From positions 1-64,000 of the forward strand of contig DURM01000023.1 in assembly GCA_012837335.1 (NCBI GenBank): DNA of 64,000 nucleotides, in the 5' to 3' direction. The translations under genes were made by a program, and so were the position numbers. Under the pieces are notes generated by a model. The model searched no databases. It was not told the origin of the DNA and worked only from the letters and a program-made list of their open reading frames with translations. This DNA comes from Bacillota bacterium. GTDB lineage: Bacteria; Bacillota; Limnochordia; Darwinibacteriales; DTU012. Below, one piece after another: positions 1-64,000 of this stretch (positions are counted from its first letter, which is position 1; each line of letters starts with the position of its first letter).

Positions 1-1
1 C

Positions 2-79
2 CCTGACATAAGACGCATTTTAGCAGAAACAGGTTCCGAAGTAGTGAATGTAGATGACCCTTTCCAGACAAATTCTTAA
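2..79 (+). CDS. 3' end of an unidentified gene (partial)
   Basis: An open frame enters from the left edge and runs for 25 codons to a TAA at 77-79. The visible C-terminus includes the peptide ETGSEVVNVDDPFQ. I do not recognise a family from so short a piece. The next promoter (TTGACA at 96) begins 16 bases after the stop, so this gene ends before the uracil permease transcription unit and is not obviously co-transcribed with it. It could also be a chance open frame, since no start is visible. Confidence 0.35.
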   Translation, partial: PDIRRILAETGSEVVNVDDPFQTNS

Positions 80-95
80 AAAAGTTAAAAAACCC

Positions 96-124
96 TTGAC
101 ATTGCTGGCCTGATCAGGTAAAGT
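96..124 (+). promoter_or_regulatory. Sigma-A type promoter of the uracil permease leader
   Basis: A perfect -35 box TTGACA at 96-101 and a -10-like TAAAGT at 119-124 are separated by 17 bases. Transcription would start near 131, just upstream of the PyrR-binding element, which is where a pyr leader promoter is expected. Confidence 0.7.
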
Positions 125-140
125 CTGGTTAGAGAAAGTA

Positions 141-182
141 GCTTGCCCTTTAAACTAGTCCAGAGAGGCCAGTAAGGAAGCT
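141..182 (+). promoter_or_regulatory. PyrR-binding loop (pyrimidine attenuator)
   Basis: The stretch AGTCCAGAGAGGCC at 157-170 matches the conserved PyrR RNA-binding loop consensus (ARUCCNGNGAGGYU) of Gram-positive pyr attenuators. Flanking bases (GCTT at 141 and AAGC at 178) can pair to form the anti-antiterminator stem. In the known system, PyrR with bound UMP or UTP stabilises this hairpin and thereby allows the downstream terminator to form, so uracil uptake is shut off when pyrimidine nucleotides are plentiful. The match is read from the sequence; the regulation is inferred from the family. Confidence 0.85.
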
Positions 183-216
183 TAGTATTATGGTGTCTGT
201 TTTAGGGATACTCTAT

Positions 217-247
217 GCTCCTGTCTGCTGGCAGGAGCTATTTTTTT
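217..247 (+). terminator. Leader terminator of the pyr attenuator
   Basis: A 7-bp stem GCTCCTG (217-223) / CAGGAGC (232-238) with an 8-base loop is followed by TA and seven T residues. It lies between the PyrR loop and the permease start, as expected for the conditional terminator. Confidence 0.85.
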
Positions 248-347
248 GAGCTTCTTTAAAGAAGAAAGGAGGTTGTTTAAGCAGCATTCAGTAATTTTCC
301 AAAGGGCAGCTGCAATCAGAACTGACTAATGGTTAGGAGGATAACTT

Positions 348-1604
348 ATGAGAAAATCGATTGACGTTCACGAACGCTTACCATTTTTTCAGATGGTTCC
401 ATTAGGATTGCAGCATCTTTTCGCGATGTTTGGCGCGACAGTCTTGGTACCTATATTAACGGGATTATCACCGGCCGTGGCTCTGTTTACTTCTGGTACC
501 GGTACACTTATATTTATTTTTATTACGCAAGGAAAAGTTCCCGCGTATCTAGGTTCATCATTTGCATTTATCGCCCCAATTACAGCAGTTGCCGCTGCTC
601 ATGGCCTACCCTACGCACTGGGTGGTGGTTTGATTGTCGGTATAATCTACGGCATAGTTGCTTTTTTCATCTCCCGCGCGGGAACAGGCTGGCTCGATCG
701 AATGCTGCCACCAGTTGTAATCGGTTCAATTATCATCGTAATTGGTCTTGGCTTGGCTCCTACTGCCGTAAGTATGGCTGGATTAGCGGGAGATAACGTC
801 AGCATAGCCAATGTTAACGTTCAAATTGCCCTGTTTACACTTCTGGTTACAGTAATTGGTTCGGTTGTTTTTAAAGGTTTCCTCGCTGTGATTCCAATTC
901 TGATCGGGATTGTAGCAGGATATATTTTTGCCGTATTAAGAGGGGCAGTTGACTTTACTGTTGTGAGTGAGGCAGCCTGGTTTGGACTGCCAAACTTTAT
1001 GCTTCCCAAATTCAGTTGGGCGGCAATTACTATGATTGCTCCGGTCGCCTTAGTAACCATCGCAGAACATCTGGGTGATGTTTTGGTCTTGAGCAAAATC
1101 ACAGGACGTGATTTTTATAAAAACCCAGGATTAGCCCGCACACTGCTTGGAGACGGCATAGCATCCTCCTGGGCTGCTCTGTGGGGAGGTCCTCCTAACA
1201 CAACCTATGGCGAGAACGTTGGTGTTATGGCAATTACCAAGGTATACAGTGTCTGGGTAATCGGTTTAGCCGGAATCTTTGCTGTTCTGCTTTCATTCAT
1301 ACCTAAAGCCGAAGCCTTGATTTCTACTATTCCGGAACCGGTTATGGGTGGAGTATCCATGGTGTTATTCGGTGTAATTGCCTCGTCCGGATTGAGAACG
1401 TTAGTTGAAAGCGGAATCGATTATTCGAATAAACGCAATCTCATTATCTCATCAGTAATCTTAACACTGGGAATTGGCGGAGCCGGAATCTCAGCTGGTG
1501 CATTTAAGATTCAGGGAATGGCCTTATCAGCTGTAGTAGGTATTCTTATGAATCTGCTTCTCCCTAGAAGTATTGAAAACCAGGAACAAAGAGCAAGAAA
1601 CTAA
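348..1604 (+). CDS. uraA: Uracil permease, NCS2 (nucleobase:cation symporter 2) family
   Basis: This 418-residue inner-membrane protein imports uracil, probably with protons, for pyrimidine salvage. It is hydrophobic throughout, with the many membrane segments of the NCS2 fold. It shows family features such as the N-terminal QHLFAMFGATVLVP segment (about residues 22-35), the GSSFAFIAP segment near residue 68, and an AEHLGDV motif near residue 240 whose acidic residue helps bind the base. The length is normal for UraA/PyrP (about 420-430). The start is fixed by AGGAGG at 335-340. The PyrR leader upstream independently supports a uracil rather than xanthine substrate. The gene is monocistronic: a bidirectional terminator follows and the next gene is convergent. 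Confidence 0.93.
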   Translation: MRKSIDVHERLPFFQMVPLGLQHLFAMFGATVLVPILTGLSPAVALFTSGTGTLIFIFITQGKVPAYLGSSFAFIAPITAVAAAHGLPYALGGGLIVGIIYGIVAFFISRAGTGWLDRMLPPVVIGSIIIVIGLGLAPTAVSMAGLAGDNVSIANVNVQIALFTLLVTVIGSVVFKGFLAVIPILIGIVAGYIFAVLRGAVDFTVVSEAAWFGLPNFMLPKFSWAAITMIAPVALVTIAEHLGDVLVLSKITGRDFYKNPGLARTLLGDGIASSWAALWGGPPNTTYGENVGVMAITKVYSVWVIGLAGIFAVLLSFIPKAEALISTIPEPVMGGVSMVLFGVIASSGLRTLVESGIDYSNKRNLIISSVILTLGIGGAGISAGAFKIQGMALSAVVGILMNLLLPRSIENQEQRARN

Positions 1605-1610
1605 CAATCA

Positions 1611-1638
1611 AGAGGAGCCGCTGAGCTCCTCTTCTTTT
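1611..1638. terminator. Bidirectional terminator between uraA and ytaF
   Basis: An 8-bp stem AGAGGAGC (1611-1618) / GCTCCTCT (1625-1632) is followed by a T-rich run on the plus strand. It sits between two convergent genes and probably serves uraA; the minus-strand tail is less T-rich. Confidence 0.75.
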
Positions 1639-1645
1639 TATATAA

Positions 1646-2272
1646 TCAAACTGATATTTTGATCAACCCGATTAAGACAATAATGGCACCAGGTATCCAT
1701 TTCAAAAAGGCTCCCTTTACTGCTGCATCAATTTTTGCTCCCAACAGTAACCCAAGTGAGAGAAAAACCAAACTAAAAGCCATTACAGCGCCAGATGTAA
1801 ACAATCGGGGAAAATTAAGAACGGAAGCGCCTATTCCAGCAGCAAACGAATCGAACGCTAATGCTAGACCTAGGAAAACCGATTCAAAAAGTGAAATGGT
1901 CATAGAGCGGTCATAGTCCGCTTCTAACGGGTCTTTGAAAACACGCATGACTGTTATCACGGATACTTCTTGCACAGGCTCCTGTGGGAGTTCTACTGGT
2001 TGGTCTGACTGCTGATAAGTCCGCCAGAGACTGTATAATCCAAGCAGCACCAATATTCCTCCCCCAAATAATTCAGCCCCCTTTGGCGTCATGTTTATGA
2101 TCAATAAGTCTCCAATGAACATGGCTGAGAGTATTGTCACAAACGAGATTGCACTCAGCATAATCCGGGGCAAAATAGGTATTACAATTTTCGCCATCCC
2201 ATACGTCATTCCAATAGCCAGAGAATCGAAGCTAACGGCTGCTGCTAAAAGTAAAATTGTGAGCAACTCCAA
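1646..2272 (-). CDS. ytaF: Sporulation membrane protein YtaF (MntP-like fold)
   Basis: The product, 208 residues from a TTG start, is an integral membrane protein with about six helices arranged as two similar halves. The first half begins LLAAAVSFDSLAIGMTYGM and the second has GLALAFDSFAAGIGAS. The repeated hydrophobic-plus-DS motif is typical of the MntP/YtaF family. YtaF members are annotated as sporulation membrane proteins of unknown mechanism, whereas MntP is a manganese exporter; the length and the charged loop between the halves favour YtaF. The open frame continues upstream across the tRNA gene, so that part cannot be coding. The TTG at 2272 has AAAGGA 9 bases upstream and begins just before the first helix. 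A nearby in-frame TTG at 2266 is an alternative. Confidence 0.8.
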   Translation of the reverse strand: MELLTILLLAAAVSFDSLAIGMTYGMAKIVIPILPRIMLSAISFVTILSAMFIGDLLIINMTPKGAELFGGGILVLLGLYSLWRTYQQSDQPVELPQEPVQEVSVITVMRVFKDPLEADYDRSMTISLFESVFLGLALAFDSFAAGIGASVLNFPRLFTSGAVMAFSLVFLSLGLLLGAKIDAAVKGAFLKWIPGAIIVLIGLIKISV

Positions 2273-2366
2273 ACTGCACCATCCTTTCTCTCCTCTCCAT
2301 ATACTATGGAGCAGGACATAAGTGGTGCACGCTGGAAGAATCTTGAATTTATTTACCAAAAAGGGC

Positions 2367-2395
2367 TTGACCTGAGCGAATTCCTGTGGTATATT
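2367..2395 (+). promoter_or_regulatory. Promoter of tRNA-Trp
   Basis: TTGACC at 2367-2372 and TATATT at 2390-2395 are separated by 17 bases and end 12 bases before the mature tRNA 5' end. Confidence 0.7.
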
Positions 2396-2407
2396 ATAAA
2401 TTGTGTT

Positions 2408-2483
2408 AGGGGAGTAGCTCAATTGGTAGAGCACCGGTCTCCAAAACCGGGTGTTGCGGGTTCGAGTCCTGTCTCCCCTGCCA
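2408..2483 (+). tRNA. tRNA-Trp (anticodon CCA)
   Basis: The cloverleaf is complete. The acceptor stem AGGGGAG (2408-2414) pairs with CTCCCCT (2473-2479). The D arm is AGCTC/GAGC, the anticodon stem CCGGT/ACCGG holds the loop CTCCAAA (anticodon CCA), and the T arm contains TTCGAGT. A G discriminator and an encoded CCA end the gene. It stands alone with its own promoter and terminator. Confidence 0.96.
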
Positions 2484-2570
2484 CTTCTATCAGACATTTT
2501 GATGAAGCCCATCGCTGACACCTGTGCTCCATTGGGCAAAAGTGGGCAAAACAATTATAAACATAATCGG

Positions 2571-2598
2571 AAAGTCCGGATAAAAACCGGACTTTTTT
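2571..2598 (+). terminator. Terminator of tRNA-Trp
   Basis: AAAGTCCGG (2571-2579) pairs with CCGGACTTT (2587-2595), and the T run continues beyond the stem. This is a strong intrinsic terminator 88 bases after the tRNA. Confidence 0.85.
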
Positions 2599-2871
2599 GT
2601 TTATATGAGCATTTAGATTGTCAGCATTGGAGCTCCTCTTTGGGTATAGGATCTAATCAGCCCGTACACCAAACGATCCTCTTCTATTCCTAGGAGTTGA
2701 ATGCCTTAAAGCTCAATTTAATTCTCAGTTTCTTTACCAATCGATATTATGCACCATAATTTCTATCTATAGTCATTTTATTCCTGTTCGATGAAGTTTG
2801 CATTTTCTGCTCCCGATCTATGATATAATAGTGCCAGCAGCTGGATTATATTAATGGAGGATTCTGATGCC
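2599..2871 (+). promoter_or_regulatory. Upstream region and promoter of the AraC-type regulator
   Basis: This AT-rich stretch contains no credible gene. A consensus TATAAT lies at 2824-2829, with only a weak -35 candidate (TTGCAT at 2798-2803, spacing 20), which suggests an activator-dependent promoter. The 11-mer GCATTTTCTGC at 2800-2810 overlaps that position and recurs upstream of the pectin operon (22660-22670, opposite strand). It may therefore be a site for an autoregulating AraC protein. Confidence 0.5.
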
Positions 2872-3738
2872 ATGAGTAAAAAATTAGAATTCCATTGTGA
2901 TAATTTTCGGGTTAATTATGTCAATAATCCCGGATATTCCAGTGCAAATATGAGCAATTATCATGCTCACGATACATATGAACTCTACTATCTCTGCAAT
3001 GGCGAACGTTCCTACTATGTTAACGGACAAAGATACTATGTCAAGCGGGGAGAAATCGTTCTAATTAACCGCAATATCATTCATAAAACCTCCACAACAA
3101 ATGTACCGGATTATGAGCGTATTGTACTGCAAATCCCGGAAGAATTCCTAACCGCCAATGAACTTAACGATATCGATCTGACAGAGTGCTTCAACTACAC
3201 CACCCCAGTAGTATCTCTTGACAAAAAGAATCAATCGATAATCGAATCAATCCTCTTCAACATCTTAGTCGAATTGAAAACCAGGCCAATGGGCTATCGG
3301 TCGGCTATCCAGACATACATAACGCAAGCTTTAATCCATATTCACCGTCATGCCCTATCCGCTAACCACAAGCTGGTGCAGAAAACAAGCGTGGACAAAA
3401 AAATCTATGATGTTGTATCCTATATCGGAAATAACTACATGCATGATATTACTCTTCCGCTGCTCTCAGACCAGTTCCATGTCAGCAAATCCCATTTATC
3501 CCGCACCTTTAAAAAAGTGACCGGATTAACTATCGTTGAATATCTCAATGCTGTGCGGATCGGTCATGCCCAGAAGCTGTTAAGAAACACCAGTATTTCT
3601 ATTTCCAAGATCTGCTTTGATACCGGATTTAACAATATCTCTCACTTTAACAGGACATTTAAAAAAGTTACTGGGTACAGTCCAACCGAATTTCGCAAAG
3701 TGCAGCAGAGCAAATTCCCCCTCAAAGCAAGTGTATAG
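2872..3738 (+). CDS. AraC-family transcriptional regulator, cupin sensor type
   Basis: The product is a 288-residue cytoplasmic DNA-binding protein. Residues about 1-150 form a cupin-like sugar-sensing domain, with the typical HAHDTYELYYL motif (about residue 35) and an RGEIVLIN strand. The C-terminal 100 residues carry two helix-turn-helix units: LPLLSDQFHVSKSHLSRTFKK and ISKICFDTGFNNISHFNRTFK followed by the TGYSPTEFRK tail. This is the classic AraC/XylS signature. The ATG at 2872 is preferred because GGAGG lies at 2856-2860; an in-frame ATG at 2854 lacks a ribosome binding site and overlaps it. It faces the end of the pectin operon and is the only regulator in the neighbourhood, so it is the natural candidate to activate that operon. 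The inducer is not known. Confidence 0.88.
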   Translation: MSKKLEFHCDNFRVNYVNNPGYSSANMSNYHAHDTYELYYLCNGERSYYVNGQRYYVKRGEIVLINRNIIHKTSTTNVPDYERIVLQIPEEFLTANELNDIDLTECFNYTTPVVSLDKKNQSIIESILFNILVELKTRPMGYRSAIQTYITQALIHIHRHALSANHKLVQKTSVDKKIYDVVSYIGNNYMHDITLPLLSDQFHVSKSHLSRTFKKVTGLTIVEYLNAVRIGHAQKLLRNTSISISKICFDTGFNNISHFNRTFKKVTGYSPTEFRKVQQSKFPLKASV

Positions 3739-3751
3739 GAACCCAATAATT

Positions 3752-3786
3752 AAGCAGGGACAAAGTACGAACACTGATCCCTGCTT
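3752..3786. terminator. Bidirectional terminator between araC and the pectin operon
   Basis: AAGCAGGGA (3752-3760) pairs with TCCCTGCTT (3778-3786), with TTTT on the plus side and TTAATTA on the minus side. It lies between two convergent stop codons and would end both the AraC transcript and the long pectin transcript. Confidence 0.75.
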
Positions 3787-3811
3787 TTCTAATATCGTTC
3801 TTTATTTCTAT

Positions 3812-6112
3812 TTACCGCTTAGGATTCCAGCCATCATCGCCTTTAAGGATATTTTCTACTGTATAGTGGCTCGCTTCGGCATCAGTCAGCTGTCTGCTCC
3901 ATTTTACCCGACTGTCTGGATTAGCTCCCGGTCCATAGCTGTTGTATTCCTCATAGCGGGCTGTCTCTTCGTTGCTGGGTTTGCCCCAATTATGCCATCC
4001 GGTCGGCTGTACTACCTCTGACATATAACAGTTGATGTACGCAGTGTGGCCATAAGGACGCCATGGTCTGCCCAACCACACACTGCCCGGATTGACATCT
4101 CCGATAATGCGCGAGTTAATGAAAACTAGCCCGAACTCTTTTTCAGGAGGAGTAGATGCTGCGGTAACGTATCCGCCGGTCTTTCTGACATTAACAATGT
4201 CGCACTCCTCAAACACCGCTGTTGCCGGACCATAAATAAAATCCACATCTCCTTCAATATGGCACCGGTAAAAGTATAATCTTCCTTGGGTGTTCGCAAA
4301 CACTGTGTCCTGGTGGGAAACAAACTTGCAGTTCGTAAATACCATCCGATCTCCCCTGAGATCCACAGCAAGAGCCTGACCTGTTCCAACAGGAGCCAAG
4401 TTGCTAAAAGTAATGTTCTCGGCTGTAAAGTCATCGCTGAGGATCGCTGTGCTTGCATTGGCAATGCGGTACTGAGCATCGGTGGAATATTGGACATATG
4501 GTGTTTCATTGAAATTTAGGATGGTCGTATCACGGTTTTCCCCGATAAAAGTGATCATATCCTTGTCAGCGGGGATAATCAGCTTTTCGTGGTAAAACCC
4601 TTCTTTAATATAAACAATTACCCGCTGATCATTAAAGCCGGGTATCGCATCAACCGCTGCCTGGACAGTAGGAAAATTACCTGAGCCATCCTGCGCAACG
4701 ACTAACTGCATCAGCCACCGCTCTCCTAGGTCCAGATTTGGCGTCGAAATAACATCCATTCCCTGCTCCGGAATACTGACCCTTACCTGCCCGGAAGCAT
4801 CAATGACCGCAGGTGCAGCGGGTCTTTCGTGCTGATTGAAATCAACATAGTATATCCCCCGATCCTGCGCCTTTAAGTCTGCATAAAACTCAATCTCGGC
4901 AGCACGCACTGCCGAAAGGTTATCTTCCCAATAACTGAGAGGCTTCATTCTAAAGTAAAGAGCCCTACTGTCCTCATCTCTTACCGCATAATCTGCTTCG
5001 CTTTCGATTTTATACTCCGCAGGAAAACCGATAACTGCGCGAATCAGCACATTTTCCCGATCGGTTACAGCGAAGTTTTCTACCTGAATTGGAATCCGAT
5101 TATCGGAAACATACTGGCTGAGAGGGTTATCCGCGATTACTGCGGCAATTTGATCAGCCAATTCCGGGTACCGCGTTGGGTCTCTTTTAACCAGCACGTC
5201 TCTGGCTGCCATCTTGATTAACGGTGATTCGTTCTCGCAAGCAATCAAATCCAGCAGTCTTGCAACTATCACCTGGTCAAGCACTCCAGAGCGTTCGATC
5301 GCTTTTAAAGCCGGTATCCGCATTCCTAAAAGCTGGTTCTGGTCAAAAGCAATCTCAGCTACCCGCGGCAGAGTTTTATTCGCATTTCTGCCAAGAGCGG
5401 TGGCCGCCAAATCCTGCCACTCCAAAGTAGGAAGGCGGGAAATGATTTCTTCGATTGTATCGTCGGTAAACGACATAATTCCCGGTGCAGCTTTTCCTGC
5501 TGCCACCCGACAGGCCCAGGCAAACCGAGCACTGCTTGAATGGGAGAGCAGCAGCAGATCGATTCCATACTCTCCTGCCGGTTCCCCAAAGGCTCCTAAT
5601 GCCTCAGCAGCAGCTGTTCTCACATCTTCATCCAAATCAAATAGTGCTTCGCCAAGCGTACTTAAAACCTCTGAATTTGCTATGCCGATTTTGGCTAAGC
5701 TGTGAATAGCGTTTACCCGGGTAAATGTATCTTCATCATTATTCACGGAAAACAGCAGCGCGGGTAATGCTCTCGGGCTCTTTATTCTAGCCAAGAACTT
5801 GGCAGCTACACCTCTTAACACCTTGGTTTCAGGATCCAAATCCCGCAGCACCTTCTCGATGGCGGTTATTGACGCATCACCTAAATCTTCCAATTTCTGC
5901 TCGGCATTTGCTCGGATCGTATTATCCGGTGAAATCAGCAGTTTGACATACTCTATGATTTCCTCATTATCAATAATCCCCGGGTTGCTTCCATCTAATC
6001 CGCTTTCGGGGTTGAAACCGGCTCCCAAAACGGTAAAACCTGCAGACACCAGAGACATGATAACAGTAAAAAACACCAGCAAAGATCTCGCAATCTGACT
6101 TTGTTTACCCAT
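3812..6112 (-). CDS. Secreted pectin methylesterase with N-terminal HEAT repeats (CE8)
   Basis: The product (766 residues) removes methyl esters from homogalacturonan outside the membrane, exposing it to pectate lyase. A signal peptide (about residues 1-32) is followed by a helical HEAT-repeat region (about 45-335), a linker with beta character (about 340-460), and a complete CE8 pectinesterase beta-helix (about 470-760). The catalytic residues are visible: Gln579 in GTGQA, Gln601 and Asp602 in HQDTVF, the nucleophile Asp624 in GDVDFIYG, and Arg682 with Trp684 in LGRPW. Typical CE8 enzymes are 300-400 residues, so half of this protein is an extra solenoid. The start ATG is set by GAGGAGG 8 bases upstream. 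It is the last gene of the locus and is separated from the pectate lyase gene by a hairpin and 230 bases, so it may also have its own promoter. Confidence 0.93.
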   Translation of the reverse strand: MGKQSQIARSLLVFFTVIMSLVSAGFTVLGAGFNPESGLDGSNPGIIDNEEIIEYVKLLISPDNTIRANAEQKLEDLGDASITAIEKVLRDLDPETKVLRGVAAKFLARIKSPRALPALLFSVNNDEDTFTRVNAIHSLAKIGIANSEVLSTLGEALFDLDEDVRTAAAEALGAFGEPAGEYGIDLLLLSHSSSARFAWACRVAAGKAAPGIMSFTDDTIEEIISRLPTLEWQDLAATALGRNANKTLPRVAEIAFDQNQLLGMRIPALKAIERSGVLDQVIVARLLDLIACENESPLIKMAARDVLVKRDPTRYPELADQIAAVIADNPLSQYVSDNRIPIQVENFAVTDRENVLIRAVIGFPAEYKIESEADYAVRDEDSRALYFRMKPLSYWEDNLSAVRAAEIEFYADLKAQDRGIYYVDFNQHERPAAPAVIDASGQVRVSIPEQGMDVISTPNLDLGERWLMQLVVAQDGSGNFPTVQAAVDAIPGFNDQRVIVYIKEGFYHEKLIIPADKDMITFIGENRDTTILNFNETPYVQYSTDAQYRIANASTAILSDDFTAENITFSNLAPVGTGQALAVDLRGDRMVFTNCKFVSHQDTVFANTQGRLYFYRCHIEGDVDFIYGPATAVFEECDIVNVRKTGGYVTAASTPPEKEFGLVFINSRIIGDVNPGSVWLGRPWRPYGHTAYINCYMSEVVQPTGWHNWGKPSNEETARYEEYNSYGPGANPDSRVKWSRQLTDAEASHYTVENILKGDDGWNPKR

Positions 6113-6297
6113 AATCGTCCTCCTCATGCCAAAAAGGCACATAGCTGTAAAGATGGTTAAATTATAATAAACCCAGGTTAATTATACACCCTACCCATTA
6201 ACGATTGCTACGCATATTCTTGCATGTTTAGAGAAATTCCACATATTTTTGCACACAAAGGTTTATTAAAAATGCTATCAAAATGTGGTCGAATGAA
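6113..6297 (-). promoter_or_regulatory. Upstream region of the pectin methylesterase gene
   Basis: This AT-rich stretch holds no gene. On the minus strand a TATAAT sits within TTATTATAATTT near 6160-6166, without a good -35 box. Two words seen upstream of the whole operon recur here on the same strand and in the same order: GATAGCATTTTT (6268-6279) and TGCGTAGC (6207-6214). This suggests a second regulated promoter using the same activator. The motif sharing is observed; the function is inferred. Confidence 0.45.
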
Positions 6298-6323
6298 AAT
6301 AAGCCCCAAATGAGGGACTTATT
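6298..6323 (-). terminator. Terminator-like hairpin after the pectate lyase gene
   Basis: Read on the minus strand, AATAAGTCCC pairs with GGGGCTTATT (one G-T pair) around a short loop and is followed by TTTTC. It could partly terminate or protect the operon mRNA before the methylesterase gene. Confidence 0.6.
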
Positions 6324-6342
6324 TTTCTATACAGCGGATCTC

Positions 6343-8949
6343 TTAGAGATCACTGATTAGCGGGTTAGTTCCATTTAAATACTCTTCTATATTAGTGTAA
6401 CCATCGCCATCAAGATCGGCAGCCTGATCTATTCCACCATTGGGATCAAAGCCATACTTGATAGCCCACCAGTTGGGAATTCCATCCATATCGCTGTCCA
6501 GAGGCATCCTGAAGCTTCTTAAAAATACCAAACCGCCGACATCGTCCTGAGAATCAATAATGCCTGTTCCTAAACCGGTAGTCTGTCCTCCATAAGCCGC
6601 GGTTCCGGTTCTAACTTCTTCGATAATCCGCTTGTCAATTGCATCGCGGCCCGGCAGTGAAGCACCGGCGTGTTTTAAGACCAGCTCAAATGCTTCCTCA
6701 GCACTGTGAGTTGTCACATGCGGAACCGGAAATTCTTCATCATGCTTTACGTCTTCGGCTCGGTTTACTCTCGGCTGTACTCCACCAGCCCAGTTATCAG
6801 CTGTAATAGCGGGATAGCCATCCACATAGTTATCCGCAATGTACCATTTGCCGCCATTGGAGATCTCAACTATACGATGATTTACACTGCCTCTATTGGT
6901 CCCGGGTCCGGGTTTATAATAGTTGGCAATCATATTGTGGTTGCCGCCCTCGCCGCCATACGTGCTGTTGAAGCCCCAGTTGTAGATTACATTGTTGCGC
7001 ATATCGGTAGCAGGCTGATTGGTATTTCTTTCTCCGTCAAACCGAGGAGTGCGGCTGGAATGGTGAGCCATCAAGTTGTGGTGGAAGGAAGAAAAACCTC
7101 CCCAGATTCCTCCATAGCCATGATTGCCCTTAACATGCACTGATCCCCGCAGACTTTCTGAGATAATTGACCACTGGACTGTCAGATTGTTGGTCAGGTA
7201 AAAACTAACGCATTCGTCCGTAGACCAGCTTGCGGAAATATGGTCCAGGATCACATTAGAAACACCTCTGCCGCCGATGGCATCAGCCTCATATCGGTTG
7301 TAATCGCCCATGCGGAACCGCAAGTACCTGATAATAACCTGATTAGTATTGATGTTAACCGGGGCACCGGCTACTGTGATTCCATCTCCGGGAGCTGTTT
7401 GGCCGGCAATGGTAATGTATGGGTTAATAATATCAAGAGAACTTGTAAGCATAATGTTTCCGGATACGGCAAAGACTACGGTTCTCGGTCCGGAAGCATT
7501 GACAGCTTCCCTTAAGCTGCCGGGACCGCTGTCTTTGAGATTAGTAACAATGTACACATCTCCGCCTCTGCCTCCTACAGTATATCTGCCATATCCTTCG
7601 GCAGTGGGAAAAGCAGGGGTTTGTTCGGCGTTATCATCTGCCATCACCAATCCACGTTCTGCTTTTACTTCTTTCCCGAGAGCGCTGAGCACACTAACGG
7701 CAAAGTCCTGAAGCAGCTGCGATTCATGATCTGTAATTTGATACAGAGTGTCAACTGCTGCTTCGGACTGCTCAGCTGCCTGGTAAACGATTGGGCTTAG
7801 TCTCCATAGAACATCCTCTTCAAATGACTCAACAGCACTTAGGAGATACAGCGCATCTTCTTCAAGTACCGCCTCGCAGTGTTCTAAATAGCGTGCAGCT
7901 GCCAGTTTTACTTGACTATCTGTTTCTTCATCTAACAGCGCATTAATGAAGAATTCGATCACTTCTGATTGATCGGGCTTAGTCTTTTCTAAAGCTAACG
8001 CAAGGAGTACCACGTCTTCTGCAGCTGCCCGAGGATTATTAATCATAGCTAAGATATCGCTAACTAGTGTTTCGTCATAATTGGTGAGTTCACCCAGCGC
8101 ATATATCGCCTGCTCCTTGAGAGTACCCGTGTGGTTTGCAGCAAGCTCCTTCAGCAGCCCGGAAATCTCCGGAGTATAAGATGCCATGCGGGGATACAAA
8201 CCGTCAATTATGGTCCAGAGATTATTCTGCAGCGCTTCACTCGGACTGGCAAATGCTTCGCGAAGCAGTCCAACCGGATCAGATGCTTTGTAAAGATTTG
8301 CGGAGATACCGGAAACAACACCATAGATATTGCGCTTATTGGCTAACTCATCGAAAAGCACTGGAATGATTTCATCGAAGCTGACCTTGAGAGCTGTAAT
8401 CGCCTGATTTGCTTTCCACGCCACCATTGGCTCAGCAGCCATCGAAACTGCTAATGCCCTAATAACTTCAGGATTGACTGCTTTAATTGCCCGCAGCGCA
8501 TCCACCGCCTGAGAACGCACGCCCGCATCTTCCCTGCGGTCCAAAACTACCTTTGCTATCTCATTAACAATTTCCTCTGCTTGTGGCCCTAAGGTATACG
8601 CAGCTTTGGCAGCTCTCGTCCTTGTGGTTAAATTCACATCACGCAGACCTTGAACAATGATGGGCAAACCACCTTCGCCAAGCTGCTCAGCGAAGACTAC
8701 TAAATCATAGCCGATAAAAGATGATTCACTCTGATTGCGCTGCATCTGTTTAACCAAGAGAGGAACAGCAGCTTCACCATAACTGTTCAGCACTGCCAGT
8801 GCTTCACGTTTAACATTGAGATCGCCGCTGGCCAAGTCAGACACAGCCTCTAGAATAATGCTTTCATCCTCTGAATTCAAACCAGCCGCACAAGCTGTGA
8901 GGCCAAGAGCCAAGCAGATTATTAGAGTTAAAATTACCAGTTTCCGCAT
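6343..8949 (-). CDS. HEAT-repeat pectate lyase lipoprotein (PL1-like)
   Basis: The product (868 residues) should cleave polygalacturonate by beta-elimination at the outer face of the membrane. The N-terminus is a lipoprotein signal ending in LTAC, with the lipidated Cys at residue 20. Residues about 30-425 are HEAT-type helical repeats. A pectate-lyase beta-helix follows (about 445-800), with the family pattern FPTAEGYGRYTVGGRGG, VVFAVSG, PYITIAGQTAPG, IIRYLRFR and DHISASWS. The C-terminus has two calcium-binding-like loops, DSDMDGIPNWW (about 818-828) and DLDGDGYTNIEEY (about 845-857), similar to dockerin or thrombospondin-3 calcium loops. The start is set by AAGGAGG before ATG 8949. It shares the HEAT architecture with the adjacent methylesterase, which suggests that both enzymes are assembled or anchored in the same way. 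Confidence 0.9.
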   Translation of the reverse strand: MRKLVILTLIICLALGLTACAAGLNSEDESIILEAVSDLASGDLNVKREALAVLNSYGEAAVPLLVKQMQRNQSESSFIGYDLVVFAEQLGEGGLPIIVQGLRDVNLTTRTRAAKAAYTLGPQAEEIVNEIAKVVLDRREDAGVRSQAVDALRAIKAVNPEVIRALAVSMAAEPMVAWKANQAITALKVSFDEIIPVLFDELANKRNIYGVVSGISANLYKASDPVGLLREAFASPSEALQNNLWTIIDGLYPRMASYTPEISGLLKELAANHTGTLKEQAIYALGELTNYDETLVSDILAMINNPRAAAEDVVLLALALEKTKPDQSEVIEFFINALLDEETDSQVKLAAARYLEHCEAVLEEDALYLLSAVESFEEDVLWRLSPIVYQAAEQSEAAVDTLYQITDHESQLLQDFAVSVLSALGKEVKAERGLVMADDNAEQTPAFPTAEGYGRYTVGGRGGDVYIVTNLKDSGPGSLREAVNASGPRTVVFAVSGNIMLTSSLDIINPYITIAGQTAPGDGITVAGAPVNINTNQVIIRYLRFRMGDYNRYEADAIGGRGVSNVILDHISASWSTDECVSFYLTNNLTVQWSIISESLRGSVHVKGNHGYGGIWGGFSSFHHNLMAHHSSRTPRFDGERNTNQPATDMRNNVIYNWGFNSTYGGEGGNHNMIANYYKPGPGTNRGSVNHRIVEISNGGKWYIADNYVDGYPAITADNWAGGVQPRVNRAEDVKHDEEFPVPHVTTHSAEEAFELVLKHAGASLPGRDAIDKRIIEEVRTGTAAYGGQTTGLGTGIIDSQDDVGGLVFLRSFRMPLDSDMDGIPNWWAIKYGFDPNGGIDQAADLDGDGYTNIEEYLNGTNPLISDL

Positions 8950-8978
8950 AAGTGCCCTCCTTAGAGTCTGGAAAATAG

Positions 8979-9000
8979 GCCGGCAGAGCAATCTGCCGGC
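8979..9000. terminator. GC-rich hairpin between the GH43 and pectate lyase genes
   Basis: A perfect 8-bp stem GCCGGCAG (8979-8986) / CTGCCGGC (8993-9000) with a 6-base loop lies in the 69-base gap. On the minus strand it is followed by CTATTTTCC, a poor U-run. It is therefore more likely a partial terminator or mRNA-processing/stabilising element than a full stop. Confidence 0.5.
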
Positions 9001-9018
9001 TGCTTCATTAACCTGTTC

Positions 9019-10542
9019 TCAGCACTTACTTACATCAAACCAGGCAAAATCAGCGTACCCAAGAGATCCTTCACCAGTCGTATTAGTGCTGAACAGACCG
9101 ACCTTTGAGCCAATCCAGCGTCCTTTAACGGCGTGGAGTTCATCCCCCAGCTTAACGTACTCTCGACCATCAAGGCTGTATGTGAAAGTGCATACTGCAG
9201 GCTCTTTTACTTCTACCCTTAAATAAACAGTATTGGTGTCTAAATCAACTGATGCAGTCAGCTGATCTTCATCTTGATCCTTATGGCCTACCCAGCGCTC
9301 AAGCGTCCAACCAGAACCGGATTTGCGGAGCGATAGATAGGAATATTTATCCCCGGTCACGATCAGTCCTGCCTGCTCACTCTCAAGCTGCGGCTGAAAT
9401 GTTAGCTTGGTGGTGGCCGCAAACTCGGGCGCTGGGAATTTTTGTGCGACAATATTCGGTACTTCCCACAGAGTCTTCCGCTCACCGGGAATGTTCTGGG
9501 GAAACAGACGCAGGCCATGTTTGCCCAAACTGTACCAGCTGTCTTTATGGTTGGCAAACCACTGCCACTGGAGACCCAGCTTGTCCTGATCAAACTGGTC
9601 CGATGTGGGAATAGCTGCAATTGGATACTCCCTGCCCACATTCGGCTTTTTATAGCGTAGTACCGGTTCTTCGTTATCCCCCATGATCGGCCAGTCGTCG
9701 ATCCATGCAACCGGCTGCAGGTGAACAATCCGTCCATAGGCGTTCCGGTCCTGAAAGTGGATGAACCAGGATTCTCCAGTTTGGGTCTCTACCCAGCCGC
9801 CTTGGTGCGGTCCGTTGATAGGAGTGCTGCCCTGCCGCAGAACGATCCGGTCTTCGTATGGTCCCCAAACATTTTTCGAGCGGAGCACAGTCTGCCAGCC
9901 ATTGGTTACTCCGCCACCGGGAGCCATAATGTAATAGTAGCCATTGCGCTTGTACATTTTCGGACCTTCGAGGGTCGGATGATCTACAGTCCCATCGAAG
10001 ATAATCTTGCCTTCATCTAAAACGCGGCTGCCGTCGGGAGCCATCTTGTGTAAAATCAGCTTGCTTTTAATACCGCAGCGGCTGGCAGCAAAGGCATGGA
10101 CCAAATAAGCCTGACCATCATCATCCCAGAAGGGGCAGGGATCAATCCAGCCTTTCCCCGGTTTAACGCAGAACAGGGGTGACCACTCGCCGAAAGGATC
10201 TTCGGTGGTAGTCATGTAGATTCCCTCATCAGGCAGACCCACGCAGATCCAAAACTTGCCAGCATGGTAGCGGATAGATGGTGCCCAGATTCCGCAGCCG
10301 TGAAGCGGTTTATCATATCCGGGAAGGTCAACATTTTTAATGGCGTAATTTACCAGCTGCCAGTTGACCAGGTCTTTAGAATGAAGAATTGGCAGACCCG
10401 GAGTGCACTGAAAACTGGAAGCAGTCATAAAGTAATCATCTCCAACGCGGATCACGTCCGGATCAGAATAGTCAAGATGCAAAATGGGGTTGATATAGGT
10501 TCCATCTCCTTGATCTGATACCCATACACTGTTTTTAGACAT
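9019..10542 (-). CDS. GH43 glycoside hydrolase (arabinofuranosidase/xylosidase type)
   Basis: The product (507 residues) has no signal peptide, so it should act in the cytoplasm on imported oligosaccharides, removing arabinose or xylose side groups. The N-terminal five-bladed propeller (about 1-300) has the three GH43 acidic residues: Asp27 in YSDPDVIRV (general base), Asp134 in GWIDPCPFWDD (pKa modulator) and Glu192 in HPTLEGPKMY (general acid). The C-terminal 200 residues form the beta-sandwich typical of GH43 subgroups with a concanavalin-like domain. In this pectin locus the likely substrates are arabinan or arabinogalactan side chains of rhamnogalacturonan I. Substrate choice between arabinose, xylose and galactose cannot be read from sequence alone. 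GGAGG lies a few bases before the ATG, and 22 bases separate it from the GH28 stop. Confidence 0.88.
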   Translation of the reverse strand: MSKNSVWVSDQGDGTYINPILHLDYSDPDVIRVGDDYFMTASSFQCTPGLPILHSKDLVNWQLVNYAIKNVDLPGYDKPLHGCGIWAPSIRYHAGKFWICVGLPDEGIYMTTTEDPFGEWSPLFCVKPGKGWIDPCPFWDDDGQAYLVHAFAASRCGIKSKLILHKMAPDGSRVLDEGKIIFDGTVDHPTLEGPKMYKRNGYYYIMAPGGGVTNGWQTVLRSKNVWGPYEDRIVLRQGSTPINGPHQGGWVETQTGESWFIHFQDRNAYGRIVHLQPVAWIDDWPIMGDNEEPVLRYKKPNVGREYPIAAIPTSDQFDQDKLGLQWQWFANHKDSWYSLGKHGLRLFPQNIPGERKTLWEVPNIVAQKFPAPEFAATTKLTFQPQLESEQAGLIVTGDKYSYLSLRKSGSGWTLERWVGHKDQDEDQLTASVDLDTNTVYLRVEVKEPAVCTFTYSLDGREYVKLGDELHAVKGRWIGSKVGLFSTNTTGEGSLGYADFAWFDVSKC

Positions 10543-10564
10543 GGTATCCTCCTTTACGTTTTTA

Positions 10565-11815
10565 TTATTCGATTACAATATTCTCACCGTTAGTGACGGT
10601 AATTTCATCACCAACTTGATTGATTACATCCACATTAGTAAACCTGAGATTGGCAACTTGATCAGCAATAATACCCATTTGTGCCATCGGCTTGAGATTG
10701 CGGACCATAGCTGGTGTTCTTGGTTCAGCATCATCTGCCATGTGAATTGAGATATTGTCAAAAGTAATGTCCTGCAGCTTCATTTCCGGCAAGCCCTGGA
10801 GGTAAGCTGCAGCAGCCTGAATTTCACGGGCCGTAATATTGCTGAAGCGAATTCTTCTAAAGCTTGGAGTTCCTTCATCGACGGGACGGGCATTGCGGTC
10901 CTCTACGACCGGATCTCCATCTGCACCACAGCGGTAAAAGAGATTAAGAACGATCGGACAGAATCCGCCTCTCATAATGATATTGTTGACCCTAATATCT
11001 TCAACCACGCCGCCTCTGCCCCGACGGGTTTTCAGGCGGATACCCCGATCGGTACCTTCAAAAATGCAGTTTGAAATAGTTACATTGCGGACATCGCCGC
11101 TCATTTCACTGCCGATTACCACCCCGCCGTGGCCGTGAACCATTGTGCAGTTAGTGATTGTAATATTTTCGCAGGGAATCCGCTTCGGATTTTTCTCAGT
11201 TCCTGATTTAATAGCGATACAGTCATCGCCTACATCAATATGACAGTTGCTGATCCTAACATTTTTGCATGAATCAGGGTTAATCCCATCAGTGTTGGGC
11301 GAATCTGCTGGGTTAACAATAGTCAGCTTATCCACTACTACATTCTCACATTCGATGGGATTTACTGTCCAAGCCGGCGAGTTGATCAGCTTTACGCCTT
11401 CAATCAGAATATCGCGGCTTTCCACAAAGCTGATCATGCGCGGACGGGCGTGCTCCCATTTTTTGTGCCACCAAAAAGAACCCTGTCCATCAAGAGTGCC
11501 GCGGCCTATAACCGCAACGTTCTCAAGACCTTTGCCATAAATCAAAGGCATATAAGCGGAAACATCTGCTCCTTCCCAGCGGGTGACAATTACCGGATAG
11601 TCGTTTAAATCACTGCTGAACTTAATAACGGCCCCTGCTTCCAGATGCAGAGTGATATTGCTTTTTAATTCAATTGGTCCGGTAAGGTAGGTGCCGGCCG
11701 GAACGAGCACTGTGCCTCCCCCCTGCGTAAACGCAGCGTCAATTGCTGCTTTAAATGCTTGGGTGCATACTTGGCTGCCATCTCTTACTGCTCCAAAATC
11801 TAAGATATTAACCAC
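10565..11815 (-). CDS. GH28 polygalacturonase/rhamnogalacturonase, cytoplasmic
   Basis: The product (416 residues) hydrolyses galacturonic acid linkages in imported pectic oligosaccharides. The parallel beta-helix carries all GH28 active-site motifs: NTDG with Asp176, the DD pair at 197-198 in VGDDCIAIKSG, His229 in GHGG, and Arg260/Lys262 in RGIRLKT. The N-terminal NILDFGAVRDG is typical of the family. There is no signal peptide, which points to an intracellular exo-acting enzyme. The GTG at 11815 is chosen because AAGGAGG precedes it by 6 bases; the longer frame overlaps the upstream gene without a ribosome binding site. Whether it prefers homogalacturonan, xylogalacturonan or rhamnogalacturonan is open. 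Confidence 0.9.
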   Translation of the reverse strand: MVNILDFGAVRDGSQVCTQAFKAAIDAAFTQGGGTVLVPAGTYLTGPIELKSNITLHLEAGAVIKFSSDLNDYPVIVTRWEGADVSAYMPLIYGKGLENVAVIGRGTLDGQGSFWWHKKWEHARPRMISFVESRDILIEGVKLINSPAWTVNPIECENVVVDKLTIVNPADSPNTDGINPDSCKNVRISNCHIDVGDDCIAIKSGTEKNPKRIPCENITITNCTMVHGHGGVVIGSEMSGDVRNVTISNCIFEGTDRGIRLKTRRGRGGVVEDIRVNNIIMRGGFCPIVLNLFYRCGADGDPVVEDRNARPVDEGTPSFRRIRFSNITAREIQAAAAYLQGLPEMKLQDITFDNISIHMADDAEPRTPAMVRNLKPMAQMGIIADQVANLRFTNVDVINQVGDEITVTNGENIVIE

Positions 11816-11840
11816 ATTTATCCTCCTTAAGAATGGTGTG

Positions 11841-14135
11841 TTAATCCTGACGTTCAATTTTATCCATCAAGGCCAGCATTCTAACTGCAAATCGGTGGCC
11901 TTGAGTCAAACCCTTCCCTGCGGAAGAAGTTTCATGCCAGCTTCTAGTAAATCCTTTAACCGCCCGCTCCCATAAAACCTTGTCCTGCTCCTTTGTATCG
12001 GAATAATAGTACGCATAGGCAACTGCAGGAGCTAAATTGCGATCGGAGCTGGCTTTGTAATCTCGATGAGCGGCATGATACGCCCAAGCGCCCGGAGGAT
12101 CGATCCATCCGTATTCTGAAAATGCTCGTCCCGCTCTAACAATCATTTCTCTTACCCGCTCATCACCGGTGGCTTGATAGTACAGTACCAGCGAATCAAT
12201 TATAGGACTTCCCATCAGCATTCCAGCAAAGCCATTACGCTCAAAAAAGCCTGTAAAGAGTCCATCTTGGTTCTGCAGTTCCAGCGCTATATCAACTAAC
12301 GCGGCAGCACTTTTAAGATATTCCTCTTTAGGAATAACATGATAAGCTCCCATTAAAGCAAGATTTGTCCAGCCCCACTGCCGTTCGGTGCTGTACATAC
12401 GAGCCGCTGGAACTTGTCCTAAGGCAACCTTTTGATACTGCTCCCAAGTCAATTCTGCCCACCGATCCGCCACTATTAAAGCCGCGTCGCGGGCTGTATA
12501 ATCGCCAGAAAAAGCGTAGTATTCAAAAAGTCCCTGCACCCACGCGTGGGAGCCGAGTTTGCCGGAGCCCGCAGAACTGTGTCCGAGAACATCGGGATCA
12601 AAGTCATTGTCGTGCTGATAAACCATTCCCTGCTCAGATCCCGCTGTGATAAAGTCGATATCAATCATATGTCTGGCTGCTGGCAGAGCAAACAGATCAT
12701 ACCACTTGCGTCCACCCCCACGCAAAAACATCAGCATCCCCACATGGGGATAGTCGTATTCGCAGTTGTTCCAAGACCCAAGCCTGCGGTATGAATCATC
12801 CCCAAAATTGCGATCTCCATAAAGTCTATGTTCAGCTCGCTTCTTCATCAGAGCTTGAAAATCTAATTCGATGGCATGCTCATATTCAGGGTAGCGCTTA
12901 AAGTTTTGACAGGAAAGATCACCCAGCGCACCACTTTCCGCATACCAATCCCAAGGCGCCAGCGCTAGCAGCGGCGCATGGCATTGGTTCATTACAGACG
13001 GAAGTTGACCGCCATCAGGATTAGGCGTATGAAAATACAGCATAAACTCATGGGTCCGGGATTCACCCTGCCTCAATGCATAGCTGTGCTTGACTTGATT
13101 TCCCGGTAAAAACGAATCAAAAGTGCGGGATGAAGTCGGCAGCAGCCCCAGACTGAAGCCGGTCTGCCCCAGCTCTAAGCTCTTGGGATACTTCTCCCAG
13201 AAATGGCGAACTGCTGCGGAAAGAGCCCAGCCAGATTCTGTTTCCACCGTTGCCCACCCAGCAAACTGTCCAGAAGTCTTTGCATCTTGTTTGGCAAGGT
13301 TCCCGTGGTAATACTCATCGGGACTATCGTGAAGAACGCCAAAAGAGCCTTCATTACTGGCTGCACAATACTTCTCAATTAAATGATTATCATGATATAC
13401 CTTTATATGATTCGCTTGGAGAGGAATTAAAAACTCTAATCCCTTAAGTTCGATCGCAGATCCTAAATTGCGGATTGTATGTAAAACGCGTACAGCAGAA
13501 CTATCGCGATGGACGGTAATTCTGATAATATACATCAAATTAGATGCCTGTCCGCTGGAACTTTCATAGTAACCGGTAAAACAAATAACGGCTCTTTCTG
13601 AACCATTATCATCAATCATTATCTCTTTAGCTGATCCGATATCAAGCTGTTGAGAATCGACTGTTACTTTCGAACCAATAAAACCGTTATAAGTGTCGAG
13701 TCTAATCCATCCTGCTTCAGTTTTAAGTTTCAGATCATCAAATAGTGACCGGCAGCTCCGGGAAACAGAAAAACCCAACTTTCCTGTATCAACGCATATA
13801 TCTCCGGATTTTGCAACACTGGCAATAAACTGGTCGGTAGTAGATCCAGATGAATTCAGATCGAGCCAGAAAATCCTGGTTTCATCAGCACTAACATCTG
13901 CGACAAAACTGATTAATACCCACTTCAAACTACCGTCCGGCCACCACGAAAGAGCTTGAAATTGAGCCGGTACATATGCACCTGATTCGCTAAAAAGAGC
14001 TAACTTAGCGGTATCTCGCACCCGCAGATGCTGGGGAAGCGGCAGCCCGTTGGATATTAGTTCCTTGTTCCGGGTAATCGAGCTGTCATTAGTAACTGTA
14101 AGCTTAATCCTGGGAATTCTGTCATTGACACGCAT
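11841..14135 (-). CDS. Exo-rhamnogalacturonan lyase, PcRGLX/YetA-like (PL26-type)
   Basis: The product (764 residues) resembles the PcRGLX/YetA family, whose characterised fungal member is an exo-acting lyase on the rhamnogalacturonan I backbone. The N-terminus (RIPRIKLTVTN, then GLPLPQHLRVRD and WWPDGSLKWVLISF) matches the RIFT-barrel first domain. A long beta-rich central region follows. The last 350 residues are helical, with the pattern of an alpha/alpha toroid (GSHAWVQGLFEYYAFSGD, RQWGWTNLALMGAYHV). No signal peptide is present, so it should work in the cytoplasm. It lies 25 bases before GH28 and completes a set able to take rhamnogalacturonan I oligosaccharides apart. Family assignment is from recalled domain patterns, and activity is inferred. 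Confidence 0.78.
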   Translation of the reverse strand: MRVNDRIPRIKLTVTNDSSITRNKELISNGLPLPQHLRVRDTAKLALFSESGAYVPAQFQALSWWPDGSLKWVLISFVADVSADETRIFWLDLNSSGSTTDQFIASVAKSGDICVDTGKLGFSVSRSCRSLFDDLKLKTEAGWIRLDTYNGFIGSKVTVDSQQLDIGSAKEIMIDDNGSERAVICFTGYYESSSGQASNLMYIIRITVHRDSSAVRVLHTIRNLGSAIELKGLEFLIPLQANHIKVYHDNHLIEKYCAASNEGSFGVLHDSPDEYYHGNLAKQDAKTSGQFAGWATVETESGWALSAAVRHFWEKYPKSLELGQTGFSLGLLPTSSRTFDSFLPGNQVKHSYALRQGESRTHEFMLYFHTPNPDGGQLPSVMNQCHAPLLALAPWDWYAESGALGDLSCQNFKRYPEYEHAIELDFQALMKKRAEHRLYGDRNFGDDSYRRLGSWNNCEYDYPHVGMLMFLRGGGRKWYDLFALPAARHMIDIDFITAGSEQGMVYQHDNDFDPDVLGHSSAGSGKLGSHAWVQGLFEYYAFSGDYTARDAALIVADRWAELTWEQYQKVALGQVPAARMYSTERQWGWTNLALMGAYHVIPKEEYLKSAAALVDIALELQNQDGLFTGFFERNGFAGMLMGSPIIDSLVLYYQATGDERVREMIVRAGRAFSEYGWIDPPGAWAYHAAHRDYKASSDRNLAPAVAYAYYYSDTKEQDKVLWERAVKGFTRSWHETSSAGKGLTQGHRFAVRMLALMDKIERQD

Positions 14136-14154
14136 TGATCCTGATCCCTTCTAG

Positions 14155-14209
14155 TGCTTGCTATGCAAGCATGGTTTCACCCTCCGGTCGAAACCGGGGG
14201 TGAAACCAT
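14155..14209. promoter_or_regulatory. Tandem hairpins after the solute-binding protein gene
   Basis: Two inverted repeats fill the gap after the binding-protein stop. One is very strong: a 12-bp arm ATGGTTTCACCC (14171-14182) pairs with 14198-14209, then CCGGT pairs with ACCGG around a 4-base loop, with a single bulged base. The second is TGCTTGC (14155-14161) / GCAAGCA (14165-14171). Neither has a U-run on the minus strand. Such structures after a binding-protein gene commonly protect its mRNA, so that it is made in excess over the permeases and enzymes; that role is inferred. Confidence 0.65.
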
Positions 14210-14251
14210 GGCTATTTATTATCCGACTTTGAATCTTATTGGGGGAGTGTT

Positions 14252-15571
14252 TTATTGACCGAACAGAGCGTCAATCTGAGCTTGAGCTGTTGGTCCTTTA
14301 GCTTCGAGATACGAACGAACCGGTTCAATACCTCTGAACAGCGGATCCATATCATCACTGAATCTAATATTGACGTCCGGGCTGTCTAAACCGTTAACCC
14401 ACTCTACATCACCCTGCCAGTTTTCCAGAGCATACAGCAGGTGTTCAGCAGACTCGCGGTTAAACATGCGTTCATTTACTTCAGTTGCGAACCAGCTGTC
14501 GAAATCAAAGTCTTCTTTTCTAAATAAGAAGTCATGCAGAGCAATCAAACCTTCCGGATTTTCAGCAGTTACCGGGATAGATGCAAATTTTACTGCCCAT
14601 TCCGGATAGATGTGGCGATCTGCGTGAGGTCCCATTGGAATCGGAGCATAAATCAAAGTATCTCCATTGTTAGCTTGTCCGCCCTCTGCATGGTCGGAAC
14701 CAAACTGCATTGCAACGGTACCATTCTTAATGCGGTTAGAGCCGTCAAGCTCTTTGGGTACGATGTAACCTTCACGGTACCACTCAGCAATCTTGTCAAA
14801 CACCCAGATTGCATCGTCATCAGCCCAGCCGTAGCGATATTTGCCATCTGCATCTTTCTTAACAAACTGAGCATTGTTCATATAAATAGCGTAGTCGATC
14901 CGGCGCCATGCGATACCCCATTGATCAATTTCGCCATCACCGTCAGTGTCTCTAGTAACATTTTGGATAATCTTTTCTGCTTCTTCCCAAGTCCAGTTGC
15001 CGGAAGTCCACAGATCATAGATATCAGGCTGGCCTTCGCGCTCCAGTAGGCTTCTGTTGTAAACCAGAGCAGTCGGTCTCCAGTTGCTGCCATAAAGATG
15101 ACCAAAAGAATAAACATTACTGCCTACGCTGAGAATATCTTGGTGAATAATGCTGTCTGTTGGGTACAGGTAATCGTAGTAGTCATCACCTAGAAGATCA
15201 TTTAATGGCAGAAGCATACCGTGACCAGCCATGTTGTAGTACTCGTTGCGCCAGTCTCTGTGAATAATGTCGTGAGTGGCTTCGCCAGTAACGATTCTGG
15301 TCATGACAACTTCAGAGCTTGGTCTGAACATAAACTCGATGCCACCGATGTTGAACAGCTCCATAGCTTCTTCTAAGCGGCCTTCTCTGATTGTTCCTTC
15401 AGCAAAGGTATCTTCATCAACTGTTCCAATAATGGTAATAACTGCGCCGCCAAAGTCAACTTGATCAGGGCTTAATACTCCCGGGCTAGGAACATAATCC
15501 TGAGCAGAGACAGCCGCAGCGGACATAATGAGGGTCAGCACTAATAGACTGACAGTTAGGATTCTCTTCAT
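14252..15571 (-). CDS. Sugar ABC transporter solute-binding protein
   Basis: This 439-residue protein is an extracellular solute-binding protein family 1 member that captures pectic oligosaccharides for the adjacent permeases. Residues 1-23 form a signal peptide ending AVSA, a signal-peptidase-I type site. No Cys lipobox is seen, which is unusual for a Gram-positive binding protein and would fit a periplasmic protein in a diderm cell. The mature part shows the family pattern: ITIIGTVDEDTF near the N-terminus, DGDGEIDQWGIAW around the middle, and a C-terminal helical lobe. The ATG is set by AAAGGAGG. It follows the two permease genes and precedes the lyase and hydrolase genes; a strong hairpin pair follows its stop. 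Confidence 0.88.
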   Translation of the reverse strand: MKRILTVSLLVLTLIMSAAAVSAQDYVPSPGVLSPDQVDFGGAVITIIGTVDEDTFAEGTIREGRLEEAMELFNIGGIEFMFRPSSEVVMTRIVTGEATHDIIHRDWRNEYYNMAGHGMLLPLNDLLGDDYYDYLYPTDSIIHQDILSVGSNVYSFGHLYGSNWRPTALVYNRSLLEREGQPDIYDLWTSGNWTWEEAEKIIQNVTRDTDGDGEIDQWGIAWRRIDYAIYMNNAQFVKKDADGKYRYGWADDDAIWVFDKIAEWYREGYIVPKELDGSNRIKNGTVAMQFGSDHAEGGQANNGDTLIYAPIPMGPHADRHIYPEWAVKFASIPVTAENPEGLIALHDFLFRKEDFDFDSWFATEVNERMFNRESAEHLLYALENWQGDVEWVNGLDSPDVNIRFSDDMDPLFRGIEPVRSYLEAKGPTAQAQIDALFGQ

Positions 15572-15661
15572 GATTAGCCTCCTTTTAAAGTCTAGAATTT
15601 TATCCAAATACTGCAAACAACTTTTTTGGCCTTACCACCCCCTTAATGATAATTGGGAATT

Positions 15662-16591
15662 CTATTGTCCTGTTATACCTGTGCGCTGGATACTTTCAAC
15701 GAAGAACCGCTGCAGACAGATATACAGGATAACAACTGGAGCAATCACAAGCAGACTACCAGTGTTGTTTAATAATGAAGTCTCAGGCATAGAAGATCCC
15801 CAACGATCCCCCAGCACACTGAATGGAAGCTTATCCAGCATCATTGGCAGAGTAACTGCATTGCCCAAGAACATCTGGGTCATGTAATAGTCATTCCACT
15901 GCCAGACAAACGCGAATAAGAAGACGATTACCATCGACGGCACAGCTGCTGGCAGCATAATCTGTATGAAAGTGCGGAAAGTGCTTGCTCCATCCACATA
16001 GGCTGCTTCTTCTAAATCACGGGGCATTCCCTTAAACGACTGCCGCATAATATAAATGAACAAACCATTCCGCGGGCCAGTAGCAGTAGCTGCCATGATC
16101 ACTAGCGGCCACAGCGAGTTGATCAGGTTGATGCTGGTTGGCAGTGCACCCAATAAATCGAAATAACGGAAGTTTAGATATAAAGGAATTATAAACAGCT
16201 CGGGTGGAACAATCAGTGTAATAATCGCTAGAGTAAACAGGACATTTGCCCCTTTGAATTTAAAGCGGGAAATCCCATAGGCCACAAGTGTACTGGATAC
16301 TAACTGGAGGGCACTGACCAGAAAAGCTAATTTTATAGAATTCCAAAATGCCAGCGGGTACTTCATATAGTTCCACGCCAATTCATAGTTACGGAGTGTT
16401 GGATTGCGGGGAATCCACGCTACAGTGGTATCCCACAAATCATTCCGCGACATAAACGAAGATGCAATCTTGCTTAGGATCGGGAAGATAACAATGTAAC
16501 ACACCCCGATTAAAATCACAGCGCGAGCAAATACCCAAATATACTTGAAGAAATTGTTTCTTATTATTTTCCTTCGGTTAGTGACAGCCAT
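15662..16591 (-). CDS. Sugar ABC transporter permease (MalG/LplC type)
   Basis: This 309-residue membrane protein forms half of the import channel for oligosaccharides. It has six predicted membrane helices and the EAA loop AAYVDGASTFRTFIQIMLP, which docks to the ATPase. The N-terminal VIFPILSKIASSFMS resembles second-permease subunits of carbohydrate importers (CUT1 class). It lies 27 bases after the other permease gene. No ATP-binding subunit is encoded in the locus, so it presumably uses a shared MsmX-like ATPase. Confidence 0.92.
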   Translation of the reverse strand: MAVTNRRKIIRNNFFKYIWVFARAVILIGVCYIVIFPILSKIASSFMSRNDLWDTTVAWIPRNPTLRNYELAWNYMKYPLAFWNSIKLAFLVSALQLVSSTLVAYGISRFKFKGANVLFTLAIITLIVPPELFIIPLYLNFRYFDLLGALPTSINLINSLWPLVIMAATATGPRNGLFIYIMRQSFKGMPRDLEEAAYVDGASTFRTFIQIMLPAAVPSMVIVFLFAFVWQWNDYYMTQMFLGNAVTLPMMLDKLPFSVLGDRWGSSMPETSLLNNTGSLLVIAPVVILYICLQRFFVESIQRTGITGQ

Positions 16592-16618
16592 GCCCCACCC
16601 CTCCTTTGATACGATGTC

Positions 16619-17530
16619 TTATTCATGATAGAACACAAGCCGGGAAAAGATCAGGAATGTTACTCCCAAAAACAGACCAATAATCAGGAAGTAAACCCAG
16701 GACATAGCCGAGCCGATCCCATATCCCAAAGAACCAAAGGCTGCTGACCGAATGGTAGTTACCATCTGATTCGATGTCGATGTAAAATAATCGACAACGG
16801 TATAAACAATATTAGTTAAAATTAATGGACTTACCATCGGCAGTGTAATCAGCCAGAAGTTTTCCCAGGCTGTAGCACCTTCTACTTCTGATGCTTCATA
16901 CAAAGATCTCGGGATAGCCTGCAGTCCTGCCAGGAGAACGAGAATCTGGATTCCTGAACTGCGGATAATGTTTGGCAGCGATTCAATCGCCAGTAAGATG
17001 TTTTCGATCAAAGCGGGCGGCAGCTGAAAATTAGACAAATACAGACTCAAAGATGGTGTAACCAAAAACGTTGAGGCTGCCTCCATACCATATTCTAAAA
17101 TTCCGGTCATATAGTCCTCGGTTTCGATCTTAAGAATAATACCTGAAGTCATGACAATTGGCAGGAACAAAATTGTCCGCGCTAATAAACGTCCTCTAAA
17201 CTTCTGATTTAAGACAATCGCTGCAAAGAAGCTGAAGATCAAAACCCAGAAAACATTGCTTACCATACCCATAATGGTTTCAGTTAGATCCCGCACAAAA
17301 GTGGGATGAACCCTAAGGATATGGCGGTAATTCTCTAATCCAACAAAGTTCAACTCGTAACCAGATCTTGTGATAACCAGTTCATGAAAACTAAAGATAG
17401 CTGATAAAATTGATGGATAGAGAAACACGAACAGGAAACCCAGGATAAACGGCAGCGAGAACAAATATCCGGCTACTACGTTTTGCTGCCTGAGTGATAA
17501 TCCCTTCCTTCTCACTTTACGCTTTTTCAT
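16619..17530 (-). CDS. Sugar ABC transporter permease (MalF/LplB type)
   Basis: This 303-residue protein is the first permease subunit of the same CUT1-class importer. It has a basic N-terminus (KKRKVRRKGLSLRQ), six predicted helices, the NFVGLENYRHIL motif typical of MalF/UgpA-type subunits, and the EAA loop YEASEVEGATAWENFWLITLP. Its start ATG overlaps the TGA of the DUF5696 gene by four bases, showing translational coupling with that protein. Confidence 0.92.
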   Translation of the reverse strand: MKKRKVRRKGLSLRQQNVVAGYLFSLPFILGFLFVFLYPSILSAIFSFHELVITRSGYELNFVGLENYRHILRVHPTFVRDLTETIMGMVSNVFWVLIFSFFAAIVLNQKFRGRLLARTILFLPIVMTSGIILKIETEDYMTGILEYGMEAASTFLVTPSLSLYLSNFQLPPALIENILLAIESLPNIIRSSGIQILVLLAGLQAIPRSLYEASEVEGATAWENFWLITLPMVSPLILTNIVYTVVDYFTSTSNQMVTTIRSAAFGSLGYGIGSAMSWVYFLIIGLFLGVTFLIFSRLVFYHE

Positions 17531-20325
17531 TGCTCTCCCCCCATCACCAGATAGCCTTTTGCGTTGATCCGCAAACCGTCAACTTCCACAGGATCGCTGT
17601 TGTAGTTGACGATAATCTTGGTACCATCTTCATAGGTGGTTGCAAAAACTTGTTCATCCAGCTGCTGATGGTTGATTATCGTCTGACCCTGCAGTGGAGC
17701 CAAGACCTGGTTAACTTCATTATAAATCTCGACAGCAAGCTCTTTCCAAGTCCGGTAATTAATCGACAGCAGGTATTGGAATGGCGAATCCTTAAGAATC
17801 GATGAATCCTCGTAGCTCCAAATAAAATATGGATTAGCTCCTACTTCCAGCAATTTTAGTTTAGCGTCATCAAAATCAACTGCATAGTTAAGAGCGGCAC
17901 CGGCGTAGTTTACATATCCTCTGGCAACTATCTGATAAAATGGCACAGCTTGGTCACTGATGACAAAACCACTGCTGTCTACCGGCATATTGAGAATATG
18001 GTCTGCGTGGACTAATCCGTAAACATTAGCGCCATTCATCATCAGCGAATAGGATTTAGCAAGTTCGCCAATCTCTGCACCGATGATCCTTTTTGCCTGC
18101 TGGCGGTCTACCAACAGCTCATCATTTTCTCGGAAATCTGCGTTTAAGGCGGTACCGAGATCTCTCAGCGAGAGCCCGTTCAAACCATAAGCGCTGTAGT
18201 CGCTCTGGAAGCCCTCTATTTGGGCTTTTAAGCTTCTCGGCGATACCACCCAGGCATTCGTTCCAGTATTAAGTACCCGCTGCACATAATTCTTATTCAG
18301 GGAGTATGCCGCATCATTTGTCGAATTAAATCCGTCATTGATGGTATCTCTGGCAGCAATGGTCTGCGTTACATCCGGGAACATAGCTATCCCTTTAGCT
18401 CGCAGGGATTCTACGAGACCGGTAAAGCCGGTTTGCCCTCCCAGCGCCTTTTCGATTTCCACTTTATTTGGATAGATGTGCTCTACACCACCGGCAAGCC
18501 ATCCAGTGTAGCGCAGCTTAATATTGTCAATACCATCATCAAGCAGCTCATCAACAATTGCCTCAGCCTGCTCGAAAGTAGTCAGCGGTACAATTACTTC
18601 CCGCGGAATTCCGAGAATTGGCTGCTTGCGGTGAACGCCGCCAACCAGCTCAAGGTAAAATGGTATTTCTTGATCAGACTCAGTTTTTGCTAAACCAAAG
18701 TTGTCAACTAAATACTCTTGATATAAACGAGCCATACCGGCATAGTTTGCCTCTTCGCCTTCAAGAAACTGATAGCGAATCTGCAGATCTGAATCCACCA
18801 GCCTCTGTTGATAGGTGTTAATATACGATCCGCCACCTCCGCGGGAACTTACCGCTAACTGTACGCTGCCAACAGGCATTACATTAAAGCGGGCATAAAC
18901 TGTATCCACAGGATTAACTCTGCCGGCTGTTTTTACTACAATGCTGGCAACCGCATCGCCCTCTTCAATAATAGCGAAGAACCCTGCGTCACCACGCTTC
19001 ATACCAAAGACTGGCAGCTGCTGCGGTTGGAAATGGCGGCGCAGCTCAAGTTCGGATTGAATATCAGTGGTTGTGCCGAGGTTAGCTAAGTTTTCACCAT
19101 AGAGACGGTGCTGCAGTGTTAAATCGTCAGTCGCCCTAACCCGATCGCCGGAAAGATAGATCAACGATCCGGAACCATCCGGAATGAGAATATAGCCTGA
19201 TTCCGCTTCATCTGGAGCACCGAAATAAGGCAGCAGATTGATAGCATGGAGCGGAAAAGTTACTTCTCCGCCACCGCCAATACCCCCAAATGCTTCCATT
19301 AAACGCTCGTCAGTAACTACCGTCCAGTGAACTCCACGCATACCCCAGATATCGCTGGTGAAGGCATTCTTAGGATAAACCACTTCATCCATAGGAACGC
19401 GTACCACTAAACTGTCTCCGTCTAACCGATACTCAACAGGAATCTTAAAGTTTTCAACTTTCTGCTCTGGCGGAACTAAACCATAAGCAGTATTGTCGTC
19501 CTGTTTATCATAAGGAGTGTATCCTGCTTCCTTTAGAATCGCAGCCATATCTTCTAAATCCCACGGAAACATATTTTGCTTGCGCACAAATGTGGGATTA
19601 TCAATAAAGGCGGCGATATCTTCAGGTTTTAATTGAGTAATCGAACCAATATCATTACGGTTGTTCCGGATCTGCTCCAAAATGTGTCTGACAAAGTCAC
19701 CTTTTTGCCGTCCGCTTAAGTTGGTTTCCGGCATGATTGTATACGAACCAAATAAAGCATTCTTATCGAGATTAGTAATATTTACCCGCTGGTAATCTTC
19801 CGGCATCTCTTCCATTGTAAAGCGGACAAAATTCTTGCGGACAAAATCTCTATCCCTTTGGTTTTCAATGCTTGCAAGTACTTCGTTGAGGCGTGCTTCA
19901 CTAATCAGCACAGGGACATAATCCTCCTGATTCCACACCTGTCCGAACACATAGTCGATCCTGACGCCGTCATCGATTGGTGTTATTTCAAACTGCTCAT
20001 AAGCAACACTATCTGCTGCATTGTTCATAGTGCGAGCATCATCACTAGGAGTAAAGTATTCAATGAGTACCTGCTCCTGGGCTTTTTGGTTATTGGGATT
20101 GCTGTACCAAACCCGCCCGCTAGTGCGATTAACTACTGCAAATTGAGTAGTTTGCTCGTTGAGGTACAGCTGCAGAAATTCATTCTCAGCTGCTAACTCA
20201 TAGCCGCGGGGCAGCTCTGGAACTAGAGATTCATCTGCTGCGGCAGCTGCCCCAGGTATTAAGCTGAGTGCAGCAACTACTGCGCATAAAACTATCTGCC
20301 TGATAAAACGCGATCTGAATTGCAC
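17527..20325 (-). CDS. DUF5696 secreted protein, possible glycoside hydrolase
   Basis: The product (932 residues) matches the DUF5696 family often found beside sugar ABC transporters in Paenibacillus-like genomes; its function is not established. A signal peptide (about 1-30, ending AAAAA) is followed by beta-rich regions (about 40-135 and 290-520). An alternating alpha/beta region (about 555-830) looks like a TIM barrel, with strand-end motifs IKLRYTGWLAGG, AMFPDV and GLSLRDLG. A small C-terminal beta domain (about 890-930) follows. The order beta-sandwich, barrel, beta-domain is common in glycosidases that use a superfamily-like mutarotase domain. Asp651 and Asp722 are candidate active-site residues by position only. 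The start is GTG with TAGGAGG upstream. It overlaps the first permease gene by four bases, so it is part of the transporter unit. It could instead be a carbohydrate-binding accessory protein. Confidence 0.75.
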   Translation of the reverse strand: MQFRSRFIRQIVLCAVVAALSLIPGAAAAADESLVPELPRGYELAAENEFLQLYLNEQTTQFAVVNRTSGRVWYSNPNNQKAQEQVLIEYFTPSDDARTMNNAADSVAYEQFEITPIDDGVRIDYVFGQVWNQEDYVPVLISEARLNEVLASIENQRDRDFVRKNFVRFTMEEMPEDYQRVNITNLDKNALFGSYTIMPETNLSGRQKGDFVRHILEQIRNNRNDIGSITQLKPEDIAAFIDNPTFVRKQNMFPWDLEDMAAILKEAGYTPYDKQDDNTAYGLVPPEQKVENFKIPVEYRLDGDSLVVRVPMDEVVYPKNAFTSDIWGMRGVHWTVVTDERLMEAFGGIGGGGEVTFPLHAINLLPYFGAPDEAESGYILIPDGSGSLIYLSGDRVRATDDLTLQHRLYGENLANLGTTTDIQSELELRRHFQPQQLPVFGMKRGDAGFFAIIEEGDAVASIVVKTAGRVNPVDTVYARFNVMPVGSVQLAVSSRGGGGSYINTYQQRLVDSDLQIRYQFLEGEEANYAGMARLYQEYLVDNFGLAKTESDQEIPFYLELVGGVHRKQPILGIPREVIVPLTTFEQAEAIVDELLDDGIDNIKLRYTGWLAGGVEHIYPNKVEIEKALGGQTGFTGLVESLRAKGIAMFPDVTQTIAARDTINDGFNSTNDAAYSLNKNYVQRVLNTGTNAWVVSPRSLKAQIEGFQSDYSAYGLNGLSLRDLGTALNADFRENDELLVDRQQAKRIIGAEIGELAKSYSLMMNGANVYGLVHADHILNMPVDSSGFVISDQAVPFYQIVARGYVNYAGAALNYAVDFDDAKLKLLEVGANPYFIWSYEDSSILKDSPFQYLLSINYRTWKELAVEIYNEVNQVLAPLQGQTIINHQQLDEQVFATTYEDGTKIIVNYNSDPVEVDGLRINAKGYLVMGGEQ

Positions 20326-20350
20326 TTAATTACCTCCTATTCCCAGCGCC

Positions 20351-22549
20351 TTACAGCCGGTAATTTATCTCGGTTAAAATCGTGATGATAAACCGGCTGA
20401 CGTGATCTACTACACTCGTAAACAGCAGTCCAACAAACAGCGCCGCTGCAATTCCGCAGATAATCAAAATCGCTGTTATGATAGTCTTGCCCATGGTGTA
20501 TTCGTGCAGTGTCATTGTACCAATAAGCAGCAGCATCACGGTCCAGGCGACTGAAATAACGCGAACTAAGGTCAATAAACTGCCTTCTCCCTCAATTAGG
20601 AAGTGGCTTACGGCGGTTGAAGGTATATTCAAGATAATAACCGGTGTTAAGGCATAGGCAGACATGATAAAGATCTCTTTTAAGGTACCCTTGCCTTCCA
20701 TCAGGGTAGTGAACGCCCAGTTTACTCCCACCCACAGTAAGAACGGAACTAGAATACTGGTTGCATCGACAAACAGATTCACTTCAGTTACATCCAGCGT
20801 ATTAAATGTAAAGGCTGTGTACTGGCGCATGAAAACATAAGCGAGAACTGTCATGACTAATAAAGTATTTGCTGCGGCAGTAGTACCCCGTTTCTCATGC
20901 TTAAGGTCCCAAAATCCATCAAACGGATGAAAAATAACATGAAGTGAATACAGCAAGCTGTCCACAAGCTTCCTAAACGAATATTCACGCTTAACCGCAT
21001 GCGGAATGCTGTTCTCCGGCATTGATTCCATCTGTGCACTTAATTCTGCGAGCGCTTTCGGATTATCAGCAAGGCCAATAAACTTACTGAAGCGTTTACC
21101 CAGCTTCAGTTTTGGTCCAATAAACAAAAAAATAAAGACAGCAAAAACGCCGGTCATAATCCAAGCAATATTATCGCCAACAAATTTCTGGCGATGAGCA
21201 GAAAATGCGTCTGAATAACCAGTGCGGTTTTGACCTAATTGATAAAACCGCATTGCTTTATCATAGTCCTGCTCCAAGAGCGCGGTTGTAGCAATCCAGT
21301 TATACGCAATCTCGAAACCGGGGTTCTGGTTTAAAACATCCTGCCAAACTTCGGCAGCATCAAAATAATAACCGCGGTCGTAAAAATCAATGGCCTGGTG
21401 GATAGCCTGAGTATACGCAGTGGGTTCAAATACAGTTATACCCCTGTTATCCAAAACAACCAGTCTGTTGCCATCCAGCTCTGCCAAGGCTACTGGATTG
21501 CGGAAGCGACCAAGAACGTCGCCGATTCCACCGAATACATAGAGCAGGTCACCGTTGCGATCATAGGTGAACACTCGCCCTTTTGCTCCATCAAGTACAC
21601 TGAAAACGCCATTTTTTCGGCCTAAAACATCTACAAAAGAGGATTGGGCAATAAATGAACTTCCAGTGATCTCAACATCACCGATAATCGGCAGCTGGCT
21701 GACCCGGCGCATAATATCTTTTCCGGCCGGATTAAGAAGCTTGACAATTTCTTCGTTTCCATCAGCAGCAGTGTCGCGCAGAACCGCATACAGCATACCG
21801 TCCTCGTTGATGCCAAAATTCGCATACTCAATAGGCAGAAACAGCTGCAGCTGAGCCCGCTGCTCATCACTGGCCAGCCGCATCCAAAACACATCCACGG
21901 CTGAAGGAGTTACCCGGGGAGCTCCAATAAACCCGAGAAATTTACCTTCTTTATCAAATTGAAAAATCCCCTCATAGACATTAGCTGCGATAACATAAAC
22001 TCTGCCTAAGGGGTCAACTTCGATTTTAAGAGGCCGATAAATGTAATCATCTTTGATCAACGCTCTGTCAGAAGATTCCGGTTGCCCGATTATGCGGAGC
22101 AAATTCCCATCCGCGTCTAGAACAACGATTCGAGCATTGTCAGTATCGGCAATGTAAACTTCGCCAATATCGCTGACTGCAATTCCGGAAGGATTGCGGA
22201 ATGTATCATCACTGCCATTATTTATAAAGGTTGTAATCTCCAACTCTAACTCTAACTCCGCAGACAAGCGGATGATGCGGTTGTTTCCTGAGTCAGCAAT
22301 AAAGACCTTCTGGTCCGGACCGACTGCTAAATCCTGCGGCCTTCTTAAAGCACCGACACCAAGGGCTTGTCCGTCTACTAATAATGAAGGGAAATATGCT
22401 TGTGGTGCCGGCACCCGTTCGCCCCAGAAATTAAAAAGGTAACTCTCATAAGGTGCAGCTGCTGATGCTAGCTTCACCACAGCTAATAAAAGCAATAAAG
22501 TTACCGAAAAAGTAGTCCATTTTTTGTTCCTAGTAAACAAGGCGCACAC
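20351..22549 (-). CDS. Membrane protein with NHL propeller, TPR and YIP1 domains
   Basis: This 732-residue protein is the first gene of the pectin operon. An N-terminal signal or anchor helix (about 12-30) precedes an NHL-type beta-propeller (about 65-375), with repeats such as PQDLAVGPDQKVFIADSGNNRI and PSGIAVSDIGEVYIADTDNARI. A pair of TPR-like helices (about 380-440) and a membrane helix (about 461-478) follow. The C-terminal YIP1-like membrane domain has several helices (about 560-730). The propeller should face outside. Its role is unknown: it may sense or bind sugars or partner proteins at the membrane, or assist the transporter. Its position and co-occurrence with DUF5696 and the permeases argue for a dedicated part in uptake. 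GTG start, with AGAAGG upstream. Confidence 0.8.
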   Translation of the reverse strand: MCALFTRNKKWTTFSVTLLLLLAVVKLASAAAPYESYLFNFWGERVPAPQAYFPSLLVDGQALGVGALRRPQDLAVGPDQKVFIADSGNNRIIRLSAELELELEITTFINNGSDDTFRNPSGIAVSDIGEVYIADTDNARIVVLDADGNLLRIIGQPESSDRALIKDDYIYRPLKIEVDPLGRVYVIAANVYEGIFQFDKEGKFLGFIGAPRVTPSAVDVFWMRLASDEQRAQLQLFLPIEYANFGINEDGMLYAVLRDTAADGNEEIVKLLNPAGKDIMRRVSQLPIIGDVEITGSSFIAQSSFVDVLGRKNGVFSVLDGAKGRVFTYDRNGDLLYVFGGIGDVLGRFRNPVALAELDGNRLVVLDNRGITVFEPTAYTQAIHQAIDFYDRGYYFDAAEVWQDVLNQNPGFEIAYNWIATTALLEQDYDKAMRFYQLGQNRTGYSDAFSAHRQKFVGDNIAWIMTGVFAVFIFLFIGPKLKLGKRFSKFIGLADNPKALAELSAQMESMPENSIPHAVKREYSFRKLVDSLLYSLHVIFHPFDGFWDLKHEKRGTTAAANTLLVMTVLAYVFMRQYTAFTFNTLDVTEVNLFVDATSILVPFLLWVGVNWAFTTLMEGKGTLKEIFIMSAYALTPVIILNIPSTAVSHFLIEGEGSLLTLVRVISVAWTVMLLLIGTMTLHEYTMGKTIITAILIICGIAAALFVGLLFTSVVDHVSRFIITILTEINYRL

Positions 22550-22921
22550 CCCAACCTTCTCATTTTTTGCTTGTTAAAGATATCTTAATAAAAGCGGACA
22601 AACAATCAATATATGTGTAGTTCGGTTAAATGGTACCACATTTATTAGTTGTTAGCTACGCAGAAAATGCTATCTTGAAAAAAAGTACACATTTTTTGAT
22701 ATCCCTCAGCTAATATTTTCCTAAAACCCCAGCTTATGCTTCCTGATACTCTAATTATGCCATCATGGGCATATAACTGCAAATCTTTATTTTTCCATTG
22801 TCTTGGAGTTTTGGGTAAATTATCAGCTTACTGCCATTTTATATCGAAAGCCAATTCTAGACTTTGCATTTTATGTTCCAACACCTATGCTGCGCCCGGC
22901 AGCTGACAGTATATAGTTATG
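22550..22921 (-). promoter_or_regulatory. Promoter region of the pectin operon (no gene)
   Basis: This 372-base AT-rich region lies upstream of the operon's first gene and downstream of the membrane protein gene. I see no gene in it. On the minus strand GATAGCATTTTCTGC (22660-22674) adjoins TGCGTAGC (22655-22662). The first shares an 11-mer with the araC promoter, and both words recur upstream of the methylesterase gene. On the plus strand TTTGCATTTTATG (22863-22875) is a further near match to the araC site. A weak promoter-like pair TTGTTT/TATCTT lies on the minus strand closer to the gene. The region is a good candidate for AraC-family activation. Confidence 0.5.
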
Positions 22922-23293
22922 CTACTGGTTAAAGATGCCTCCTATCACACTACCCAGCAGCCCACAGAGGCTGACTAACAACAACTGTTTAAACCAAGTC
23001 CAGCGCAAAAACAAGCTAAAATCCGCTCTCAATACTGTTACAACCACCAGAAAGATAACACCAACCAAAATCCCATGCAGCCACAGTTTATGCTTCAACT
23101 TTGACCCCATATAGAACGCGCCAGAGGCAATACTCACATACACTCCTACCGATATAACTCCATCAGTATACTGCCAGGAGGAAACATAGGCTGCCACAGC
23201 TATTACTAAAGCAAACACAAAAAGAGCAAAAAAAGTCAATAAAATGCCCTTGCCGAGCTGAGCGAAATTAACAGCACTGTTTGTGTTTTTCAC
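22922..23293 (-). CDS. TIGR04086 family membrane protein
   Basis: This 123-residue, four-helix membrane protein resembles the TIGR04086/DUF3792 family found in spore-forming Bacillota, whose function is unknown. Helices are visible at about 14-36, 45-60, 70-88 and 100-120. The typical GVYVSIASGAFYMGSKLKHK segment, with the small-residue-rich second helix, supports the call. The start is GTG. It stands between the pectin operon promoter and the EF-G-like gene, whose strong terminator precedes it, so it has its own transcript. Confidence 0.75.
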   Translation of the reverse strand: MKNTNSAVNFAQLGKGILLTFFALFVFALVIAVAAYVSSWQYTDGVISVGVYVSIASGAFYMGSKLKHKLWLHGILVGVIFLVVVTVLRADFSLFLRWTWFKQLLLVSLCGLLGSVIGGIFNQ

Positions 23294-23344
23294 AGGTATT
23301 CACTCCCATTCAATCAGGTCGCTCATTTAACACTATGTTTCATG

Positions 23345-23382
23345 AAAAAAAAATATGCAGTCCACCGAAATGGACTGCATAT
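23345..23382 (-). terminator. Terminator of the EF-G-like gene
   Basis: On the minus strand ATATGCAGTCCA pairs with TGGACTGCATAT (23353-23364 with 23371-23382) and is followed by eight T residues. It is a near-ideal intrinsic terminator just after the EF-G-like stop. Confidence 0.92.
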
Positions 23383-23402
23383 TGTAAGATCCACTTATAC
23401 CT

Positions 23403-25472
23403 TTACGCTTCTTTTTGTCTTGCCGCAATAATGTCCTCAGCAATATTTTGCGGAACCTCTTCATAGTGGCTGAATTCTGTTGTAAATGAGCCTCTGCCTT
23501 GAGTTATTGAACGCAGGTCAATCGCATACTTAAACATTTCACTCATAGGCACCTGAGCCCGGATTACCTGATTTCCGCCCTGGGGCTCCATACCTAAGAT
23601 CTTACCGCGTTTCTTGTTGAGATCTCCCATTACATCGCCCATGAAACTCTCAGGCACTACAATTTTGACATTCAAAATTGGCTCCAGCAGCACTGGATTG
23701 GCATCGGCAAATCCTTTCTTCAAGGCCATAGACGCCGCAATCTTAAACGCCATCTCCGAAGAGTCTACACTGTGGTATGAACCATCGTAAAGCGATACTT
23801 TCAGGTTAACAATCGGATAGCCGGCAATAATTCCTTCCTCCATTGTTTCCCGAATACCTTTTTCAACCGCCGGGATATACTGACGGGGAACAGCTCCACC
23901 GAAAATATTGTCAACGAACTCCAGCTCATCGTCGCCTTCGCCGCTGCCCGGACTGATTTCGAGCCATACATGGCCGTATTGACCTCTACCTCCAGATTGT
24001 TTCTTGTGCTTACCTTCAACTTTGACTGAACCGCGGATTGTTTCACGGTAAGGAATGGAGGGAGTTGAAAGCTCTACTTCAGCACCAAACTTGCTGTGGA
24101 GACGGCTGCACATGATTTCCAAATGCAGATCGCCTAAACCGGAAATCAGAATTTCACTGGTTTCAGCACTCTTCTCAACCTTAAAGGTTGGGTCTTCTTC
24201 TGCAAGACGCGCCAAGCCATTACCGATTTTATCTTCATCGCCTTTTGCCAGAGGCTGCACAGCCATTGTCATAACTGACTGCGGGAATTCGATTCCCTTC
24301 GGTTTTACTGTAGCACCTTTAACAGTAAGTACATCATTGGTGTTGGTTTCCTGCAGCTTGGCCACAGCACCGATATCTCCTGCGGAGATTTGAGTAACCG
24401 GAATATTCTCTTTACCTTTAATAACAAACAGTTGACCGACCCGCTCATCGCGTCCAGCACTGAGGTTGTGGACAGTGCTGTCTGATTTCATAGTTCCTGA
24501 TAAAACCTTAAATAATGTTAGTTTGCCGACATACGGGTCTGCAAGGGTTTTAAATACTAATGCGCACAGCTTGTCGCCTTCAGGTGAAATCTCTACTTCA
24601 TCTCCAGACTTGGTATCAATGCCAACATCGATTCTTTCCTTTGGACTCGGTGCACATTTGATGCAGTAATCTAAGAGTTCAGAAACACCCACATTTGCCG
24701 AAGCGGAGCCGCAGAATACTGGAACAACATCTCCGGTTCTGGTACCAACTGCCAGAGCGGCTTCAACCTCTTGATCAGTTAATGCCTCGCCTTCAAGGTA
24801 CTTCATCATCAGTTCATCATCGGTTACGGAAACAGCTTCGATGAGAGCATCTCTTGCCATTTCCACATCATCAGCCATTTCTGCAGGGATATCACCAACG
24901 GTAACACTGTTTCCATCCCACAGATAAGCTTTCTGCTGAATCAGATCGATATGACCGCGGTAACTATCAGCAGTGCCGATTGGAATCTGTACCGGAACAA
25001 TCTTCTGACCAAACATTGATCTCAACTGCTCAACTACGCGATCAAAGTTTGCATTCTCCCGCTCTATCTTGTTGATATAGATCATGCGCGGGATATTATT
25101 CTGCTCAGTCATGTCCCATGCTTTTTCGGTTCCAACCTCAACTCCGGCAGAAGCGCAGACCACAATCAGCGCTGTGTCTGCAACTCGAAGAGCAGCAGTA
25201 ACGTCACCAACAAAATCGAAATATCCCGGAGTATCGAGGATATTAATCTTATGGTCTTTCCACTCAATCGGAGCCATGGACAAATTAATACTGATCTGCC
25301 GTTTAACCTCTTCGGGATCGTAGTCGAGGGTACTTGTACCGTCATCGACGCGGCCGAGCCTGTTAATACCCTTGGATACAAATAACATCGCTTCTGCCAG
25401 CGATGTCTTGCCTGCACCACTGTGGGAAACCAGGGCTACATTACGTAATTTGTCAATACTGTAGTTCTTCAC
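23403..25472 (-). CDS. Elongation factor G-like GTPase (EF-G2 type paralogue)
   Basis: The product (689 residues) has the full EF-G domain order: GTPase domain, beta-barrel domain II (around 300-370), and domains III-V with FGGAVPRQYIPAVEKG and the C-terminal GDVMGDLNKKRGKILGME. The P-loop reads SHSGAGKTS instead of the AHIDAGKTT of standard translocase FusA, which marks it as the second EF-G type common in Bacillota. Its role there (ribosome recycling, stress or an unknown step) is unsettled. Switch II has DTPGYFDFV. The G4 guanine-recognition motif is NKIE rather than NKxD, a conservative but unusual change. It is monocistronic, with its own terminator, and is not near str-operon genes, which also argues for a paralogue. 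Confidence 0.87.
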   Translation of the reverse strand: MKNYSIDKLRNVALVSHSGAGKTSLAEAMLFVSKGINRLGRVDDGTSTLDYDPEEVKRQISINLSMAPIEWKDHKINILDTPGYFDFVGDVTAALRVADTALIVVCASAGVEVGTEKAWDMTEQNNIPRMIYINKIERENANFDRVVEQLRSMFGQKIVPVQIPIGTADSYRGHIDLIQQKAYLWDGNSVTVGDIPAEMADDVEMARDALIEAVSVTDDELMMKYLEGEALTDQEVEAALAVGTRTGDVVPVFCGSASANVGVSELLDYCIKCAPSPKERIDVGIDTKSGDEVEISPEGDKLCALVFKTLADPYVGKLTLFKVLSGTMKSDSTVHNLSAGRDERVGQLFVIKGKENIPVTQISAGDIGAVAKLQETNTNDVLTVKGATVKPKGIEFPQSVMTMAVQPLAKGDEDKIGNGLARLAEEDPTFKVEKSAETSEILISGLGDLHLEIMCSRLHSKFGAEVELSTPSIPYRETIRGSVKVEGKHKKQSGGRGQYGHVWLEISPGSGEGDDELEFVDNIFGGAVPRQYIPAVEKGIRETMEEGIIAGYPIVNLKVSLYDGSYHSVDSSEMAFKIAASMALKKGFADANPVLLEPILNVKIVVPESFMGDVMGDLNKKRGKILGMEPQGGNQVIRAQVPMSEMFKYAIDLRSITQGRGSFTTEFSHYEEVPQNIAEDIIAARQKEA

Positions 25473-25618
25473 TAAATCTCCTCCTCTTGTCCTACTGCCT
25501 CTATTTTAACAGGAAACATTATTAACTAATTGTTTACATTCCTCTGTAGTATTCCACAAGAAGAGGGCACCTTCCTTCCTCTCCGTGAAATTAATCCAAA
25601 AAACTGGAAGAATAGGGT

Positions 25619-26983
25619 CTACCACCAACCCCAGCTCTTGGTAATCCGCAGTTCACTAGTGGAGTAGTCAAAATCGACATCATAACCCATCAGGCTTATG
25701 AGAGATATCGGAATATAGGTTTTTCCATCTTGAGTCAAAATCTGATCAGCGAACGGCAGCGGAGTGTTCCGCCACAGCACAGCGCCTTCTTCTGGATCAA
25801 TAACAAAATAATCTAGGCCTTTAATTAAGAATATGCGCTTTGTTCCAAAACGAATCAATCCTAACGCTGAAGCCAATCCATCGACATCGAGATAGATCTT
25901 TCCGGAATAGACCTGAAGCCCAATTGGCTTATTAGTAGCTTTATTATTCACAAATATTCTAATCTGCTCAGGATCGACATCGTAAAGCGTATAGTACCTG
26001 CCACTGGTTTCCTCAATAAGCATGGTGTCATTAACCATAACTATGTCTCGCACACCGCTTAAGGGATATACTGAGCGAACGCTCAAGCTGCTGGCTCCTA
26101 TGCTATAAGAGGTAATACCTGAAGCTGTTGAGATATTGACCAAGCCTAAACCCGGCACTATCTTGGTCACATTACCTTCAAGTTCATAGGGAAAATGCCT
26201 TTGGGTTGCAATTGTCTCTCCGTTCCATCTCCAGGTATACACAATATTTTGTCCAGTTACTACCATGATCTCGGGCAGCTGGCCGCTCTGCAGTTCGGCT
26301 ACCACTAAGCTGTCGATGGTTCCCCAAGGAAAGTTCTGCCAAACTAGTTCAAACTGACCTTCCTGCCAGCTCAAGACCCCAACATAACCAGAATTATGGG
26401 TAAAAACTACATCGTCGCGACCAGAGCCAGTCAAATCTGCTGCTTGGATATACTTTACAGCTGCGTTTGGCTGAGAGCGCCAGAAAAGCTCCAACTTACC
26501 ATCCCAAGATAAGTAAACAAAAGCCTCGCCGCGAGCTGTACGGACTATTACGTCACCCCAACCGTTACCGGTAATATCGCACACCTCAAGATAAACAACA
26601 GGAGTCCACAAGTACCGCTGCTCAAAAACCTGCTGCCACTTGCCTTGGACTTTCTGGTAGATATAATAGCTGCCTTTATCGGTTCCTATTAAAATTTCAG
26701 GGCGAAAGTCACCTGTCAAATCACCAGCTGCGACAGCAGTAACCACACCGGAAAACCCGGAAATCGTTTCAAGCACCTGTTCTTGATCATAAATCTTAAC
26801 CTCACTGCCAAGACCAGCAATGATCTGATCCGCTCCGGTATCTAAGACATCTGCTGCAGTGATAATACTATTGTGCAAATAAGGCTGTTCAGCCAATAAG
26901 TACTCAGCTTGAACTGCCGCTGAATTCGCGGCAAAGCTGATTAACAAAATGACCAGGAGCAAGCCGCACCGTTTAATGCTCAA
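25619..26983 (-). CDS. Exported beta-propeller protein with copper-amine-oxidase-like C-terminus
   Basis: This 454-residue protein has a signal peptide (about 1-26, ending VQA). Residues about 30-330 are an FG-GAP/VCBS-like propeller with repeats of the type DLTGDFRPEILIGTDKG, DITGNGWGDVIVRT and DLTGSGRDDVVFTH. Residues about 350-454 resemble a copper amine oxidase N-terminal-like (stalk) domain, with IYLDVDGLASALG and TYIPISLISLMGYDVDFD; this domain occurs in many exported Bacillota proteins of unknown function. It does not contain an amine oxidase catalytic domain. Function is unknown; binding to the cell wall or envelope is plausible. Confidence 0.72.
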   Translation of the reverse strand: MSIKRCGLLLVILLISFAANSAAVQAEYLLAEQPYLHNSIITAADVLDTGADQIIAGLGSEVKIYDQEQVLETISGFSGVVTAVAAGDLTGDFRPEILIGTDKGSYYIYQKVQGKWQQVFEQRYLWTPVVYLEVCDITGNGWGDVIVRTARGEAFVYLSWDGKLELFWRSQPNAAVKYIQAADLTGSGRDDVVFTHNSGYVGVLSWQEGQFELVWQNFPWGTIDSLVVAELQSGQLPEIMVVTGQNIVYTWRWNGETIATQRHFPYELEGNVTKIVPGLGLVNISTASGITSYSIGASSLSVRSVYPLSGVRDIVMVNDTMLIEETSGRYYTLYDVDPEQIRIFVNNKATNKPIGLQVYSGKIYLDVDGLASALGLIRFGTKRIFLIKGLDYFVIDPEEGAVLWRNTPLPFADQILTQDGKTYIPISLISLMGYDVDFDYSTSELRITKSWGWW

Positions 26984-27064
26984 TTAGAAGCAGCCTCCTT
27001 CAATTTGTGTCTGCTTGTCTTACGTTAATATTATTTGCTGTTTAGAGGTCATTTCCTGCATAAA

Positions 27065-27093
27065 CAAAAAATCCTCCCAAATCTGGAAGGATT
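27065..27093 (-). terminator. Terminator of tRNA-Pro
   Basis: On the minus strand AATCCTTCC pairs with GGGAGGATT (one mismatch) and is followed by TTTTTG. It lies just after the tRNA 3' end. Confidence 0.8.
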
Positions 27094-27105
27094 CTGTAAG
27101 CTGAA

Positions 27106-27183
27106 TGGTCGGGGCGACAAGATTTGAACTTGCGACCTCTACCACCCCAAGGTAGCGCGCTAGCCAAGCTGCGCCACGCCCCG
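27106..27183 (-). tRNA. tRNA-Pro (anticodon GGG)
   Basis: The acceptor stem CGGGGCG pairs with CGCCCCG. The anticodon stem CTACC/GGTAG holds the loop TTGGGGT, giving anticodon GGG for CCC and CCU codons. The T arm contains TTCAAAT, and the gene ends with discriminator A and an encoded CCA (27106-27108). It lies between the propeller gene and the HU gene. Confidence 0.94.
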
Positions 27184-27228
27184 ACTGACAGAAAATAGGA
27201 TACCATAGTTCCGAAAAAAAAGCAAGGG

Positions 27229-27510
27229 TTATTTCCTATTTTCAACAGCATCTTTCAGCTGTTTACCAGCTTTAAAAGCAGGAACTGACTTTGCTGGAAT
27301 AGTCATTTCGGCGCCAGTCTGGGGATTGCGGCCAGTTCGCTCGGCTCTCTCTCTAACTTCAAAGGAACCAAAGCCAATAATCTGCACCTTCTCACCCTGA
27401 GCCAAGCTCTCGGTGATAGAGGCAAAAACAGCATCTACAGCAGCAGCAGCATCTTTTTTCGTCAAATTTGTTTTAGCTGCAACCTGATCAACTAAATCGG
27501 TTTTAGTCAT
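27229..27510 (-). CDS. hup: DNA-binding protein HU
   Basis: This 93-residue nucleoid protein bends DNA as a dimer. It begins [21 protein letters not shown] and contains the signature [18 protein letters not shown] followed by [14 protein letters not shown], covering the beta-arm and its intercalating proline region. The ATG at 27510 is set by AAGGAGG; the longer frame has no ribosome binding site. It follows spoIVA, the same order as in Bacillus (spoIVA-hbs). Confidence 0.96.
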
Positions 27511-27574
27511 CCGATATCCTCCTTCATTAGGTGTTATCCCTAGTTTAACCACTAATGATGAGGATTATCAAAAA

Positions 27575-29053
27575 TTACAAGATAATGCAAATTAATCCGC
27601 CGCTTCCTTCATTGATGATTTTGGACAGTGTTTCCTGCAGTTTTTCTCTCGCGTTATCAGGCATGCGGTTCAGTTTTGCTTGAATTCCTTCCTTGACTAA
27701 GTCCTGCAGTGAGCGTCCGAGAAAATCACGGTTCCATAAAGCATCGGGATCAGCCTGAAATTCCTCTGACAGTGACTGCACCAGCTCTTCGCCCTGTTTT
27801 TCAGTTCCGACCAAGGGAGTTACTTCTGTCATGATATTGGCGCGGATCAGATGAATGGATGGTGCTGAAGCAGTCAGCTTAATTCCAAAGTGGCGTCCCT
27901 GCTTAATCAGCTCCGGATGTTCAAATGTAATATCATCTACAGACGGAGAGACAATACCATAGCCTGTTTCCCGCACTTCCATCAGCGCTGAGGACAGTTT
28001 GTCATACTCTCTCTTGGCAACTGACAGATCATGCATCAGCCGGATCAAATGGTGATCACCTTCAACATCCAGTCCTGTCATGTCGGCAAGCACCTGATAA
28101 AACAGCGAACGGTCCGCTCCCAACTCAACATCGATAGTTCCTGTGCCCATATCCATTCTTTCCAATAAAGCACTGTCGAGAGCTTCAGCTGCGGCTAAGT
28201 ACTCCATTGAGCTTGCTACGTCACGGAGCCGCTCAACCAAATTCACACTTTCATAGGCTGCCTGTTCGAACTCCTGACGCAGCCAGTGATCCTGCGGCAG
28301 CTCTTCAATCCAGCGGGGAAAGCGGAAGTTAATTTCTCTAACCGGAAATTCAAAGAGCGCTTCCCGCATCAGTCCCAGGATATCATCCTGAGTCATGCGC
28401 AGACAGTCTAAAGGAACTACCTTAACCCCATATTTGTCTTCTAATGCTTCTGCCAGGGCAGTGGTTTGAGGACTATGGGGCTGGTCCGAATTCAGCACCA
28501 CAATAAAGGGTTTCTCCAATTCTTTCAGTTCAGCAATTACCCGCTCTTCAGCTTCAAGATAATCGTCACGCTCGATATCAGTGACTGAGCCGTCTGTCAG
28601 CACCACTAATCCAAGTGTAGAGTGCTCACTGATCACTTTGCGGGTACCAAGCTCTGCTGCTTCTTGAAAGGGAATCTGATGGTCAAACCAGGGTGTCATC
28701 ACCATCCGCGGTCCATCCTCGTCATGATAACCTATCGCCCCGGGAACTGTGTAACCAACGCAGTCAACCAGCCGCACCTTAAACTTAATGTTCTCTTCTA
28801 AAACTACCTCAATGGGCTCTTCGGGTACGAATTTCGGTTCGGTAGTGGTAATCATTTTACCTGCCCCACTCTGAGGCAGTTCATCCTTCGTTCTCTCCTT
28901 GACATGGATATCTTCAATATTGGGCAGGACTAACAAATCCATAAACCGCTTAATGAAAGTCGATTTTCCTGTACGCACCGGACCTACGACGCCTAAATAG
29001 ATACTTCCGCCAGTACGTTCCGCGATATCAGCGAAAAGACTGAATTTCTCCAT
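27575..29053 (-). CDS. spoIVA: Stage IV sporulation protein A, spore coat ATPase
   Basis: The product (492 residues) polymerises with ATP hydrolysis on the forespore surface and forms the base layer of the spore coat, driven by sigma-E in the mother cell. The N-terminal half is a TRAFAC-type NTPase with Walker A GPVRTGKST (near residue 25), a DCVGYTVPGA switch region and an LNSDQPHS motif in place of NKxD. A middle alpha/beta region follows, and the C-terminus ends in the conserved GGLICIIL-type tail that binds SpoVM-marked membrane. Length equals the Bacillus protein. The start could be the ATG at 29053 or the preceding TTG; AGGAGG fits both. Confidence 0.97.
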   Translation of the reverse strand: MEKFSLFADIAERTGGSIYLGVVGPVRTGKSTFIKRFMDLLVLPNIEDIHVKERTKDELPQSGAGKMITTTEPKFVPEEPIEVVLEENIKFKVRLVDCVGYTVPGAIGYHDEDGPRMVMTPWFDHQIPFQEAAELGTRKVISEHSTLGLVVLTDGSVTDIERDDYLEAEERVIAELKELEKPFIVVLNSDQPHSPQTTALAEALEDKYGVKVVPLDCLRMTQDDILGLMREALFEFPVREINFRFPRWIEELPQDHWLRQEFEQAAYESVNLVERLRDVASSMEYLAAAEALDSALLERMDMGTGTIDVELGADRSLFYQVLADMTGLDVEGDHHLIRLMHDLSVAKREYDKLSSALMEVRETGYGIVSPSVDDITFEHPELIKQGRHFGIKLTASAPSIHLIRANIMTEVTPLVGTEKQGEELVQSLSEEFQADPDALWNRDFLGRSLQDLVKEGIQAKLNRMPDNAREKLQETLSKIINEGSGGLICIIL

Positions 29054-29195
29054 CAAGGCTTCCCTCCTTTGAATTGGGTTTACCCCTCCTACTTACCGCA
29101 CCCTCTATGAATCCAGCCTCGTCTACAATTAGGCATGCATGCGGATGGACACTATAACTATATTAGGAGCTTGGAGAAAATATAACAAAATGAAG

Positions 29196-29241
29196 CAAAA
29201 AAATCACGGAACACCCGCGACTTGCGGATTGTCCGTGATTT
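29196..29241 (-). terminator. Terminator after plsY
   Basis: On the minus strand AAATCACGGA pairs with TCCGTGATTT, enclosing a second small stem (TCCGC/GCGGG), and is followed by a long T run. It ends the der-plsY transcript before spoIVA. Confidence 0.88.
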
Positions 29242-29259
29242 ATACCAAAATATTCACTC

Positions 29260-29871
29260 CTAGTGTTTCTGCGCTTTCTCGCCAATCCGGTATTCAGTTC
29301 CGGCAAGCAGCCGCTCGATATTCGGTCGGTGGCGCCAGATAACAAATAGAGCCAATCCCGCCCCCAAAACCCAATAGCTGGGAGGAAACCCGAAGACTAC
29401 TAAGCTGATTGGCAGCGATACAGCTGCCAAAATTGACGAGAGCGAGATAAAACGACTGATCCAAAGTGTGACCAACCACACGATCAGAAGTGTCAGCACT
29501 ATTTTCCATGATAATCCTAATAAAACACCGCCGGCAGTTGCGACACCCCGGCCGCCCTTAAAGTTGGCAAACAGCGACAGACTGTGCCCAATGATTGCCG
29601 CAATACCAACGATAAACCACATAGTCTCATTGGACAGCATTTGTTTTGCAAGTAAGACAGGAATTAAACCTTTTCCAGCGTCTAATACTAAAACGATTAT
29701 TGCGGGCACAGGACCAATAGTCCGCAGCACATTAGAAACTCCAATATTGCCGCTGCCGTATTCCCTAATATTAATATTTGCCCAAAGCTTGGCTACCCAC
29801 AGCCCAAAAGGCAGCGAACCAAGCACATATGCAGCGAAAATTAATCCGATGTTCTGAACAAATCCACCCAT
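29260..29871 (-). CDS. plsY: Glycerol-3-phosphate acyltransferase PlsY
   Basis: This 203-residue membrane enzyme transfers an acyl group from acyl-phosphate to glycerol-3-phosphate, the first step of phospholipid synthesis. Three conserved motifs are present: GSGNIGVSNVLR (near 40), DAGKG (near 65) and GHSLSLFANFKGGRGVAT (near 95-112). About five to six membrane helices are predicted. The first motif has VSN where most members have ATN. It starts one base after the der stop, with AAGGAGAG inside the end of der, so the two are co-transcribed. Confidence 0.95.
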   Translation of the reverse strand: MGGFVQNIGLIFAAYVLGSLPFGLWVAKLWANINIREYGSGNIGVSNVLRTIGPVPAIIVLVLDAGKGLIPVLLAKQMLSNETMWFIVGIAAIIGHSLSLFANFKGGRGVATAGGVLLGLSWKIVLTLLIVWLVTLWISRFISLSSILAAVSLPISLVVFGFPPSYWVLGAGLALFVIWRHRPNIERLLAGTEYRIGEKAQKH

Positions 29872-29872
29872 G

Positions 29873-31183
29873 TTATGATCTCTCCTTCACACTCAGAATG
29901 ATCGGAGTGCCGTAAAATCCATATTCTGTCCGCAAGCGGTTCTCCAAGTAGCGTAGGTACGAAAAATGCATCAGTTCTCGGTGATTCACATACAGCAAAA
30001 ATACAGGTGGATTAACCTGAGCCTGTGTTGCATAAAAAATCTTTAACCTCACACCTTTATCTGAAGGAGGCTGATGCATGGCCACGGCATCCTGTATAAT
30101 CTCATTCAGCCTGCCTGTTGGGATCCGCATACTCCGGTGCTCGGCAATCTGCACCGCTAAATTGATCAAGCGGTTAACTCTTCTGCCGGTAAGCGCCGAG
30201 ATAAACTCAATCGGAGCATAGGATAAAAACTGCAGACCGGAATAAATCTCCTGCTCCAAGTCGCGCATTGTATTTGTTTCTTTTTCAACTAGATCCCATT
30301 TATTGACAATAATCGCACAGCCTTTGCCGCTTTCATGCACATAACCGGCGATCTTCTTATCCTGCTCGGTAACGCCTTCCTCAGCATCAAGCATCAAAAA
30401 CACGATATCAGAGCGGTCAACTGCGCGGAGAGTTCTCAGCACGCTGTAACGTTCAACACCTACTTCAATTTTCTTCTTCCGCCTTAATCCAGCAGTGTCG
30501 ATCAGGACAAACTCCTGATCCTCAAAGGTAAAAAAGGTGTCGATAGCATCGCGGGTTGTGCCAGGAATATCAGAAACGATCACCCGCTGCTCGCCGACAA
30601 ACTGGTTGATCAGAGTAGATTTCCCTACATTTGGACGTCCAACAACTGCGATCTTTAAAGCATCGCTTTCGCCCAGGTCCGCATCTTCCGGAAATCTAGC
30701 TACTACTTTGTCCAGCAGATCGCCAACACCTCGACCGTGCTCAGCGGATGCAGAGACTGGCTCCCCTAATCCCAGCGCCCAGAACTCGGCGGTCATCTCC
30801 ATACTTGCCGAGTAATCCTCTACTTTATTGACACAGAGCACTATTTCCTTATTGGTTCGGCGCAGCAGATCTGCGACATCCTCATCTGCTGCCGTTAATC
30901 CTTCACGCCCATCGACAACAAAAATAATAACATCCGCTTCTTCAATAGCAATTTCCGCCTGCTCTCTAACCTGTTTAGTAATGATGTCTTCTTCGGTCTC
31001 AATACCGCCTGTATCAACTAAAATAAAACGTTTATTGGTCCATTCTACTTCGCAGTAAATCCGATCTCGGGTTACCCCCGGCTGATCATCAACAATAGCT
31101 ATTCTCTCGCGGGCAATGCGGTTAAACAAGGTGCTCTTGCCCACATTCGGTCTTCCCACGATTGCAACAATCGGTTTTGCCAT
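29873..31183 (-). CDS. der: Ribosome assembly GTPase Der (EngA)
   Basis: The product (436 residues) has two tandem GTPase domains and a C-terminal KH-like domain and assists maturation of the 50S subunit. P-loops GRPNVGKST appear near residues 8 and 180. Switch motifs DTGG and DTAG are present. G4 motifs are NKVE in the first domain and NKWD in the second; the Glu in the first is seen in some Clostridia-type Der proteins. The C-terminal VLSVKERS closes the KH domain. Length is typical. Confidence 0.97.
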   Translation of the reverse strand: MAKPIVAIVGRPNVGKSTLFNRIARERIAIVDDQPGVTRDRIYCEVEWTNKRFILVDTGGIETEEDIITKQVREQAEIAIEEADVIIFVVDGREGLTAADEDVADLLRRTNKEIVLCVNKVEDYSASMEMTAEFWALGLGEPVSASAEHGRGVGDLLDKVVARFPEDADLGESDALKIAVVGRPNVGKSTLINQFVGEQRVIVSDIPGTTRDAIDTFFTFEDQEFVLIDTAGLRRKKKIEVGVERYSVLRTLRAVDRSDIVFLMLDAEEGVTEQDKKIAGYVHESGKGCAIIVNKWDLVEKETNTMRDLEQEIYSGLQFLSYAPIEFISALTGRRVNRLINLAVQIAEHRSMRIPTGRLNEIIQDAVAMHQPPSDKGVRLKIFYATQAQVNPPVFLLYVNHRELMHFSYLRYLENRLRTEYGFYGTPIILSVKERS

Positions 31184-31244
31184 AATCCACTCATTCCCTT
31201 ACAGTTTCTACCAAATCTTTACCAGCTTAGATAATTCTCTAGTC

Positions 31245-31748
31245 TTAATGGGTTTTCCTCTTTTCTGGCTTGGATTTCGCTTCCGCGCAGTCGATTCCAT
31301 ACTCTTTTTTAGCGGCAGTTACAATCCGGACCAGATCGAAAAAAGCCAGCTGCGTACCCTTAATGACCAGCGGTCTGCCGAGCCGGACCCATTTTAGCTT
31401 TCGCGACATAAAGCCGCCTATCCTCATTAATATATTAACAGCAGGAAGCGTATCAATAAAGACTAGACCGTCTGTACTGCCTCCTGCAAGTAGTATGCCG
31501 CTTTTAATAGCCTGCTCTATCCCCTGTTTCTCACTGCCCCTGCCGCAGACATAAACCCGGTTGCCGCACTCATCCTCACCGATAAAATTCACTTTGCCGC
31601 GATCAGAAGACTCAACCCGATCGTAAAGCTGGACATTCCAGATTTCAGAAGCGGTTGGAATCTGCTCAGAATTGAGCTGTCCAATGTGAATCGCAGCTGC
31701 AATAGGCGACGAATGCGCTCCTCCATAACAGCAGTAGATAATATCCAC
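31245..31748 (-). CDS. DUF3189 family protein
   Basis: The product (167 residues from the chosen GTG) matches the DUF3189 family, found almost only in spore-forming Bacillota and of unknown function. Its N-terminus reads DIIYCCYGGAHSSPIAAAIHIGQL, in which the Cys-Cys and the GGxHSS loop are the most conserved features and could bind a metal or phosphate. Mid-protein GKVNFIGEDECGNRVYVCGRG is also typical. GAGGTG precedes GTG 31748 by six bases. The longer frame overlaps the next gene and lacks support. It is 16 bases downstream of the capping-subunit gene, in the YIEGIA module. Confidence 0.75.
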   Translation of the reverse strand: MDIIYCCYGGAHSSPIAAAIHIGQLNSEQIPTASEIWNVQLYDRVESSDRGKVNFIGEDECGNRVYVCGRGSEKQGIEQAIKSGILLAGGSTDGLVFIDTLPAVNILMRIGGFMSRKLKWVRLGRPLVIKGTQLAFFDLVRIVTAAKKEYGIDCAEAKSKPEKRKTH

Positions 31749-31764
31749 CCAGTTCACCTCATAA

Positions 31765-31956
31765 TCAATGCTTAACAATAATATATACGTTATTTCCCAA
31801 ATCATGAACCGCGGCCATAAAGATGCGGGCCAAATAGACCGCAATTTTCTCCAGCTCCTCAGTATTTTCAGCATAGAAAGTTGGGGCAGAACCACCAACT
31901 CGCTCTTTATCAGTAGTGATTACAGCCAAGATTTGATTAGCAGCCACAACTTCCAT
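31765..31956 (-). CDS. Capping complex subunit for YIEGIA (small sporulation protein)
   Basis: This 63-residue protein has the compact signature AVITTDKERVGGSAPTFYAENTEELEKIA and ends HDLGNNVYIIVKH. These features match the short partner annotated as the capping complex subunit for YIEGIA. It directly follows the YIEGIA gene, overlapping or abutting its stop. The ATG at 31956 has GGGAG nine bases upstream; an ATG at 31965 is an alternative. Its role beyond pairing with the YIEGIA membrane protein in sporulating bacteria is not known. Confidence 0.75.
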   Translation of the reverse strand: MEVVAANQILAVITTDKERVGGSAPTFYAENTEELEKIAVYLARIFMAAVHDLGNNVYIIVKH

Positions 31957-31961
31957 CTGTC

Positions 31962-32873
31962 TCATCTCCCATCTAACATCCGGCCCGCGACAGAGCGGAG
32001 CGGCTTCCGAATTGCGCTTTCAAGGACCGGGACATTGGAAATTGCCTCTAAGAAGGCGGCTTGGTTGTCCTCTGAAGGAATCATCACCACCACCAGTTTT
32101 CCCGACTGGGGGTCGCGGCGGACGAGAGGTGTGAACTCCTGCTCACCAACATCCATAAAAACTCCAACCATCGCGGTAGCATCATGGGCGATCGCCTGCA
32201 TCTGGCCAATATTAGCCAACGTAGCCTTCGCATCAACGTCTTTAGGAATAATCTCAGCCGCCACCGCTTGCTTAAGGTACCACTCCCTTGCACTTGGCAG
32301 GCCTACGTTCATCACGCTCACTCCGCCGACAACCAATATAGGTCCATCAAACTCAATCTCCGTGGAGCGGATTTCAGCAATATCGGCTATTGACGGTCCC
32401 CGCATCAAAAAGTTCAGCAGTCCAGCACTGGTTATAGCTGCTCCAACTGCCGCTGCTAACCGCAGCCACAGGGAAAAAGCTGCAGTCAATTCAGACACTG
32501 CCGCGACAATAAAGGCAGTCCAGATCGCCAAATAGTTGCGTGCCTCAAAAACCCGTGCAATTCCTTCGATATAAGCTGTTCCTCTAGCTACTAACTCATC
32601 AGCCTCTAGTTTTTCCAACGAACTGCGCTCAATATTTCGCACTTCTCTAAACTGGGATGCTGCCATCAGTAAAAACGATACAGCTGCAAACTCCGCTTCA
32701 ATTAGAGACGGAACCAAAACTGCTCCTAACAGCGCTCCGATAAAACCAATAAACAAGTGGATAGCCCAGCCCTGAGGGTAGCTGGGATATTGGCGGTAAT
32801 CCCGCCTCAGCATATAGAGCCGGGCTGCCAATCCGGATAGAGCCGCCAGCACAACTGAAAATAAATAATCCAT
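31962..32873 (-). CDS. YIEGIA family sporulation membrane protein
   Basis: This 303-residue protein contains the name-giving peptide YIEGIARVFEARNYLAIW (about residues 100-115), preceded by two or three membrane helices (VVLAALSGLAARLY, GWAIHLFIGFIGALLGAVL) and followed by another helix pair. The C-terminal 150 residues are a soluble domain. The family is conserved in spore-formers and its mechanism is not established. The ATG at 32873 is chosen because AGGTG lies six bases upstream; a GTG at 32882 is possible. It lies directly after spoIIP. Confidence 0.85.
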   Translation of the reverse strand: MDYLFSVVLAALSGLAARLYMLRRDYRQYPSYPQGWAIHLFIGFIGALLGAVLVPSLIEAEFAAVSFLLMAASQFREVRNIERSSLEKLEADELVARGTAYIEGIARVFEARNYLAIWTAFIVAAVSELTAAFSLWLRLAAAVGAAITSAGLLNFLMRGPSIADIAEIRSTEIEFDGPILVVGGVSVMNVGLPSAREWYLKQAVAAEIIPKDVDAKATLANIGQMQAIAHDATAMVGVFMDVGEQEFTPLVRRDPQSGKLVVVMIPSEDNQAAFLEAISNVPVLESAIRKPLRSVAGRMLDGR

Positions 32874-32882
32874 CGCATTCAC

Positions 32883-34016
32883 CTAATTCTGCTCATCGTC
32901 TTGATCATCCTGAGGCTGCTCACCAGCAAATTCTCTGCGGAAAAAAGATCCAAGGGAACCTAGGCTTTGTTTGTTGATAATTAGGTAGCCAATAACTATC
33001 ACCGCCGTGATGCCTAATATCCAGAGAATGCTGCGGTAGGCAAGAGGGGAAGTCTGCTCTGTTTCCTGCTGCGCTGCTTCAGAGCTGGATAATCCCGCAG
33101 CTGCAGGAATAATCTCGGCAAAAAACTGCGCTGCCTGCTCCGCTAACTCTAAAGGATTGGTATGGGCCCCAAATTCTAATAGAATCATCCTTGGGCCTAA
33201 GTCCTGATTATAATTGCCCCGCGCATCAAAAATACCTTCGATGATCCCGGGATACTTCTCATCTGCTACCGCCTTAATTCGTTTGGCATACTCTAACGTG
33301 GTCTCCCGGTTTTCATTTTGGCGACCTACTACAATCCGCACCTTGGTTGTCGGTTTGCCTTCTATTTCGGTTTCATACACTTCCGGAGGAGTGGCATCCC
33401 GGTGAACGTCGATCAGTGTCCCGGGTTTGTGCTTCATCAGCTCAACGGCAGTACGCCGCGAACGGAGGTACGCCTCTCCATCATGGGGAAGATGGCTGTT
33501 GTCTGACCAAACTGCATTGTATCCTAAGTTGTTAAGGGCATCTGCCAGTGCTCTGCCAACTTCCATAATATCGCCGTGAGTTTCTGAATCAACGCCGCTG
33601 GTTGGTACATAAGATTCTGCGTTGTGGGTATGGTAAATGCCGATTGTGTTCCACTCTCGTTCCTCATCATCTTGCTTGGACGCGGCAGCACCAAACAGCC
33701 GCTCCCAGATACTGGGTTTAACAGCGGTGGTCAGCTGCTTCATATCAGGAAGAGTAATCTTTTCTTTCGCTTCCACAATTATGCGGTCGCCGGTAATTTC
33801 CACTACCTCATACCGCTGATTGTCCGCGGCGATATACGAGTCACCTACATCTAGGATCCTTGCGGTGTAAGTGATTACACCATTCTCATCTTCAAGGCTG
33901 AAGTAACCGCTGTCATTGCGTTCAAAAAGACTGGTCTCCAACCAAGATGCTTGAGCTGCAGAACTTATTCCAATCAATACTCCAAGTATTACCAGGTAAA
34001 TTACTGCCCGCTTCAA
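32883..34016 (-). CDS. spoIIP: Stage II sporulation protein P (engulfment hydrolase)
   Basis: The product (377 residues) is an amidase/endopeptidase that works with SpoIID and SpoIIM to thin septal peptidoglycan and drive engulfment of the forespore. Zinc-type motifs are visible: IYHTHNAESY (near 127), DVHRDA (near 203) and the late block GPRMILLEFGAHTNP. An N-terminal signal or anchor helix (about 4-22) is present, and an unusual second membrane helix lies near the C-terminus (about 329-347), followed by a charged tail. The TTG start overlaps the TGA of the DUF1614 gene by four bases, with GGGAGGAG upstream. Confidence 0.9.
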   Translation of the reverse strand: MKRAVIYLVILGVLIGISSAAQASWLETSLFERNDSGYFSLEDENGVITYTARILDVGDSYIAADNQRYEVVEITGDRIIVEAKEKITLPDMKQLTTAVKPSIWERLFGAAASKQDDEEREWNTIGIYHTHNAESYVPTSGVDSETHGDIMEVGRALADALNNLGYNAVWSDNSHLPHDGEAYLRSRRTAVELMKHKPGTLIDVHRDATPPEVYETEIEGKPTTKVRIVVGRQNENRETTLEYAKRIKAVADEKYPGIIEGIFDARGNYNQDLGPRMILLEFGAHTNPLELAEQAAQFFAEIIPAAAGLSSSEAAQQETEQTSPLAYRSILWILGITAVIVIGYLIINKQSLGSLGSFFRREFAGEQPQDDQDDEQN

Positions 34017-34807
34017 TCCTGCTCCTCCCTTCCATCGCTGCTGTCAGACTGCCCTTCATCGGAGCTTGTTCCGTGAATGCCCTGCATGTAAAGATTACGC
34101 TCCGCATCCGAGAGCTGCGATTCTGCTGGACCAGTTTCTTCATGCTCAAGCTTGGGTACATTTTTAACAAACAGTTCATCATCGGATTCAGCTTCAGGAC
34201 CACCCTGAAGACGCTCCCTAGTTTCGCCCACGAGCTCAGCTAACGCTACCGCGATGAATCCAGCAATGATAATGGCATCAAACACACCGGCTCCACCTAT
34301 GGCAACTGTGGATGGTAGCCCTGCTGCAAACGAGCGGACCAGATGGATCACATCAGTCAGGATGAGGCCCAAAGTTCCGGCAATAAAAGCGGAACGCCGG
34401 GATCTGCCCATCAAGTAGCCAACCACTCCCGCGGTGATGCTGAACAGCCACATAGGATCAATAAATGTTGGTCCGGTTGGATCAAAATCTGTCAGCTGAC
34501 CTAGACCAAAGACAATTCCGGCCGTAACAGCAGCTCCAACAAGGGCGCGCACCCATTCTCGGGTTGTATCTGCTCTACTCAGGAGATAGATGCACAAGGC
34601 GAGCGGCGCGAGTGCTCCTCCCACATTTACGCTTACTTCTACCGTTCCCCGATAAAGGGGGATATTGATAAAGCTGCCGCCAATCATAATACCGATAAAC
34701 AGCAAAGCTTGGCTGTCTGTTAAGCGCATGCGATCGAGTATTCTCTGCCCCGCGCCGAAATAAACGAGCGCTGCAGCAATCAAAAGTAAAATCATGCCTG
34801 CCGGCAT
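34013..34807 (-). CDS. DUF1614 family membrane protein
   Basis: This 264-residue protein has about seven to eight membrane helices in its first 220 residues and a highly acidic soluble tail (GGPEAESDDELFV to the end). The pattern fits DUF1614, a membrane family of unknown function. The ATG at 34807 has AGGAGGG upstream. It is translationally coupled to spoIIP by a four-base overlap, which suggests a link to sporulation in this organism; that link is inference. Confidence 0.78.
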   Translation of the reverse strand: MPAGMILLLIAAALVYFGAGQRILDRMRLTDSQALLFIGIMIGGSFINIPLYRGTVEVSVNVGGALAPLALCIYLLSRADTTREWVRALVGAAVTAGIVFGLGQLTDFDPTGPTFIDPMWLFSITAGVVGYLMGRSRRSAFIAGTLGLILTDVIHLVRSFAAGLPSTVAIGGAGVFDAIIIAGFIAVALAELVGETRERLQGGPEAESDDELFVKNVPKLEHEETGPAESQLSDAERNLYMQGIHGTSSDEGQSDSSDGREEQD

Positions 34808-34901
34808 AATATCCCTCCTACTGTTCCAATCTAAGGCTATTCTTCCCTTGCCTTTAAACCAATATGTAAACAGTTTGTTCGAGGAGGATGAAAACAGGCA
34901 C

Positions 34902-34934
34902 AAAAAAAGGATCTTGTCGTAAAACAAGATCCTT
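34902..34934 (-). terminator. Terminator of the ribosomal protein S1 gene
   Basis: On the minus strand AAGGATCTTGT pairs perfectly with ACAAGATCCTT and continues into TTTTTG. This is a strong intrinsic terminator between the S1 gene and the DUF1614-spoIIP unit. Confidence 0.9.
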
Positions 34935-34950
34935 AAAAGTTTCTTTTAGT

Positions 34951-36261
34951 TTATTGGTCTTTGAACAAATCGCCAAACATATCGCCGAGAGTAGTAGTCA
35001 GCTGTTCTTCTTCCTCGGGTTTTTCTTCGACTTTCTCCATCTTCTTAACTTCTTTTTTCACTTCCGGCTTCGGCTCTAACTCGCGGATGCTTAAGCCAAT
35101 CCGTCTTGCTTCCGGATCAAGGCTGATAACCTTCGCTTCAACTTCGTCACCGGATTTCACAACCTCGTCAGTTTTAGCCACATGGCGGTGAGCCAGCTGT
35201 GAAATGTGAATTAAGCCTTCGACACCGTCTTCAAGCTTAACAAACGCACCAAAATCAACTGTGCGGGTGACAATACCGCTGACTTTGTCACCTACTTGAT
35301 ATCTTTCTTCAATAGTATCCCATGGATCCGGAAGAGTTTGCTTCAGGCCGAGCGAAATTCGCTCTGCTTCCTTATCGAGACCAAGGACCATAACTTTAAC
35401 TTGATCACCTTCAGAAACAACATCAGAGGGATGTTTAACACGGCTGTGAGCCATTTCTGATACGTGAAGCAGACCTTCTACTCCGCCACCGATATCGACA
35501 AAAGCACCGAAGTCGGTAATTCTTCTGACAACACCGTCAACAACGCTTCCCTCTTCCAGAGTATTGAAGATTTCTTCTTTAGCTTTTTGATATTCTTCTT
35601 CTAAGAGATCTTTGCGGGAAAGCACAACATTATTCTTCTGGCGATCCAGCTCAATAATCTTTAATTCAAGCGTCTGGCCTACATATTTTTCTAAATCATC
35701 GACATAGTTGCGGGATACATGGCTGGCAGGAATAAACCCGCGCACTCCAAGGTCTACCAATAAGCCGCCTTTGACCACTTGAGTGACTTCGGCAGTAATT
35801 GGTTTGCCTTCAGCATAGAGCTGTTCTAATTCCGCCCATGCTTTCTGAGCATCAGCTCTGCGTTTGGACAGCACTACATTGCCCTCAGCATCGTCAACCT
35901 TGAGCACCCATACATCAATATCCTGCTCTAAAGCAAAAGCATCTTTTGGTTCCTGATTTGGCTTTAATCCCATTTCGTTAAGGGGAATCCGGCCTTCAGA
36001 TTTGTAACCTATATCTACAAGTACCTCATCAGTACCGATCTGAACAACTTTACCGGAAATGATTGTGTTCGGTACAGGTGTAGGCATATCAGAATACTCC
36101 TGCATTACTTCCTCATGAGAAACTTCAGGATCTCCGCTAGTCTCTGCTGCCTGAGTTTCAACTGCTTCGACCTCAGCTTCAGGTGTCTCAACTTCTTGTT
36201 TCGTCTCGTCTTGGTCAACTGGACCATTGACTACAACTTTTTCCTCTGTGAATTCACTCAT
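34951..36261 (-). CDS. rpsA: 30S ribosomal protein S1 (four S1 domains)
   Basis: The product (436 residues) has four S1 RNA-binding domains, beginning near residues 60, 145, 230 and 315. Each shows the typical G-x-V...DFGAFV(D/K)...GLLH(I/V)S pattern, clearest in GVVRRITDFGAFVDIGGGVEGLLHVSEMAH and the matching fourth domain. Acidic low-complexity tails flank the array at both ends. This four-domain form is the Bacillota version (YpfD-like) and is shorter than the six-domain E. coli protein; its contribution to translation initiation in this phylum is less certain. It lies downstream of plsC and cmk, the usual order. Confidence 0.92.
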   Translation of the reverse strand: MSEFTEEKVVVNGPVDQDETKQEVETPEAEVEAVETQAAETSGDPEVSHEEVMQEYSDMPTPVPNTIISGKVVQIGTDEVLVDIGYKSEGRIPLNEMGLKPNQEPKDAFALEQDIDVWVLKVDDAEGNVVLSKRRADAQKAWAELEQLYAEGKPITAEVTQVVKGGLLVDLGVRGFIPASHVSRNYVDDLEKYVGQTLELKIIELDRQKNNVVLSRKDLLEEEYQKAKEEIFNTLEEGSVVDGVVRRITDFGAFVDIGGGVEGLLHVSEMAHSRVKHPSDVVSEGDQVKVMVLGLDKEAERISLGLKQTLPDPWDTIEERYQVGDKVSGIVTRTVDFGAFVKLEDGVEGLIHISQLAHRHVAKTDEVVKSGDEVEAKVISLDPEARRIGLSIRELEPKPEVKKEVKKMEKVEEKPEEEEQLTTTLGDMFGDLFKDQ

Positions 36262-36501
36262 TCTCTCAATAACCCCCTCGATTACCAGTCCGGAGACAAG
36301 CGCATCTTACTGCCCCAACCTCAGGACAACTTCCACTACATTTATTATATTTATACCTATCACTGTTTCTCATAATATGTATAAGTTTTTATGAAAAGCC
36401 AGTATAGGTTAAAACACAATCTAAATTATACTCCCTTATAGTATGTCATCTTTCTCGAAATAATTTCCTATCTAAAATCATTTCTCTGTTTCATTTCTCG
36501 C

Positions 36502-37089
36502 TTAAGCCTTAAATTCCTGCCTATTAAGACTAGTAAATTGTTCAAAAATCAAATTATTTATTTCAGCTAGTTCTTCTTTGGTTGCCTTTTTACCTTCTTT
36601 TGGCTGAATTGGCCTGCCGACAAGCACTTCAATTTTCTGACGAAAGCGAAGTTTCTCGGTTCCCCGAATTAGTACAGGGACAATTGGTGATTGAGTCCGC
36701 TGCGCCAGCATCGCTGCCCCGCTGTGAAACGGCAGCAGCTCTTCGCCTTTATTTCGCGTACCTTCAGGAAAAATACCCAGCAGCTTATTGTCACGCAGAA
36801 TCTGCAAAGCAGTGCGGATTGCACTTGTATCAGCAGTTCCGCGGTGGACGGGAAACGCATGCAGCTGGCCGAAAAACCATGCCGACAAGCGGTTTTTAAA
36901 TAACTCCGCCTTTGCCATAAAATGAACCGGCCTTTTAACGGCAATTCCGAGCATGACTGGATCCAGCATGCTGACATGATTTGCCACCAAGACACCCGCT
37001 CGATCCGGAATGTTTTCTAAACCGACAATCTTTATTCGGAAACAAATATTGAACAGAATCAGCGCTATCAGCCGCAGTACTCTATACAC
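36502..37089 (-). CDS. plsC: 1-acyl-sn-glycerol-3-phosphate acyltransferase
   Basis: This 195-residue membrane-bound enzyme adds the second acyl chain to make phosphatidic acid. It has an N-terminal hydrophobic anchor, the catalytic HX4D motif as NHVSMLD (near 37), the glycerol-phosphate binding FPEGTRN (near 108), and a PVLIRGTE block. The start GTG has GGAGG upstream. It overlaps the cmk gene by eight bases, so the two form one operon with the aminotransferase and chorismate mutase. Confidence 0.93.
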   Translation of the reverse strand: MYRVLRLIALILFNICFRIKIVGLENIPDRAGVLVANHVSMLDPVMLGIAVKRPVHFMAKAELFKNRLSAWFFGQLHAFPVHRGTADTSAIRTALQILRDNKLLGIFPEGTRNKGEELLPFHSGAAMLAQRTQSPIVPVLIRGTEKLRFRQKIEVLVGRPIQPKEGKKATKEELAEINNLIFEQFTSLNRQEFKA

Positions 37090-37759
37090 TTTTCTCCCTC
37101 CGCGCAGCTAACTTTAAAACTTGTTCCACCACTTCGGCAACAGTTAAATCGGTAGTATCAATCTCAACTGCATCATCGGCTTTGCGCAGTGGTGAGACCG
37201 CTCTAGTGGAGTCAAGATGATCCCTCTGTTTGAGATCGGACACTAATTTACCGAAATCAAGATCATGGCCTTTTGCTACCAGCTCATTATACCTGCGGCG
37301 AGCTCTTTCCTCCACTGATGCACAGAGAAAAACTTTAACATCGGCATCAGGTAGAACAGTTGTACCAATATCCCGGCCATCCATCACAACATTATTGGCA
37401 GCCGCTAGCTGCTGCTGCATTCTGACCATACCAGAGCGCACTTTGGGATGACTCGCAATAATAGAAACGTACTGGGATACCTCTGGTCTGCGAATTGCTT
37501 CGGTTATCTCTGTATCTCCGATAAATACCCGACAGGAAACCAACGCATCCGCAGCAGGAACCAAACGCAGATCCATCTGCTGTTGAATCCGATGTACTTC
37601 CTCCTCAGAACTAGGCTCCACTCCCGCTTCTAGTACCAGGTAGGTTAAGGCACGATACATCGCTCCTGTATCGATATACAGATACCCGAGTCTGCTGGCA
37701 ACCAGCTTAGCAACAGTGCTTTTACCTGCGCCTGCCGGTCCGTCGATCGCTATCTGCAT
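37082..37759 (-). CDS. cmk: Cytidylate kinase
   Basis: The product (225 residues) phosphorylates CMP and dCMP with ATP. The P-loop GPAGAGKST starts at residue 6, the DTGAMYRA block follows, and the NMP-binding region contains VMDGRDIGTTVLPDA. The RARRRYNEL lid segment is present. The ATG at 37759 has AAAGGAGG upstream, and the longer frame runs into the upstream aminotransferase gene. The genes overlap by 10 bases. Confidence 0.96.
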   Translation of the reverse strand: MQIAIDGPAGAGKSTVAKLVASRLGYLYIDTGAMYRALTYLVLEAGVEPSSEEEVHRIQQQMDLRLVPAADALVSCRVFIGDTEITEAIRRPEVSQYVSIIASHPKVRSGMVRMQQQLAAANNVVMDGRDIGTTVLPDADVKVFLCASVEERARRRYNELVAKGHDLDFGKLVSDLKQRDHLDSTRAVSPLRKADDAVEIDTTDLTVAEVVEQVLKLAARREKSV

Positions 37760-38844
37760 GCCAGAACCTCCTTTAAAGCACCCATCATCCTGCGGTTCTG
37801 CTCCATAGTTCCAATCGTAATCCGTACACAGCTGGGCAGTCCAAATGAAGCACCCGAGCGGATAATCACACCTCGCGCCATCAGCTGACGGCATACCGCA
37901 TCTGCATCCGATTCTAGATCGACTAAAACAAAGTTGGTCTCTGTCGGGATGGATTCCAGCCCCATCTCTGCAAACTGTTCATATAAATACCGCTTGCCCA
38001 GCTCATTCACTTCTATACTGCGCTGCAGATGATCTTGATCATCTAACGCGGCGGCGGCTGCAGCCTGAGCCAAAGAGTTCACGTTAAAAGGCTCTTTGGT
38101 CTTCAGCATTGCGTTAATAACACTTGGATCAGCTACTCCATATCCAACGCGGAGAGCAGCGAGAGCATGTATTTTTGAAAAAGTCCGCGTGATTAATAGA
38201 TTGGGATAGTCTTGCAGCAAATCGATCGTCTGCGGATAAACATCAGACCTGACATATTCGTAGTAAGCTTCATCAATAACTACCAGAATCTGCTTGGGTA
38301 CCCCGCTTAAAAATCGCTCCAGTTCGGTTGTGTCAACAATAGTGCCGGTGGGATTATTGGGATTGCACACGAAAATAATCTTAGTATGTTCAGAAATCTG
38401 TTCCGCCATGGCATTTAAATCATACCGATAGTTGTCCAGCGGAACCGAAACAATTTTTGCTCCCATTAAAGCAGCAGCAAACCGATACTGGGAAAAAGTT
38501 GGTTCGCAGATAATCACCTCGTCACCCGGCATCAGATAAGTTTCGGCAGTTAATTTAATCAGCTCATCAGAGCCGTTGCCGACGATAATCTGCTCAGGTT
38601 CAACTGCCAACTGCTTCGCAAGCTTATTTCTCAAACCAACTGCGCTGCCGTCAGGATACACATGGACGCTGTCAAGATTTTCGAGAATAGCGCTGCGAGC
38701 CTTGCTGCCCATTCCCAAGGGATTTTCGTTTGACGCTAATTTAATAATATCAGATACGCCATACTCCCGTTTTACTTCATCAATATGCTTGCCGGGAACA
38801 TATGGTGTAATCTGGTCCAATTCGCTCCGATACCTAATTGTCAT
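37750..38844 (-). CDS. hisC: Histidinol-phosphate/aromatic aminotransferase
   Basis: This 364-residue PLP enzyme of the class I/II aminotransferase fold has SNENPLGMG near the N-terminus, the NPNNPTGT motif, the Asp of VIDEAYYEY and the PLP lysine in TFSKIHALAALRVGYG. It matches the HisC family. Because it sits one base from a chorismate mutase gene and far from any other his gene, it more likely transaminates an aromatic acid precursor (phenylalanine/tyrosine synthesis), although it may serve both pathways. Confidence 0.9.
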   Translation of the reverse strand: MTIRYRSELDQITPYVPGKHIDEVKREYGVSDIIKLASNENPLGMGSKARSAILENLDSVHVYPDGSAVGLRNKLAKQLAVEPEQIIVGNGSDELIKLTAETYLMPGDEVIICEPTFSQYRFAAALMGAKIVSVPLDNYRYDLNAMAEQISEHTKIIFVCNPNNPTGTIVDTTELERFLSGVPKQILVVIDEAYYEYVRSDVYPQTIDLLQDYPNLLITRTFSKIHALAALRVGYGVADPSVINAMLKTKEPFNVNSLAQAAAAAALDDQDHLQRSIEVNELGKRYLYEQFAEMGLESIPTETNFVLVDLESDADAVCRQLMARGVIIRSGASFGLPSCVRITIGTMEQNRRMMGALKEVLACR

Positions 38845-39212
38845 TACTCCACATCCTTTACTAAATCAGGCCTTAATTTTACTGCATCCCGCAGATATAG
38901 GTGGCGAATTTCTGCCTTACTTAGGCTTGTATGACAGTGGATTAAAATCCGAATGCACAGCGGCAGACTGCCGGGAACCGGGATCTCAACAGAGCACATC
39001 AGAGGTGTCTGGGTAAAGCCGCACTCACGCGCTGCTCGAGCCGGAAAAGCTTGATCGAGATCCGGAGTTACCGTGAAAATGATGCTGATCAAATCATCCT
39101 CGGTTAGGTTGTTCTGCTTAATCATCTCTGACAGCAGATATTTGGTAGCATCAATTATCTCTTGTTCATTGTTTTTGGCAGCAGTAATTGCTCCCCTTAC
39201 TGCACGTACCAA
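38844..39212 (-). CDS. aroH: Chorismate mutase, AroH type
   Basis: The product (about 122 residues) converts chorismate to prephenate, feeding tyrosine and phenylalanine synthesis. It belongs to the trimeric AroH fold: the N-terminus VRAVRGAITAAKN carries the first arginines, RAARECG the next, and PVPGSLPLCIRILIH the C-terminal active-site strand. The start is uncertain. An ATG at 39221 directly abuts GGAG, so the in-frame TTG at 39212, nine bases from the same GGAG, is preferred. It shares one base with the aminotransferase start. Confidence 0.92.
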   Translation of the reverse strand: MVRAVRGAITAAKNNEQEIIDATKYLLSEMIKQNNLTEDDLISIIFTVTPDLDQAFPARAARECGFTQTPLMCSVEIPVPGSLPLCIRILIHCHTSLSKAEIRHLYLRDAVKLRPDLVKDVE

Positions 39213-39243
39213 AGTCCGCATCTCCTTTCTTTTCCTTTATCAA

Positions 39244-40479
39244 TTAACCCTGAGCCGCATAAAATCCTGCTGTACTTCCTGTTGAAAATGCAGCCTGAAG
39301 ATTAAATCCACCGGTTACACCATCCACATCGATCACTTCCCCAGCAAAATACAAACCTTGTATCAGCTTTGATTCCATTGTTTTTGGATTGATTTCATTT
39401 ACATTGACACCTCCGGCGGTAACAATCGCCGATGAGAGGGGAAGAGTATCTGTAATGACCAGTTCCAGCCGCTTTAACAGCTGAACCAGCTTCAGCCTTT
39501 CGGCTTTGGTAATCTGGTTAACCGGCCTTTCTGGTGCTATCTGCGACCGCTCGATCATTACCGGAATCAGACTCTTCGGCAACAGCTCTCTGAGGCTGTT
39601 TTTAAACTGCTTGCGCTGAAACTTCTGAAAATCTCTCTGAACTCTTTTGTCCAGTTCGTCCTCTGTTAAAGCCGGTTTTAAATCTATGGTTATGGTTACA
39701 GTTCGACCCTCCCGCAACCACAGCGCTGCCTGGCGGCTTAAGGTCAGAATGATCGGCCCTGTAACTCCAAAATGGGCAAACTGCATCTCACCAAATTCGC
39801 TGACGCTTTCTCCTTCACTGGAAAGTTTGGCAGTTACATTCCGTAAACTCAGGCCGGAAACCTGCTTTACCCAGGTTTGCCTGGTTTTCAATGCTACCAG
39901 CGCCGGAAAGATTGGTGTCACTGTGTGTCCAAGCTCCCTGGCAAAAGTATAGCCATCGCCTGTTGAGCCTGTTCCGGGATAGCTGGCTCCACCGGTGGCA
40001 ATAATTACTCGGTCCACCTCATAGTAACCACTGCTAGTATCTACACCCTGCACTTTCCCATCCCAAGCAACCACTTTCTTAACTTGCGTGTTGGGCTTAA
40101 TTTTTGCACCTGAATCTTTAGCGAAGCGAATCAAGGTATCGGCAACTTGGTCAGCATCATCGGATACCGGAAATACCCTCTGCCCCCGCTCAACCTTGGT
40201 TTCAAGCCCATACTGACTCAGCAGATTGATCAAATCTGAATTTGTAAAGCGGTGGAGGGCACTGTAAAGAAATTTACCATTGCCCGGATAATGAGCAATA
40301 AACTCCCGAATTGTCCGGGCGTTGGTAATGTTGCAGCGTCCCTTGCCGGAGATGCGGATCTTTTTGCCTGGAAGATCATTTTTTTCTAACAGCAGTACAT
40401 CAGCACCCTGTCCGGCTGCCGTACCTGCTGCCATCAATCCTGCGGCTCCTCCTCCGACAACTATCACTCTATTTGCCAC
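39244..40479 (-). CDS. HI0933-family flavoprotein (NAD(P)/FAD-dependent oxidoreductase)
   Basis: The product (411 residues) has an N-terminal FAD-binding Rossmann motif VVGGGAAGLMAA and the family block GKKIRISGKGRCNITN. It also has IATGGASYPGTGSTGDGY and a C-terminal FAGEVIDVDGVTGGFNLQAAFSTG that completes FAD binding. This architecture is the HI0933/YhiN/BaiN family; most members have no known substrate, although one gut enzyme reduces bile-acid intermediates. It starts with GTG inside the end of rluB (11-base overlap). Confidence 0.88.
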   Translation of the reverse strand: MANRVIVVGGGAAGLMAAGTAAGQGADVLLLEKNDLPGKKIRISGKGRCNITNARTIREFIAHYPGNGKFLYSALHRFTNSDLINLLSQYGLETKVERGQRVFPVSDDADQVADTLIRFAKDSGAKIKPNTQVKKVVAWDGKVQGVDTSSGYYEVDRVIIATGGASYPGTGSTGDGYTFARELGHTVTPIFPALVALKTRQTWVKQVSGLSLRNVTAKLSSEGESVSEFGEMQFAHFGVTGPIILTLSRQAALWLREGRTVTITIDLKPALTEDELDKRVQRDFQKFQRKQFKNSLRELLPKSLIPVMIERSQIAPERPVNQITKAERLKLVQLLKRLELVITDTLPLSSAIVTAGGVNVNEINPKTMESKLIQGLYFAGEVIDVDGVTGGFNLQAAFSTGSTAGFYAAQG

Positions 40480-41200
40480 GGCGCTTCACCGCCTGTCTGA
40501 GTTTGCCAATTTCCTGCTCTGTCAGCTGCCGCCAGCTGCCGGGTGCTAGTTTTCCCAGCTTAATTGGACCGAACTGAGTGCGGATCAACCTGCGCACAGA
40601 CAGATCGAGAGCCTGACACATGCGGCGAACCTGGCGGTTGCGGCCCTCATGAATGCCGATCTTAAGAACTGACTTACGAGGAGTAGATGACAACAACTCC
40701 ACATAGGCGGGTCTGGTAATGCCGTCTTCCAGTTCAACACCAGATCGCAGCACCGCTAAATCATCCTCTGAGACCTCCCCGATCACCTCCACCAGATAAA
40801 ACTTGCGCACCTCATATTTAGGATGCATCAGGCGGTTAGCAAGCTGTCCATCATTAGTTAACAGCAGCAGACCTTCAGATTCATAGTCCAAACGACCCAC
40901 AGGATAGACCCGCTCTTCAACCGAGGTCAAAAGATCCATTACTGTCTTTCTGCCCCGATCGTCCTTGACAGTGGTTAAATAACCCCGCGGTTTATTTAAA
41001 AGATAGTAGGCATACTTCTCCTTTGATCGGATCGCTTTACCATCTACTTTGACCGTATCATACCTCAAATCAACTTTTGTGCCTAGTTCCGTAACTACTC
41101 TGCCGTTTACTGTTACCCGCCCGGCTGTGATCAACTTTTCACTGGCGCGGCGTGAGGCAATGCCAGCATGAGCAATTACTTTCTGCAGTCTTTCTTTCAT
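40469..41200 (-). CDS. rluB: 23S rRNA pseudouridine synthase, RluB/RsuA family
   Basis: The product (243 residues) has an N-terminal S4 RNA-binding domain (about 1-60, ERLQKVIAHAGIASRRASEKLI). The catalytic domain includes the pseudouridine synthase motif PVGRLDYESEGLLLLTNDG, with the nucleophilic Asp, and the later GRNRQVRRMCQAL block. It probably modifies U2605-equivalent of 23S rRNA. In many Bacillota rluB lies near scpAB and spore genes, as here. Confidence 0.94.
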   Translation of the reverse strand: MKERLQKVIAHAGIASRRASEKLITAGRVTVNGRVVTELGTKVDLRYDTVKVDGKAIRSKEKYAYYLLNKPRGYLTTVKDDRGRKTVMDLLTSVEERVYPVGRLDYESEGLLLLTNDGQLANRLMHPKYEVRKFYLVEVIGEVSEDDLAVLRSGVELEDGITRPAYVELLSSTPRKSVLKIGIHEGRNRQVRRMCQALDLSVRRLIRTQFGPIKLGKLAPGSWRQLTEQEIGKLRQAVKRRGK

Positions 41201-41257
41201 TTACATCACTGCTCCCTCATGAATAACATCTTACCTGACTGAACAGATTTTTACAAG

Positions 41258-41281
41258 AAAAAAAGAGGGGAAACTCCCCTC
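41258..41281 (-). terminator. Terminator of the scpA-scpB-DUF2953-gerW unit
   Basis: On the minus strand GAGGGG pairs with CCCCTC around a 5-base loop and is followed by seven T residues. It lies just after the gerW-like stop. Confidence 0.85.
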
Positions 41282-41292
41282 CTGCCGCGGCC

Positions 41293-41682
41293 TTAGATTT
41301 CAAATTGTTTCTGGTCAGCAGTACCCCGAATCTGATCGATTACTTTTGGGATCATGTCTACTAAGCGGTCATAGATGGCAGTATTGTCCACCGGCAGTAG
41401 GCGCACTTCATTATTGCCTACCACAAGAAAGGCTACCGGATTTAACGAAATCCCGCCGCCGCTGCCGCCGCCAAAAGGCAGTTCACCGCCGGAATTGTCG
41501 TTCTGGCCTTGAAATTCTGTTCCCCCGGCTGCAAAGCCAAAGCTGACTCTGCTCACCGGAACGATCACATTCCCATCTGGGGTCTCAACCGGATCACCCA
41601 AAATTGTATTAACATCAACCATTGCTTTGAGGCTTTCCATTGCGGTTTCCATCAGACCTTCAATCGGATGATTCTCTTCCAT
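41293..41682 (-). CDS. ytfJ: GerW family sporulation protein (YtfJ)
   Basis: This 129-residue protein matches the YtfJ/GerW family, made in the forespore and needed for normal germination in Bacillus. The N-terminus HPIEGLMETAMESLKAMVDVNTILGDPV and the PVSRVSFGFAAGG block are characteristic. So is the glycine-rich GGGSGGGISLNPVAFLVV. AAAGGAGG precedes the ATG. It overlaps the DUF2953 gene by 23 bases, a conserved pairing. Confidence 0.93.
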   Translation of the reverse strand: MEENHPIEGLMETAMESLKAMVDVNTILGDPVETPDGNVIVPVSRVSFGFAAGGTEFQGQNDNSGGELPFGGGSGGGISLNPVAFLVVGNNEVRLLPVDNTAIYDRLVDMIPKVIDQIRGTADQKQFEI

Positions 41683-42286
41683 ATCTGCAGCCTCCTTTCC
41701 CCAGCTTCAGTTGTTGTTTGATGTACTTAACAATAATGTGACCGAGACGGATCTTAAATATACAGTGAAACCAGCATTCGAATTGAATCGGTCCAAATAC
41801 GGGTTTAATCTGAATCTGAGGTTGATGGAGAAACCTCACGCGGCTGCCGATAATACTCAGCGCAATCGAGATCAGTCCCCAAGCCGCGCCGGCAGAAATA
41901 CCGGTCAGGGCAGCTTCTCCAGTACTGTATCGCAGTTTAACTTCTAATTTCTCGATTTCTCTTAACAAAAACAAAGCGAGTTTCGATCCGAACTTAATTG
42001 CCCGCGGCAGCGGGGTACTGAGCAGCCTTTTCAGTTTTTCAAGGGATGTGACCGTAAAAACATCCCGGGAAGCCTTGGGAACTTGAATATTTGCCTCTGT
42101 CAGCCAGCGGGTTCCGAGCCGCTCAAGATGTGATACCCGCACTGCAATCGGCAGTTTCCAAATCCAAAAGATTATCTTCCAGCTTCCATTTGTCTGATGC
42201 AGAAGGTATTCCAGTTCTAAGTAAAAGGGCAGCAGGAGCAGGGCCGCGCACAGCGCACCTGCCAATAAAAAAAGACCGAGCAGCAT
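41660..42286 (-). CDS. DUF2953 family membrane-associated protein
   Basis: This 208-residue protein begins with a hydrophobic anchor (LLGLFLLAGALCAALLLLPFYLELEY) and has a second hydrophobic stretch near residues 130-150 (ALTGISAGAAWGLISIAL). A basic, beta-rich tail contains IQIKPVFGPIQFECW. This is the DUF2953 pattern, paired with ytfJ in many spore-formers; the function is unknown. The ATG at 42286 has GGAG nine bases upstream, while an ATG five codons earlier has none. Confidence 0.78.
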   Translation of the reverse strand: MLLGLFLLAGALCAALLLLPFYLELEYLLHQTNGSWKIIFWIWKLPIAVRVSHLERLGTRWLTEANIQVPKASRDVFTVTSLEKLKRLLSTPLPRAIKFGSKLALFLLREIEKLEVKLRYSTGEAALTGISAGAAWGLISIALSIIGSRVRFLHQPQIQIKPVFGPIQFECWFHCIFKIRLGHIIVKYIKQQLKLGKGGCRYGRESSD

Positions 42287-42335
42287 GGCTTCACTCTCCA
42301 TCTCTCGATCTTAATTTTTCAAATTTTGGTTAGGC

Positions 42336-42866
42336 TTATTCATCAGTGCTTGCAAGCTGCGGAAACTCAGAGCGGCGCGGCAGATCATCTAATGATTTTA
42401 GATTAAACTCCAGCAAAAACTTCTCGGTCGTTCCAAACAAGAGCGGCCGACCCGGCCCGTCTTTCCGTCCAACTTCAGCAATTAGTTCCCGCTCCAACAG
42501 AGTATTGATGGCGCTGTCCGCCCGCACTCCCCTGATCTTTTCAATTTCAGCTCGGGTGACCGGCTGTTGATAAGCTATAATTGCCAGTGTTTCTAAAGCG
42601 GGAGCTGATAAGGGTGTGTGGATCACTTTCCGCCCAAGTTTCTCAATCCACTCGCTCAGCTCAGGACGGGTGACGAATTGATATCCTCCCGCCACATTCC
42701 TCAATATAAATCCAGAGTTCCGGTACTTCTCAGCGATATCCTCAACCAATCTGGCTGTGAGTTTCTCATCTATTGCTATAATCTCACTAATTTCTTTTAT
42801 GGTTAGCGGATAAGGGGCAGCAAAAATCAGCCCTTCTATAATCCTGTAGGACTCTTCTAAAGTCAC
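42336..42866 (-). CDS. scpB: Segregation and condensation protein B
   Basis: The product (176 residues) has two winged-helix domains and forms the ScpAB complex with SMC for chromosome compaction. The N-terminal EGLIFAAPYPLTIKEISEII and the conserved LSAPALETLAIIAYQQPVTRAEIEKIRG and KDGPGRPLLFGTTEKFL blocks are present. Four bases separate it from scpA. Confidence 0.96.
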   Translation of the reverse strand: MTLEESYRIIEGLIFAAPYPLTIKEISEIIAIDEKLTARLVEDIAEKYRNSGFILRNVAGGYQFVTRPELSEWIEKLGRKVIHTPLSAPALETLAIIAYQQPVTRAEIEKIRGVRADSAINTLLERELIAEVGRKDGPGRPLLFGTTEKFLLEFNLKSLDDLPRRSEFPQLASTDE

Positions 42867-42870
42867 TTGC

Positions 42871-43587
42871 TTACCTCCTAATCAACCGGATATCACCAAA
42901 ATCATGCTTCTGCACTGCGTTAATCTCCCGCATGCGCACTAATTCCAATACCGCCAAGAATGTCACTACAATAAAAGCCCGATCTCTGTGCACCAGCAAA
43001 TCGCTAAATGAAACACTCTCCTGCTTAAGGAGCGTTAAGCGGATATTGCCAATACATTCAGCTACACTCAGTCCCCGTTTGACATACGATACCTTTTTGC
43101 TTTCTTCTAAAGCGCTCAAAACCTGCGCAAACATATTAGCCAGAGTTCGAGCATCAGCATCTCCAACAGGATTAGCAAAAACTGGTGGTTTCTGCTCACT
43201 AGGTTCAGGATACACCCGTGGAAAAACAGTAATCTGCTCAGCCCGGTTTTTAAGAATTTCGGCAGCTTCTTTATAGAACTTGTACTCTAACAGCTGCATT
43301 ACCAGCTGATCGCGGGGATCCTCTTCATCATCAGTATCATTCTCATCAAGTTTTGGTTTTTTCGGCAGCAGCATCTTCGCCTTAATCTGCAGCAGAGTTG
43401 CTGCCATCACCAAAAAATCGCCGCTCACAACCAAATCAAGCTCCTGCATTCGGCGCAGATAGCCTAAGTAATCCTCGGTAATCTGAGCAATGGGAATATC
43501 CATAATGTCGATCTCAGCTTGATCGATCAGATTCAAAAGCAGGTCGAACGGACCTTCAAACACTTCCAGCTTAACTAAATATCCCAT
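42871..43587 (-). CDS. scpA: Segregation and condensation protein A
   Basis: This 238-residue kleisin bridges the SMC heads. The N-terminus VKLEVFEGPFDLLLNLIDQAEIDI is diagnostic, the middle is acidic (ENDTDDEEDPRDQL), and the C-terminal winged helix contains FLAVLELVRMREI. The ATG at 43587 has an AGGTGG site five bases upstream; an alternative GTG lies three codons earlier. Confidence 0.96.
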   Translation of the reverse strand: MGYLVKLEVFEGPFDLLLNLIDQAEIDIMDIPIAQITEDYLGYLRRMQELDLVVSGDFLVMAATLLQIKAKMLLPKKPKLDENDTDDEEDPRDQLVMQLLEYKFYKEAAEILKNRAEQITVFPRVYPEPSEQKPPVFANPVGDADARTLANMFAQVLSALEESKKVSYVKRGLSVAECIGNIRLTLLKQESVSFSDLLVHRDRAFIVVTFLAVLELVRMREINAVQKHDFGDIRLIRR

Positions 43588-43620
43588 GGCTCCCACCTAT
43601 TTGTCGTTATCGTTTAAAAT

Positions 43621-44262
43621 CTATAATGAAAGCACTTGGATGATCCAAATCAAAAAATTGGCAATCGGACTGACAACCCACATCAGCAAACCGGTCCAAA
43701 CCCCCAGAATCAGGATCAGCGGTGCGTAAGGGGCAATGCGCTCATACTTAATCCGCCATATTAACGGCAGCAGGTTGCCAAGGATCCTCGAACCATCCAG
43801 AGGCGGCAGAGGTACCAGATTAAAGGCCGCTAACCAGATGTTGATCTGGAAATTGATCACTAAAAGCGTATACAAAAGATACCATGTCTGGCCGTTGACA
43901 GGAAGACGCAGTACAAAGACGCTGAGGAGATTTAAGATCCACGCTACAGTAATATTGGCCAATGGACCGGCAACCGCCGTTAAAATTTCATCTCTGCGGC
44001 GATTCTTAAAATACAGGGGATTGATCTGCACCGGCCTGGCCCAGCCAACTCTGAAAAAAACCAACATCAGAATTCCAATTGGATCGAGATGCTTGAGGGG
44101 ATTGAGAGTCAATCTTCCCTGCGCTTTAGGAGTAGGATCGCCAAGCTTGTACGCCACTGCACCGTGAGCTAGCTCGTGAACCGATATGGCAAACAAAGCT
44201 GCAATAACACGGAAAACCAGCTGTTCCAAATTAAGCTGTTGTAAATGCATTCCCAAACCCAT
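43621..44262 (-). CDS. Site-2 protease family membrane protein (M50)
   Basis: The product (213 residues) is an intramembrane zinc metalloprotease-like protein with the active-site motif HELAH (near 29) in SVHELAHGAVAYKLGDPTPK. It also has NPLKHLDPIG and the downstream zinc ligand region NLVPLPPLDGSRIL. It is the small SpoIVFB/YwhC type lacking a PDZ domain. The substrate is unknown. A GGAGG site precedes the ATG. Confidence 0.93.
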   Translation of the reverse strand: MGLGMHLQQLNLEQLVFRVIAALFAISVHELAHGAVAYKLGDPTPKAQGRLTLNPLKHLDPIGILMLVFFRVGWARPVQINPLYFKNRRRDEILTAVAGPLANITVAWILNLLSVFVLRLPVNGQTWYLLYTLLVINFQINIWLAAFNLVPLPPLDGSRILGNLLPLIWRIKYERIAPYAPLILILGVWTGLLMWVVSPIANFLIWIIQVLSL

Positions 44263-44283
44263 GGTTTTTCCTCCTGACTAAAT

Positions 44284-45591
44284 CTAGTCCGACCACCGCG
44301 CGGGAATCCGATGCAGTCTGACTAAGTCCTCATAGCATTCCCGTTCCACCAGAATATCGCTGGTTCCTTTGTAGACAGCAATCAGAGGCAGCCGGGGAAC
44401 AGCGTTATAATTACTGGCCATGACATAGTTGTACGCTCCGGTACTAAAGACAGCCAGCAGATCACCAGGTTCTAAACGGGGCAATTTAATATTATTAATC
44501 AGGACATCGCCGGATTCACAGTATTTTCCCACAACCGTATAGAGTTTCTCCGGCTCCTGATCAGCCTTGTTGACCACCACTGCGTGGTACTTAGCCTGAT
44601 ACAATGCGACTCTGGGATTATCGCCCATGCCGCCATCAACTGCTGCATAGGTGCGACCACCGATATTTTCCTTAATGGAACCAACACGGTAGACAGTAAC
44701 ACCTGCATCCCCCACTAATGAGCGGCCGGGTTCAACCATCACCTTGGGCATGGGGATTCCATGGCTGCCGCAGGCGTCAGCAAGTGATTCTGTCAGCAGA
44801 TCGCCTAAGGCCTGGACCGACGCTGGATGATCCTCGGGCACATACTTAATGCCCAAACCACCGCCCAGATCCAGTTCACTAAGTCTAATACCAAGCTTCG
44901 CAGCTTCTGCCATTAAACCAACCATGACCTCCACAGTCTTCGCATAGCTCTCCAACTCAAAAATTTGCGAGCCGATGTGGCAGTGCAGTCCCCTTAAATT
45001 CAAATTCGGCGCAGCAGCCGCTTTTTTGACTGCATCTACAGCTTGGTTGTGGGCGATGCTGATCCCAAACTTAGAATCAAGCTGGCCGGTTTGAATATAG
45101 GTGTGGGTATGCGCTTCAACACCAGGGATAATCCGCAGCAGAATATCTGCCTTGCGGCCTAGTTTTTCCGCTAAACCTGATAACACCTCAAGCTCATAGA
45201 GATTATCAACTACGATTCTGCCAACTCCTGCCTGAAGTGCCGACTCCAATTCGGCAGGGGACTTATTATTCCCGTGGAAATAAATCCGTTCCGGCGGAAA
45301 TCCGGCCTGTAAAGCAATATAGAGCTCACCGCCGCTGACCACGTCAAGGGAAAGCCCTTGATTCGCCATAAATCTAGCGATACCCACCGTTAATAATGCC
45401 TTACCGGCATAGATAATCTCGCAGTTAGGCAGTTTGCTGAAAGCCTGTTTATATCGATTAATATTGCTGACTAGTCTTTCTTCATCTAAAAGATAAAATG
45501 GAGTTCCATACTGGGAAGCCAAATCGACTAAGTCGCAGCCTCCGATCACAAGGTGTCCGGCCTGATTAATATGTTCTGTCCAGAAATTCAA
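44284..45591 (-). CDS. lysA: Diaminopimelate decarboxylase
   Basis: This 435-residue PLP enzyme makes lysine from meso-diaminopimelate, the last step of lysine synthesis. The PLP lysine is in IYAGKALL (near 62). HCHIGSQIFE, the GGGLGIKY loop and EPGRSLVGDAG are all present, and YCESGDVL near the C-terminus supplies the partner-subunit active-site Cys. The start is TTG with GGGGAGGAG five bases upstream. No lysine riboswitch is visible upstream. Confidence 0.96.
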   Translation of the reverse strand: MNFWTEHINQAGHLVIGGCDLVDLASQYGTPFYLLDEERLVSNINRYKQAFSKLPNCEIIYAGKALLTVGIARFMANQGLSLDVVSGGELYIALQAGFPPERIYFHGNNKSPAELESALQAGVGRIVVDNLYELEVLSGLAEKLGRKADILLRIIPGVEAHTHTYIQTGQLDSKFGISIAHNQAVDAVKKAAAAPNLNLRGLHCHIGSQIFELESYAKTVEVMVGLMAEAAKLGIRLSELDLGGGLGIKYVPEDHPASVQALGDLLTESLADACGSHGIPMPKVMVEPGRSLVGDAGVTVYRVGSIKENIGGRTYAAVDGGMGDNPRVALYQAKYHAVVVNKADQEPEKLYTVVGKYCESGDVLINNIKLPRLEPGDLLAVFSTGAYNYVMASNYNAVPRLPLIAVYKGTSDILVERECYEDLVRLHRIPARWSD

Positions 45592-45612
45592 ATTGGCTCC
45601 TCCCCAACCATC

Positions 45613-45640
45613 TAAATATAAACCCCCGCTTGGGCGGGGG
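45613..45640 (-). terminator. Terminator between the activase cluster and lysA
   Basis: On the minus strand CCCCCGC pairs with GCGGGGG (45623-45629 with 45634-45640) around a 4-base loop and is followed by TTTATATTT. It probably ends the activase transcript just before lysA. Confidence 0.7.
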
Positions 45641-45681
45641 ATGAAACATCAATAATCGATAGTAATATTTTAGCACAAGAG

Positions 45682-46671
45682 TTAAGAGATAGCAAGACGA
45701 GAGCTTGATTCCATGCCGCTTTGGACCTTGCCACATCGCGATCCCCAGCTGGCAATGATCTGACCGTCGCGCAGGATATCGACAATTTCACAGTGATTGG
45801 CACAATCTTGGCAGATCCAGCTGCGGTTTTCGAACACACTGTCAACCATTTGAAAACCATAGAAGTTTGTCTGACTGCCTCTGCTGATCTGTTCATGAGC
45901 TAAAAGCGCAGCTCCAATAGCTCCCATTACATCAAAGTGAGCAGGAACAAGCACTTCTGCGTTTAAGGCCTCCTGAAGAGCGCGGCGCATCCCTTTATTG
46001 GCTGCTACACCACCTTGAAAGAGTATCTTCTCCTTTATTTCCTTGCCCTTACCGACATTATTCAGGTAATTGCGGACCATCGCATCACAGAGACCAGCAA
46101 GAATATCCGCAATACCGTGCCCGAGCTGCTGTTTGTGAATCATATCCGATTCTGCAAAAACAGTACACCGGCCGGCAATCCGCACCGGGCTGCGGCTTTG
46201 AAGGGCAATATCACCAAATTTCTCAATGGGAATATTAAGGCGACCTGCCTGCTGGTCGAGAAAGGAACCTGTACCCGCAGCGCAGACTGTATTCATGGCA
46301 AAATCTGTAACCACTTGGTCCCGCAGAATGATTATTTTTGAATCCTGTCCCCCAATCTCGATAATGGTCTGGACATCCGGTTCTTGATGGAGAGCTGCAA
46401 GGGCGTGAGCTGTGATCTCATTTTTTACTACATCCGCCCCCAGCATCACTCCGGCTAACTGGCGAGCGCTTCCGGTAGTTCCGACACCAACAACCTGCCA
46501 GGAGCCCTGCTTCGCAATCTGCTCTACAGCTTTCTGGAGCGCTTGAATTGGACGTCCTTGGGTTCGGCAGTAAATCTTGCTGATTACCTCCAAGCTGGAT
46601 GCATCCAAAACCACGAGATTAGTGCTGACCGATCCAACGTCAACGCCGAGATAAACTGAGTGGTTTTCCAA
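45682..46671 (-). CDS. 2-hydroxyacyl-CoA dehydratase activase-like ATPase (HgdC/BadF type)
   Basis: The product (329 residues) resembles the ASKHA-fold activators that use ATP to drive one electron into 2-hydroxyacyl-CoA dehydratases or benzoyl-CoA reductases. Visible are YLGVDVGSVSTNLVVLD (phosphate 1), the TTGSAR loop, IEIGGQDSKII (phosphate 2), and the two cluster cysteines in NTVCAAGTGSFLDQQAGRL and GRCTVFAESDMI. An extra C-terminal segment carries ICQDCANHCEI, a CX2CX3C motif not found in simple HgdC proteins but common in large fused activase-like proteins. The TTG at 46671 is chosen from the AAGGGGG site; longer starts overlap the upstream gene more. It is the last of three overlapping genes. 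Confidence 0.83.
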   Translation of the reverse strand: MENHSVYLGVDVGSVSTNLVVLDASSLEVISKIYCRTQGRPIQALQKAVEQIAKQGSWQVVGVGTTGSARQLAGVMLGADVVKNEITAHALAALHQEPDVQTIIEIGGQDSKIIILRDQVVTDFAMNTVCAAGTGSFLDQQAGRLNIPIEKFGDIALQSRSPVRIAGRCTVFAESDMIHKQQLGHGIADILAGLCDAMVRNYLNNVGKGKEIKEKILFQGGVAANKGMRRALQEALNAEVLVPAHFDVMGAIGAALLAHEQISRGSQTNFYGFQMVDSVFENRSWICQDCANHCEIVDILRDGQIIASWGSRCGKVQSGMESSSRLAIS

Positions 46672-47767
46672 GTTCCTGTCCCCCTTCTGCCCGTTTGGCA
46701 TGTCTGGCCAATAGATCCACAAAGGCCTCCAACCTCGTTTGAAATCCAGCTTCCCCGGTGTGCTCATCCACAACCAGTGACAGTACCGGAGTCTGATAAT
46801 CAGCTGCTACACGAGGCAGAATCGATTGGGCAATAATTTCAGGCATACAGGTAAACGGCAGAATATGAACAATCCCATCGAATTTTTGCTCAGCTAGTTT
46901 CACAGTCTGAGCCACAGAATCTAAGCCGTGGCCGCCTACCGATGCGTGCAGATAACCCCGGGCTTGGTTAATCAGCGGTTTATTGCTGTATAAGCCTAAG
47001 GACGATAGGATCACATGGTTCTTCAGCCACCTGACCAAACTGACAGTGCGGTATACTTCAGATCCCAGATGACCTAAACGTTCTTCTAAGTCTAGGTTCG
47101 AAAAATGGTCGAGAATAGTGTAAATTTCACCTACAATGCCGATTTTAAGCCGCACATTTTTGGTCTTGTCAGCTGCGTCAAGCAGAGCTTCACATCCCTG
47201 CCGGCACACTCGCCGGATCCCAGTTATAGTATTTGCATCGCGCAAGTCCTGCAAAATCTTCTCCAACAGCCTACTGGTAATTCTGGGTTCTGATTCCCGC
47301 GGGCGAACATAGTGAGAGGTGCGTTCGAGCTTTTCTACTGCGACTAACTTTTCCCAAGCAAGAACGAGGCCCCTTAAAAGTGCCCTAATGCCCCTCTTTT
47401 TAATTAAAGGCAGCACTTGGGACTTCAGTTTTGCAAAATCCTCTTTAGGATGATCAAGCACAATAAAATCAACCTGTTTGCCCAAATCACTCAGGATTTC
47501 TTCCTGCAGCGCTGCATAGTACCCGAGGCGGCAGGGTCCTCTGCCTCCTACCATCAGGATTGTATCTGCTCCCAGCTCAACTGCTTCCAGGAAGTTTCCG
47601 ATCCCAAGTTTAAGGGGCAGACAAACTGTTTCCGGGCTGTATTTCGTTCCCAAAGTAAGCGTCCGCTTGCTGCTTTGAGGCGGAATAATAAAATCATGGC
47701 CAAGTTCGTTTAGCAGTGCTTCAACCGCAATATAGACATTACCCATGTGCGGAACAGTGATTTTCAC
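46640..47767 (-). CDS. Activase-associated protein, DUF2229/CoA-activase-related (COG3580-type)
   Basis: The product (375 residues) begins KITVPHMGNVYIAVEALLNELGHDFIIPP and contains YSPETVCLPLKLGIGNFLEAVELGAD and GGRGPCRLGYYAALQEEIL. It ends with the HILPFTCMPEIIAQSILPRVA and LVVDEHTGEAGFQTRLEAFVDLL blocks. These match the C-terminal halves of large acyl-CoA dehydratase activase-related proteins, with conserved cysteines that could carry an iron-sulfur cluster. The reaction is unknown. The GTG at 47767 has GAGGAGG upstream; the longer frame overlaps its neighbour by more than 100 bases. Confidence 0.75.
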   Translation of the reverse strand: MKITVPHMGNVYIAVEALLNELGHDFIIPPQSSKRTLTLGTKYSPETVCLPLKLGIGNFLEAVELGADTILMVGGRGPCRLGYYAALQEEILSDLGKQVDFIVLDHPKEDFAKLKSQVLPLIKKRGIRALLRGLVLAWEKLVAVEKLERTSHYVRPRESEPRITSRLLEKILQDLRDANTITGIRRVCRQGCEALLDAADKTKNVRLKIGIVGEIYTILDHFSNLDLEERLGHLGSEVYRTVSLVRWLKNHVILSSLGLYSNKPLINQARGYLHASVGGHGLDSVAQTVKLAEQKFDGIVHILPFTCMPEIIAQSILPRVAADYQTPVLSLVVDEHTGEAGFQTRLEAFVDLLARHAKRAEGGQELGKPLSLSRR

Positions 47768-48674
47768 GGTTTTTCCTCCTCTGCAGCAGATCGACAAAGG
47801 CATCGATTCTGGTGACAACGCCAGCCTGTCCTGTATGTTCATCAAGACTGATCAGCAGATGGGGAATCTGGCTGCGGCGGCAGTATCGCTCCACCAAGTC
47901 GATGGTAAACGAGTCAGTTCCACAGGCAAAAGACATCAGCGATACGATCCCATCAACTCTGGCAGCAAAGTAGTTTGCCGCCCCTAGGATACGTTTACCT
48001 GAAGTCCAAAACATCCGTTTCTTAAGAAAACTACTATTAGCCTTAAGCGTCTCCCCATCTAAATTTTCGACCGCAACTGTAATACATCCAGCCTGCTCAA
48101 GTCTTTTTTTAATCCCCATCGATACAAACTCATCATGGATCAAATACTCATGCCCGAGGATGCCGATCTGCAGTTTGTCCTCTGATCGGCATTCTTTTAT
48201 TATTTGATTGTGTTCATACTCATGCTGCTGATAAATCCCGTCATAATAAGCGCGGAGCACCTTTGGCAGAGGAGCAAAGCGCAGTCCCAAGTTCAGGTAG
48301 GTTCGCATTATCCTGAGTGACCCGCGGCGTCCATCGATTGTCGGGGACAGCATTGGCGGCAGCTGCGGGATGCTGCTCGCAACAATATCAGGGAGACCCA
48401 TGAACTTGGGACAGATGTATTCCGCCTTTTCTACACTGATAATATAAGGTATGAAGAGAAGGTCTATGTTTTTCTCGATCAGGTTTTGAACATGCCCAAT
48501 GAATACCTTAACCGGAAGACATATGCCATCAACCGCTGCGGCTTGGCCAAAGTCGAGAATTTGCTTAGTCGTGGGATCGGAAACAACCACTTTCAGCCCC
48601 AAGCCCTGAAAAAAGGCCTGCCAAAACGGAAAATAGCGGTAGTAATATAATCCTCTTGCGATTCCCACTCTCAT
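47739..48674 (-). CDS. DUF2229 (CoA-enzyme activase-related) protein
   Basis: The product (about 311 residues) starts RVGIARGLYYYRYFPFWQAFFQGLG, the signature of DUF2229. It continues with VDGICLPVKVFIGHV, an EYICPKFMGLPDI block, and a C-terminal SLMSFACGTDSFTIDLVERY with LISLDEHTGQAGVVTRIDAF. The final block parallels the neighbouring protein, suggesting an old duplication. It is the first gene of the three, each overlapping the next by about 30 bases, so they are translationally coupled and probably form one complex. The ATG at 48674 has GGGGG six bases upstream. Confidence 0.78.
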   Translation of the reverse strand: MRVGIARGLYYYRYFPFWQAFFQGLGLKVVVSDPTTKQILDFGQAAAVDGICLPVKVFIGHVQNLIEKNIDLLFIPYIISVEKAEYICPKFMGLPDIVASSIPQLPPMLSPTIDGRRGSLRIMRTYLNLGLRFAPLPKVLRAYYDGIYQQHEYEHNQIIKECRSEDKLQIGILGHEYLIHDEFVSMGIKKRLEQAGCITVAVENLDGETLKANSSFLKKRMFWTSGKRILGAANYFAARVDGIVSLMSFACGTDSFTIDLVERYCRRSQIPHLLISLDEHTGQAGVVTRIDAFVDLLQRRKNRENHCSAHG

Positions 48675-48689
48675 ATCCATCCCCCCGGA

Positions 48690-50147
48690 TTATTTACTGC
48701 GGACATCGCGATCTTTGTCTTTAGCAATTGCTTTCGGGCGCATAGTGATATTCGGTATTGGATAGCGGAAAATAATCCGCAGCAAGGCCGGTCCATTAAA
48801 GGGAACCAGAGGCCACAAGTACGGCAGTCCAAACGATTTTGTCAGCCCAAAAATTAAAAATGTGACTAAAATACTTATCCCGAATCCAATCCAGTGAAAC
48901 AGGAATGTGCTGAACAAAATCAGAAAGCGAAACAGCCGCAGTGCCCAGGCAAACTCGAGGCTGGGGGTGCCGAAAGTACCGATCGCTACAACCGCGATAT
49001 AAAGAATCGTTTCCGGAACAAAAATCCCTACCGTAACTGCCAAATCTCCCAAAAGAATTGCCCCTACAATACCAAGAGAGGTTGCCAGCGCATTGGGGGT
49101 ATGGACTAAGGCGATTCGAATCATATCCAAGCCCATCTCCAGAATAACAAACTGAAACCACAGCGGCACCACACTTTCTTCGGTTGGACCCAACCAGCTC
49201 AGCCAATCCGGCAGATTTGGAGTATGAACTAGCGCGTACCATACCGGGATCAGCAGCATAGACAAAATAATACCCATGGTTCTAACCCACCGCAGATAAG
49301 TTCCTACCGGAGGGTTTTGAAAGTATTCCTCAGCGTGTTGGGTAAAATGCCAGGCTGTTACCGGCACTATCATCGCAAAAGGTGACGTATCAACAAAGAT
49401 GCAGACATGACCTTCATACATATGGGCAGCGGCAACGTCCGGTCGCTCTGTGTAGCGGGTTACCGGCAGAGGATTAATTGATGTGCCGAGAATATACTCC
49501 TCTAGGTTCTTACCTCCCATGGGCAGCGCATCCCGTTTGATGTGGGAAATTCTCTTTTTAACCTCTTTTACTAAACCCGCATCAGCTATATCTGCAATGT
49601 AGCCGATAAAAACGTCAGTTTTGGAACGCTGACCTACCTGCATTGCTTCAAAACGCAGTTTAGGATCGCGAATCCGGCGGCGCACCAGATTGGTATTGAA
49701 GATTGCTGTTTCCACAAATCCTTCATGAGAGCCGCGGGTAACCCGCTCCAAATCAGGTTCTTCTACTCCTCTGACCGGATACTCCCGCACATCAATAACC
49801 ACAGCGCTGGTCAAACCATCCACCAGCATCAGCATCGGACCGGCCAACAGCTGGTCGATCCCCTCCTCCAAATCATCAGTTGTATCCACCTCAAAATAGG
49901 GGAGATAGCGGGTAAGAATCTTTTCTATCCCGTTAACCCCTAACTGCCCCCGCGGTACATCCATGAGGGATTTCATGATCGCAGAAGTTTCCCGGTCTTT
50001 AACAAACCCATCGATAAATATCAGCGCGGCATCACGCTCACCGATACAAATTTCCCGTACAATAATATCAAATGTGATGCCAATACCCAGCTTTTCCTTT
50101 AAATACTCCAAATTCTGCTTCAAGTTTTTTTCAACTGGTACCGCCAT
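48690..50147 (-). CDS. spoVAF: Spore germination protein SpoVAF (GerA family)
   Basis: This 485-residue protein has a large N-terminal soluble domain (about 1-280) and a C-terminal membrane domain with about five helices, like GerA-type A subunits. The motifs AIFNTNLVRRRIRDPKLRFE, TDVFIGYIADIA, SINPLPVTRYTERPDVAAAHMYEGH and PPVGTYLRWVR are typical of SpoVAF. It helps release dipicolinic acid and ions during germination in Bacillus. Here it stands without the other spoVA genes. AAGGGG precedes the ATG. Confidence 0.9.
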   Translation of the reverse strand: MAVPVEKNLKQNLEYLKEKLGIGITFDIIVREICIGERDAALIFIDGFVKDRETSAIMKSLMDVPRGQLGVNGIEKILTRYLPYFEVDTTDDLEEGIDQLLAGPMLMLVDGLTSAVVIDVREYPVRGVEEPDLERVTRGSHEGFVETAIFNTNLVRRRIRDPKLRFEAMQVGQRSKTDVFIGYIADIADAGLVKEVKKRISHIKRDALPMGGKNLEEYILGTSINPLPVTRYTERPDVAAAHMYEGHVCIFVDTSPFAMIVPVTAWHFTQHAEEYFQNPPVGTYLRWVRTMGIILSMLLIPVWYALVHTPNLPDWLSWLGPTEESVVPLWFQFVILEMGLDMIRIALVHTPNALATSLGIVGAILLGDLAVTVGIFVPETILYIAVVAIGTFGTPSLEFAWALRLFRFLILFSTFLFHWIGFGISILVTFLIFGLTKSFGLPYLWPLVPFNGPALLRIIFRYPIPNITMRPKAIAKDKDRDVRSK

Positions 50148-50173
50148 AGCATATCCCCTTATCCATGCTTTAT

Positions 50174-50202
50174 AAAAAGCGCCTGTAAAAATGGCGCTTT
50201 TT
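50174..50202 (-). terminator. Terminator after the holin-like gene
   Basis: On the minus strand AAAAAGCGCC pairs with GGCGCTTTTT (50174-50183 with 50193-50202). The stop codon of the holin-like gene is inside the stem. Confidence 0.85.
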
Positions 50203-50533
50203 ATCGTACTGTTGTCGGAACAAACATGTCAATTATGCCGATGACAAATGCTGCCAATAGCGCACCGATGAGCGTAACTTCCATTTCAGGCACTATGAAT
50301 TGGACTGTCCAGATTACTACAGCGGAGACTAAGAAACCGACAATGCCCCTGCTGTATGGCGAAACTCGCCTGCCGAGTGTCGCTTCAATCACCCAACCGA
50401 TAGCAGCGATTACAACTGCGGCTAATAAGGCGTTCCAAAATCCCATCATGCTGAATCCCGGAAGGACAAAGCCAACCGCCATCAGTACGAGTGCTGAAAC
50501 AACAAAACGGACGACAGCACTCAGCCAATCCAT
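50201..50533 (-). CDS. Phage-holin-like four-helix membrane protein (YvlD type)
   Basis: This 110-residue protein has four membrane helices. Conserved glycine-rich pieces are visible in FVLPGFSMMGFWNALLAAVVIAAIGW and the C-terminal GALLAAFVIGIIDMFVPTTVR. It matches the phage holin 4-2 / YvlD group, which is chromosomal and not evidence of a prophage. Its role is unknown; YvlD-like proteins are linked to envelope stress in Bacillus. Confidence 0.8.
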   Translation of the reverse strand: MDWLSAVVRFVVSALVLMAVGFVLPGFSMMGFWNALLAAVVIAAIGWVIEATLGRRVSPYSRGIVGFLVSAVVIWTVQFIVPEMEVTLIGALLAAFVIGIIDMFVPTTVR

Positions 50534-50605
50534 TACATCACCTCATTTTCAGTTTTATCCCTTAATAGTATTTCCCGAAATCTACCTCCTTAACCCGGAA
50601 AATTC

Positions 50606-50815
50606 CTAGTCATCTGAGGTTACTTTAAATGCAATCTTGACATTCGCTCTATACTTAACAATTTCATCGTCATCAACCCTTCCGGTCCAGTTGAGAACTT
50701 CCACACCGCTGATGTGTCTAATCGTCTTTGAGGCTTCCTTAACTGCAGCCTTTACAGCATCTTCCCAGCTTGTTTTGGATTGGCCGACTAATTCGATTAC
50801 TTTTATTACAGCCAT
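50606..50815 (-). CDS. Dodecin family flavin-binding protein
   Basis: This 69-residue protein assembles as a dodecamer that stores flavins. It has the family pattern AVIKVIELVGQSKTSWEDAVKAAVKEASKTIRHI followed by VEVLNWTGRVDDDEIVKYRANVKIAFKV. The Trp in NWTG matches the flavin-stacking position. The ATG at 50815 has GGAGG upstream. It is a short independent gene. Confidence 0.93.
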   Translation of the reverse strand: MAVIKVIELVGQSKTSWEDAVKAAVKEASKTIRHISGVEVLNWTGRVDDDEIVKYRANVKIAFKVTSDD

Positions 50816-50842
50816 TGCTTCCACCTCCGGTAGTAGTATAAC

Positions 50843-50872
50843 CAAAAAAAGAGCTCTTCTATGAGCTCTTTT
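50843..50872 (-). terminator. Terminator of the dipeptidase gene
   Basis: AAAAGAGCTC (50847-50856) pairs with GAGCTCTTTT (50863-50872). On the minus strand a run of seven T residues follows. The stop codon of the dipeptidase lies in the loop region. Confidence 0.88.
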
Positions 50873-51821
50873 CAGGTAAGACTTGGCTGACCACCCGCAG
50901 CAGGTTCTTTCCCATTACTTTTTCGATGAGGGTTTCCGATACTCCCTGCTTTTCCAGTTTGGTTATCAAATTTGGTGTTTTTTCCACATTTTCCAATCCG
51001 GCAGGAGTGCTGCTGATTCCATCAAAATCAGACCCCAAAGCCGGTGTATCGCTGCCGCCAAGTTTCAGCAGATAGAGAATCTGCTCCACAACATGATCAA
51101 TACTCGCTGTGCGGGGCGGATCAGCCAAAAAACCGGGATGGAAATTTACACCGATTACTCCACCTGAATCAGCGATGGCTTTGATCTGCTCATCAGTCAG
51201 GTTGCGGCGATGGCCGCAGAGCCTATAGGCATTGGAATGGGAAGCAATAATCGGCTGACTGCTTACTTCTACAACATCCCAAAAACCTGGTTCAGCTAAA
51301 TGAGATACATCAACAATCATCCCCAGCCGATTCATTTCGTCCACCACTTCGCGCCCAAATTCACTTAAACCGGAAGCGAACTTCCCTTCACCGACTCCAT
51401 CCGCCAGCGCATTGCGGTGATTCCAGGTAAGCGTCAGCGCCCTGACTCCTAATTTAAAAAAGTTGCGGAGATTGCTGAGACTGCCTTCCAACGCCTCCCC
51501 GCCTTCGATTGACAGCAGACAGCGGATTGGCTGTCTGTTTGTCTCTAAAATCCGGCAGTCCTCGCGATTCAAAAGAGGCTGCAGTTTCTCGGGATAACGT
51601 TCAACATTCTGCCAAAAAATATCGATCATTTCCATTGCTTTATGAAGAGCTAAACCGAAACGATAGCGGCTGGGGACATAAACAGCGAAGAACTGGGCAT
51701 TAATTCCTGCCTTTTCCATTTTTTCCAAATTAACATGGCTGTCGGTAAGGGCTGCCAGATCCTCGCAGCCCCGCTCCGCGAGAATACCTAATGTATCTAT
51801 ATGGGCATCAAAGATAAACAT
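50859..51821 (-). CDS. Membrane dipeptidase (M19, renal dipeptidase family)
   Basis: The product (320 residues) is a zinc-dependent dipeptidase with a TIM barrel. Metal ligands are visible: HID in FDAHIDTLG (near residue 7), Glu in LLSIEGGEAL, His in DVSHLAEPG, and His in IIASHSNAYRLCGHRRN. GVIGVNFHPGFL and the late GSDFDGI with Asp complete the site. No signal peptide is seen, so it is probably cytoplasmic. The substrate (including possible D-amino-acid dipeptides from cell wall) is not known. GAGGTGA precedes the ATG. Confidence 0.93.
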   Translation of the reverse strand: MFIFDAHIDTLGILAERGCEDLAALTDSHVNLEKMEKAGINAQFFAVYVPSRYRFGLALHKAMEMIDIFWQNVERYPEKLQPLLNREDCRILETNRQPIRCLLSIEGGEALEGSLSNLRNFFKLGVRALTLTWNHRNALADGVGEGKFASGLSEFGREVVDEMNRLGMIVDVSHLAEPGFWDVVEVSSQPIIASHSNAYRLCGHRRNLTDEQIKAIADSGGVIGVNFHPGFLADPPRTASIDHVVEQILYLLKLGGSDTPALGSDFDGISSTPAGLENVEKTPNLITKLEKQGVSETLIEKVMGKNLLRVVSQVLPEKSS

Positions 51822-51845
51822 GGGAAAATCACCTCAGAATAAAAT

Positions 51846-51874
51846 AAAAACCTGTTTGCATTACACAAACAGGC
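51846..51874 (-). terminator. Terminator of spoVS
   Basis: CCTGTTTG (51851-51858) pairs with CAAACAGG (51866-51873); on the minus strand TTTTTATTTT follows. It ends the rny-ymdB-spoVS region transcript. Confidence 0.88.
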
Positions 51875-51895
51875 TTCGATGAATTGGATAGAACA

Positions 51896-52156
51896 CTACC
51901 GAGGCTCTACAATTAGTTTTATTGCAGTCCTCTCTTCATCATCAATCATGATGTCTGTAAATGCTGGAATGCAGATTAGATCTACGCCGCTCGGGGCCAC
52001 AAAACCTCGTGCAATAGCCACAGCTTTGACCGCCTGATTTAACGCGCCTGCACCAATCGCTTGGACCTCTGCTCTCCCACGTTCTCTCAAGACACCTGCT
52101 AAAGCTCCTGCAACTGAATTTGGACTAGATTTTGCCGAAACCTTTAATACTTCCAT
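51896..52156 (-). CDS. spoVS: Stage V sporulation protein S
   Basis: This 86-residue Alba-like protein is almost invariant in spore-formers and needed for septation and coat assembly. MEVLKVSAKSSPNSVAGALAGVLRE and VKAVAIARGFVAPSGVDLICIPAF are diagnostic. GGGAGG precedes the ATG. It lies downstream of ymdB as in Bacillus. Confidence 0.97.
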   Translation of the reverse strand: MEVLKVSAKSSPNSVAGALAGVLRERGRAEVQAIGAGALNQAVKAVAIARGFVAPSGVDLICIPAFTDIMIDDEERTAIKLIVEPR

Positions 52157-52207
52157 GTGTAAGTGACCTCCCTTTGCAAATCTTCTTCAATTCTGTTACT
52201 TCCGCCG

Positions 52208-52222
52208 TATATATATATATAT
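52208..52222. repeat. Short TA dinucleotide run
   Basis: Seven TA units follow one another in the 93-base gap between ymdB and spoVS. It is probably part of an AT-rich promoter region for spoVS and could vary in length; no other meaning is evident. Confidence 0.6.
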
Positions 52223-52249
52223 TACGCCTCGAGGCCAAAATTCCTTTTT

Positions 52250-53032
52250 TTACATAATTTTTTTCTCGTAATAAATTCGGGAAATTTTCAGAGCCTTGCC
52301 AGAACTGTCTATATCAACTAATACTCCACACAAATGACGGTCACCCTTGGCAACCGAAAACTTTGTCGGCAGCTGATCTGTAAACTTTCTAATAATCGGC
52401 TCACGCTGCATGCCGAGAATCCCATCCATTGGTCCGCACATTCCCAGATCCGTAACATAGGCAGTTCCGCCCGGGAGAATCCGCTCATCCGCAGTCGGAA
52501 CATGGGTATGGGTGCCAACGACCACGCTGGCCCGACCATCGACATACCAGCCGAAGGCTTGCTTTTCGGAAGTGGCCTCTCCATGAAAGTCTATGATCGA
52601 AATCGGTGTAACGGAACTGGTCTCGGCTAAAATTTCATCGATCTTCCTAAAAGGACAGTCAAAATCACCCATGAAAACCCGACCGATCAAATTAATTACC
52701 GCCACTTTTTGTTCGCCCACTTTTGCATAATACAAGTAATTACCAGGAACACTTGGGGGATAATTTGCCGGTCTCAACAAACGGGCTTCTGCGCCCAGAT
52801 ACGGGTAGATTTCCCTTTTATCCCAGATGTGGTTTCCGCTGGTAATCACATCGATACCAAGTCCGAAAAGTTCTTCAGCTATTTTTTTGGTTAAACCAAA
52901 ACCGCCGGCAGCGTTTTCGCCATTTGCAATCACTAAATCCGGTTGATATGTGCTCCGAATCTCCGGCAGTTTCTCCTTCACGATATCCCGGCCTGGACGT
53001 CCGCAGATATCTCCTAATAACAATACTCTCAA
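52250..53032 (-). CDS. ymdB: YmdB-like metallophosphoesterase
   Basis: This 260-residue calcineurin-like phosphoesterase hydrolyses 2',3'-cyclic nucleotides in Bacillus and affects RNA turnover and multicellular behaviour. Metal-binding motifs are seen in LGDICGRPGRD, IANGENAAGGFG, TSGNHIWDKRE, IIDFHGEATSEKQAFG, VVGTHTHVPTADE and TDLGMCGP. The TTG at 53032 has GAGGAGG six bases upstream. The gene follows the unknown 173-residue gene and rny. Confidence 0.96.
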   Translation of the reverse strand: MRVLLLGDICGRPGRDIVKEKLPEIRSTYQPDLVIANGENAAGGFGLTKKIAEELFGLGIDVITSGNHIWDKREIYPYLGAEARLLRPANYPPSVPGNYLYYAKVGEQKVAVINLIGRVFMGDFDCPFRKIDEILAETSSVTPISIIDFHGEATSEKQAFGWYVDGRASVVVGTHTHVPTADERILPGGTAYVTDLGMCGPMDGILGMQREPIIRKFTDQLPTKFSVAKGDRHLCGVLVDIDSSGKALKISRIYYEKKIM

Positions 53033-53055
53033 ATAGATCCTCCTCTGATTAAAAC

Positions 53056-53577
53056 TCAATCAGCAGCTTTTGTAGGGTATACTGCCAGCCGGCCATCGGA
53101 TCTGATTCCCCTCAGCTTTAAATCCGACTGGTCACTCAGCGCATCCAAAATAAGTGAATCCAGTTCATCATCACTGATCAGATCATCGAACAGGGCAAAC
53201 TCATCAGAAAAAATCCGCTCTGCTGACAGATAGTTCGTAATTAGTTCTGTTGCGATAGTTATATCTTTCCGAAACATGGAGTCCACTACCCGCTTAATCA
53301 TAATCTGGAACAATTCACCCTTGTTTGTCAGTTCGATATCGACTAAGGCACTGTTATCCTGTTTAGTCAACCTGCTGTGCACTTTAAGATGGGAATGAAT
53401 TTTTTCTTTAAGTTCGCTAAACTCTGCTTCGGAAATCTGTTTTAGGTAGATTGAAATCCTGCACTGTTTGGAAATAGAATCATATTCGATCAGCCCGATC
53501 TGCCAAAACCTCAGCAGTACTCCAATCATCATTTTAACCTGTGGTGAGTTGCTGTCATCGAGTGCTTTCAACTCCAT
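53056..53577 (-). CDS. Unknown protein between rny and ymdB
   Basis: I do not recognise a family in this 173-residue protein. It is soluble and mostly helical, with a hydrophobic segment KMMIGVLLRFWQIGLIEYD near residue 15-33 that looks like an amphipathic helix-beta turn, and an acidic C-terminal third (FALFDDLISDDELDSLIL). No signal peptide or cysteine-rich motif is present. An AGAGG site lies close to the ATG. It ends 23 bases before ymdB and begins 47 bases after rny, so it is probably co-transcribed with these RNA-turnover genes. Confidence 0.65.
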   Translation of the reverse strand: MELKALDDSNSPQVKMMIGVLLRFWQIGLIEYDSISKQCRISIYLKQISEAEFSELKEKIHSHLKVHSRLTKQDNSALVDIELTNKGELFQIMIKRVVDSMFRKDITIATELITNYLSAERIFSDEFALFDDLISDDELDSLILDALSDQSDLKLRGIRSDGRLAVYPTKAAD

Positions 53578-53602
53578 AAACCTCTTTCTCCAATTATGGA
53601 TA

Positions 53603-53626
53603 AAGCCAGGTTAATGCACCTGGCTT
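53603..53626 (-). terminator. Hairpin at the end of rny
   Basis: On the minus strand AAGCCAGGT pairs with ACCTGGCTT around a 6-base loop, with the rny stop codon at its foot. The U-run afterwards is weak (TATCC), so it may be a partial terminator or mRNA processing signal. Confidence 0.55.
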
Positions 53627-55175
53627 ATTTAGCGTATTCAACAGCTCGTGTTTCACGAATAACTGTAACTTTAATTTGACCGGGATACTCAAGTTCAGCT
53701 TCAACGCGTTTAACGATATCACGGGCCATTTTGGCAGCGTGCACATCGTCGACTCGATCAGGTTTGACCATGATGCGAATCTCGCGACCAGCTTGAATCG
53801 CATATGATTTGTCAACTCCATCGAAGCCATTGGCAATCTCCTCAAGTTTCTGCAGCCGTTTGATATAGGTTTCCAGAGTTTCACGTCTGGCACCGGGACG
53901 AGCCGCAGAAATTGCGTCTGCAGCAGCAACTAGCACTGCCTCAACCGTTTGAGGTTCATAGTCACCATGGTGACAAGCCATTGCGTGAATGACATCCTCG
54001 TTCTCTTTATATTTTCTCAGCAGATCAATTCCGATTTCAATATGGGTACCTTCAACCTCATGGTCAATGGCCTTACCGATATCATGCAGCAGCCCTGCGC
54101 GGCGCGCAAGACGAGGATCGACACCAAGCTCCGCTGCCATGATTCCCGCTAAATGAGCAACTTCCACCGAATGCTTGAGTACATTCTGTCCATAGCTGGT
54201 TCTAAACTGCAGTCTTCCCAGCAATTTAATCAGCTCGGGGTGCAGTCCATGCACATCCGCATCAAAGGTAGCCTGCTCACCGGCGTCGCGAATCGCAGCA
54301 TCTACCTCTTTGCGTGCTTTCTCTACCATTTCTTCAATCCTAGCTGGATGAATGCGTCCATCAGCAATCAGTTTCTCTAGGGCAATACGGGCAATTTCCC
54401 GGCGAATTGGATCGAATCCGGATAAAATCACCGCTTCCGGTGTGTCATCAATAATCAGATCTATTCCGGTGAGAGTTTCGAGCGCCCTAATGTTGCGTCC
54501 TTCACGTCCGATAATTCTGCCCTTCATCTCATCGTTCGGCAGACTGACTACAGATACTGTAGTCTCTGCAACATGATCTGCTGCAGTTCTTTGAATTGCA
54601 AGTGAAATAATGTTCCGTGCCCGTTTCTCTGCTTCTTCTTTTGCTTGGGCTTCAACTTCTTTGATCATCATTGCAGCTTCATGTTTAACGTCATCCTCAA
54701 CTTGTTTGAGAATGAGCGTACGCGCTTCCTCAGCAGTTAAACCGGATAACCGCTCCAGCTCAGCTCGCTGCGCCTCTAGAACCGTGGTAACTTCATGACG
54801 AAGCTTCTCGACCTCTTTCCGACTGTTGTTTAAACTCTCCTCTTTGCGCTCGAGAGCTTCACTCTTGCGGTCGAGGCTTTCCTCTTTTTGAACTAGGCGG
54901 CGTTCAAGGTGCTGCAGTTCGACTCTGCGCTCGCGGTTTTCCCGTTCCATATCACTTCGCATTTTATAGATTTCGTCTTTAGCTTCTACCAGCGCTTCCC
55001 GCTTCTTGGTTTCTGCATCTTTTTTTGCTTCAGTTATGATTCTCTCTGCTTCGGCTTCAGCTGACGAAATCTTTGCTTCGGCGATGGTTCTGCGCACAAA
55101 ATAGCCAACTGCCCCTGCAATGACAGCAATGACGACATACTTAATAATTTCCACAAATACTTGTATATTGTTCAC
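53625..55175 (-). CDS. rny: Ribonuclease Y
   Basis: This 516-residue membrane-anchored endoribonuclease starts mRNA decay. An N-terminal helix (about 10-28), a long charged coiled coil (about 35-200), a KH domain ([30 protein letters not shown]) and an HD domain ([21 protein letters not shown]) are all present. The start is uncertain: the in-frame GTG at 55175 overlaps the AGGAGG itself (55175-55180), while an ATA at 55166 has ideal eight-base spacing. The family length fits either. Confidence 0.96.
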
Positions 55176-55194
55176 CTCCTACTAGTGGCATGAT

Positions 55195-55221
55195 TAGATA
55201 AAGCCGAGCATAAAACTCGGC
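55195..55221 (-). terminator. Terminator after recX
   Basis: On the minus strand GCCGAG pairs with CTCGGC (55216-55221 with 55203-55208) and TTTATCT follows. It lies between recX and rny. Confidence 0.65.
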
Positions 55222-55278
55222 CTCAATTACTCATAGACCTCATTTGAGATGTTAAACCTCAGCTTTATTTTAGACCTT

Positions 55279-55776
55279 TTACAGATCAGTGTCAAGTGAG
55301 GAATTAAACAAGGAGCCTAAAACCTTATTGATAACATCCCAGCTAAACCCCCGCCTCTGCAGTAATCCAGCTGTGCGCTGGTACTGCTTCTGGGTAGGCA
55401 GATTCTTCAGCCTTTCCAATCGAGTCTTGGCCAATTTTAATGCTAGATCATAATCTTCTTCCGGTGTATTTATGACTGCATCAATGATTTCGGCATCTAC
55501 GCCTTTTTGTTCTAATTCGCGCTTCAAGCCATAAATTCCTGTCGGTCGGAAGCGATTGCGATGATCAACCCATAATTCAGCGGTAGTTTGATCGTTAAGA
55601 TATCCGATCTCCTCCAGCCATCCGATTGCTGACTCAATCTCATCAAGCGAGTAGTCTTCACGCTCAAGCCGCTCGCGCAGCTCGGCGCTGGTATAATTGC
55701 GGTAAGATAAAAGCCTTACCGCCCGCTCTTTTGGGTTATTTGGCTTTTGGTTCTTTTGGTTCTGCTTTCTTGTCAT
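55279..55776 (-). CDS. recX: Regulatory protein RecX
   Basis: The product (165 residues) binds RecA filaments and limits their activity. Three-helix repeats are visible: [42 protein letters not shown] and [28 protein letters not shown] is typical. It overlaps the recA end by 41 bases, so the two are co-transcribed and probably coupled. Confidence 0.93.
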
Positions 55777-56785
55777 CTTTATCCGGCTCTTCCTGGATTA
55801 ATCCGTAATGAACTTTGACTTTTCGCTCTATCTCCATCAACAATTCCGGGTTCTGTCTGAGAAAGTCCTTGGCATTTTCCCGACCTTGGCCAAGGCGCAT
55901 ATCGCCATATGAATACCAGGCTCCGCTCTTAGCGACAATATCAAGACCGGCAGCGATATCTAAAACATCACCGGTGTGGGAAATTCCCTCACCGTACATA
56001 ATATCGAACTCCGCTTCTTTAAAAGGCGGTGCCAGTTTATTCTTCAGTACTCTCACTCTAGTGCGGTTGCCCACCATTTCATTGTTCTGCTTGATCATTT
56101 CAATTCTGCGGATATCCAAGCGAATCGAAGCATAGAACTTCAGCGCCCGTCCACCTGGAGTGGTCTCTGGGTTGCCAAACATTACGCCCACTTTCTCCCG
56201 GAGCTGGTTGGTGAAAATCACGGTTGAGTTTGACTTACTGATTGCTCCTGTTAGTTTGCGCAGTGCCTGAGACATCAGCCTTGCCTGGAGACCAACGTGG
56301 GCATCTCCCATTTCTCCTTCAATTTCAGCTCTCGGTACCAAAGCAGCAACGGAGTCAACCACCACAACATCAACTGCTCCACTGCGCACTAAATGCTCAG
56401 CAATCTCTAAAGCTTGCTCAGCGTGGTCAGGCTGGGATATTAGGAGGTTATCGATATCAACACCGAGTTTACGGGCATAAACAGGATCAAGCGCATGCTC
56501 TGCGTCAATCATAGCGGCAACTCCACCCATTTTCTGGGCTTCAGCCATAATATGCAGGGTCAAGGTAGTCTTACCGGAACTTTCCGGTCCGTAGATCTCA
56601 ACTACTCTGCCCCGGGGAATTCCCCCGATACCAAGAGCAAGATCCAAACTCAAAGATCCTGTAGGTATGACTTCTATACCAGATTTTGAAGCAGCTTCGC
56701 CTAATTTCATAATTGAACCGCGGCCAAACTGCTTTTCAATCTGGGAAATGGCTGTATCTAAAGCTCTTTTCCGATCTTCATTCAT
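55736..56785 (-). CDS. recA: Recombinase RecA
   Basis: The product (349 residues) forms filaments on single-stranded DNA for recombination and triggers LexA cleavage. The N-terminus reads [28 protein letters not shown], Walker A is GPESSGKTT (near 66-74), then [19 protein letters not shown] and loop L2 [21 protein letters not shown]. The C-terminus is charged. The ATG at 56785 is the usual RecA start; a GTG four codons upstream is possible. A LexA-type box precedes it. Confidence 0.98.
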
Positions 56786-56817
56786 GGTGATTTTCACTCC
56801 TATTTAACGATAATAAG

Positions 56818-56831
56818 AAAACCTTTGTTCG
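56818..56831 (-). promoter_or_regulatory. LexA (SOS) box upstream of recA
   Basis: The minus-strand sequence CGAACAAAGGTTTT agrees with the Gram-positive LexA consensus CGAACRNRYGTTYC at 12 of 14 positions. It lies 33-46 bases upstream of the recA ATG. It should repress recA until DNA damage; this is inferred from the family. Confidence 0.65.
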
Positions 56832-56888
56832 CTTTTTGAGCTAATAAAAAAGAGGAGAGCTCTTGCGAAACGTTCACCTCATTGCAAG

Positions 56889-58352
56889 CTAGTCTGATTC
56901 CTCGCTATCATTTTCGACGTTTTCTTGCCGATTCCTGCCCGGGTATGTAATGAATGTCCGCTCCAATGAAAAACTCTGCTGCAGACTCTGCACCTGGATG
57001 CTGTCAACCGCTGCCAGCACATGCCGTTCCAGCTCCTGATCATAGGTAAAATAAAGAAGGGCAAGACTGAAGGGTACTGCTTGTGAGCTCTGAATCCCTC
57101 TAATGCCGGCAGCCCCTGTGGTTCCCGCGTTGATATAAATGGTGTTGTCAACCTGCTGCAGCAACTGCTGATGGTTGTGTCCGAAGACGACCACCGGAAA
57201 AACACCTGGTTCAATTTGACCGGCAATTCGATGATTATGAACTGCAAAAATATCGATTTTATGGTCTAGACCGCTGAACTGCTCATTAATCCGGGAAGCT
57301 ATTTCGTTTAATTCTGCGAGTGAAGCCCCCCTCGGGGAGTAGTCCTGGACTGCCGGATCAGGGTATCCCGCAATAGTTAAGCCCATCACTTCAATCGGGT
57401 CAGGTCCAAGCAGGATCACATTTTCCGTATCTTTTAACCGGCTGATGACATCAGGAGCTTCGTGGTTTCCTGAAACAAACAAATAGCTCACATCCAGTTT
57501 TTCAATGCGTTCAACAATTTCCGCTTCTAGAGGAGTGCCCCAATCGGTTAAATCTCCAGTATCAATGATCAGATCAACCGGAAATGCGCTGACAACCTGC
57601 GCCATAAAATCAAAGGCGGCAGGATGATTGTGAATATCAGACACATGGAGAACAGTTAGGTCGGTTTGAATCAAACTCACATCTTGAAGGTTTTCAATCT
57701 GATTAAAAACAGTATATAAATTTGCAGCTAGACTCTGAATCTGCTCGCCGAGCTCATCAACCTTTACCAATCCTTCCTGGATCAAACCGAGCATCCAGGG
57801 CGCGGCTTCAATAATGCCCATATACTGGGGATTGGCAAAGGCTTGAATATCATAGCTAAAATAGACTGAGGTCAATATCGCCAAAATTAATACACTGCCG
57901 ATCGCAAATCCAGTAAGTAAATCAATTAACCGCCGCTGTCCAAAAAGAAAAACACCCAGCAAGCCTCCGCTTCCGGCGATCAGCATCATTTTCAGAATCG
58001 CAGCGCCGATCACCTGATTGATTTTACTGCTGAAATACTCCACCAAAGCTGCCTGAGTGCCTAAATCCGTGGAAAAAGCAGCGCTGCGCAGGCTGTCCAA
58101 GTCGATATTAGTTAGAGTTAAAACCAGCTGCAGCGGCTGGTAATTATGAGTTCGCGCGCGAATACTGCCAATGGGCGGTACCCGCACCAAAGTGTAGCCA
58201 GGAAAACCGATATCAATCTCAACCGTGACTTCTAATGGGTCGATTCGAAACACAGCAGACCCAACTAAATTGAGTACAATTATTGCTCCCAAAAATGCAA
58301 ATATGTAAGGAAGACAGCGTTTTCTTTCCTGGTACAGACGCTCTGCCATCAA
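56889..58352 (-). CDS. Membrane-anchored metallophosphoesterase of unknown role
   Basis: This 487-residue protein has an N-terminal membrane helix (about 15-35) and an external-looking beta domain (about 40-120). Two further helices (about 120-170) and a short helical stretch follow. The calcineurin-like phosphoesterase domain (about 230-420) has metal motifs HVSDIHNH, DTGDLTDWG, SGNHE and VFGHNHQQ. The substrate is not known. The C-terminus is soluble and ends in an acidic EENVENDSEESD-like tail. It lies between recA and cinA, an uncommon insertion, 17 bases from cinA. Confidence 0.82.
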   Translation of the reverse strand: MMAERLYQERKRCLPYIFAFLGAIIVLNLVGSAVFRIDPLEVTVEIDIGFPGYTLVRVPPIGSIRARTHNYQPLQLVLTLTNIDLDSLRSAAFSTDLGTQAALVEYFSSKINQVIGAAILKMMLIAGSGGLLGVFLFGQRRLIDLLTGFAIGSVLILAILTSVYFSYDIQAFANPQYMGIIEAAPWMLGLIQEGLVKVDELGEQIQSLAANLYTVFNQIENLQDVSLIQTDLTVLHVSDIHNHPAAFDFMAQVVSAFPVDLIIDTGDLTDWGTPLEAEIVERIEKLDVSYLFVSGNHEAPDVISRLKDTENVILLGPDPIEVMGLTIAGYPDPAVQDYSPRGASLAELNEIASRINEQFSGLDHKIDIFAVHNHRIAGQIEPGVFPVVVFGHNHQQLLQQVDNTIYINAGTTGAAGIRGIQSSQAVPFSLALLYFTYDQELERHVLAAVDSIQVQSLQQSFSLERTFITYPGRNRQENVENDSEESD

Positions 58353-58369
58353 CCAGTCCTCCTCGAAGT

Positions 58370-59611
58370 CTAGCTGTTCTGGTCCAGCTCCCGACGCAGA
58401 AGGTTTAAAGCTGCTTGCGAAACACGGTGCTTTATCTCCTCGCGGGTACCTTTGAACCGAAATTCTTCTGCTATAGTATGGCCTTTTGAAGAAACTGCAA
58501 TGTGTACCAGTCCAACCGGCTTAGTTTCTGTGCCGCCCCCGGGACCGGCTATGCCGGTAACCGCTACTGCCCAATCAGTTCCTGCCCTTTTCCGCGCTCC
58601 TTCTGCCATCTGCACCGCTACCTCTCTACTTACGGCACCGTACTTTTTAATCAGCTCCGGATCCACACCCAACAGCTCAATTTTAGCTTCGTTGCTGTAG
58701 GTGACATAACCCCGTTCAAAATACTCTGAGCTTCCCGGTACATTTGTGATGCGGTTAGCGATTAAGCCGCCGCTGCATGACTCCGCCGCTGCCAAAGTTT
58801 CTGATCTCTTAAGAAGCATTGCTCCTACTACAGCTTCCAAGGTATCCTCATCAGCACCGAAATAATAGGGGGATAAAAGTTCAATCAATCTCTGCTCAAC
58901 CGGCTTAATCAATTCTTGGGCGGCTCCTTCTGAATCTGCTTTAGCAGTTATCCGCAGTTTTATTTCGCCCATCGAGGCATAAGGTGCGATAGTTGGATTT
59001 GACTGCAGCTTGAGCTCCTCATGGATAATTTCAACCAACTGTGATTCCCCGATGCCGGCAAACTTGAGGGTGCGGGATATCAGCACACCTTCTGCGGCAT
59101 TCTCAGCCAGGTATGGAATAACGGTCTCCTTAACCATGCCTTTCAGCTCCCGCGGCACACCCGGAAGAGCGATAATGGTCTTTTGGCCTAGATTCAGGAT
59201 TATTCCCGGAGCAGTACCCCAGCGATTCGGAATGATCACTGACCCTTCCGGTACAAACGCCTGCTTGCGGTTATTTTCACTCATAGTGCGGTTTGTCTGC
59301 CGAAAATAATCCTCTATCGCAGCTAAAGCCTGGCTGTCAAGCTTAAGTGGGCGGTTTGCAACCGCAGCAATCGCTTCTCTGGTAAGGTCATCCATGGTTG
59401 GGCCAAGACCTCCACTTGTGATTACTAAATCCGAGCGGGATAAAGCATTGGCTAGAACTTCGATCATCCGCAGCCAGTTGTCACCTACGGTCGATTTATA
59501 GTAGACGCCAATCCCTAATTTGGCTAGTTCTTGGGCCAAAAAAGTAGCATTTGTGTCGATAGTCTGCCCTAATAGGAGCTCGGTACCGATAATCACCAAT
59601 TCAGCTTTCAT
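58370..59611 (-). CDS. cinA: CinA family protein (competence/damage-inducible)
   Basis: The product (413 residues) has an N-terminal molybdopterin-binding-like domain (KAELVIIGTELLLGQTIDTNA, ITSGGLGPTMDDLTR) and a C-terminal CinA deamidase domain (AAESCSGGLIANRITNVPGSS, GIAGPGGGTETKPVGLVH). These enzymes process NAD-related metabolites (nicotinamide mononucleotide deamidase and ADP-ribose hydrolysis) and are often near recA, as here. GGGGG precedes the ATG. Confidence 0.95.
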   Translation of the reverse strand: MKAELVIIGTELLLGQTIDTNATFLAQELAKLGIGVYYKSTVGDNWLRMIEVLANALSRSDLVITSGGLGPTMDDLTREAIAAVANRPLKLDSQALAAIEDYFRQTNRTMSENNRKQAFVPEGSVIIPNRWGTAPGIILNLGQKTIIALPGVPRELKGMVKETVIPYLAENAAEGVLISRTLKFAGIGESQLVEIIHEELKLQSNPTIAPYASMGEIKLRITAKADSEGAAQELIKPVEQRLIELLSPYYFGADEDTLEAVVGAMLLKRSETLAAAESCSGGLIANRITNVPGSSEYFERGYVTYSNEAKIELLGVDPELIKKYGAVSREVAVQMAEGARKRAGTDWAVAVTGIAGPGGGTETKPVGLVHIAVSSKGHTIAEEFRFKGTREEIKHRVSQAALNLLRRELDQNS

Positions 59612-59628
59612 AAAGTCCGTATCCCCCT

Positions 59629-59656
59629 TTGATAATTTTCAGATTTATGGTATAAT
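59629..59656 (+). promoter_or_regulatory. Promoter of the FN3 lipoprotein gene
   Basis: TTGATA (59629-59634) and TATAAT (59651-59656) are 16 bases apart, just upstream of the lipoprotein gene and diverging from cinA. Confidence 0.7.
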
Positions 59657-59702
59657 GTAGGTGTCCCATTCCACACCCAGAGAAGTTCTGGAGGGAATAA
59701 GT

Positions 59703-60665
59703 GTGAAGAAACAACTGCATAATGTCGTGATCCTGTTGGCAGCTGTGATGCTGTTGGCAGGCTGTGGTCCAAATCCCGCAGACGATGGCACAATCACCGT
59801 GAGCGCGCTAAACCTGCCGTCAGCTGCTGGGCAAAGTTGGACAGCTAAAATTGTCTGTTCGCGAGGCAAGCACGCAATCGAGCAGTGCTTCGCTCTAACA
59901 GACACCAGTCTGACTGCAGAAATTACTGTACCCATTGGCACATGGGAAGTAACTCTGCAGCTGATCGACAGCAACGGACAAGTTACTTACGCCGACAGCG
60001 TTACTGATGTAGTTGTCTACCCAAACACTCCTACCAGGCTCGACTTTCAGCTCAAACCTGCATCTGGAACACTCAAGGTAGTTGTAGATCTAGGATCTCA
60101 CCCTCACGCAGATTACATCATGCGTGCCCGCGTTTACTTTAACGAAGAATACAAAGAAATTGTCCGCGATTCCTTAGATGCAGCAATTGAAGGTGAATAT
60201 GAACTCCCACCCGGAAGCTACAACTTCAACGTTGCCCTCTACACAGAATCATTCCGCGTCACAGACAGGATCGACACGGGCATGTGGGAAATAATCGACA
60301 TCGAACCATTGAGCGAACAAACAGTCATCTGGGAGCCCCCTCTTGAAAAGCTGACAATCACTGCAGAAATCTTTACCATGCCCCAAGCACCGCAGAATTT
60401 GACCGCAGAATACGCAGACAATCAGTTAATTTTAGAATGGGAGCCATCACCATCTCCAGACCTCGCAGGTTACAACATCTACTGGCAGCCTACGCCCTTT
60501 GAACCTTACACACTAATCGGCACTGCAGCAAAAGATGAACTCTCCTTCACCCACGATTTAACTGAGCTGGAATCACTTCCACCACGGGCCAAATATGCAG
60601 TCGCTGCATTCTCGGAAGCATTAGAAGGATATCGCAGTATACCTGCGACAGCAGAACTTCTCTAG
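59703..60665 (+). CDS. Lipoprotein with fibronectin type III-like domain, unknown role
   Basis: The product (320 residues) has a lipoprotein signal with lipobox LLAGC and Cys near residue 21. Two beta-rich regions (about 30-120 and 125-220) with repeated Ig-like strand patterns follow. A C-terminal fibronectin type III-like domain (about 230-315) has PQNLTAEYADNQLILEWEPSP and LAGYNIYWQP. No enzyme motif is visible. GTG 59703 has GGAGG eight bases upstream; the longer frame has no support. It is divergent from cinA. Confidence 0.75.
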   Translation: MKKQLHNVVILLAAVMLLAGCGPNPADDGTITVSALNLPSAAGQSWTAKIVCSRGKHAIEQCFALTDTSLTAEITVPIGTWEVTLQLIDSNGQVTYADSVTDVVVYPNTPTRLDFQLKPASGTLKVVVDLGSHPHADYIMRARVYFNEEYKEIVRDSLDAAIEGEYELPPGSYNFNVALYTESFRVTDRIDTGMWEIIDIEPLSEQTVIWEPPLEKLTITAEIFTMPQAPQNLTAEYADNQLILEWEPSPSPDLAGYNIYWQPTPFEPYTLIGTAAKDELSFTHDLTELESLPPRAKYAVAAFSEALEGYRSIPATAELL

Positions 60666-60673
60666 TCTGGATT

Positions 60674-60699
60674 GGAATCGGAAGCCCACAGCCGATTCC
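60674..60699. terminator. Possible terminator between convergent lipoprotein and DUF212 genes
   Basis: GGAATCGG (60674-60681) pairs with CCGATTCC (60692-60699) around a 10-base loop. There is no clear T run on either strand, so this is a weak call. Confidence 0.4.
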
Positions 60700-60701
60700 T
60701 A

Positions 60702-61151
60702 TCATCCACCTAAACAGTAAAAAGCATAGGCTATGCCAAATACTGCCCCTACTAAAACCTCCACAGGAGTATGTCCTAGAAGCTCCTTTAACCTTTCGGG
60801 ATGAAAATCCTTTTTATAAATATCATCAACAATTCGATTGAGTACCTGGGCTTGTTTTCCGGCAGCCCTGCGAACACCGGCTGCATCATACATAACTACC
60901 AGCGCAAAAACTACTGCTAGAGCAAAAATCGATGTATTAACGCCTTCTTTAATCCCGATTCCGGTCGCTAATGAGGCCACAAATGTCGTGTGCGAACTGG
61001 GCATGCCTCCTGTGCCAACGAGCCGACGAAAATTAATCCGCTTTTCCTTCACCGCAAATGTTATGACTTTGGTAATCTGGGCAATCGCCCATGCTGTAAA
61101 AGCCGTAATCAGAACTGAGTTTTGCCCCAATTCAACAAAAAATCCTTTAAT
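60702..61151 (-). CDS. Divergent PAP2-family membrane protein (DUF212, YuiD)
   Basis: This roughly 149-residue protein has the acid phosphatase-like motif GGMPSSHTTFVASLATGIG and a YDAAGVRRAAGKQAQVLN block, diagnostic of YuiD/DUF212 membrane proteins. Lipid phosphatase activity is inferred from the family only. The in-frame TTG at 61130 has no ribosome binding site. AGGAGG at 61160-61165 lies exactly eight bases before an ATT at 61151, which would add KGFFVEL to the N-terminus. Confidence 0.85.
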   Translation of the reverse strand: MKGFFVELGQNSVLITAFTAWAIAQITKVITFAVKEKRINFRRLVGTGGMPSSHTTFVASLATGIGIKEGVNTSIFALAVVFALVVMYDAAGVRRAAGKQAQVLNRIVDDIYKKDFHPERLKELLGHTPVEVLVGAVFGIAYAFYCLGG

Positions 61152-61243
61152 GGCAATCGCCTCCTGCTGACATGTTTACTCATATGAATCAATTCCCCAA
61201 TTCCCGAATACGATCAAACAAGCGCCGTAAGGAGGGGATTGGT

Positions 61244-61690
61244 ATGGACATCAACTGGTCACTTCTAACCATATTTTTGATCAGCCTGATCAGCCGCAAT
61301 CGTATTTTAGCTGCGGCCGCCGGGATCGTCCTCATCTTAAATCTGCTTCGATTAGAACAGTATTATCCCCTGCTGGAACGGCGCGGTATCGAAGCCGGAC
61401 TGCTGTTTTTATCTATAGCGGTTTTGGTTCCTTTTGCTGCCGATCAAGTATCGCCTAACAACTTAATTAAAACTGCCGCCTCTCCCATCGGACTTTTTGC
61501 AGTGATCGGAGGCTTAATCGGATCTTATCTCAATGCTCAAGGTATCGACTTAATTCAGCTTAAACCAGAAATCGTTCCCGGTATACTGATTGGGATTATC
61601 ATTTCCGTAGCATTTTTTGGTGGAGTTTCTGTCGGACCAGTCATGGCTGCCGGAATTACAGCTGTACTGCTATCCTTTTTTCGCCGCTAA
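61244..61690 (+). CDS. DUF441 membrane protein
   Basis: This 148-residue protein has four to five membrane helices and the pattern LERRGIEAGLLFLSIAVLVPFA and VPGILIGIIISVAFFGGVSVGPVMAAG, typical of DUF441 (YtwI) proteins of unknown function. ATG 61244 has AAGGAGG upstream. Its 3' end overlaps the convergent cysteine desulfurase gene by 21 bases. Confidence 0.87.
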   Translation: MDINWSLLTIFLISLISRNRILAAAAGIVLILNLLRLEQYYPLLERRGIEAGLLFLSIAVLVPFAADQVSPNNLIKTAASPIGLFAVIGGLIGSYLNAQGIDLIQLKPEIVPGILIGIIISVAFFGGVSVGPVMAAGITAVLLSFFRR

Positions 61691-62800
61691 TTCCCAGACG
61701 GCTGCTGCAAACGCAGCAAGCTGCTCATTCGTATTGCCCCATCCGAGACTTATCCGCACCGCCTGCCTTGCCTTTTGAAGCGGAACACCCATTGCCGCCA
61801 GCACATGGGATGGGTGCTGACGCTGACACGCAGAACCACTCGAACAGCAGAAGCCCCTAACACTCAGATTTAAAACCAAATCCGGTCCACTTAAGCCTTC
61901 GATGCCAAAGCAGAGAATGTGCGGCACTCTCCTGTTCGGATCGCCATAAAACTGGATACCCGGTATCTGTCTCAGCTGATCTTCAAGATAAACACGGAGG
62001 TTTTCCAGATAGTCAATCTGACTCAGACGTCTAAGAGTTAAATCAGCCGCAGCACCCAAACCGGCTATGCCCGGAAGGTTTTCAGTACCGGACCGGAGCC
62101 CAAACTCCTGCCCGCCGCCTCGGACTAAAGGTTCGATGTCCACCCCAGATCGAATATAGAGCGCACCGATCCCTTTTGGACCATAGATTTTGTGCCCCGA
62201 TATCGACAGCAAATCGACTCCCAAATCATTAACATCAAGCTTCTTCACCCCCACTGCTTGAACCGCATCGGTGTGAAAAAGCGCACCAAATTTTCTGCAG
62301 ACGGCCGCAAAACTTTTAATATCCTGCACAGTGCCAACCTCGTTGTTAGCATACATTATGCTGACTAAAGCAGTGTCATAATCTAGTGCCTGCACTAGTT
62401 CATGATAACTGACTCGCCCTAAATCGTCAACAGGTAAGATCGTCACTGGAAAACCCGCTTCTTGAAGCTGACGAGCGGGACTGAGAATCGATGAATGTTC
62501 AACTGCGGAAACAATTAATCGGCGCCTTCCCGGCGGCGCCGCTTCCAGTACACCCCGTAAAGCCAGATTGTTGGACTCGGTACCTCCGCTGGTAAAAATT
62601 ATCTCATGCTCTTGAGCTCCAATTAGAGCCGCAACTTGTCCCCTAGCTTTATTCAACAGCGCGCGGCTGCTTACGCCTAGATAATGAACGCTGGAAGGAT
62701 TTCCAAAGCCCTGTGTTAAACACCACCATACAGCGTGAGCTGCTTCAAATGCTGTTGGCGTTGTGGCAGCATGGTCTAAATAGACAGTATTTACTTCCAT
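61670..62800 (-). CDS. Cysteine desulfurase (NifS/IscS family)
   Basis: This 376-residue PLP enzyme supplies sulfur from cysteine for Fe-S clusters or tRNA thiolation. It has VYLDHAATTP, the TSGGTESNNLALRG block, the PLP lysine in SGHKIYGPKGIGALY, and the catalytic cysteine loop CCSSGSACQRQ followed by HVLAAMG. It is the short-loop NifS-like type often partnered with an IscU or MnmA. The ATG at 62800 is chosen because GGGGG lies upstream; an ATG at 62818 lacks a site. Confidence 0.94.
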   Translation of the reverse strand: MEVNTVYLDHAATTPTAFEAAHAVWWCLTQGFGNPSSVHYLGVSSRALLNKARGQVAALIGAQEHEIIFTSGGTESNNLALRGVLEAAPPGRRRLIVSAVEHSSILSPARQLQEAGFPVTILPVDDLGRVSYHELVQALDYDTALVSIMYANNEVGTVQDIKSFAAVCRKFGALFHTDAVQAVGVKKLDVNDLGVDLLSISGHKIYGPKGIGALYIRSGVDIEPLVRGGGQEFGLRSGTENLPGIAGLGAAADLTLRRLSQIDYLENLRVYLEDQLRQIPGIQFYGDPNRRVPHILCFGIEGLSGPDLVLNLSVRGFCCSSGSACQRQHPSHVLAAMGVPLQKARQAVRISLGWGNTNEQLAAFAAAVWELAAKKG

Positions 62801-62866
62801 GATTGTTTTCACCCCCATAGAAGTTTATGCCGCTGGAGCAGCGCCTGTGATCAACTTACACAGCTC

Positions 62867-62896
62867 AAAAAAGAGCCCCTAGATACCTAGAGGCTC
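62867..62896 (-). terminator. Terminator of the FtsH-like gene
   Basis: On the minus strand GAGCCTCTAG pairs with CTAGGGGCTC (one mismatch) and TTTTTT follows. Confidence 0.85.
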
Positions 62897-62901
62897 AGCA
62901 T

Positions 62902-64000
62902 TTATGCAGATTTTTTCAGAATTTCCCGCAGTTTTAATCCTGACAGTTTTTCTTCCTGAAGGAGCTCTTCAGCTAGAGCATGCAGCTGTTCTTGATTAGC
63001 AGTTAGGTATTCTCGAACAGCGTGCTCCTGCTCTTGAATGATCTTAGTAATTGTGCGGGAGAGAATGCCTGCCGGCAGTTCTCGCGTAACTACTCCTAAG
63101 CTGCTTAATCCGGAATAAATAATCTGTTTGGCGATATTTACCGCCTGCTCAATATCGCCACCGGCGCCGGTTGAGCGCTGGCCAAAAATCAGTTCCTCAG
63201 CTACGGCACCTGCCATGCAGACCTGAATCCGCCCCATGAGCTCATCTTTTGTATAAAGATAGCGGTCATCCTCTGCGTGCTGCCGCATGTAACCGAGAGC
63301 ACTCCCTCTGGAGACAATCGTTACAGATGCTACCGAACCAGCATTAACCTTCTCACACATCATCGCGTGACCCGATTCATGGTATGCAATCCGCATCCGT
63401 TCCTGTTCTGTAGGCGTTCGGTCTAGTTTTTCACCAAGCATCACTTTCTCAACTGCTTCTCGCAGATCATCATTAGTAATGTGACTGCGCTTTTGACGCA
63501 GGGCATGAATTGCCGCTTCATTCATAATGCTTTCTAAATGGGCACCGGAGAAGCCAAAGGTGGATTGAGCCACTTTTTCGAGATCAACTTCTTCAGCTAA
63601 AGGCTTACCCTTAGCATGGATCCGAAGAATCTGGAGCCTGCCGTCTTTATCAGGCAGTTCAACGCTCACAACCCGATCGAATCTGCCGGGACGGAGCAGA
63701 GCCGGATCAAGCAGATCCACCCGGTTTGTTGCTCCCACAACCAATAGGCGTACCTGCTCATTGACTGTAATACCGTCGATTTGAGTTAACAGCTCATTTA
63801 AAGTCTGGTCATATTCCATATGACTGACGTTCTTGCCCCGTTTAGCCCCTAAGACATCAATCTCATCAACAAAGATAATGGCTGTCTGCTTCCCCGCTTT
63901 CTCAGCCTCTGTATAAGCTTTTTTAAACAGCTGCCTCACTCTTTTGGCTCCTACACCAGCATACATTTCCACGAATTGAGAACCGGAAGCCGCAATAAAA
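62902..64000 (-). CDS. ftsH: FtsH-like AAA/M41 protease (5' end outside window)
   Basis: The C-terminal 366 residues are present; the frame continues through the right edge with IAASGSQFVEMYAGVG before the first internal Met, so the gene is truncated only by the window. Visible are Walker B IIFVDEIDVLG, the SRH ATNRVDLLDPALLRPGRFDR, and the zinc motif HESGH followed by GAGGDIEQA, which supplies the third ligand. It is an ATP-dependent zinc protease that degrades membrane proteins. Whether it is the main FtsH or a shorter paralogue cannot be told without the N-terminus. Confidence 0.9.
   Translation of the reverse strand, partial: FIAASGSQFVEMYAGVGAKRVRQLFKKAYTEAEKAGKQTAIIFVDEIDVLGAKRGKNVSHMEYDQTLNELLTQIDGITVNEQVRLLVVGATNRVDLLDPALLRPGRFDRVVSVELPDKDGRLQILRIHAKGKPLAEEVDLEKVAQSTFGFSGAHLESIMNEAAIHALRQKRSHITNDDLREAVEKVMLGEKLDRTPTEQERMRIAYHESGHAMMCEKVNAGSVASVTIVSRGSALGYMRQHAEDDRYLYTKDELMGRIQVCMAGAVAEELIFGQRSTGAGGDIEQAVNIAKQIIYSGLSSLGVVTRELPAGILSRTITKIIQEQEHAVREYLTANQEQLHALAEELLQEEKLSGLKLREILKKSA

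Follow-up and report, generated by a model that had tools for sequence, protein, structure and literature searches.

HEAT-repeat solenoids on predicted exported pectinases of a Bacillota bacterium, and their fusion in congeners

Results

The window analysed here is a stretch of 64,000 nucleotides from the genome of a Bacillota bacterium. Two adjacent genes on its minus strand encode a predicted pectate lyase (6343..8949, 868 aa from the ATG at 8949) and a predicted CE8 pectin methylesterase (3812..6109, 765 aa from the ATG at 6109), both with HEAT repeats. The pair forms the end of a pectin locus with GH43, GH28 and PcRGLX-type enzymes, an ABC transporter and a DUF5696 protein. The gene past the pair, on the plus strand, encodes what we take from its sequence to be an AraC-type regulator. 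The two genes are 233 bp apart. A hairpin with a 12 bp stem is located between them (6298..6325, minus strand; RNA folding, minimum free energy -15.6 kcal/mol, z -2.5). It was not flagged by a consensus terminator scan, and is likely a terminator.

All parts of the two genes are given on the minus strand. The lyase begins with a signal sequence (8890..8949; regular expression and hydropathy) containing the lipobox LTAC with Cys20, through which the lyase of the window species is probably lipid-anchored. The HEAT solenoid of about 22 helices follows (residues 26–423, 7681..8874), and then the catalytic domain (residues 446–840, 6430..7614), which is PL1/PelZ-like according to NCBIfam and to its likeness to three other lyases of the genome. 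A TSP3-type, calcium-binding-like repeat is located at the C-terminus (residues 845–864, 6358..6417; PF18884 at 19.1 bits, below the cut-off of 25). The esterase has a signal sequence with no lipobox (6020..6109; sequence and hydropathy), a HEAT solenoid of 18 helices (residues 48–327, 5129..5968), a beta-rich linker domain at the HEAT/CE8 junction (residues 338–455, 4745..5098; AlphaFold2 secondary structure) and the CE8 catalytic beta-helix (residues 469–758, 3836..4705).

According to the Pfam scan, the esterase matches HEAT_2 with an E value of 8e-14 (52.1 bits against a cut-off of 27.7), and the HEAT_PBS and HEAT models are likewise above their cut-offs. The lyase matches HEAT_2 at 1e-6 and 29.3 bits, barely above the same cut-off. 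When profiles of the HEAT parts were searched against the PDB, alphaRep and other HEAT/ARM chains were retrieved, at 9e-48 for the esterase and 5e-41 for the lyase. AlphaFold2 gave an all-helical model for lyase residues 20–445 (pLDDT 91.5, pTM 0.81). For esterase residues 45–468, the model shows helices at about 48–327 and a beta domain C-terminal to them (pLDDT 81, pTM 0.51). The best Foldseek matches of both predicted solenoids are alphaRep, armadillo and HEAT proteins. Both arms thus combine a curated HEAT profile match with antiparallel helix pairs in a predicted superhelix. Profiles and models confirm the predicted N-terminal HEAT solenoid after the signal sequence on both enzymes, as the preliminary description had proposed from the sequence; the limits that it gave (45–335 in the esterase and 30–425 in the lyase) agree with the modelled helices.

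The catalytic domains were also identified. The esterase matches Pectinesterase PF01095 at 469–758 (E 1.7e-67), and Q578, Q600-D601, D623, R681 and W683 are invariant in the CE8 alignment. We presume from knowledge of the family that Q578, Q600, D601, D623 and R681 play the catalytic Gln/Asp/Asp/Arg roles. With the profile and these residues, the protein is predicted to be a methylesterase. Residues 442–660 of the lyase match NCBIfam PelZ NF041900 (E 1.3e-40). As the score of 139.6 bits is below the equivalog cut-off of 840, the name PelZ was rejected and the enzyme is called PL1-like. Pectate_lyase_4 was not reported for it in the Pfam scan.

The HEAT inventory of the window genome (2.4 Mb, 98% complete) was made by HEAT_2 profile search. 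Eleven ORFs matched, and nine of them encode enzymes that are predicted to be exported and to degrade polysaccharides. They fall into five kinds, with one CE8, three PL1-like lyases, three PL11, one PL4 and one GH16. Their common layout is an N-terminal hydrophobic signal sequence, then HEAT, then the catalytic domain. The two HEAT-pectate lyases besides that of the window have 960 and 863 aa, and the three HEAT-PL11 rhamnogalacturonan lyases are encoded in tandem. The other two ORFs are QueG, which normally has HEAT repeats, and an ECF sigma factor with a long HEAT tail (L013:3905-5890, plus strand); such a sigma factor also occurs in another genus of the family (L158 in G007). A HEAT-only scaffold protein is not among the matches. 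The genome also encodes exported pectinases with no HEAT, namely a PL1-like lyase (L019), a PL11 (L166) and a CE8 (L052). For the second CE8 (L050), a short HEAT-like N-terminus was considered; Pfam finds no HEAT in it, and it was left out of the count. Beside the HEAT-less pectate lyase lies an ORF of repeated 'FNPRTREGCD/IHAPARGAT' peptides (L019:626-1207, minus strand), probably a translated CRISPR array. Judged from these predictions, the HEAT arm is the main accessory module of the exported pectinases of this genome. The same accessory fold on enzymes of one polymer, described at first for the window pair, is therefore borne out genome-wide.

The same N-terminus was found on other CAZymes in related genomes. 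By hand count, 34 HEAT-CAZyme genes are present: nine in the window genome, six each in G002 and G004, four each in G003 and G008, two in G099, and one each in G005, G140 and G390. A scan of GTDB contigs for relatives of the CE8 enzyme gave 80 loci. Four, all of this family, align N-terminal of residue ~445, and in the other 76 the match is confined to the catalytic domain. Beyond the window family, 398 Bacillota genomes were searched. Full-length HEAT-PL11 enzymes were found in G099 and G140 (family f55), a HEAT-PL1 in G099 and a HEAT-GH16 in G390 (family f113). The arms of these enzymes are colinear with those of the window genome, with 30–32% identity over almost the entire module. PL11 lyases of other Bacillota families have no HEAT. 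One origin for HEAT-PL11 was considered and rejected, because the PL11 tree requires two or three gains or losses. BLAST matches were found in 164 of 515 pairs of HEAT arms from different enzyme families, and three HEAT-only control proteins match the arms about as often or more (18–28 of 39), so that BLAST likeness was not accepted as proof of a common ancestry of all arms. In terms of predicted domains, the architecture is present in at least three Bacillota families and is retained or re-gained over long times. According to the isolate names, the uncultured hosts apparently come from anaerobic digesters. In G004, an ORF of 1,010 aa up to the contig end (L062:4519-7551, minus strand) has HEAT between an N-terminal part and a C-terminal beta-helix.

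In three congeners of the window species, lyase and esterase are a single chain (1,598 aa in G004, 1,597 in G003 and 1,615 in G002). Its order is signal, HEAT1, lyase, TSP3, HEAT2, linker and CE8. The chain lacks the second signal sequence, and its HEAT2 begins right after the TSP3 repeat, at the exact domain boundary. HEAT2 thus links the lyase and CE8 domains. In G008, of the sister genus, the orthologues are on separate contigs and neither has its partner adjacent; identity with the window proteins is 57% for the lyase over residues 32–867 and 48% for the esterase. In lyase, esterase and PL11, the congeners are more similar to each other than to the window species. Between congeners, identity is about 50% in HEAT and about 80% in the catalytic domains, and the HEAT length is kept.

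The split genes of the window species are not a sequencing error, because 233 bp, a hairpin and a second signal sequence separate the coding parts. In the tree, the sister genus is the outgroup on a long branch, and the outlier position of the window species was taken from the gene identities. The simplest history suggested by these genomes would be that the genes were unlinked, then adjacent, then fused. Fusion is preferred to fission by parsimony alone, and the tree allows a later split in the window species. One gene in G002, G003 and G004 corresponds to separate genes in the window genome and in G008, which is the pattern of a 'Rosetta stone' gene fusion. Whichever the order of fusion and splitting, this pattern supports a functional coupling of methylesterase and lyase. 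In family f35 (L198, L199), a lyase and a CE8 are also adjacent, with no HEAT arm seen, and the lyase has other accessory domains. The coupling of these activities would therefore be independent of the arm.

Discussion

CE8 enzymes strip methyl esters from homogalacturonan, and pectate lyases then cut the resulting pectate. The coupling of the two enzymes fits this chemistry, because demethylation by CE8 yields the substrate of the lyase. We incline to the explanation that the HEAT module is a structural arm or tether on two exported pectinases, which would act in the order CE8, then lyase. The N-terminal HEAT solenoid would be the standard accessory module of an exported pectin-degrading system. 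As a long spring-like arm, it would hold the catalytic domain away from the N-terminal attachment and would keep consecutive activities close together. In the three congeners, HEAT2 literally joins the lyase and CE8 domains in one chain. The corresponding units of the window species are separate neighbours, the lyase probably on its lipid anchor, and any contact between them would be presumptive.

The kept arm length, together with the drift in sequence, fits a structural arm. Against the explanation, HEAT-less pectinases are present in the window genome and HEAT-less PL11 lyases elsewhere, and therefore the arm appears to be dispensable for catalysis. A conserved patch, which is expected if the arm has a specific partner, was also not found with five orthologues, a crude test. 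Conservation of the exposed positions is no higher on the concave side (inner helices) than on the convex side (outer helices). BLAST finds no similarity between the two window arms, and all HEAT modules are acidic (pI 4.3–5.4, net charge -7 to -34). Acidity, drift, the absence of a conserved face and a likeness across arms no greater than that to HEAT-only controls are easier to reconcile with a structural arm or spacer than with a dedicated docking site.

The preliminary description had proposed that the HEAT arms hold the two enzymes together in a surface complex. Physical joining is indeed found in the three congeners, by fusion through the second arm. The non-covalent form of the proposal, in which HEAT arms would attach to one another or to a shared HEAT protein and so replace a cohesin–dockerin scaffold, is unlikely in the window species. 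One fold is present on nine enzymes of this genome, and HEAT domains are established as usually binding proteins. Moreover, an exported HEAT-only protein of 400 aa is encoded just downstream of a HEAT-pectate lyase in the sister genus (L160:2596-3798, plus strand) and resembles the arm of that lyase (E 1e-34), and a second one, of 638 aa with a lipobox-like LTAC, is encoded in G140 of f55 (L177:1307-3223, plus strand). Against such a complex, the HEAT_2 matches of the window genome include no such HEAT-only protein, the window arms are dissimilar and a hairpin lies between their genes. The HEAT similarity across enzymes is no higher than that to HEAT-only controls, the concave face is not conserved, and the pair is joined covalently instead in three congeners. 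Binding of polysaccharide by the arm, in the manner of a CBM, is very improbable. It is established that CAZymes often carry CBMs as their N-terminal accessory modules, and the HEAT modules occur on enzymes of related substrates; however, their acidity is unfavourable for polyanionic pectin, they are also found on GH16, a beta-glucanase family, and they have no conserved set of surface aromatics.

The arm might also anchor the enzymes to a shared receptor of the envelope (outer membrane, S-layer or a periplasmic protein), which would bring them to one place with no mutual contact. With one receptor for all, the recurrence of the fold across many enzymes would be accounted for. The lipobox of the window lyase and the presence of an SLH coiled-coil protein fit this, and Omp85/BamA next to a TamB-like protein speaks for an envelope of two membranes. 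However, a candidate receptor is lacking, the lipobox is missing in the congeners and in the orthologue of the sister genus, and the HEAT sequence drifts fast. We consider this explanation quite unlikely. The envelope genes also bear on the location. Two Omp85/BamA genes and a protein of 1,022 aa, which we take to be TamB-like, are located at L195:1-6322 (minus strand), and indicate an outer membrane in a Bacillota genome. The cell probably has two membranes. As BamA is encoded, the site of the enzymes may be periplasmic rather than the surface assumed at first; the HEAT enzymes may stay in the periplasm, sit on the outer membrane or be released, and the lipobox of the lyase points to a membrane.

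A structural arm on the two pectinases thus remains the explanation to which we incline. On a wider scale, several uncultured anaerobic Bacillota lineages could use HEAT solenoids to dock or tether exported CAZymes in general. Such an organization would resemble a cellulosome but would be built on alpha-solenoids in place of cohesin–dockerin pairs, possibly with HEAT-only scaffold parts. We consider this reading, too, to be unlikely. If the arm tethers or docks, cells would have a second means of organizing the enzymes that act on one polymer, and the arm would be a module ready for use in designed enzyme assemblies. As a test of this, the fused enzymes and their split orthologues are a natural pair. 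If the arm only spaces or stabilizes, the enzymes would still be a recognizable class, now divided by annotation pipelines between the labels 'HEAT protein' and 'pectate lyase'. No published description of the HEAT-CAZyme design was found in the open-access literature, subscription journals being outside the scope of the search. HEAT-armed pectinases are a real enzyme design, so far apparently undescribed.

Comparison with known systems

To our knowledge, the usual accessory modules of CAZymes (CBM, dockerin, SLH and Fn3) do not include HEAT repeats. The cellulosome shares with the enzymes described here the idea of keeping the enzymes of one substrate together. The HEAT enzymes differ from it in having no dockerin in the Pfam scans, and the genome has no scaffoldin-like array of several cohesins. 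Thus, the contrast with cohesin–dockerin systems drawn in the preliminary description stands for the HEAT enzymes themselves, but not for the whole genome, in which one cohesin domain was found on a protein of 680 aa with CARDB repeats. This protein is encoded between a TonB-like proline-rich protein and the SLH coiled-coil protein (L194:7015-9057 and 9075-10424, plus strand).

HEAT proteins (HEAT_2, HEAT_PBS; alphaRep designs and the bilin lyases CpcE/F) have the same fold and sequence pattern as the window arms. Bacterial HEAT proteins known to us are mostly intracellular, whereas the window arms are predicted to be exported and are fused to polysaccharide-degrading enzymes. The window esterase has the catalytic domain and family motifs of CE8 (PF01095; PDB 1gq8, 1xg2 and 2ntb), and adds a HEAT solenoid of 300 residues and a beta linker in front. 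The catalytic domain and the C-terminal TSP3-type repeat of the window lyase are common to the PelZ/PL1-like pectate lyases (NF041900), but the lyase has a HEAT arm of 420 residues, scores far below the equivalog cut-off and is joined to CE8 in three congeners. CelA of Caldicellulosiruptor bescii is a multi-catalytic CAZyme with the order GH9-CBM-GH48 (PMC6892212). Like CelA, the fused enzyme of the congeners pairs complementary catalytic domains within a single exported chain. In CelA these domains are linked by CBMs, whereas in the fused enzyme they are linked by a HEAT solenoid, and the two activities are those of a methylesterase and a lyase.

Follow-up and report, generated by a model that had tools for sequence, protein, structure and literature searches.

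What does a membrane protein that joins an NHL propeller to a YIP1 domain do at the head of a gene run for pectin breakdown? The question arises from a window of 64,000 nucleotides, by which we mean the whole stretch of Bacillota DNA analysed (contig DURM01000023.1, positions 1 to 64,000), and the original prediction had offered three roles for such a protein, namely a sensor, a transporter partner or an assembly platform for HEAT-bearing enzymes.

An NHL-YIP1 protein at the head of the pectin gene run

The features of the run and of its upstream region are as follows.

23403-25472: EF-G-like gene upstream of the operon, named from its sequence by eye
23383-23352: terminator-like hairpin of the EF-G-like gene, 14 pairs and a T run
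22550..22921 (-): region upstream of the NHL-YIP1 gene, 372 nt, three promoter-like matches (consensus only)
20351..22549 (-): NHL-TPR-TM-YIP1 gene, GTG start, 732 aa (ORF, Pfam, hydropathy, AlphaFold2 model)
17527..20325 (-): DUF5696 protein, 932 aa, signal-peptide-like N-terminus, GH129-like fold (Pfam PF18952, E 8.6e-184)
16619..17530 (-): ABC permease of the module clade (perm1), 4-nt overlap with the DUF5696 gene
15662..16591 (-): ABC permease (perm2), BPD_transp_1 at Pfam E 6.8e-16, EAA loop
14252..15616 (-): solute-binding protein (SBP), SBP_bac_8 at E 7e-6, slightly under the curated cut-off
11841..14135 (-): PcRGLX-like (rhamnogalacturonan lyase-like) cargo enzyme (Pfam)
10565..11857 (-): GH28 cargo enzyme (Pfam)
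9019..10542 (-): GH43 cargo enzyme (Pfam)
8979..9000 (-): terminator-like hairpin separating the GH43 gene from the PelZ-like gene (by consensus only)
6343..8991 (-): HEAT and PelZ-like pectate lyase, signal-peptide-like N-terminus (Pfam)
3812..6142 (-): HEAT and pectinesterase, signal-peptide-like N-terminus (Pfam)

The NHL-YIP1 gene does stand first in this run, since the EF-G-like gene with its hairpin, a 123-aa DUF3792 ORF and the 372-nt region lie upstream of it in that order. It had also been described as the first gene before transporter genes, which is accurate as to its first place, but the next gene encodes DUF5696 and not a transporter. The hairpin just before the PelZ-like gene means that both HEAT enzymes may form a separate unit. 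The window perm1 gave no BPD_transp_1 match at E 0.001 and only weak matches to permease models; by its sequence the perm1 clade is divergent, and relatives of the window perm1 carry an EAA-like loop.

Pfam, the AlphaFold2 model and hydropathy agree on an NHL propeller, a transmembrane helix and a YIP1 domain in a single protein, as had been predicted. The NHL match (E 2.7e-16, 59.1 bits against a cut-off of 20) and the Yip1 match (PF04893, residues 537-706, E 9.6e-15, 55.3 bits against 28.6) are both well above their thresholds. For the predicted TPR helices, the model, built with 71 sequences as input (mean pLDDT 89.3, pTM 0.81), has paired helices at 378-438 that continue into a long helix at 442-477 and are TPR-like in shape, but the TPR profiles stay below their curated cut-offs (TPR_2, E 0.024, 15.2 bits against 27; TPR_16, E 0.036, 15.0 bits against 32.7). 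The modelled propeller resembles solved NHL propellers (8j72, E 2e-18, TMt 0.77), and the seven hydropathy peaks fall at 14-32, at 461-479 and, for the other five, in the YIP1 part. Hydropathy and charge probably place the propeller and the TPR-like helices outside, followed by a single crossing, a short cytoplasmic linker of variable sequence and the YIP1 bundle; as the genome encodes Omp85, this outside is probably the periplasm. In a 71-row alignment, conservation is highest in the helix preceding the YIP1 bundle (537-556, majority fraction 0.81) and lowest in the linker (481-536, 0.24), and a helical insert of the propeller (208-241) is well kept, with a mean majority fraction of 0.66. The gene has no internal direct repeats of 18 nt or longer.

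Ten modules in one genome with different enzyme neighbours

Within the same 2.4-Mb, 98% complete genome we found ten copies of the NHL-YIP1 gene, the window copy and nine paralogues, and all ten are accompanied on the same strand by a DUF5696 gene and a pair of permease genes. The order NHL-YIP1, DUF5696, perm1, perm2 is kept in nine of these modules, and in the remaining one (L013) NHL-YIP1 comes last. DUF5696 genes occur in this genome solely within the ten modules. Likewise, the perm1 clade has ten members in the genome, each in a module and each scoring at least 130 bits to the window perm1; the next permeases score 84 and 75 bits, and the 10-kb stretches around these two held no NHL-YIP1 or DUF5696 gene.

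The attribution to pectin is true of the window and a few other copies but does not hold generally. In the stretches fetched, pectin-type genes adjoin three of the ten modules (window, L010 and L015), other modules adjoin GH106, GH31, GH115, alpha-galactosidase or arabinofuranosidase genes, and no enzyme gene was found in the stretches examined for L009 and L016. The neighbouring enzymes are thus for pectin, rhamnosides, xylan, alpha-galactosides or arabinose. We therefore rejected a pectin-specific role, which these neighbours and a xylan operon in Anaerocellum bescii (below) both contradict; because the protein accompanies the same importer genes whatever the polysaccharide, it is probably a working part of the importer.

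The importer resembles ATPase-sharing sugar transporters

An EAA-like pattern is present in 53 of 70 perm1 and in all 67 perm2 proteins, and an SBP gene lies near 57 of 64 complete modules, with one in the window. No ATPase gene was found among the module genes identified, and a single ATPase in the genome exceeds the curated cut-off for the UgpC/MsmX type (C19:26917-28047), on another contig and away from the modules. We strongly infer that the module permeases use this shared MsmX/MsmK-type ATPase of the genome. In the portion of PMC5730181 available to us, MsmX powers several pectin-sugar importers in Bacillus subtilis; for A. bescii, sources including the available part of PMC8579813 describe MsmK as serving CUT1 importers, its deletion stopping growth on oligo- and polysaccharides.

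The modules thus resemble CUT1 importers that work with MsmX or MsmK (AraNPQ, CycB-GanPQ and YtcQP-YteP of B. subtilis and the CUT1 importers of A. bescii) in having two EAA-loop permeases and an SBP, no ATPase gene in the cluster, and one MsmX/UgpC-type ATPase elsewhere. They differ from these in two strictly linked additions, NHL-YIP1 and DUF5696, and many of them also have a second permease pair with an SBP of about 960 aa. The accessible part of PMC5730181 mentions no components like NHL-YIP1 or DUF5696 for the B. subtilis importers.

NHL-YIP1 and DUF5696 are linked across Bacillota genomes

Contigs of GTDB genomes yielded at least 546 confirmed NHL-YIP1 relatives, from Limnochordia, Halanaerobiales, Caldicoprobacter, Mahella, Paenibacillus and others, and the best 80 of these (L047-L126) were laid out together with the window and nine stretches of its own genome (L009-L017), giving 90 loci from which the 5-kb stretches L001-L008 and L018-L046 were left out. 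Some of the 80 loci overlap or come from one genome (L052/L101 and L072/L073 are examples) and so are not independent. In these 90 loci, which include the best 80 of at least 546 relatives, DUF5696 is the next gene in 87, with two at a contig edge and one in another order, and both permeases are present in all 67 loci that have at least 4.8 kb downstream. The surroundings of homologues are therefore not random: the same permease clade and DUF5696 stand alongside, and the earlier idea of a transporter partner is well supported by this.

The same linkage was seen by genome. Among 100 related genomes (own included), DUF5696 was above its cut-off in 46, and NHL-YIP1 matched at E<1e-20 in the same 46; among 398 genomes of the phylum, for which at most two NHL-YIP1 and at most three DUF5696 candidates per genome were scored, DUF5696 matched at E<1e-100 in 37 and NHL-YIP1 at E<1e-60 in those 37 and in G306, all three limits having been set after the tables were seen and the tallies made by eye. 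The 8.5-kb contig of the exception, G306 (L154, C103), carries an NHL match at profile positions 11-202 only and has no DUF5696. With the limit at E 0.001, the NHL query picks up other NHL proteins as well (56 of the 100 and 138 of the 398 genomes give a match), and weak DUF5696 matches occur in two further genomes of the 100 and nine of the 398, two of these nine being barely above the cut-off.

The two halves of the protein are encoded by separate adjacent genes in 12 of 108 loci (three of the 90, which include the best 80 of at least 546, and nine of 18 others), and their staying adjacent when split suggests that they work together. By comparing distance matrices for 57 loci, we found that the NHL and YIP1 parts correlate with DUF5696, perm1, perm2 and SBP at r of 0.56-0.74, against a permutation maximum of 0.15 (500 permutations each). 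The SBP matrix correlates with the NHL and YIP1 parts at 0.72 and 0.60, about equal to DUF5696 and the permeases, so the matrices single out no partner. Adjacency and tree agreement would also be expected from operon co-inheritance without contact. Separately, in genome G433 (L142:9200-10400) the YIP1-encoding frame overlaps an apparent 5' extension of the DUF5696 ORF, the true start of which seems to lie further downstream, with a lipobox-like motif after it.

Correspondence with a xylan operon of Anaerocellum bescii

L138 has a single, exact copy of the 20-mer XynR operator published for the xylan degradation locus, 151 nt ahead of a gene for a large SBP, and the 14 ORFs after it match the order xloEFG-X-GH129-axoFGE-xynF-xynE-xynD-xyn10A-xynX-xynB, which is the order of the A. 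bescii locus in the available text of PMC8579813. With the operator and the gene order among the agreeing features, we infer that genome G245 is A. bescii. By this match NHL-YIP1 is the unnamed fourth gene, X, and DUF5696 is the fifth gene, labelled GH129. The same part of that paper describes the xloEFG-X-GH129-axoFGE operon as induced on xylan and cellulose, with its proximal genes among those raised roughly 10- to 100-fold on xylan relative to cellobiose, and reports control by XynR and AraR. In the part available, that account gives X no name and labels DUF5696 as GH129, and it does not describe the conserved core or the range of substrates with which the core is found here.

A second importer is a frequent associate

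A second importer, made of an SBP of about 960 aa and its own permease pair, is present in 45 of the 90 loci (again including the best 80 of at least 546) and in 16 of a more distant set of 18; its usual place is ahead of the NHL-YIP1 gene, and in some loci it comes after the permeases. Examples of the large SBP gene are the following.

L138:2376-5237: SBP of about 960 aa, with a C-terminal solute-binding domain at residues 566-853
L017:11074-13977: SBP of about 960 aa
G000:C52:17110-19959: SBP of about 960 aa, in the window's genome

One of four copies of the large SBP with permeases in the window's genome, that on C52, stands without NHL-YIP1, so the second importer is an associate and not part of the core; its place in the same operon of many relatives means that the complete system could consist of two importers. 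To the eye, the N-terminal half of the large SBP has the look of repeated carbohydrate-binding sandwiches, with no Pfam name. In genome G219 an IS110-type transposase gene (L139:5887-7212) lies between perm2-like fragments of the second pair (HMM matches at 4862 and 7074), suggesting that the permease gene was interrupted.

DUF5696 has a glycosidase-like fold and variable acidic positions

The DUF5696 model (pLDDT 87.9, pTM 0.85) is closest in fold to GH129 glycosidases, both NagBb (5wzr; Z 31.3, rmsd 4.1, 575 residues aligned) and ZgGH129 (5opq; Z 31.3, rmsd 4.2, 585 aligned), followed by GH101 (Z about 21) and GH36 (about 19). In sequence, its profile matches 5opq at E 1.1e-7 over the whole sequence, a match composed of weak stretches, and likeness to GH129 is limited to brief segments, one at the N-terminus, one in the early barrel and, weakly, one at the C-terminus. 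A sub-profile of residues 640-860 (54 of 61 alignment rows) gave no significant PDB sequence match and no GH129, and Pfam Glyco_hydro_129 gave no match in the window DUF5696 at E 0.001, this model being silent in 199 genomes and in controls alike.

Catalytic positions were inferred by spacing from the aligned NagBb stretch, not by residue-level superposition, with D435 and E478 as what we take to be the NagBb catalytic residues. As the sub-profile holds no GH129 and the Pfam model is silent even in controls, the mapping rests on spacing and on these two NagBb residues. For ZgGH129, D486 is taken from the title of PDB entry 8rzk. The inferred nucleophile position, D722, is acidic (D) in 45 of 90 sequences and the inferred acid/base position, 764, is acidic in 45 of 90; both are acidic in 20 of 90, about the independence expectation, and in 23 of 90 when about two residues of slack are allowed. 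Other acids are better conserved, namely D730 (84 of 90), E827 (82 of 90), E559 (D or E in 83 of 90) and D791 (D or E in 76 of 90), and the invariant residues R741, N813 and P795 are not candidate nucleophiles.

DUF5696 thus has the overall fold of GH129 glycosidases but appears to differ from NagBb and ZgGH129 in that the positions assigned to catalysis by spacing do not hold a conserved pair of acids, and it gave no Pfam GH129 match. The apparent lack of such a pair makes glycan binding more likely than catalysis across the family, and the sequences suggest that DUF5696 is a glycan-binding pseudo-glycosidase. The conserved acids D730 and E827, and also E559 and D791, could in principle act in catalysis. 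DUF5696 might then be an active glycosidase that NHL-YIP1 anchors or positions beside the importer, as the modelled fold, the weak-stretch match to 5opq and the GH129 label in the available part of PMC8579813 would allow; with the acidic pair in so few sequences, and neither a PDB match over 640-860 nor a Pfam GH129 match, we consider this somewhat unlikely, and it is the strongest of the alternatives. Annotation of DUF5696 as an active GH129 enzyme should await an assay. Our search of the open-access (PMC) literature found no paper on DUF5696.

A proposed role for NHL-YIP1

NHL-YIP1 tracks DUF5696 and the two permeases whatever the sugar, which makes it a candidate accessory subunit of an MsmX-powered oligosaccharide importer. 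We accordingly favour, as a reasonably probable reading of these sequence comparisons, that one distinct clade of oligosaccharide ABC importers has NHL-YIP1 as an obligate accessory subunit in the membrane. Here, the extracytoplasmic DUF5696, with its GH129 fold and no conserved catalytic pair, would bind or present glycan, the NHL propeller would dock DUF5696 and/or the SBP at the outer face, the YIP1 domain would pack against the permeases within the membrane, and the shared MsmX/MsmK-type ATPase would power them. NHL-YIP1 perhaps joins DUF5696 and the SBP to the permeases. We dropped an earlier form of this idea, in which the propeller tethers an unanchored DUF5696; the initial hint had been a lipobox on SBPs, absent from most DUF5696, in lineages without an evident outer membrane, which we take to be monoderm, and several such lineages proved to have a DUF5696 with its own N-terminal hydrophobic segment or lipobox.

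The strict pairing with one permease clade fits a dedicated chaperone equally well, and the YIP1 domain could instead help to fold, insert or pair the permeases outside the working importer. We regard such an assembly or stability factor as unlikely, as a large extracytoplasmic propeller with a conserved helical insert exceeds what an insertion factor needs, and DUF5696 is just as strictly linked. The sensor of the original prediction, with a propeller that detects glycans or transporter load and passes a signal inward, is quite improbable: an extracytoplasmic domain is indeed joined to a membrane domain, and the gene is first in its operon at many loci, but neither Pfam nor the model revealed a kinase, regulator or other cytoplasmic signalling domain fused to the protein, the cytoplasmic linker is its least conserved part, and the A. 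bescii operon is, in the available part of PMC8579813, reported to be under XynR and AraR. A platform holding HEAT-bearing pectin enzymes at the membrane is highly improbable, since these enzymes share the gene run in the window but are set apart from the rest of it by the terminator-like hairpin, and relatives of them lie beside only three of the ten modules (window, L010 and L015) in the fetched stretches.

Returning to the accessory subunit, NHL propeller proteins and YIP1-domain proteins are each known families, and both domains are present here; neither their fusion nor its link to an ABC importer clade was found described in the open-access (PMC) literature. An ABC importer is already known, and the obligate pair of NHL-YIP1 and DUF5696 is new. 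The usual description of a sugar ABC importer lists an ATPase, two permeases and a binding protein; if one clade always carries two extra parts, one an integral membrane propeller protein and the other a protein of glycosidase fold that perhaps only binds, the model of plant oligosaccharide uptake in these bacteria is incomplete. A further and more tentative possibility is that two permease pairs, the large SBP fusion, DUF5696 as a pseudo-glycosidase receptor and NHL-YIP1 as a hub form one complex. If true, this would be an unrecognised class of multi-subunit importer, common in Bacillota, for long plant oligosaccharides, with a role roughly that of SusCD-like systems in Bacteroidota. The system is apparently present in A. 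bescii, a tractable biomass degrader, and its unnamed gene X now has a clear hypothesis.
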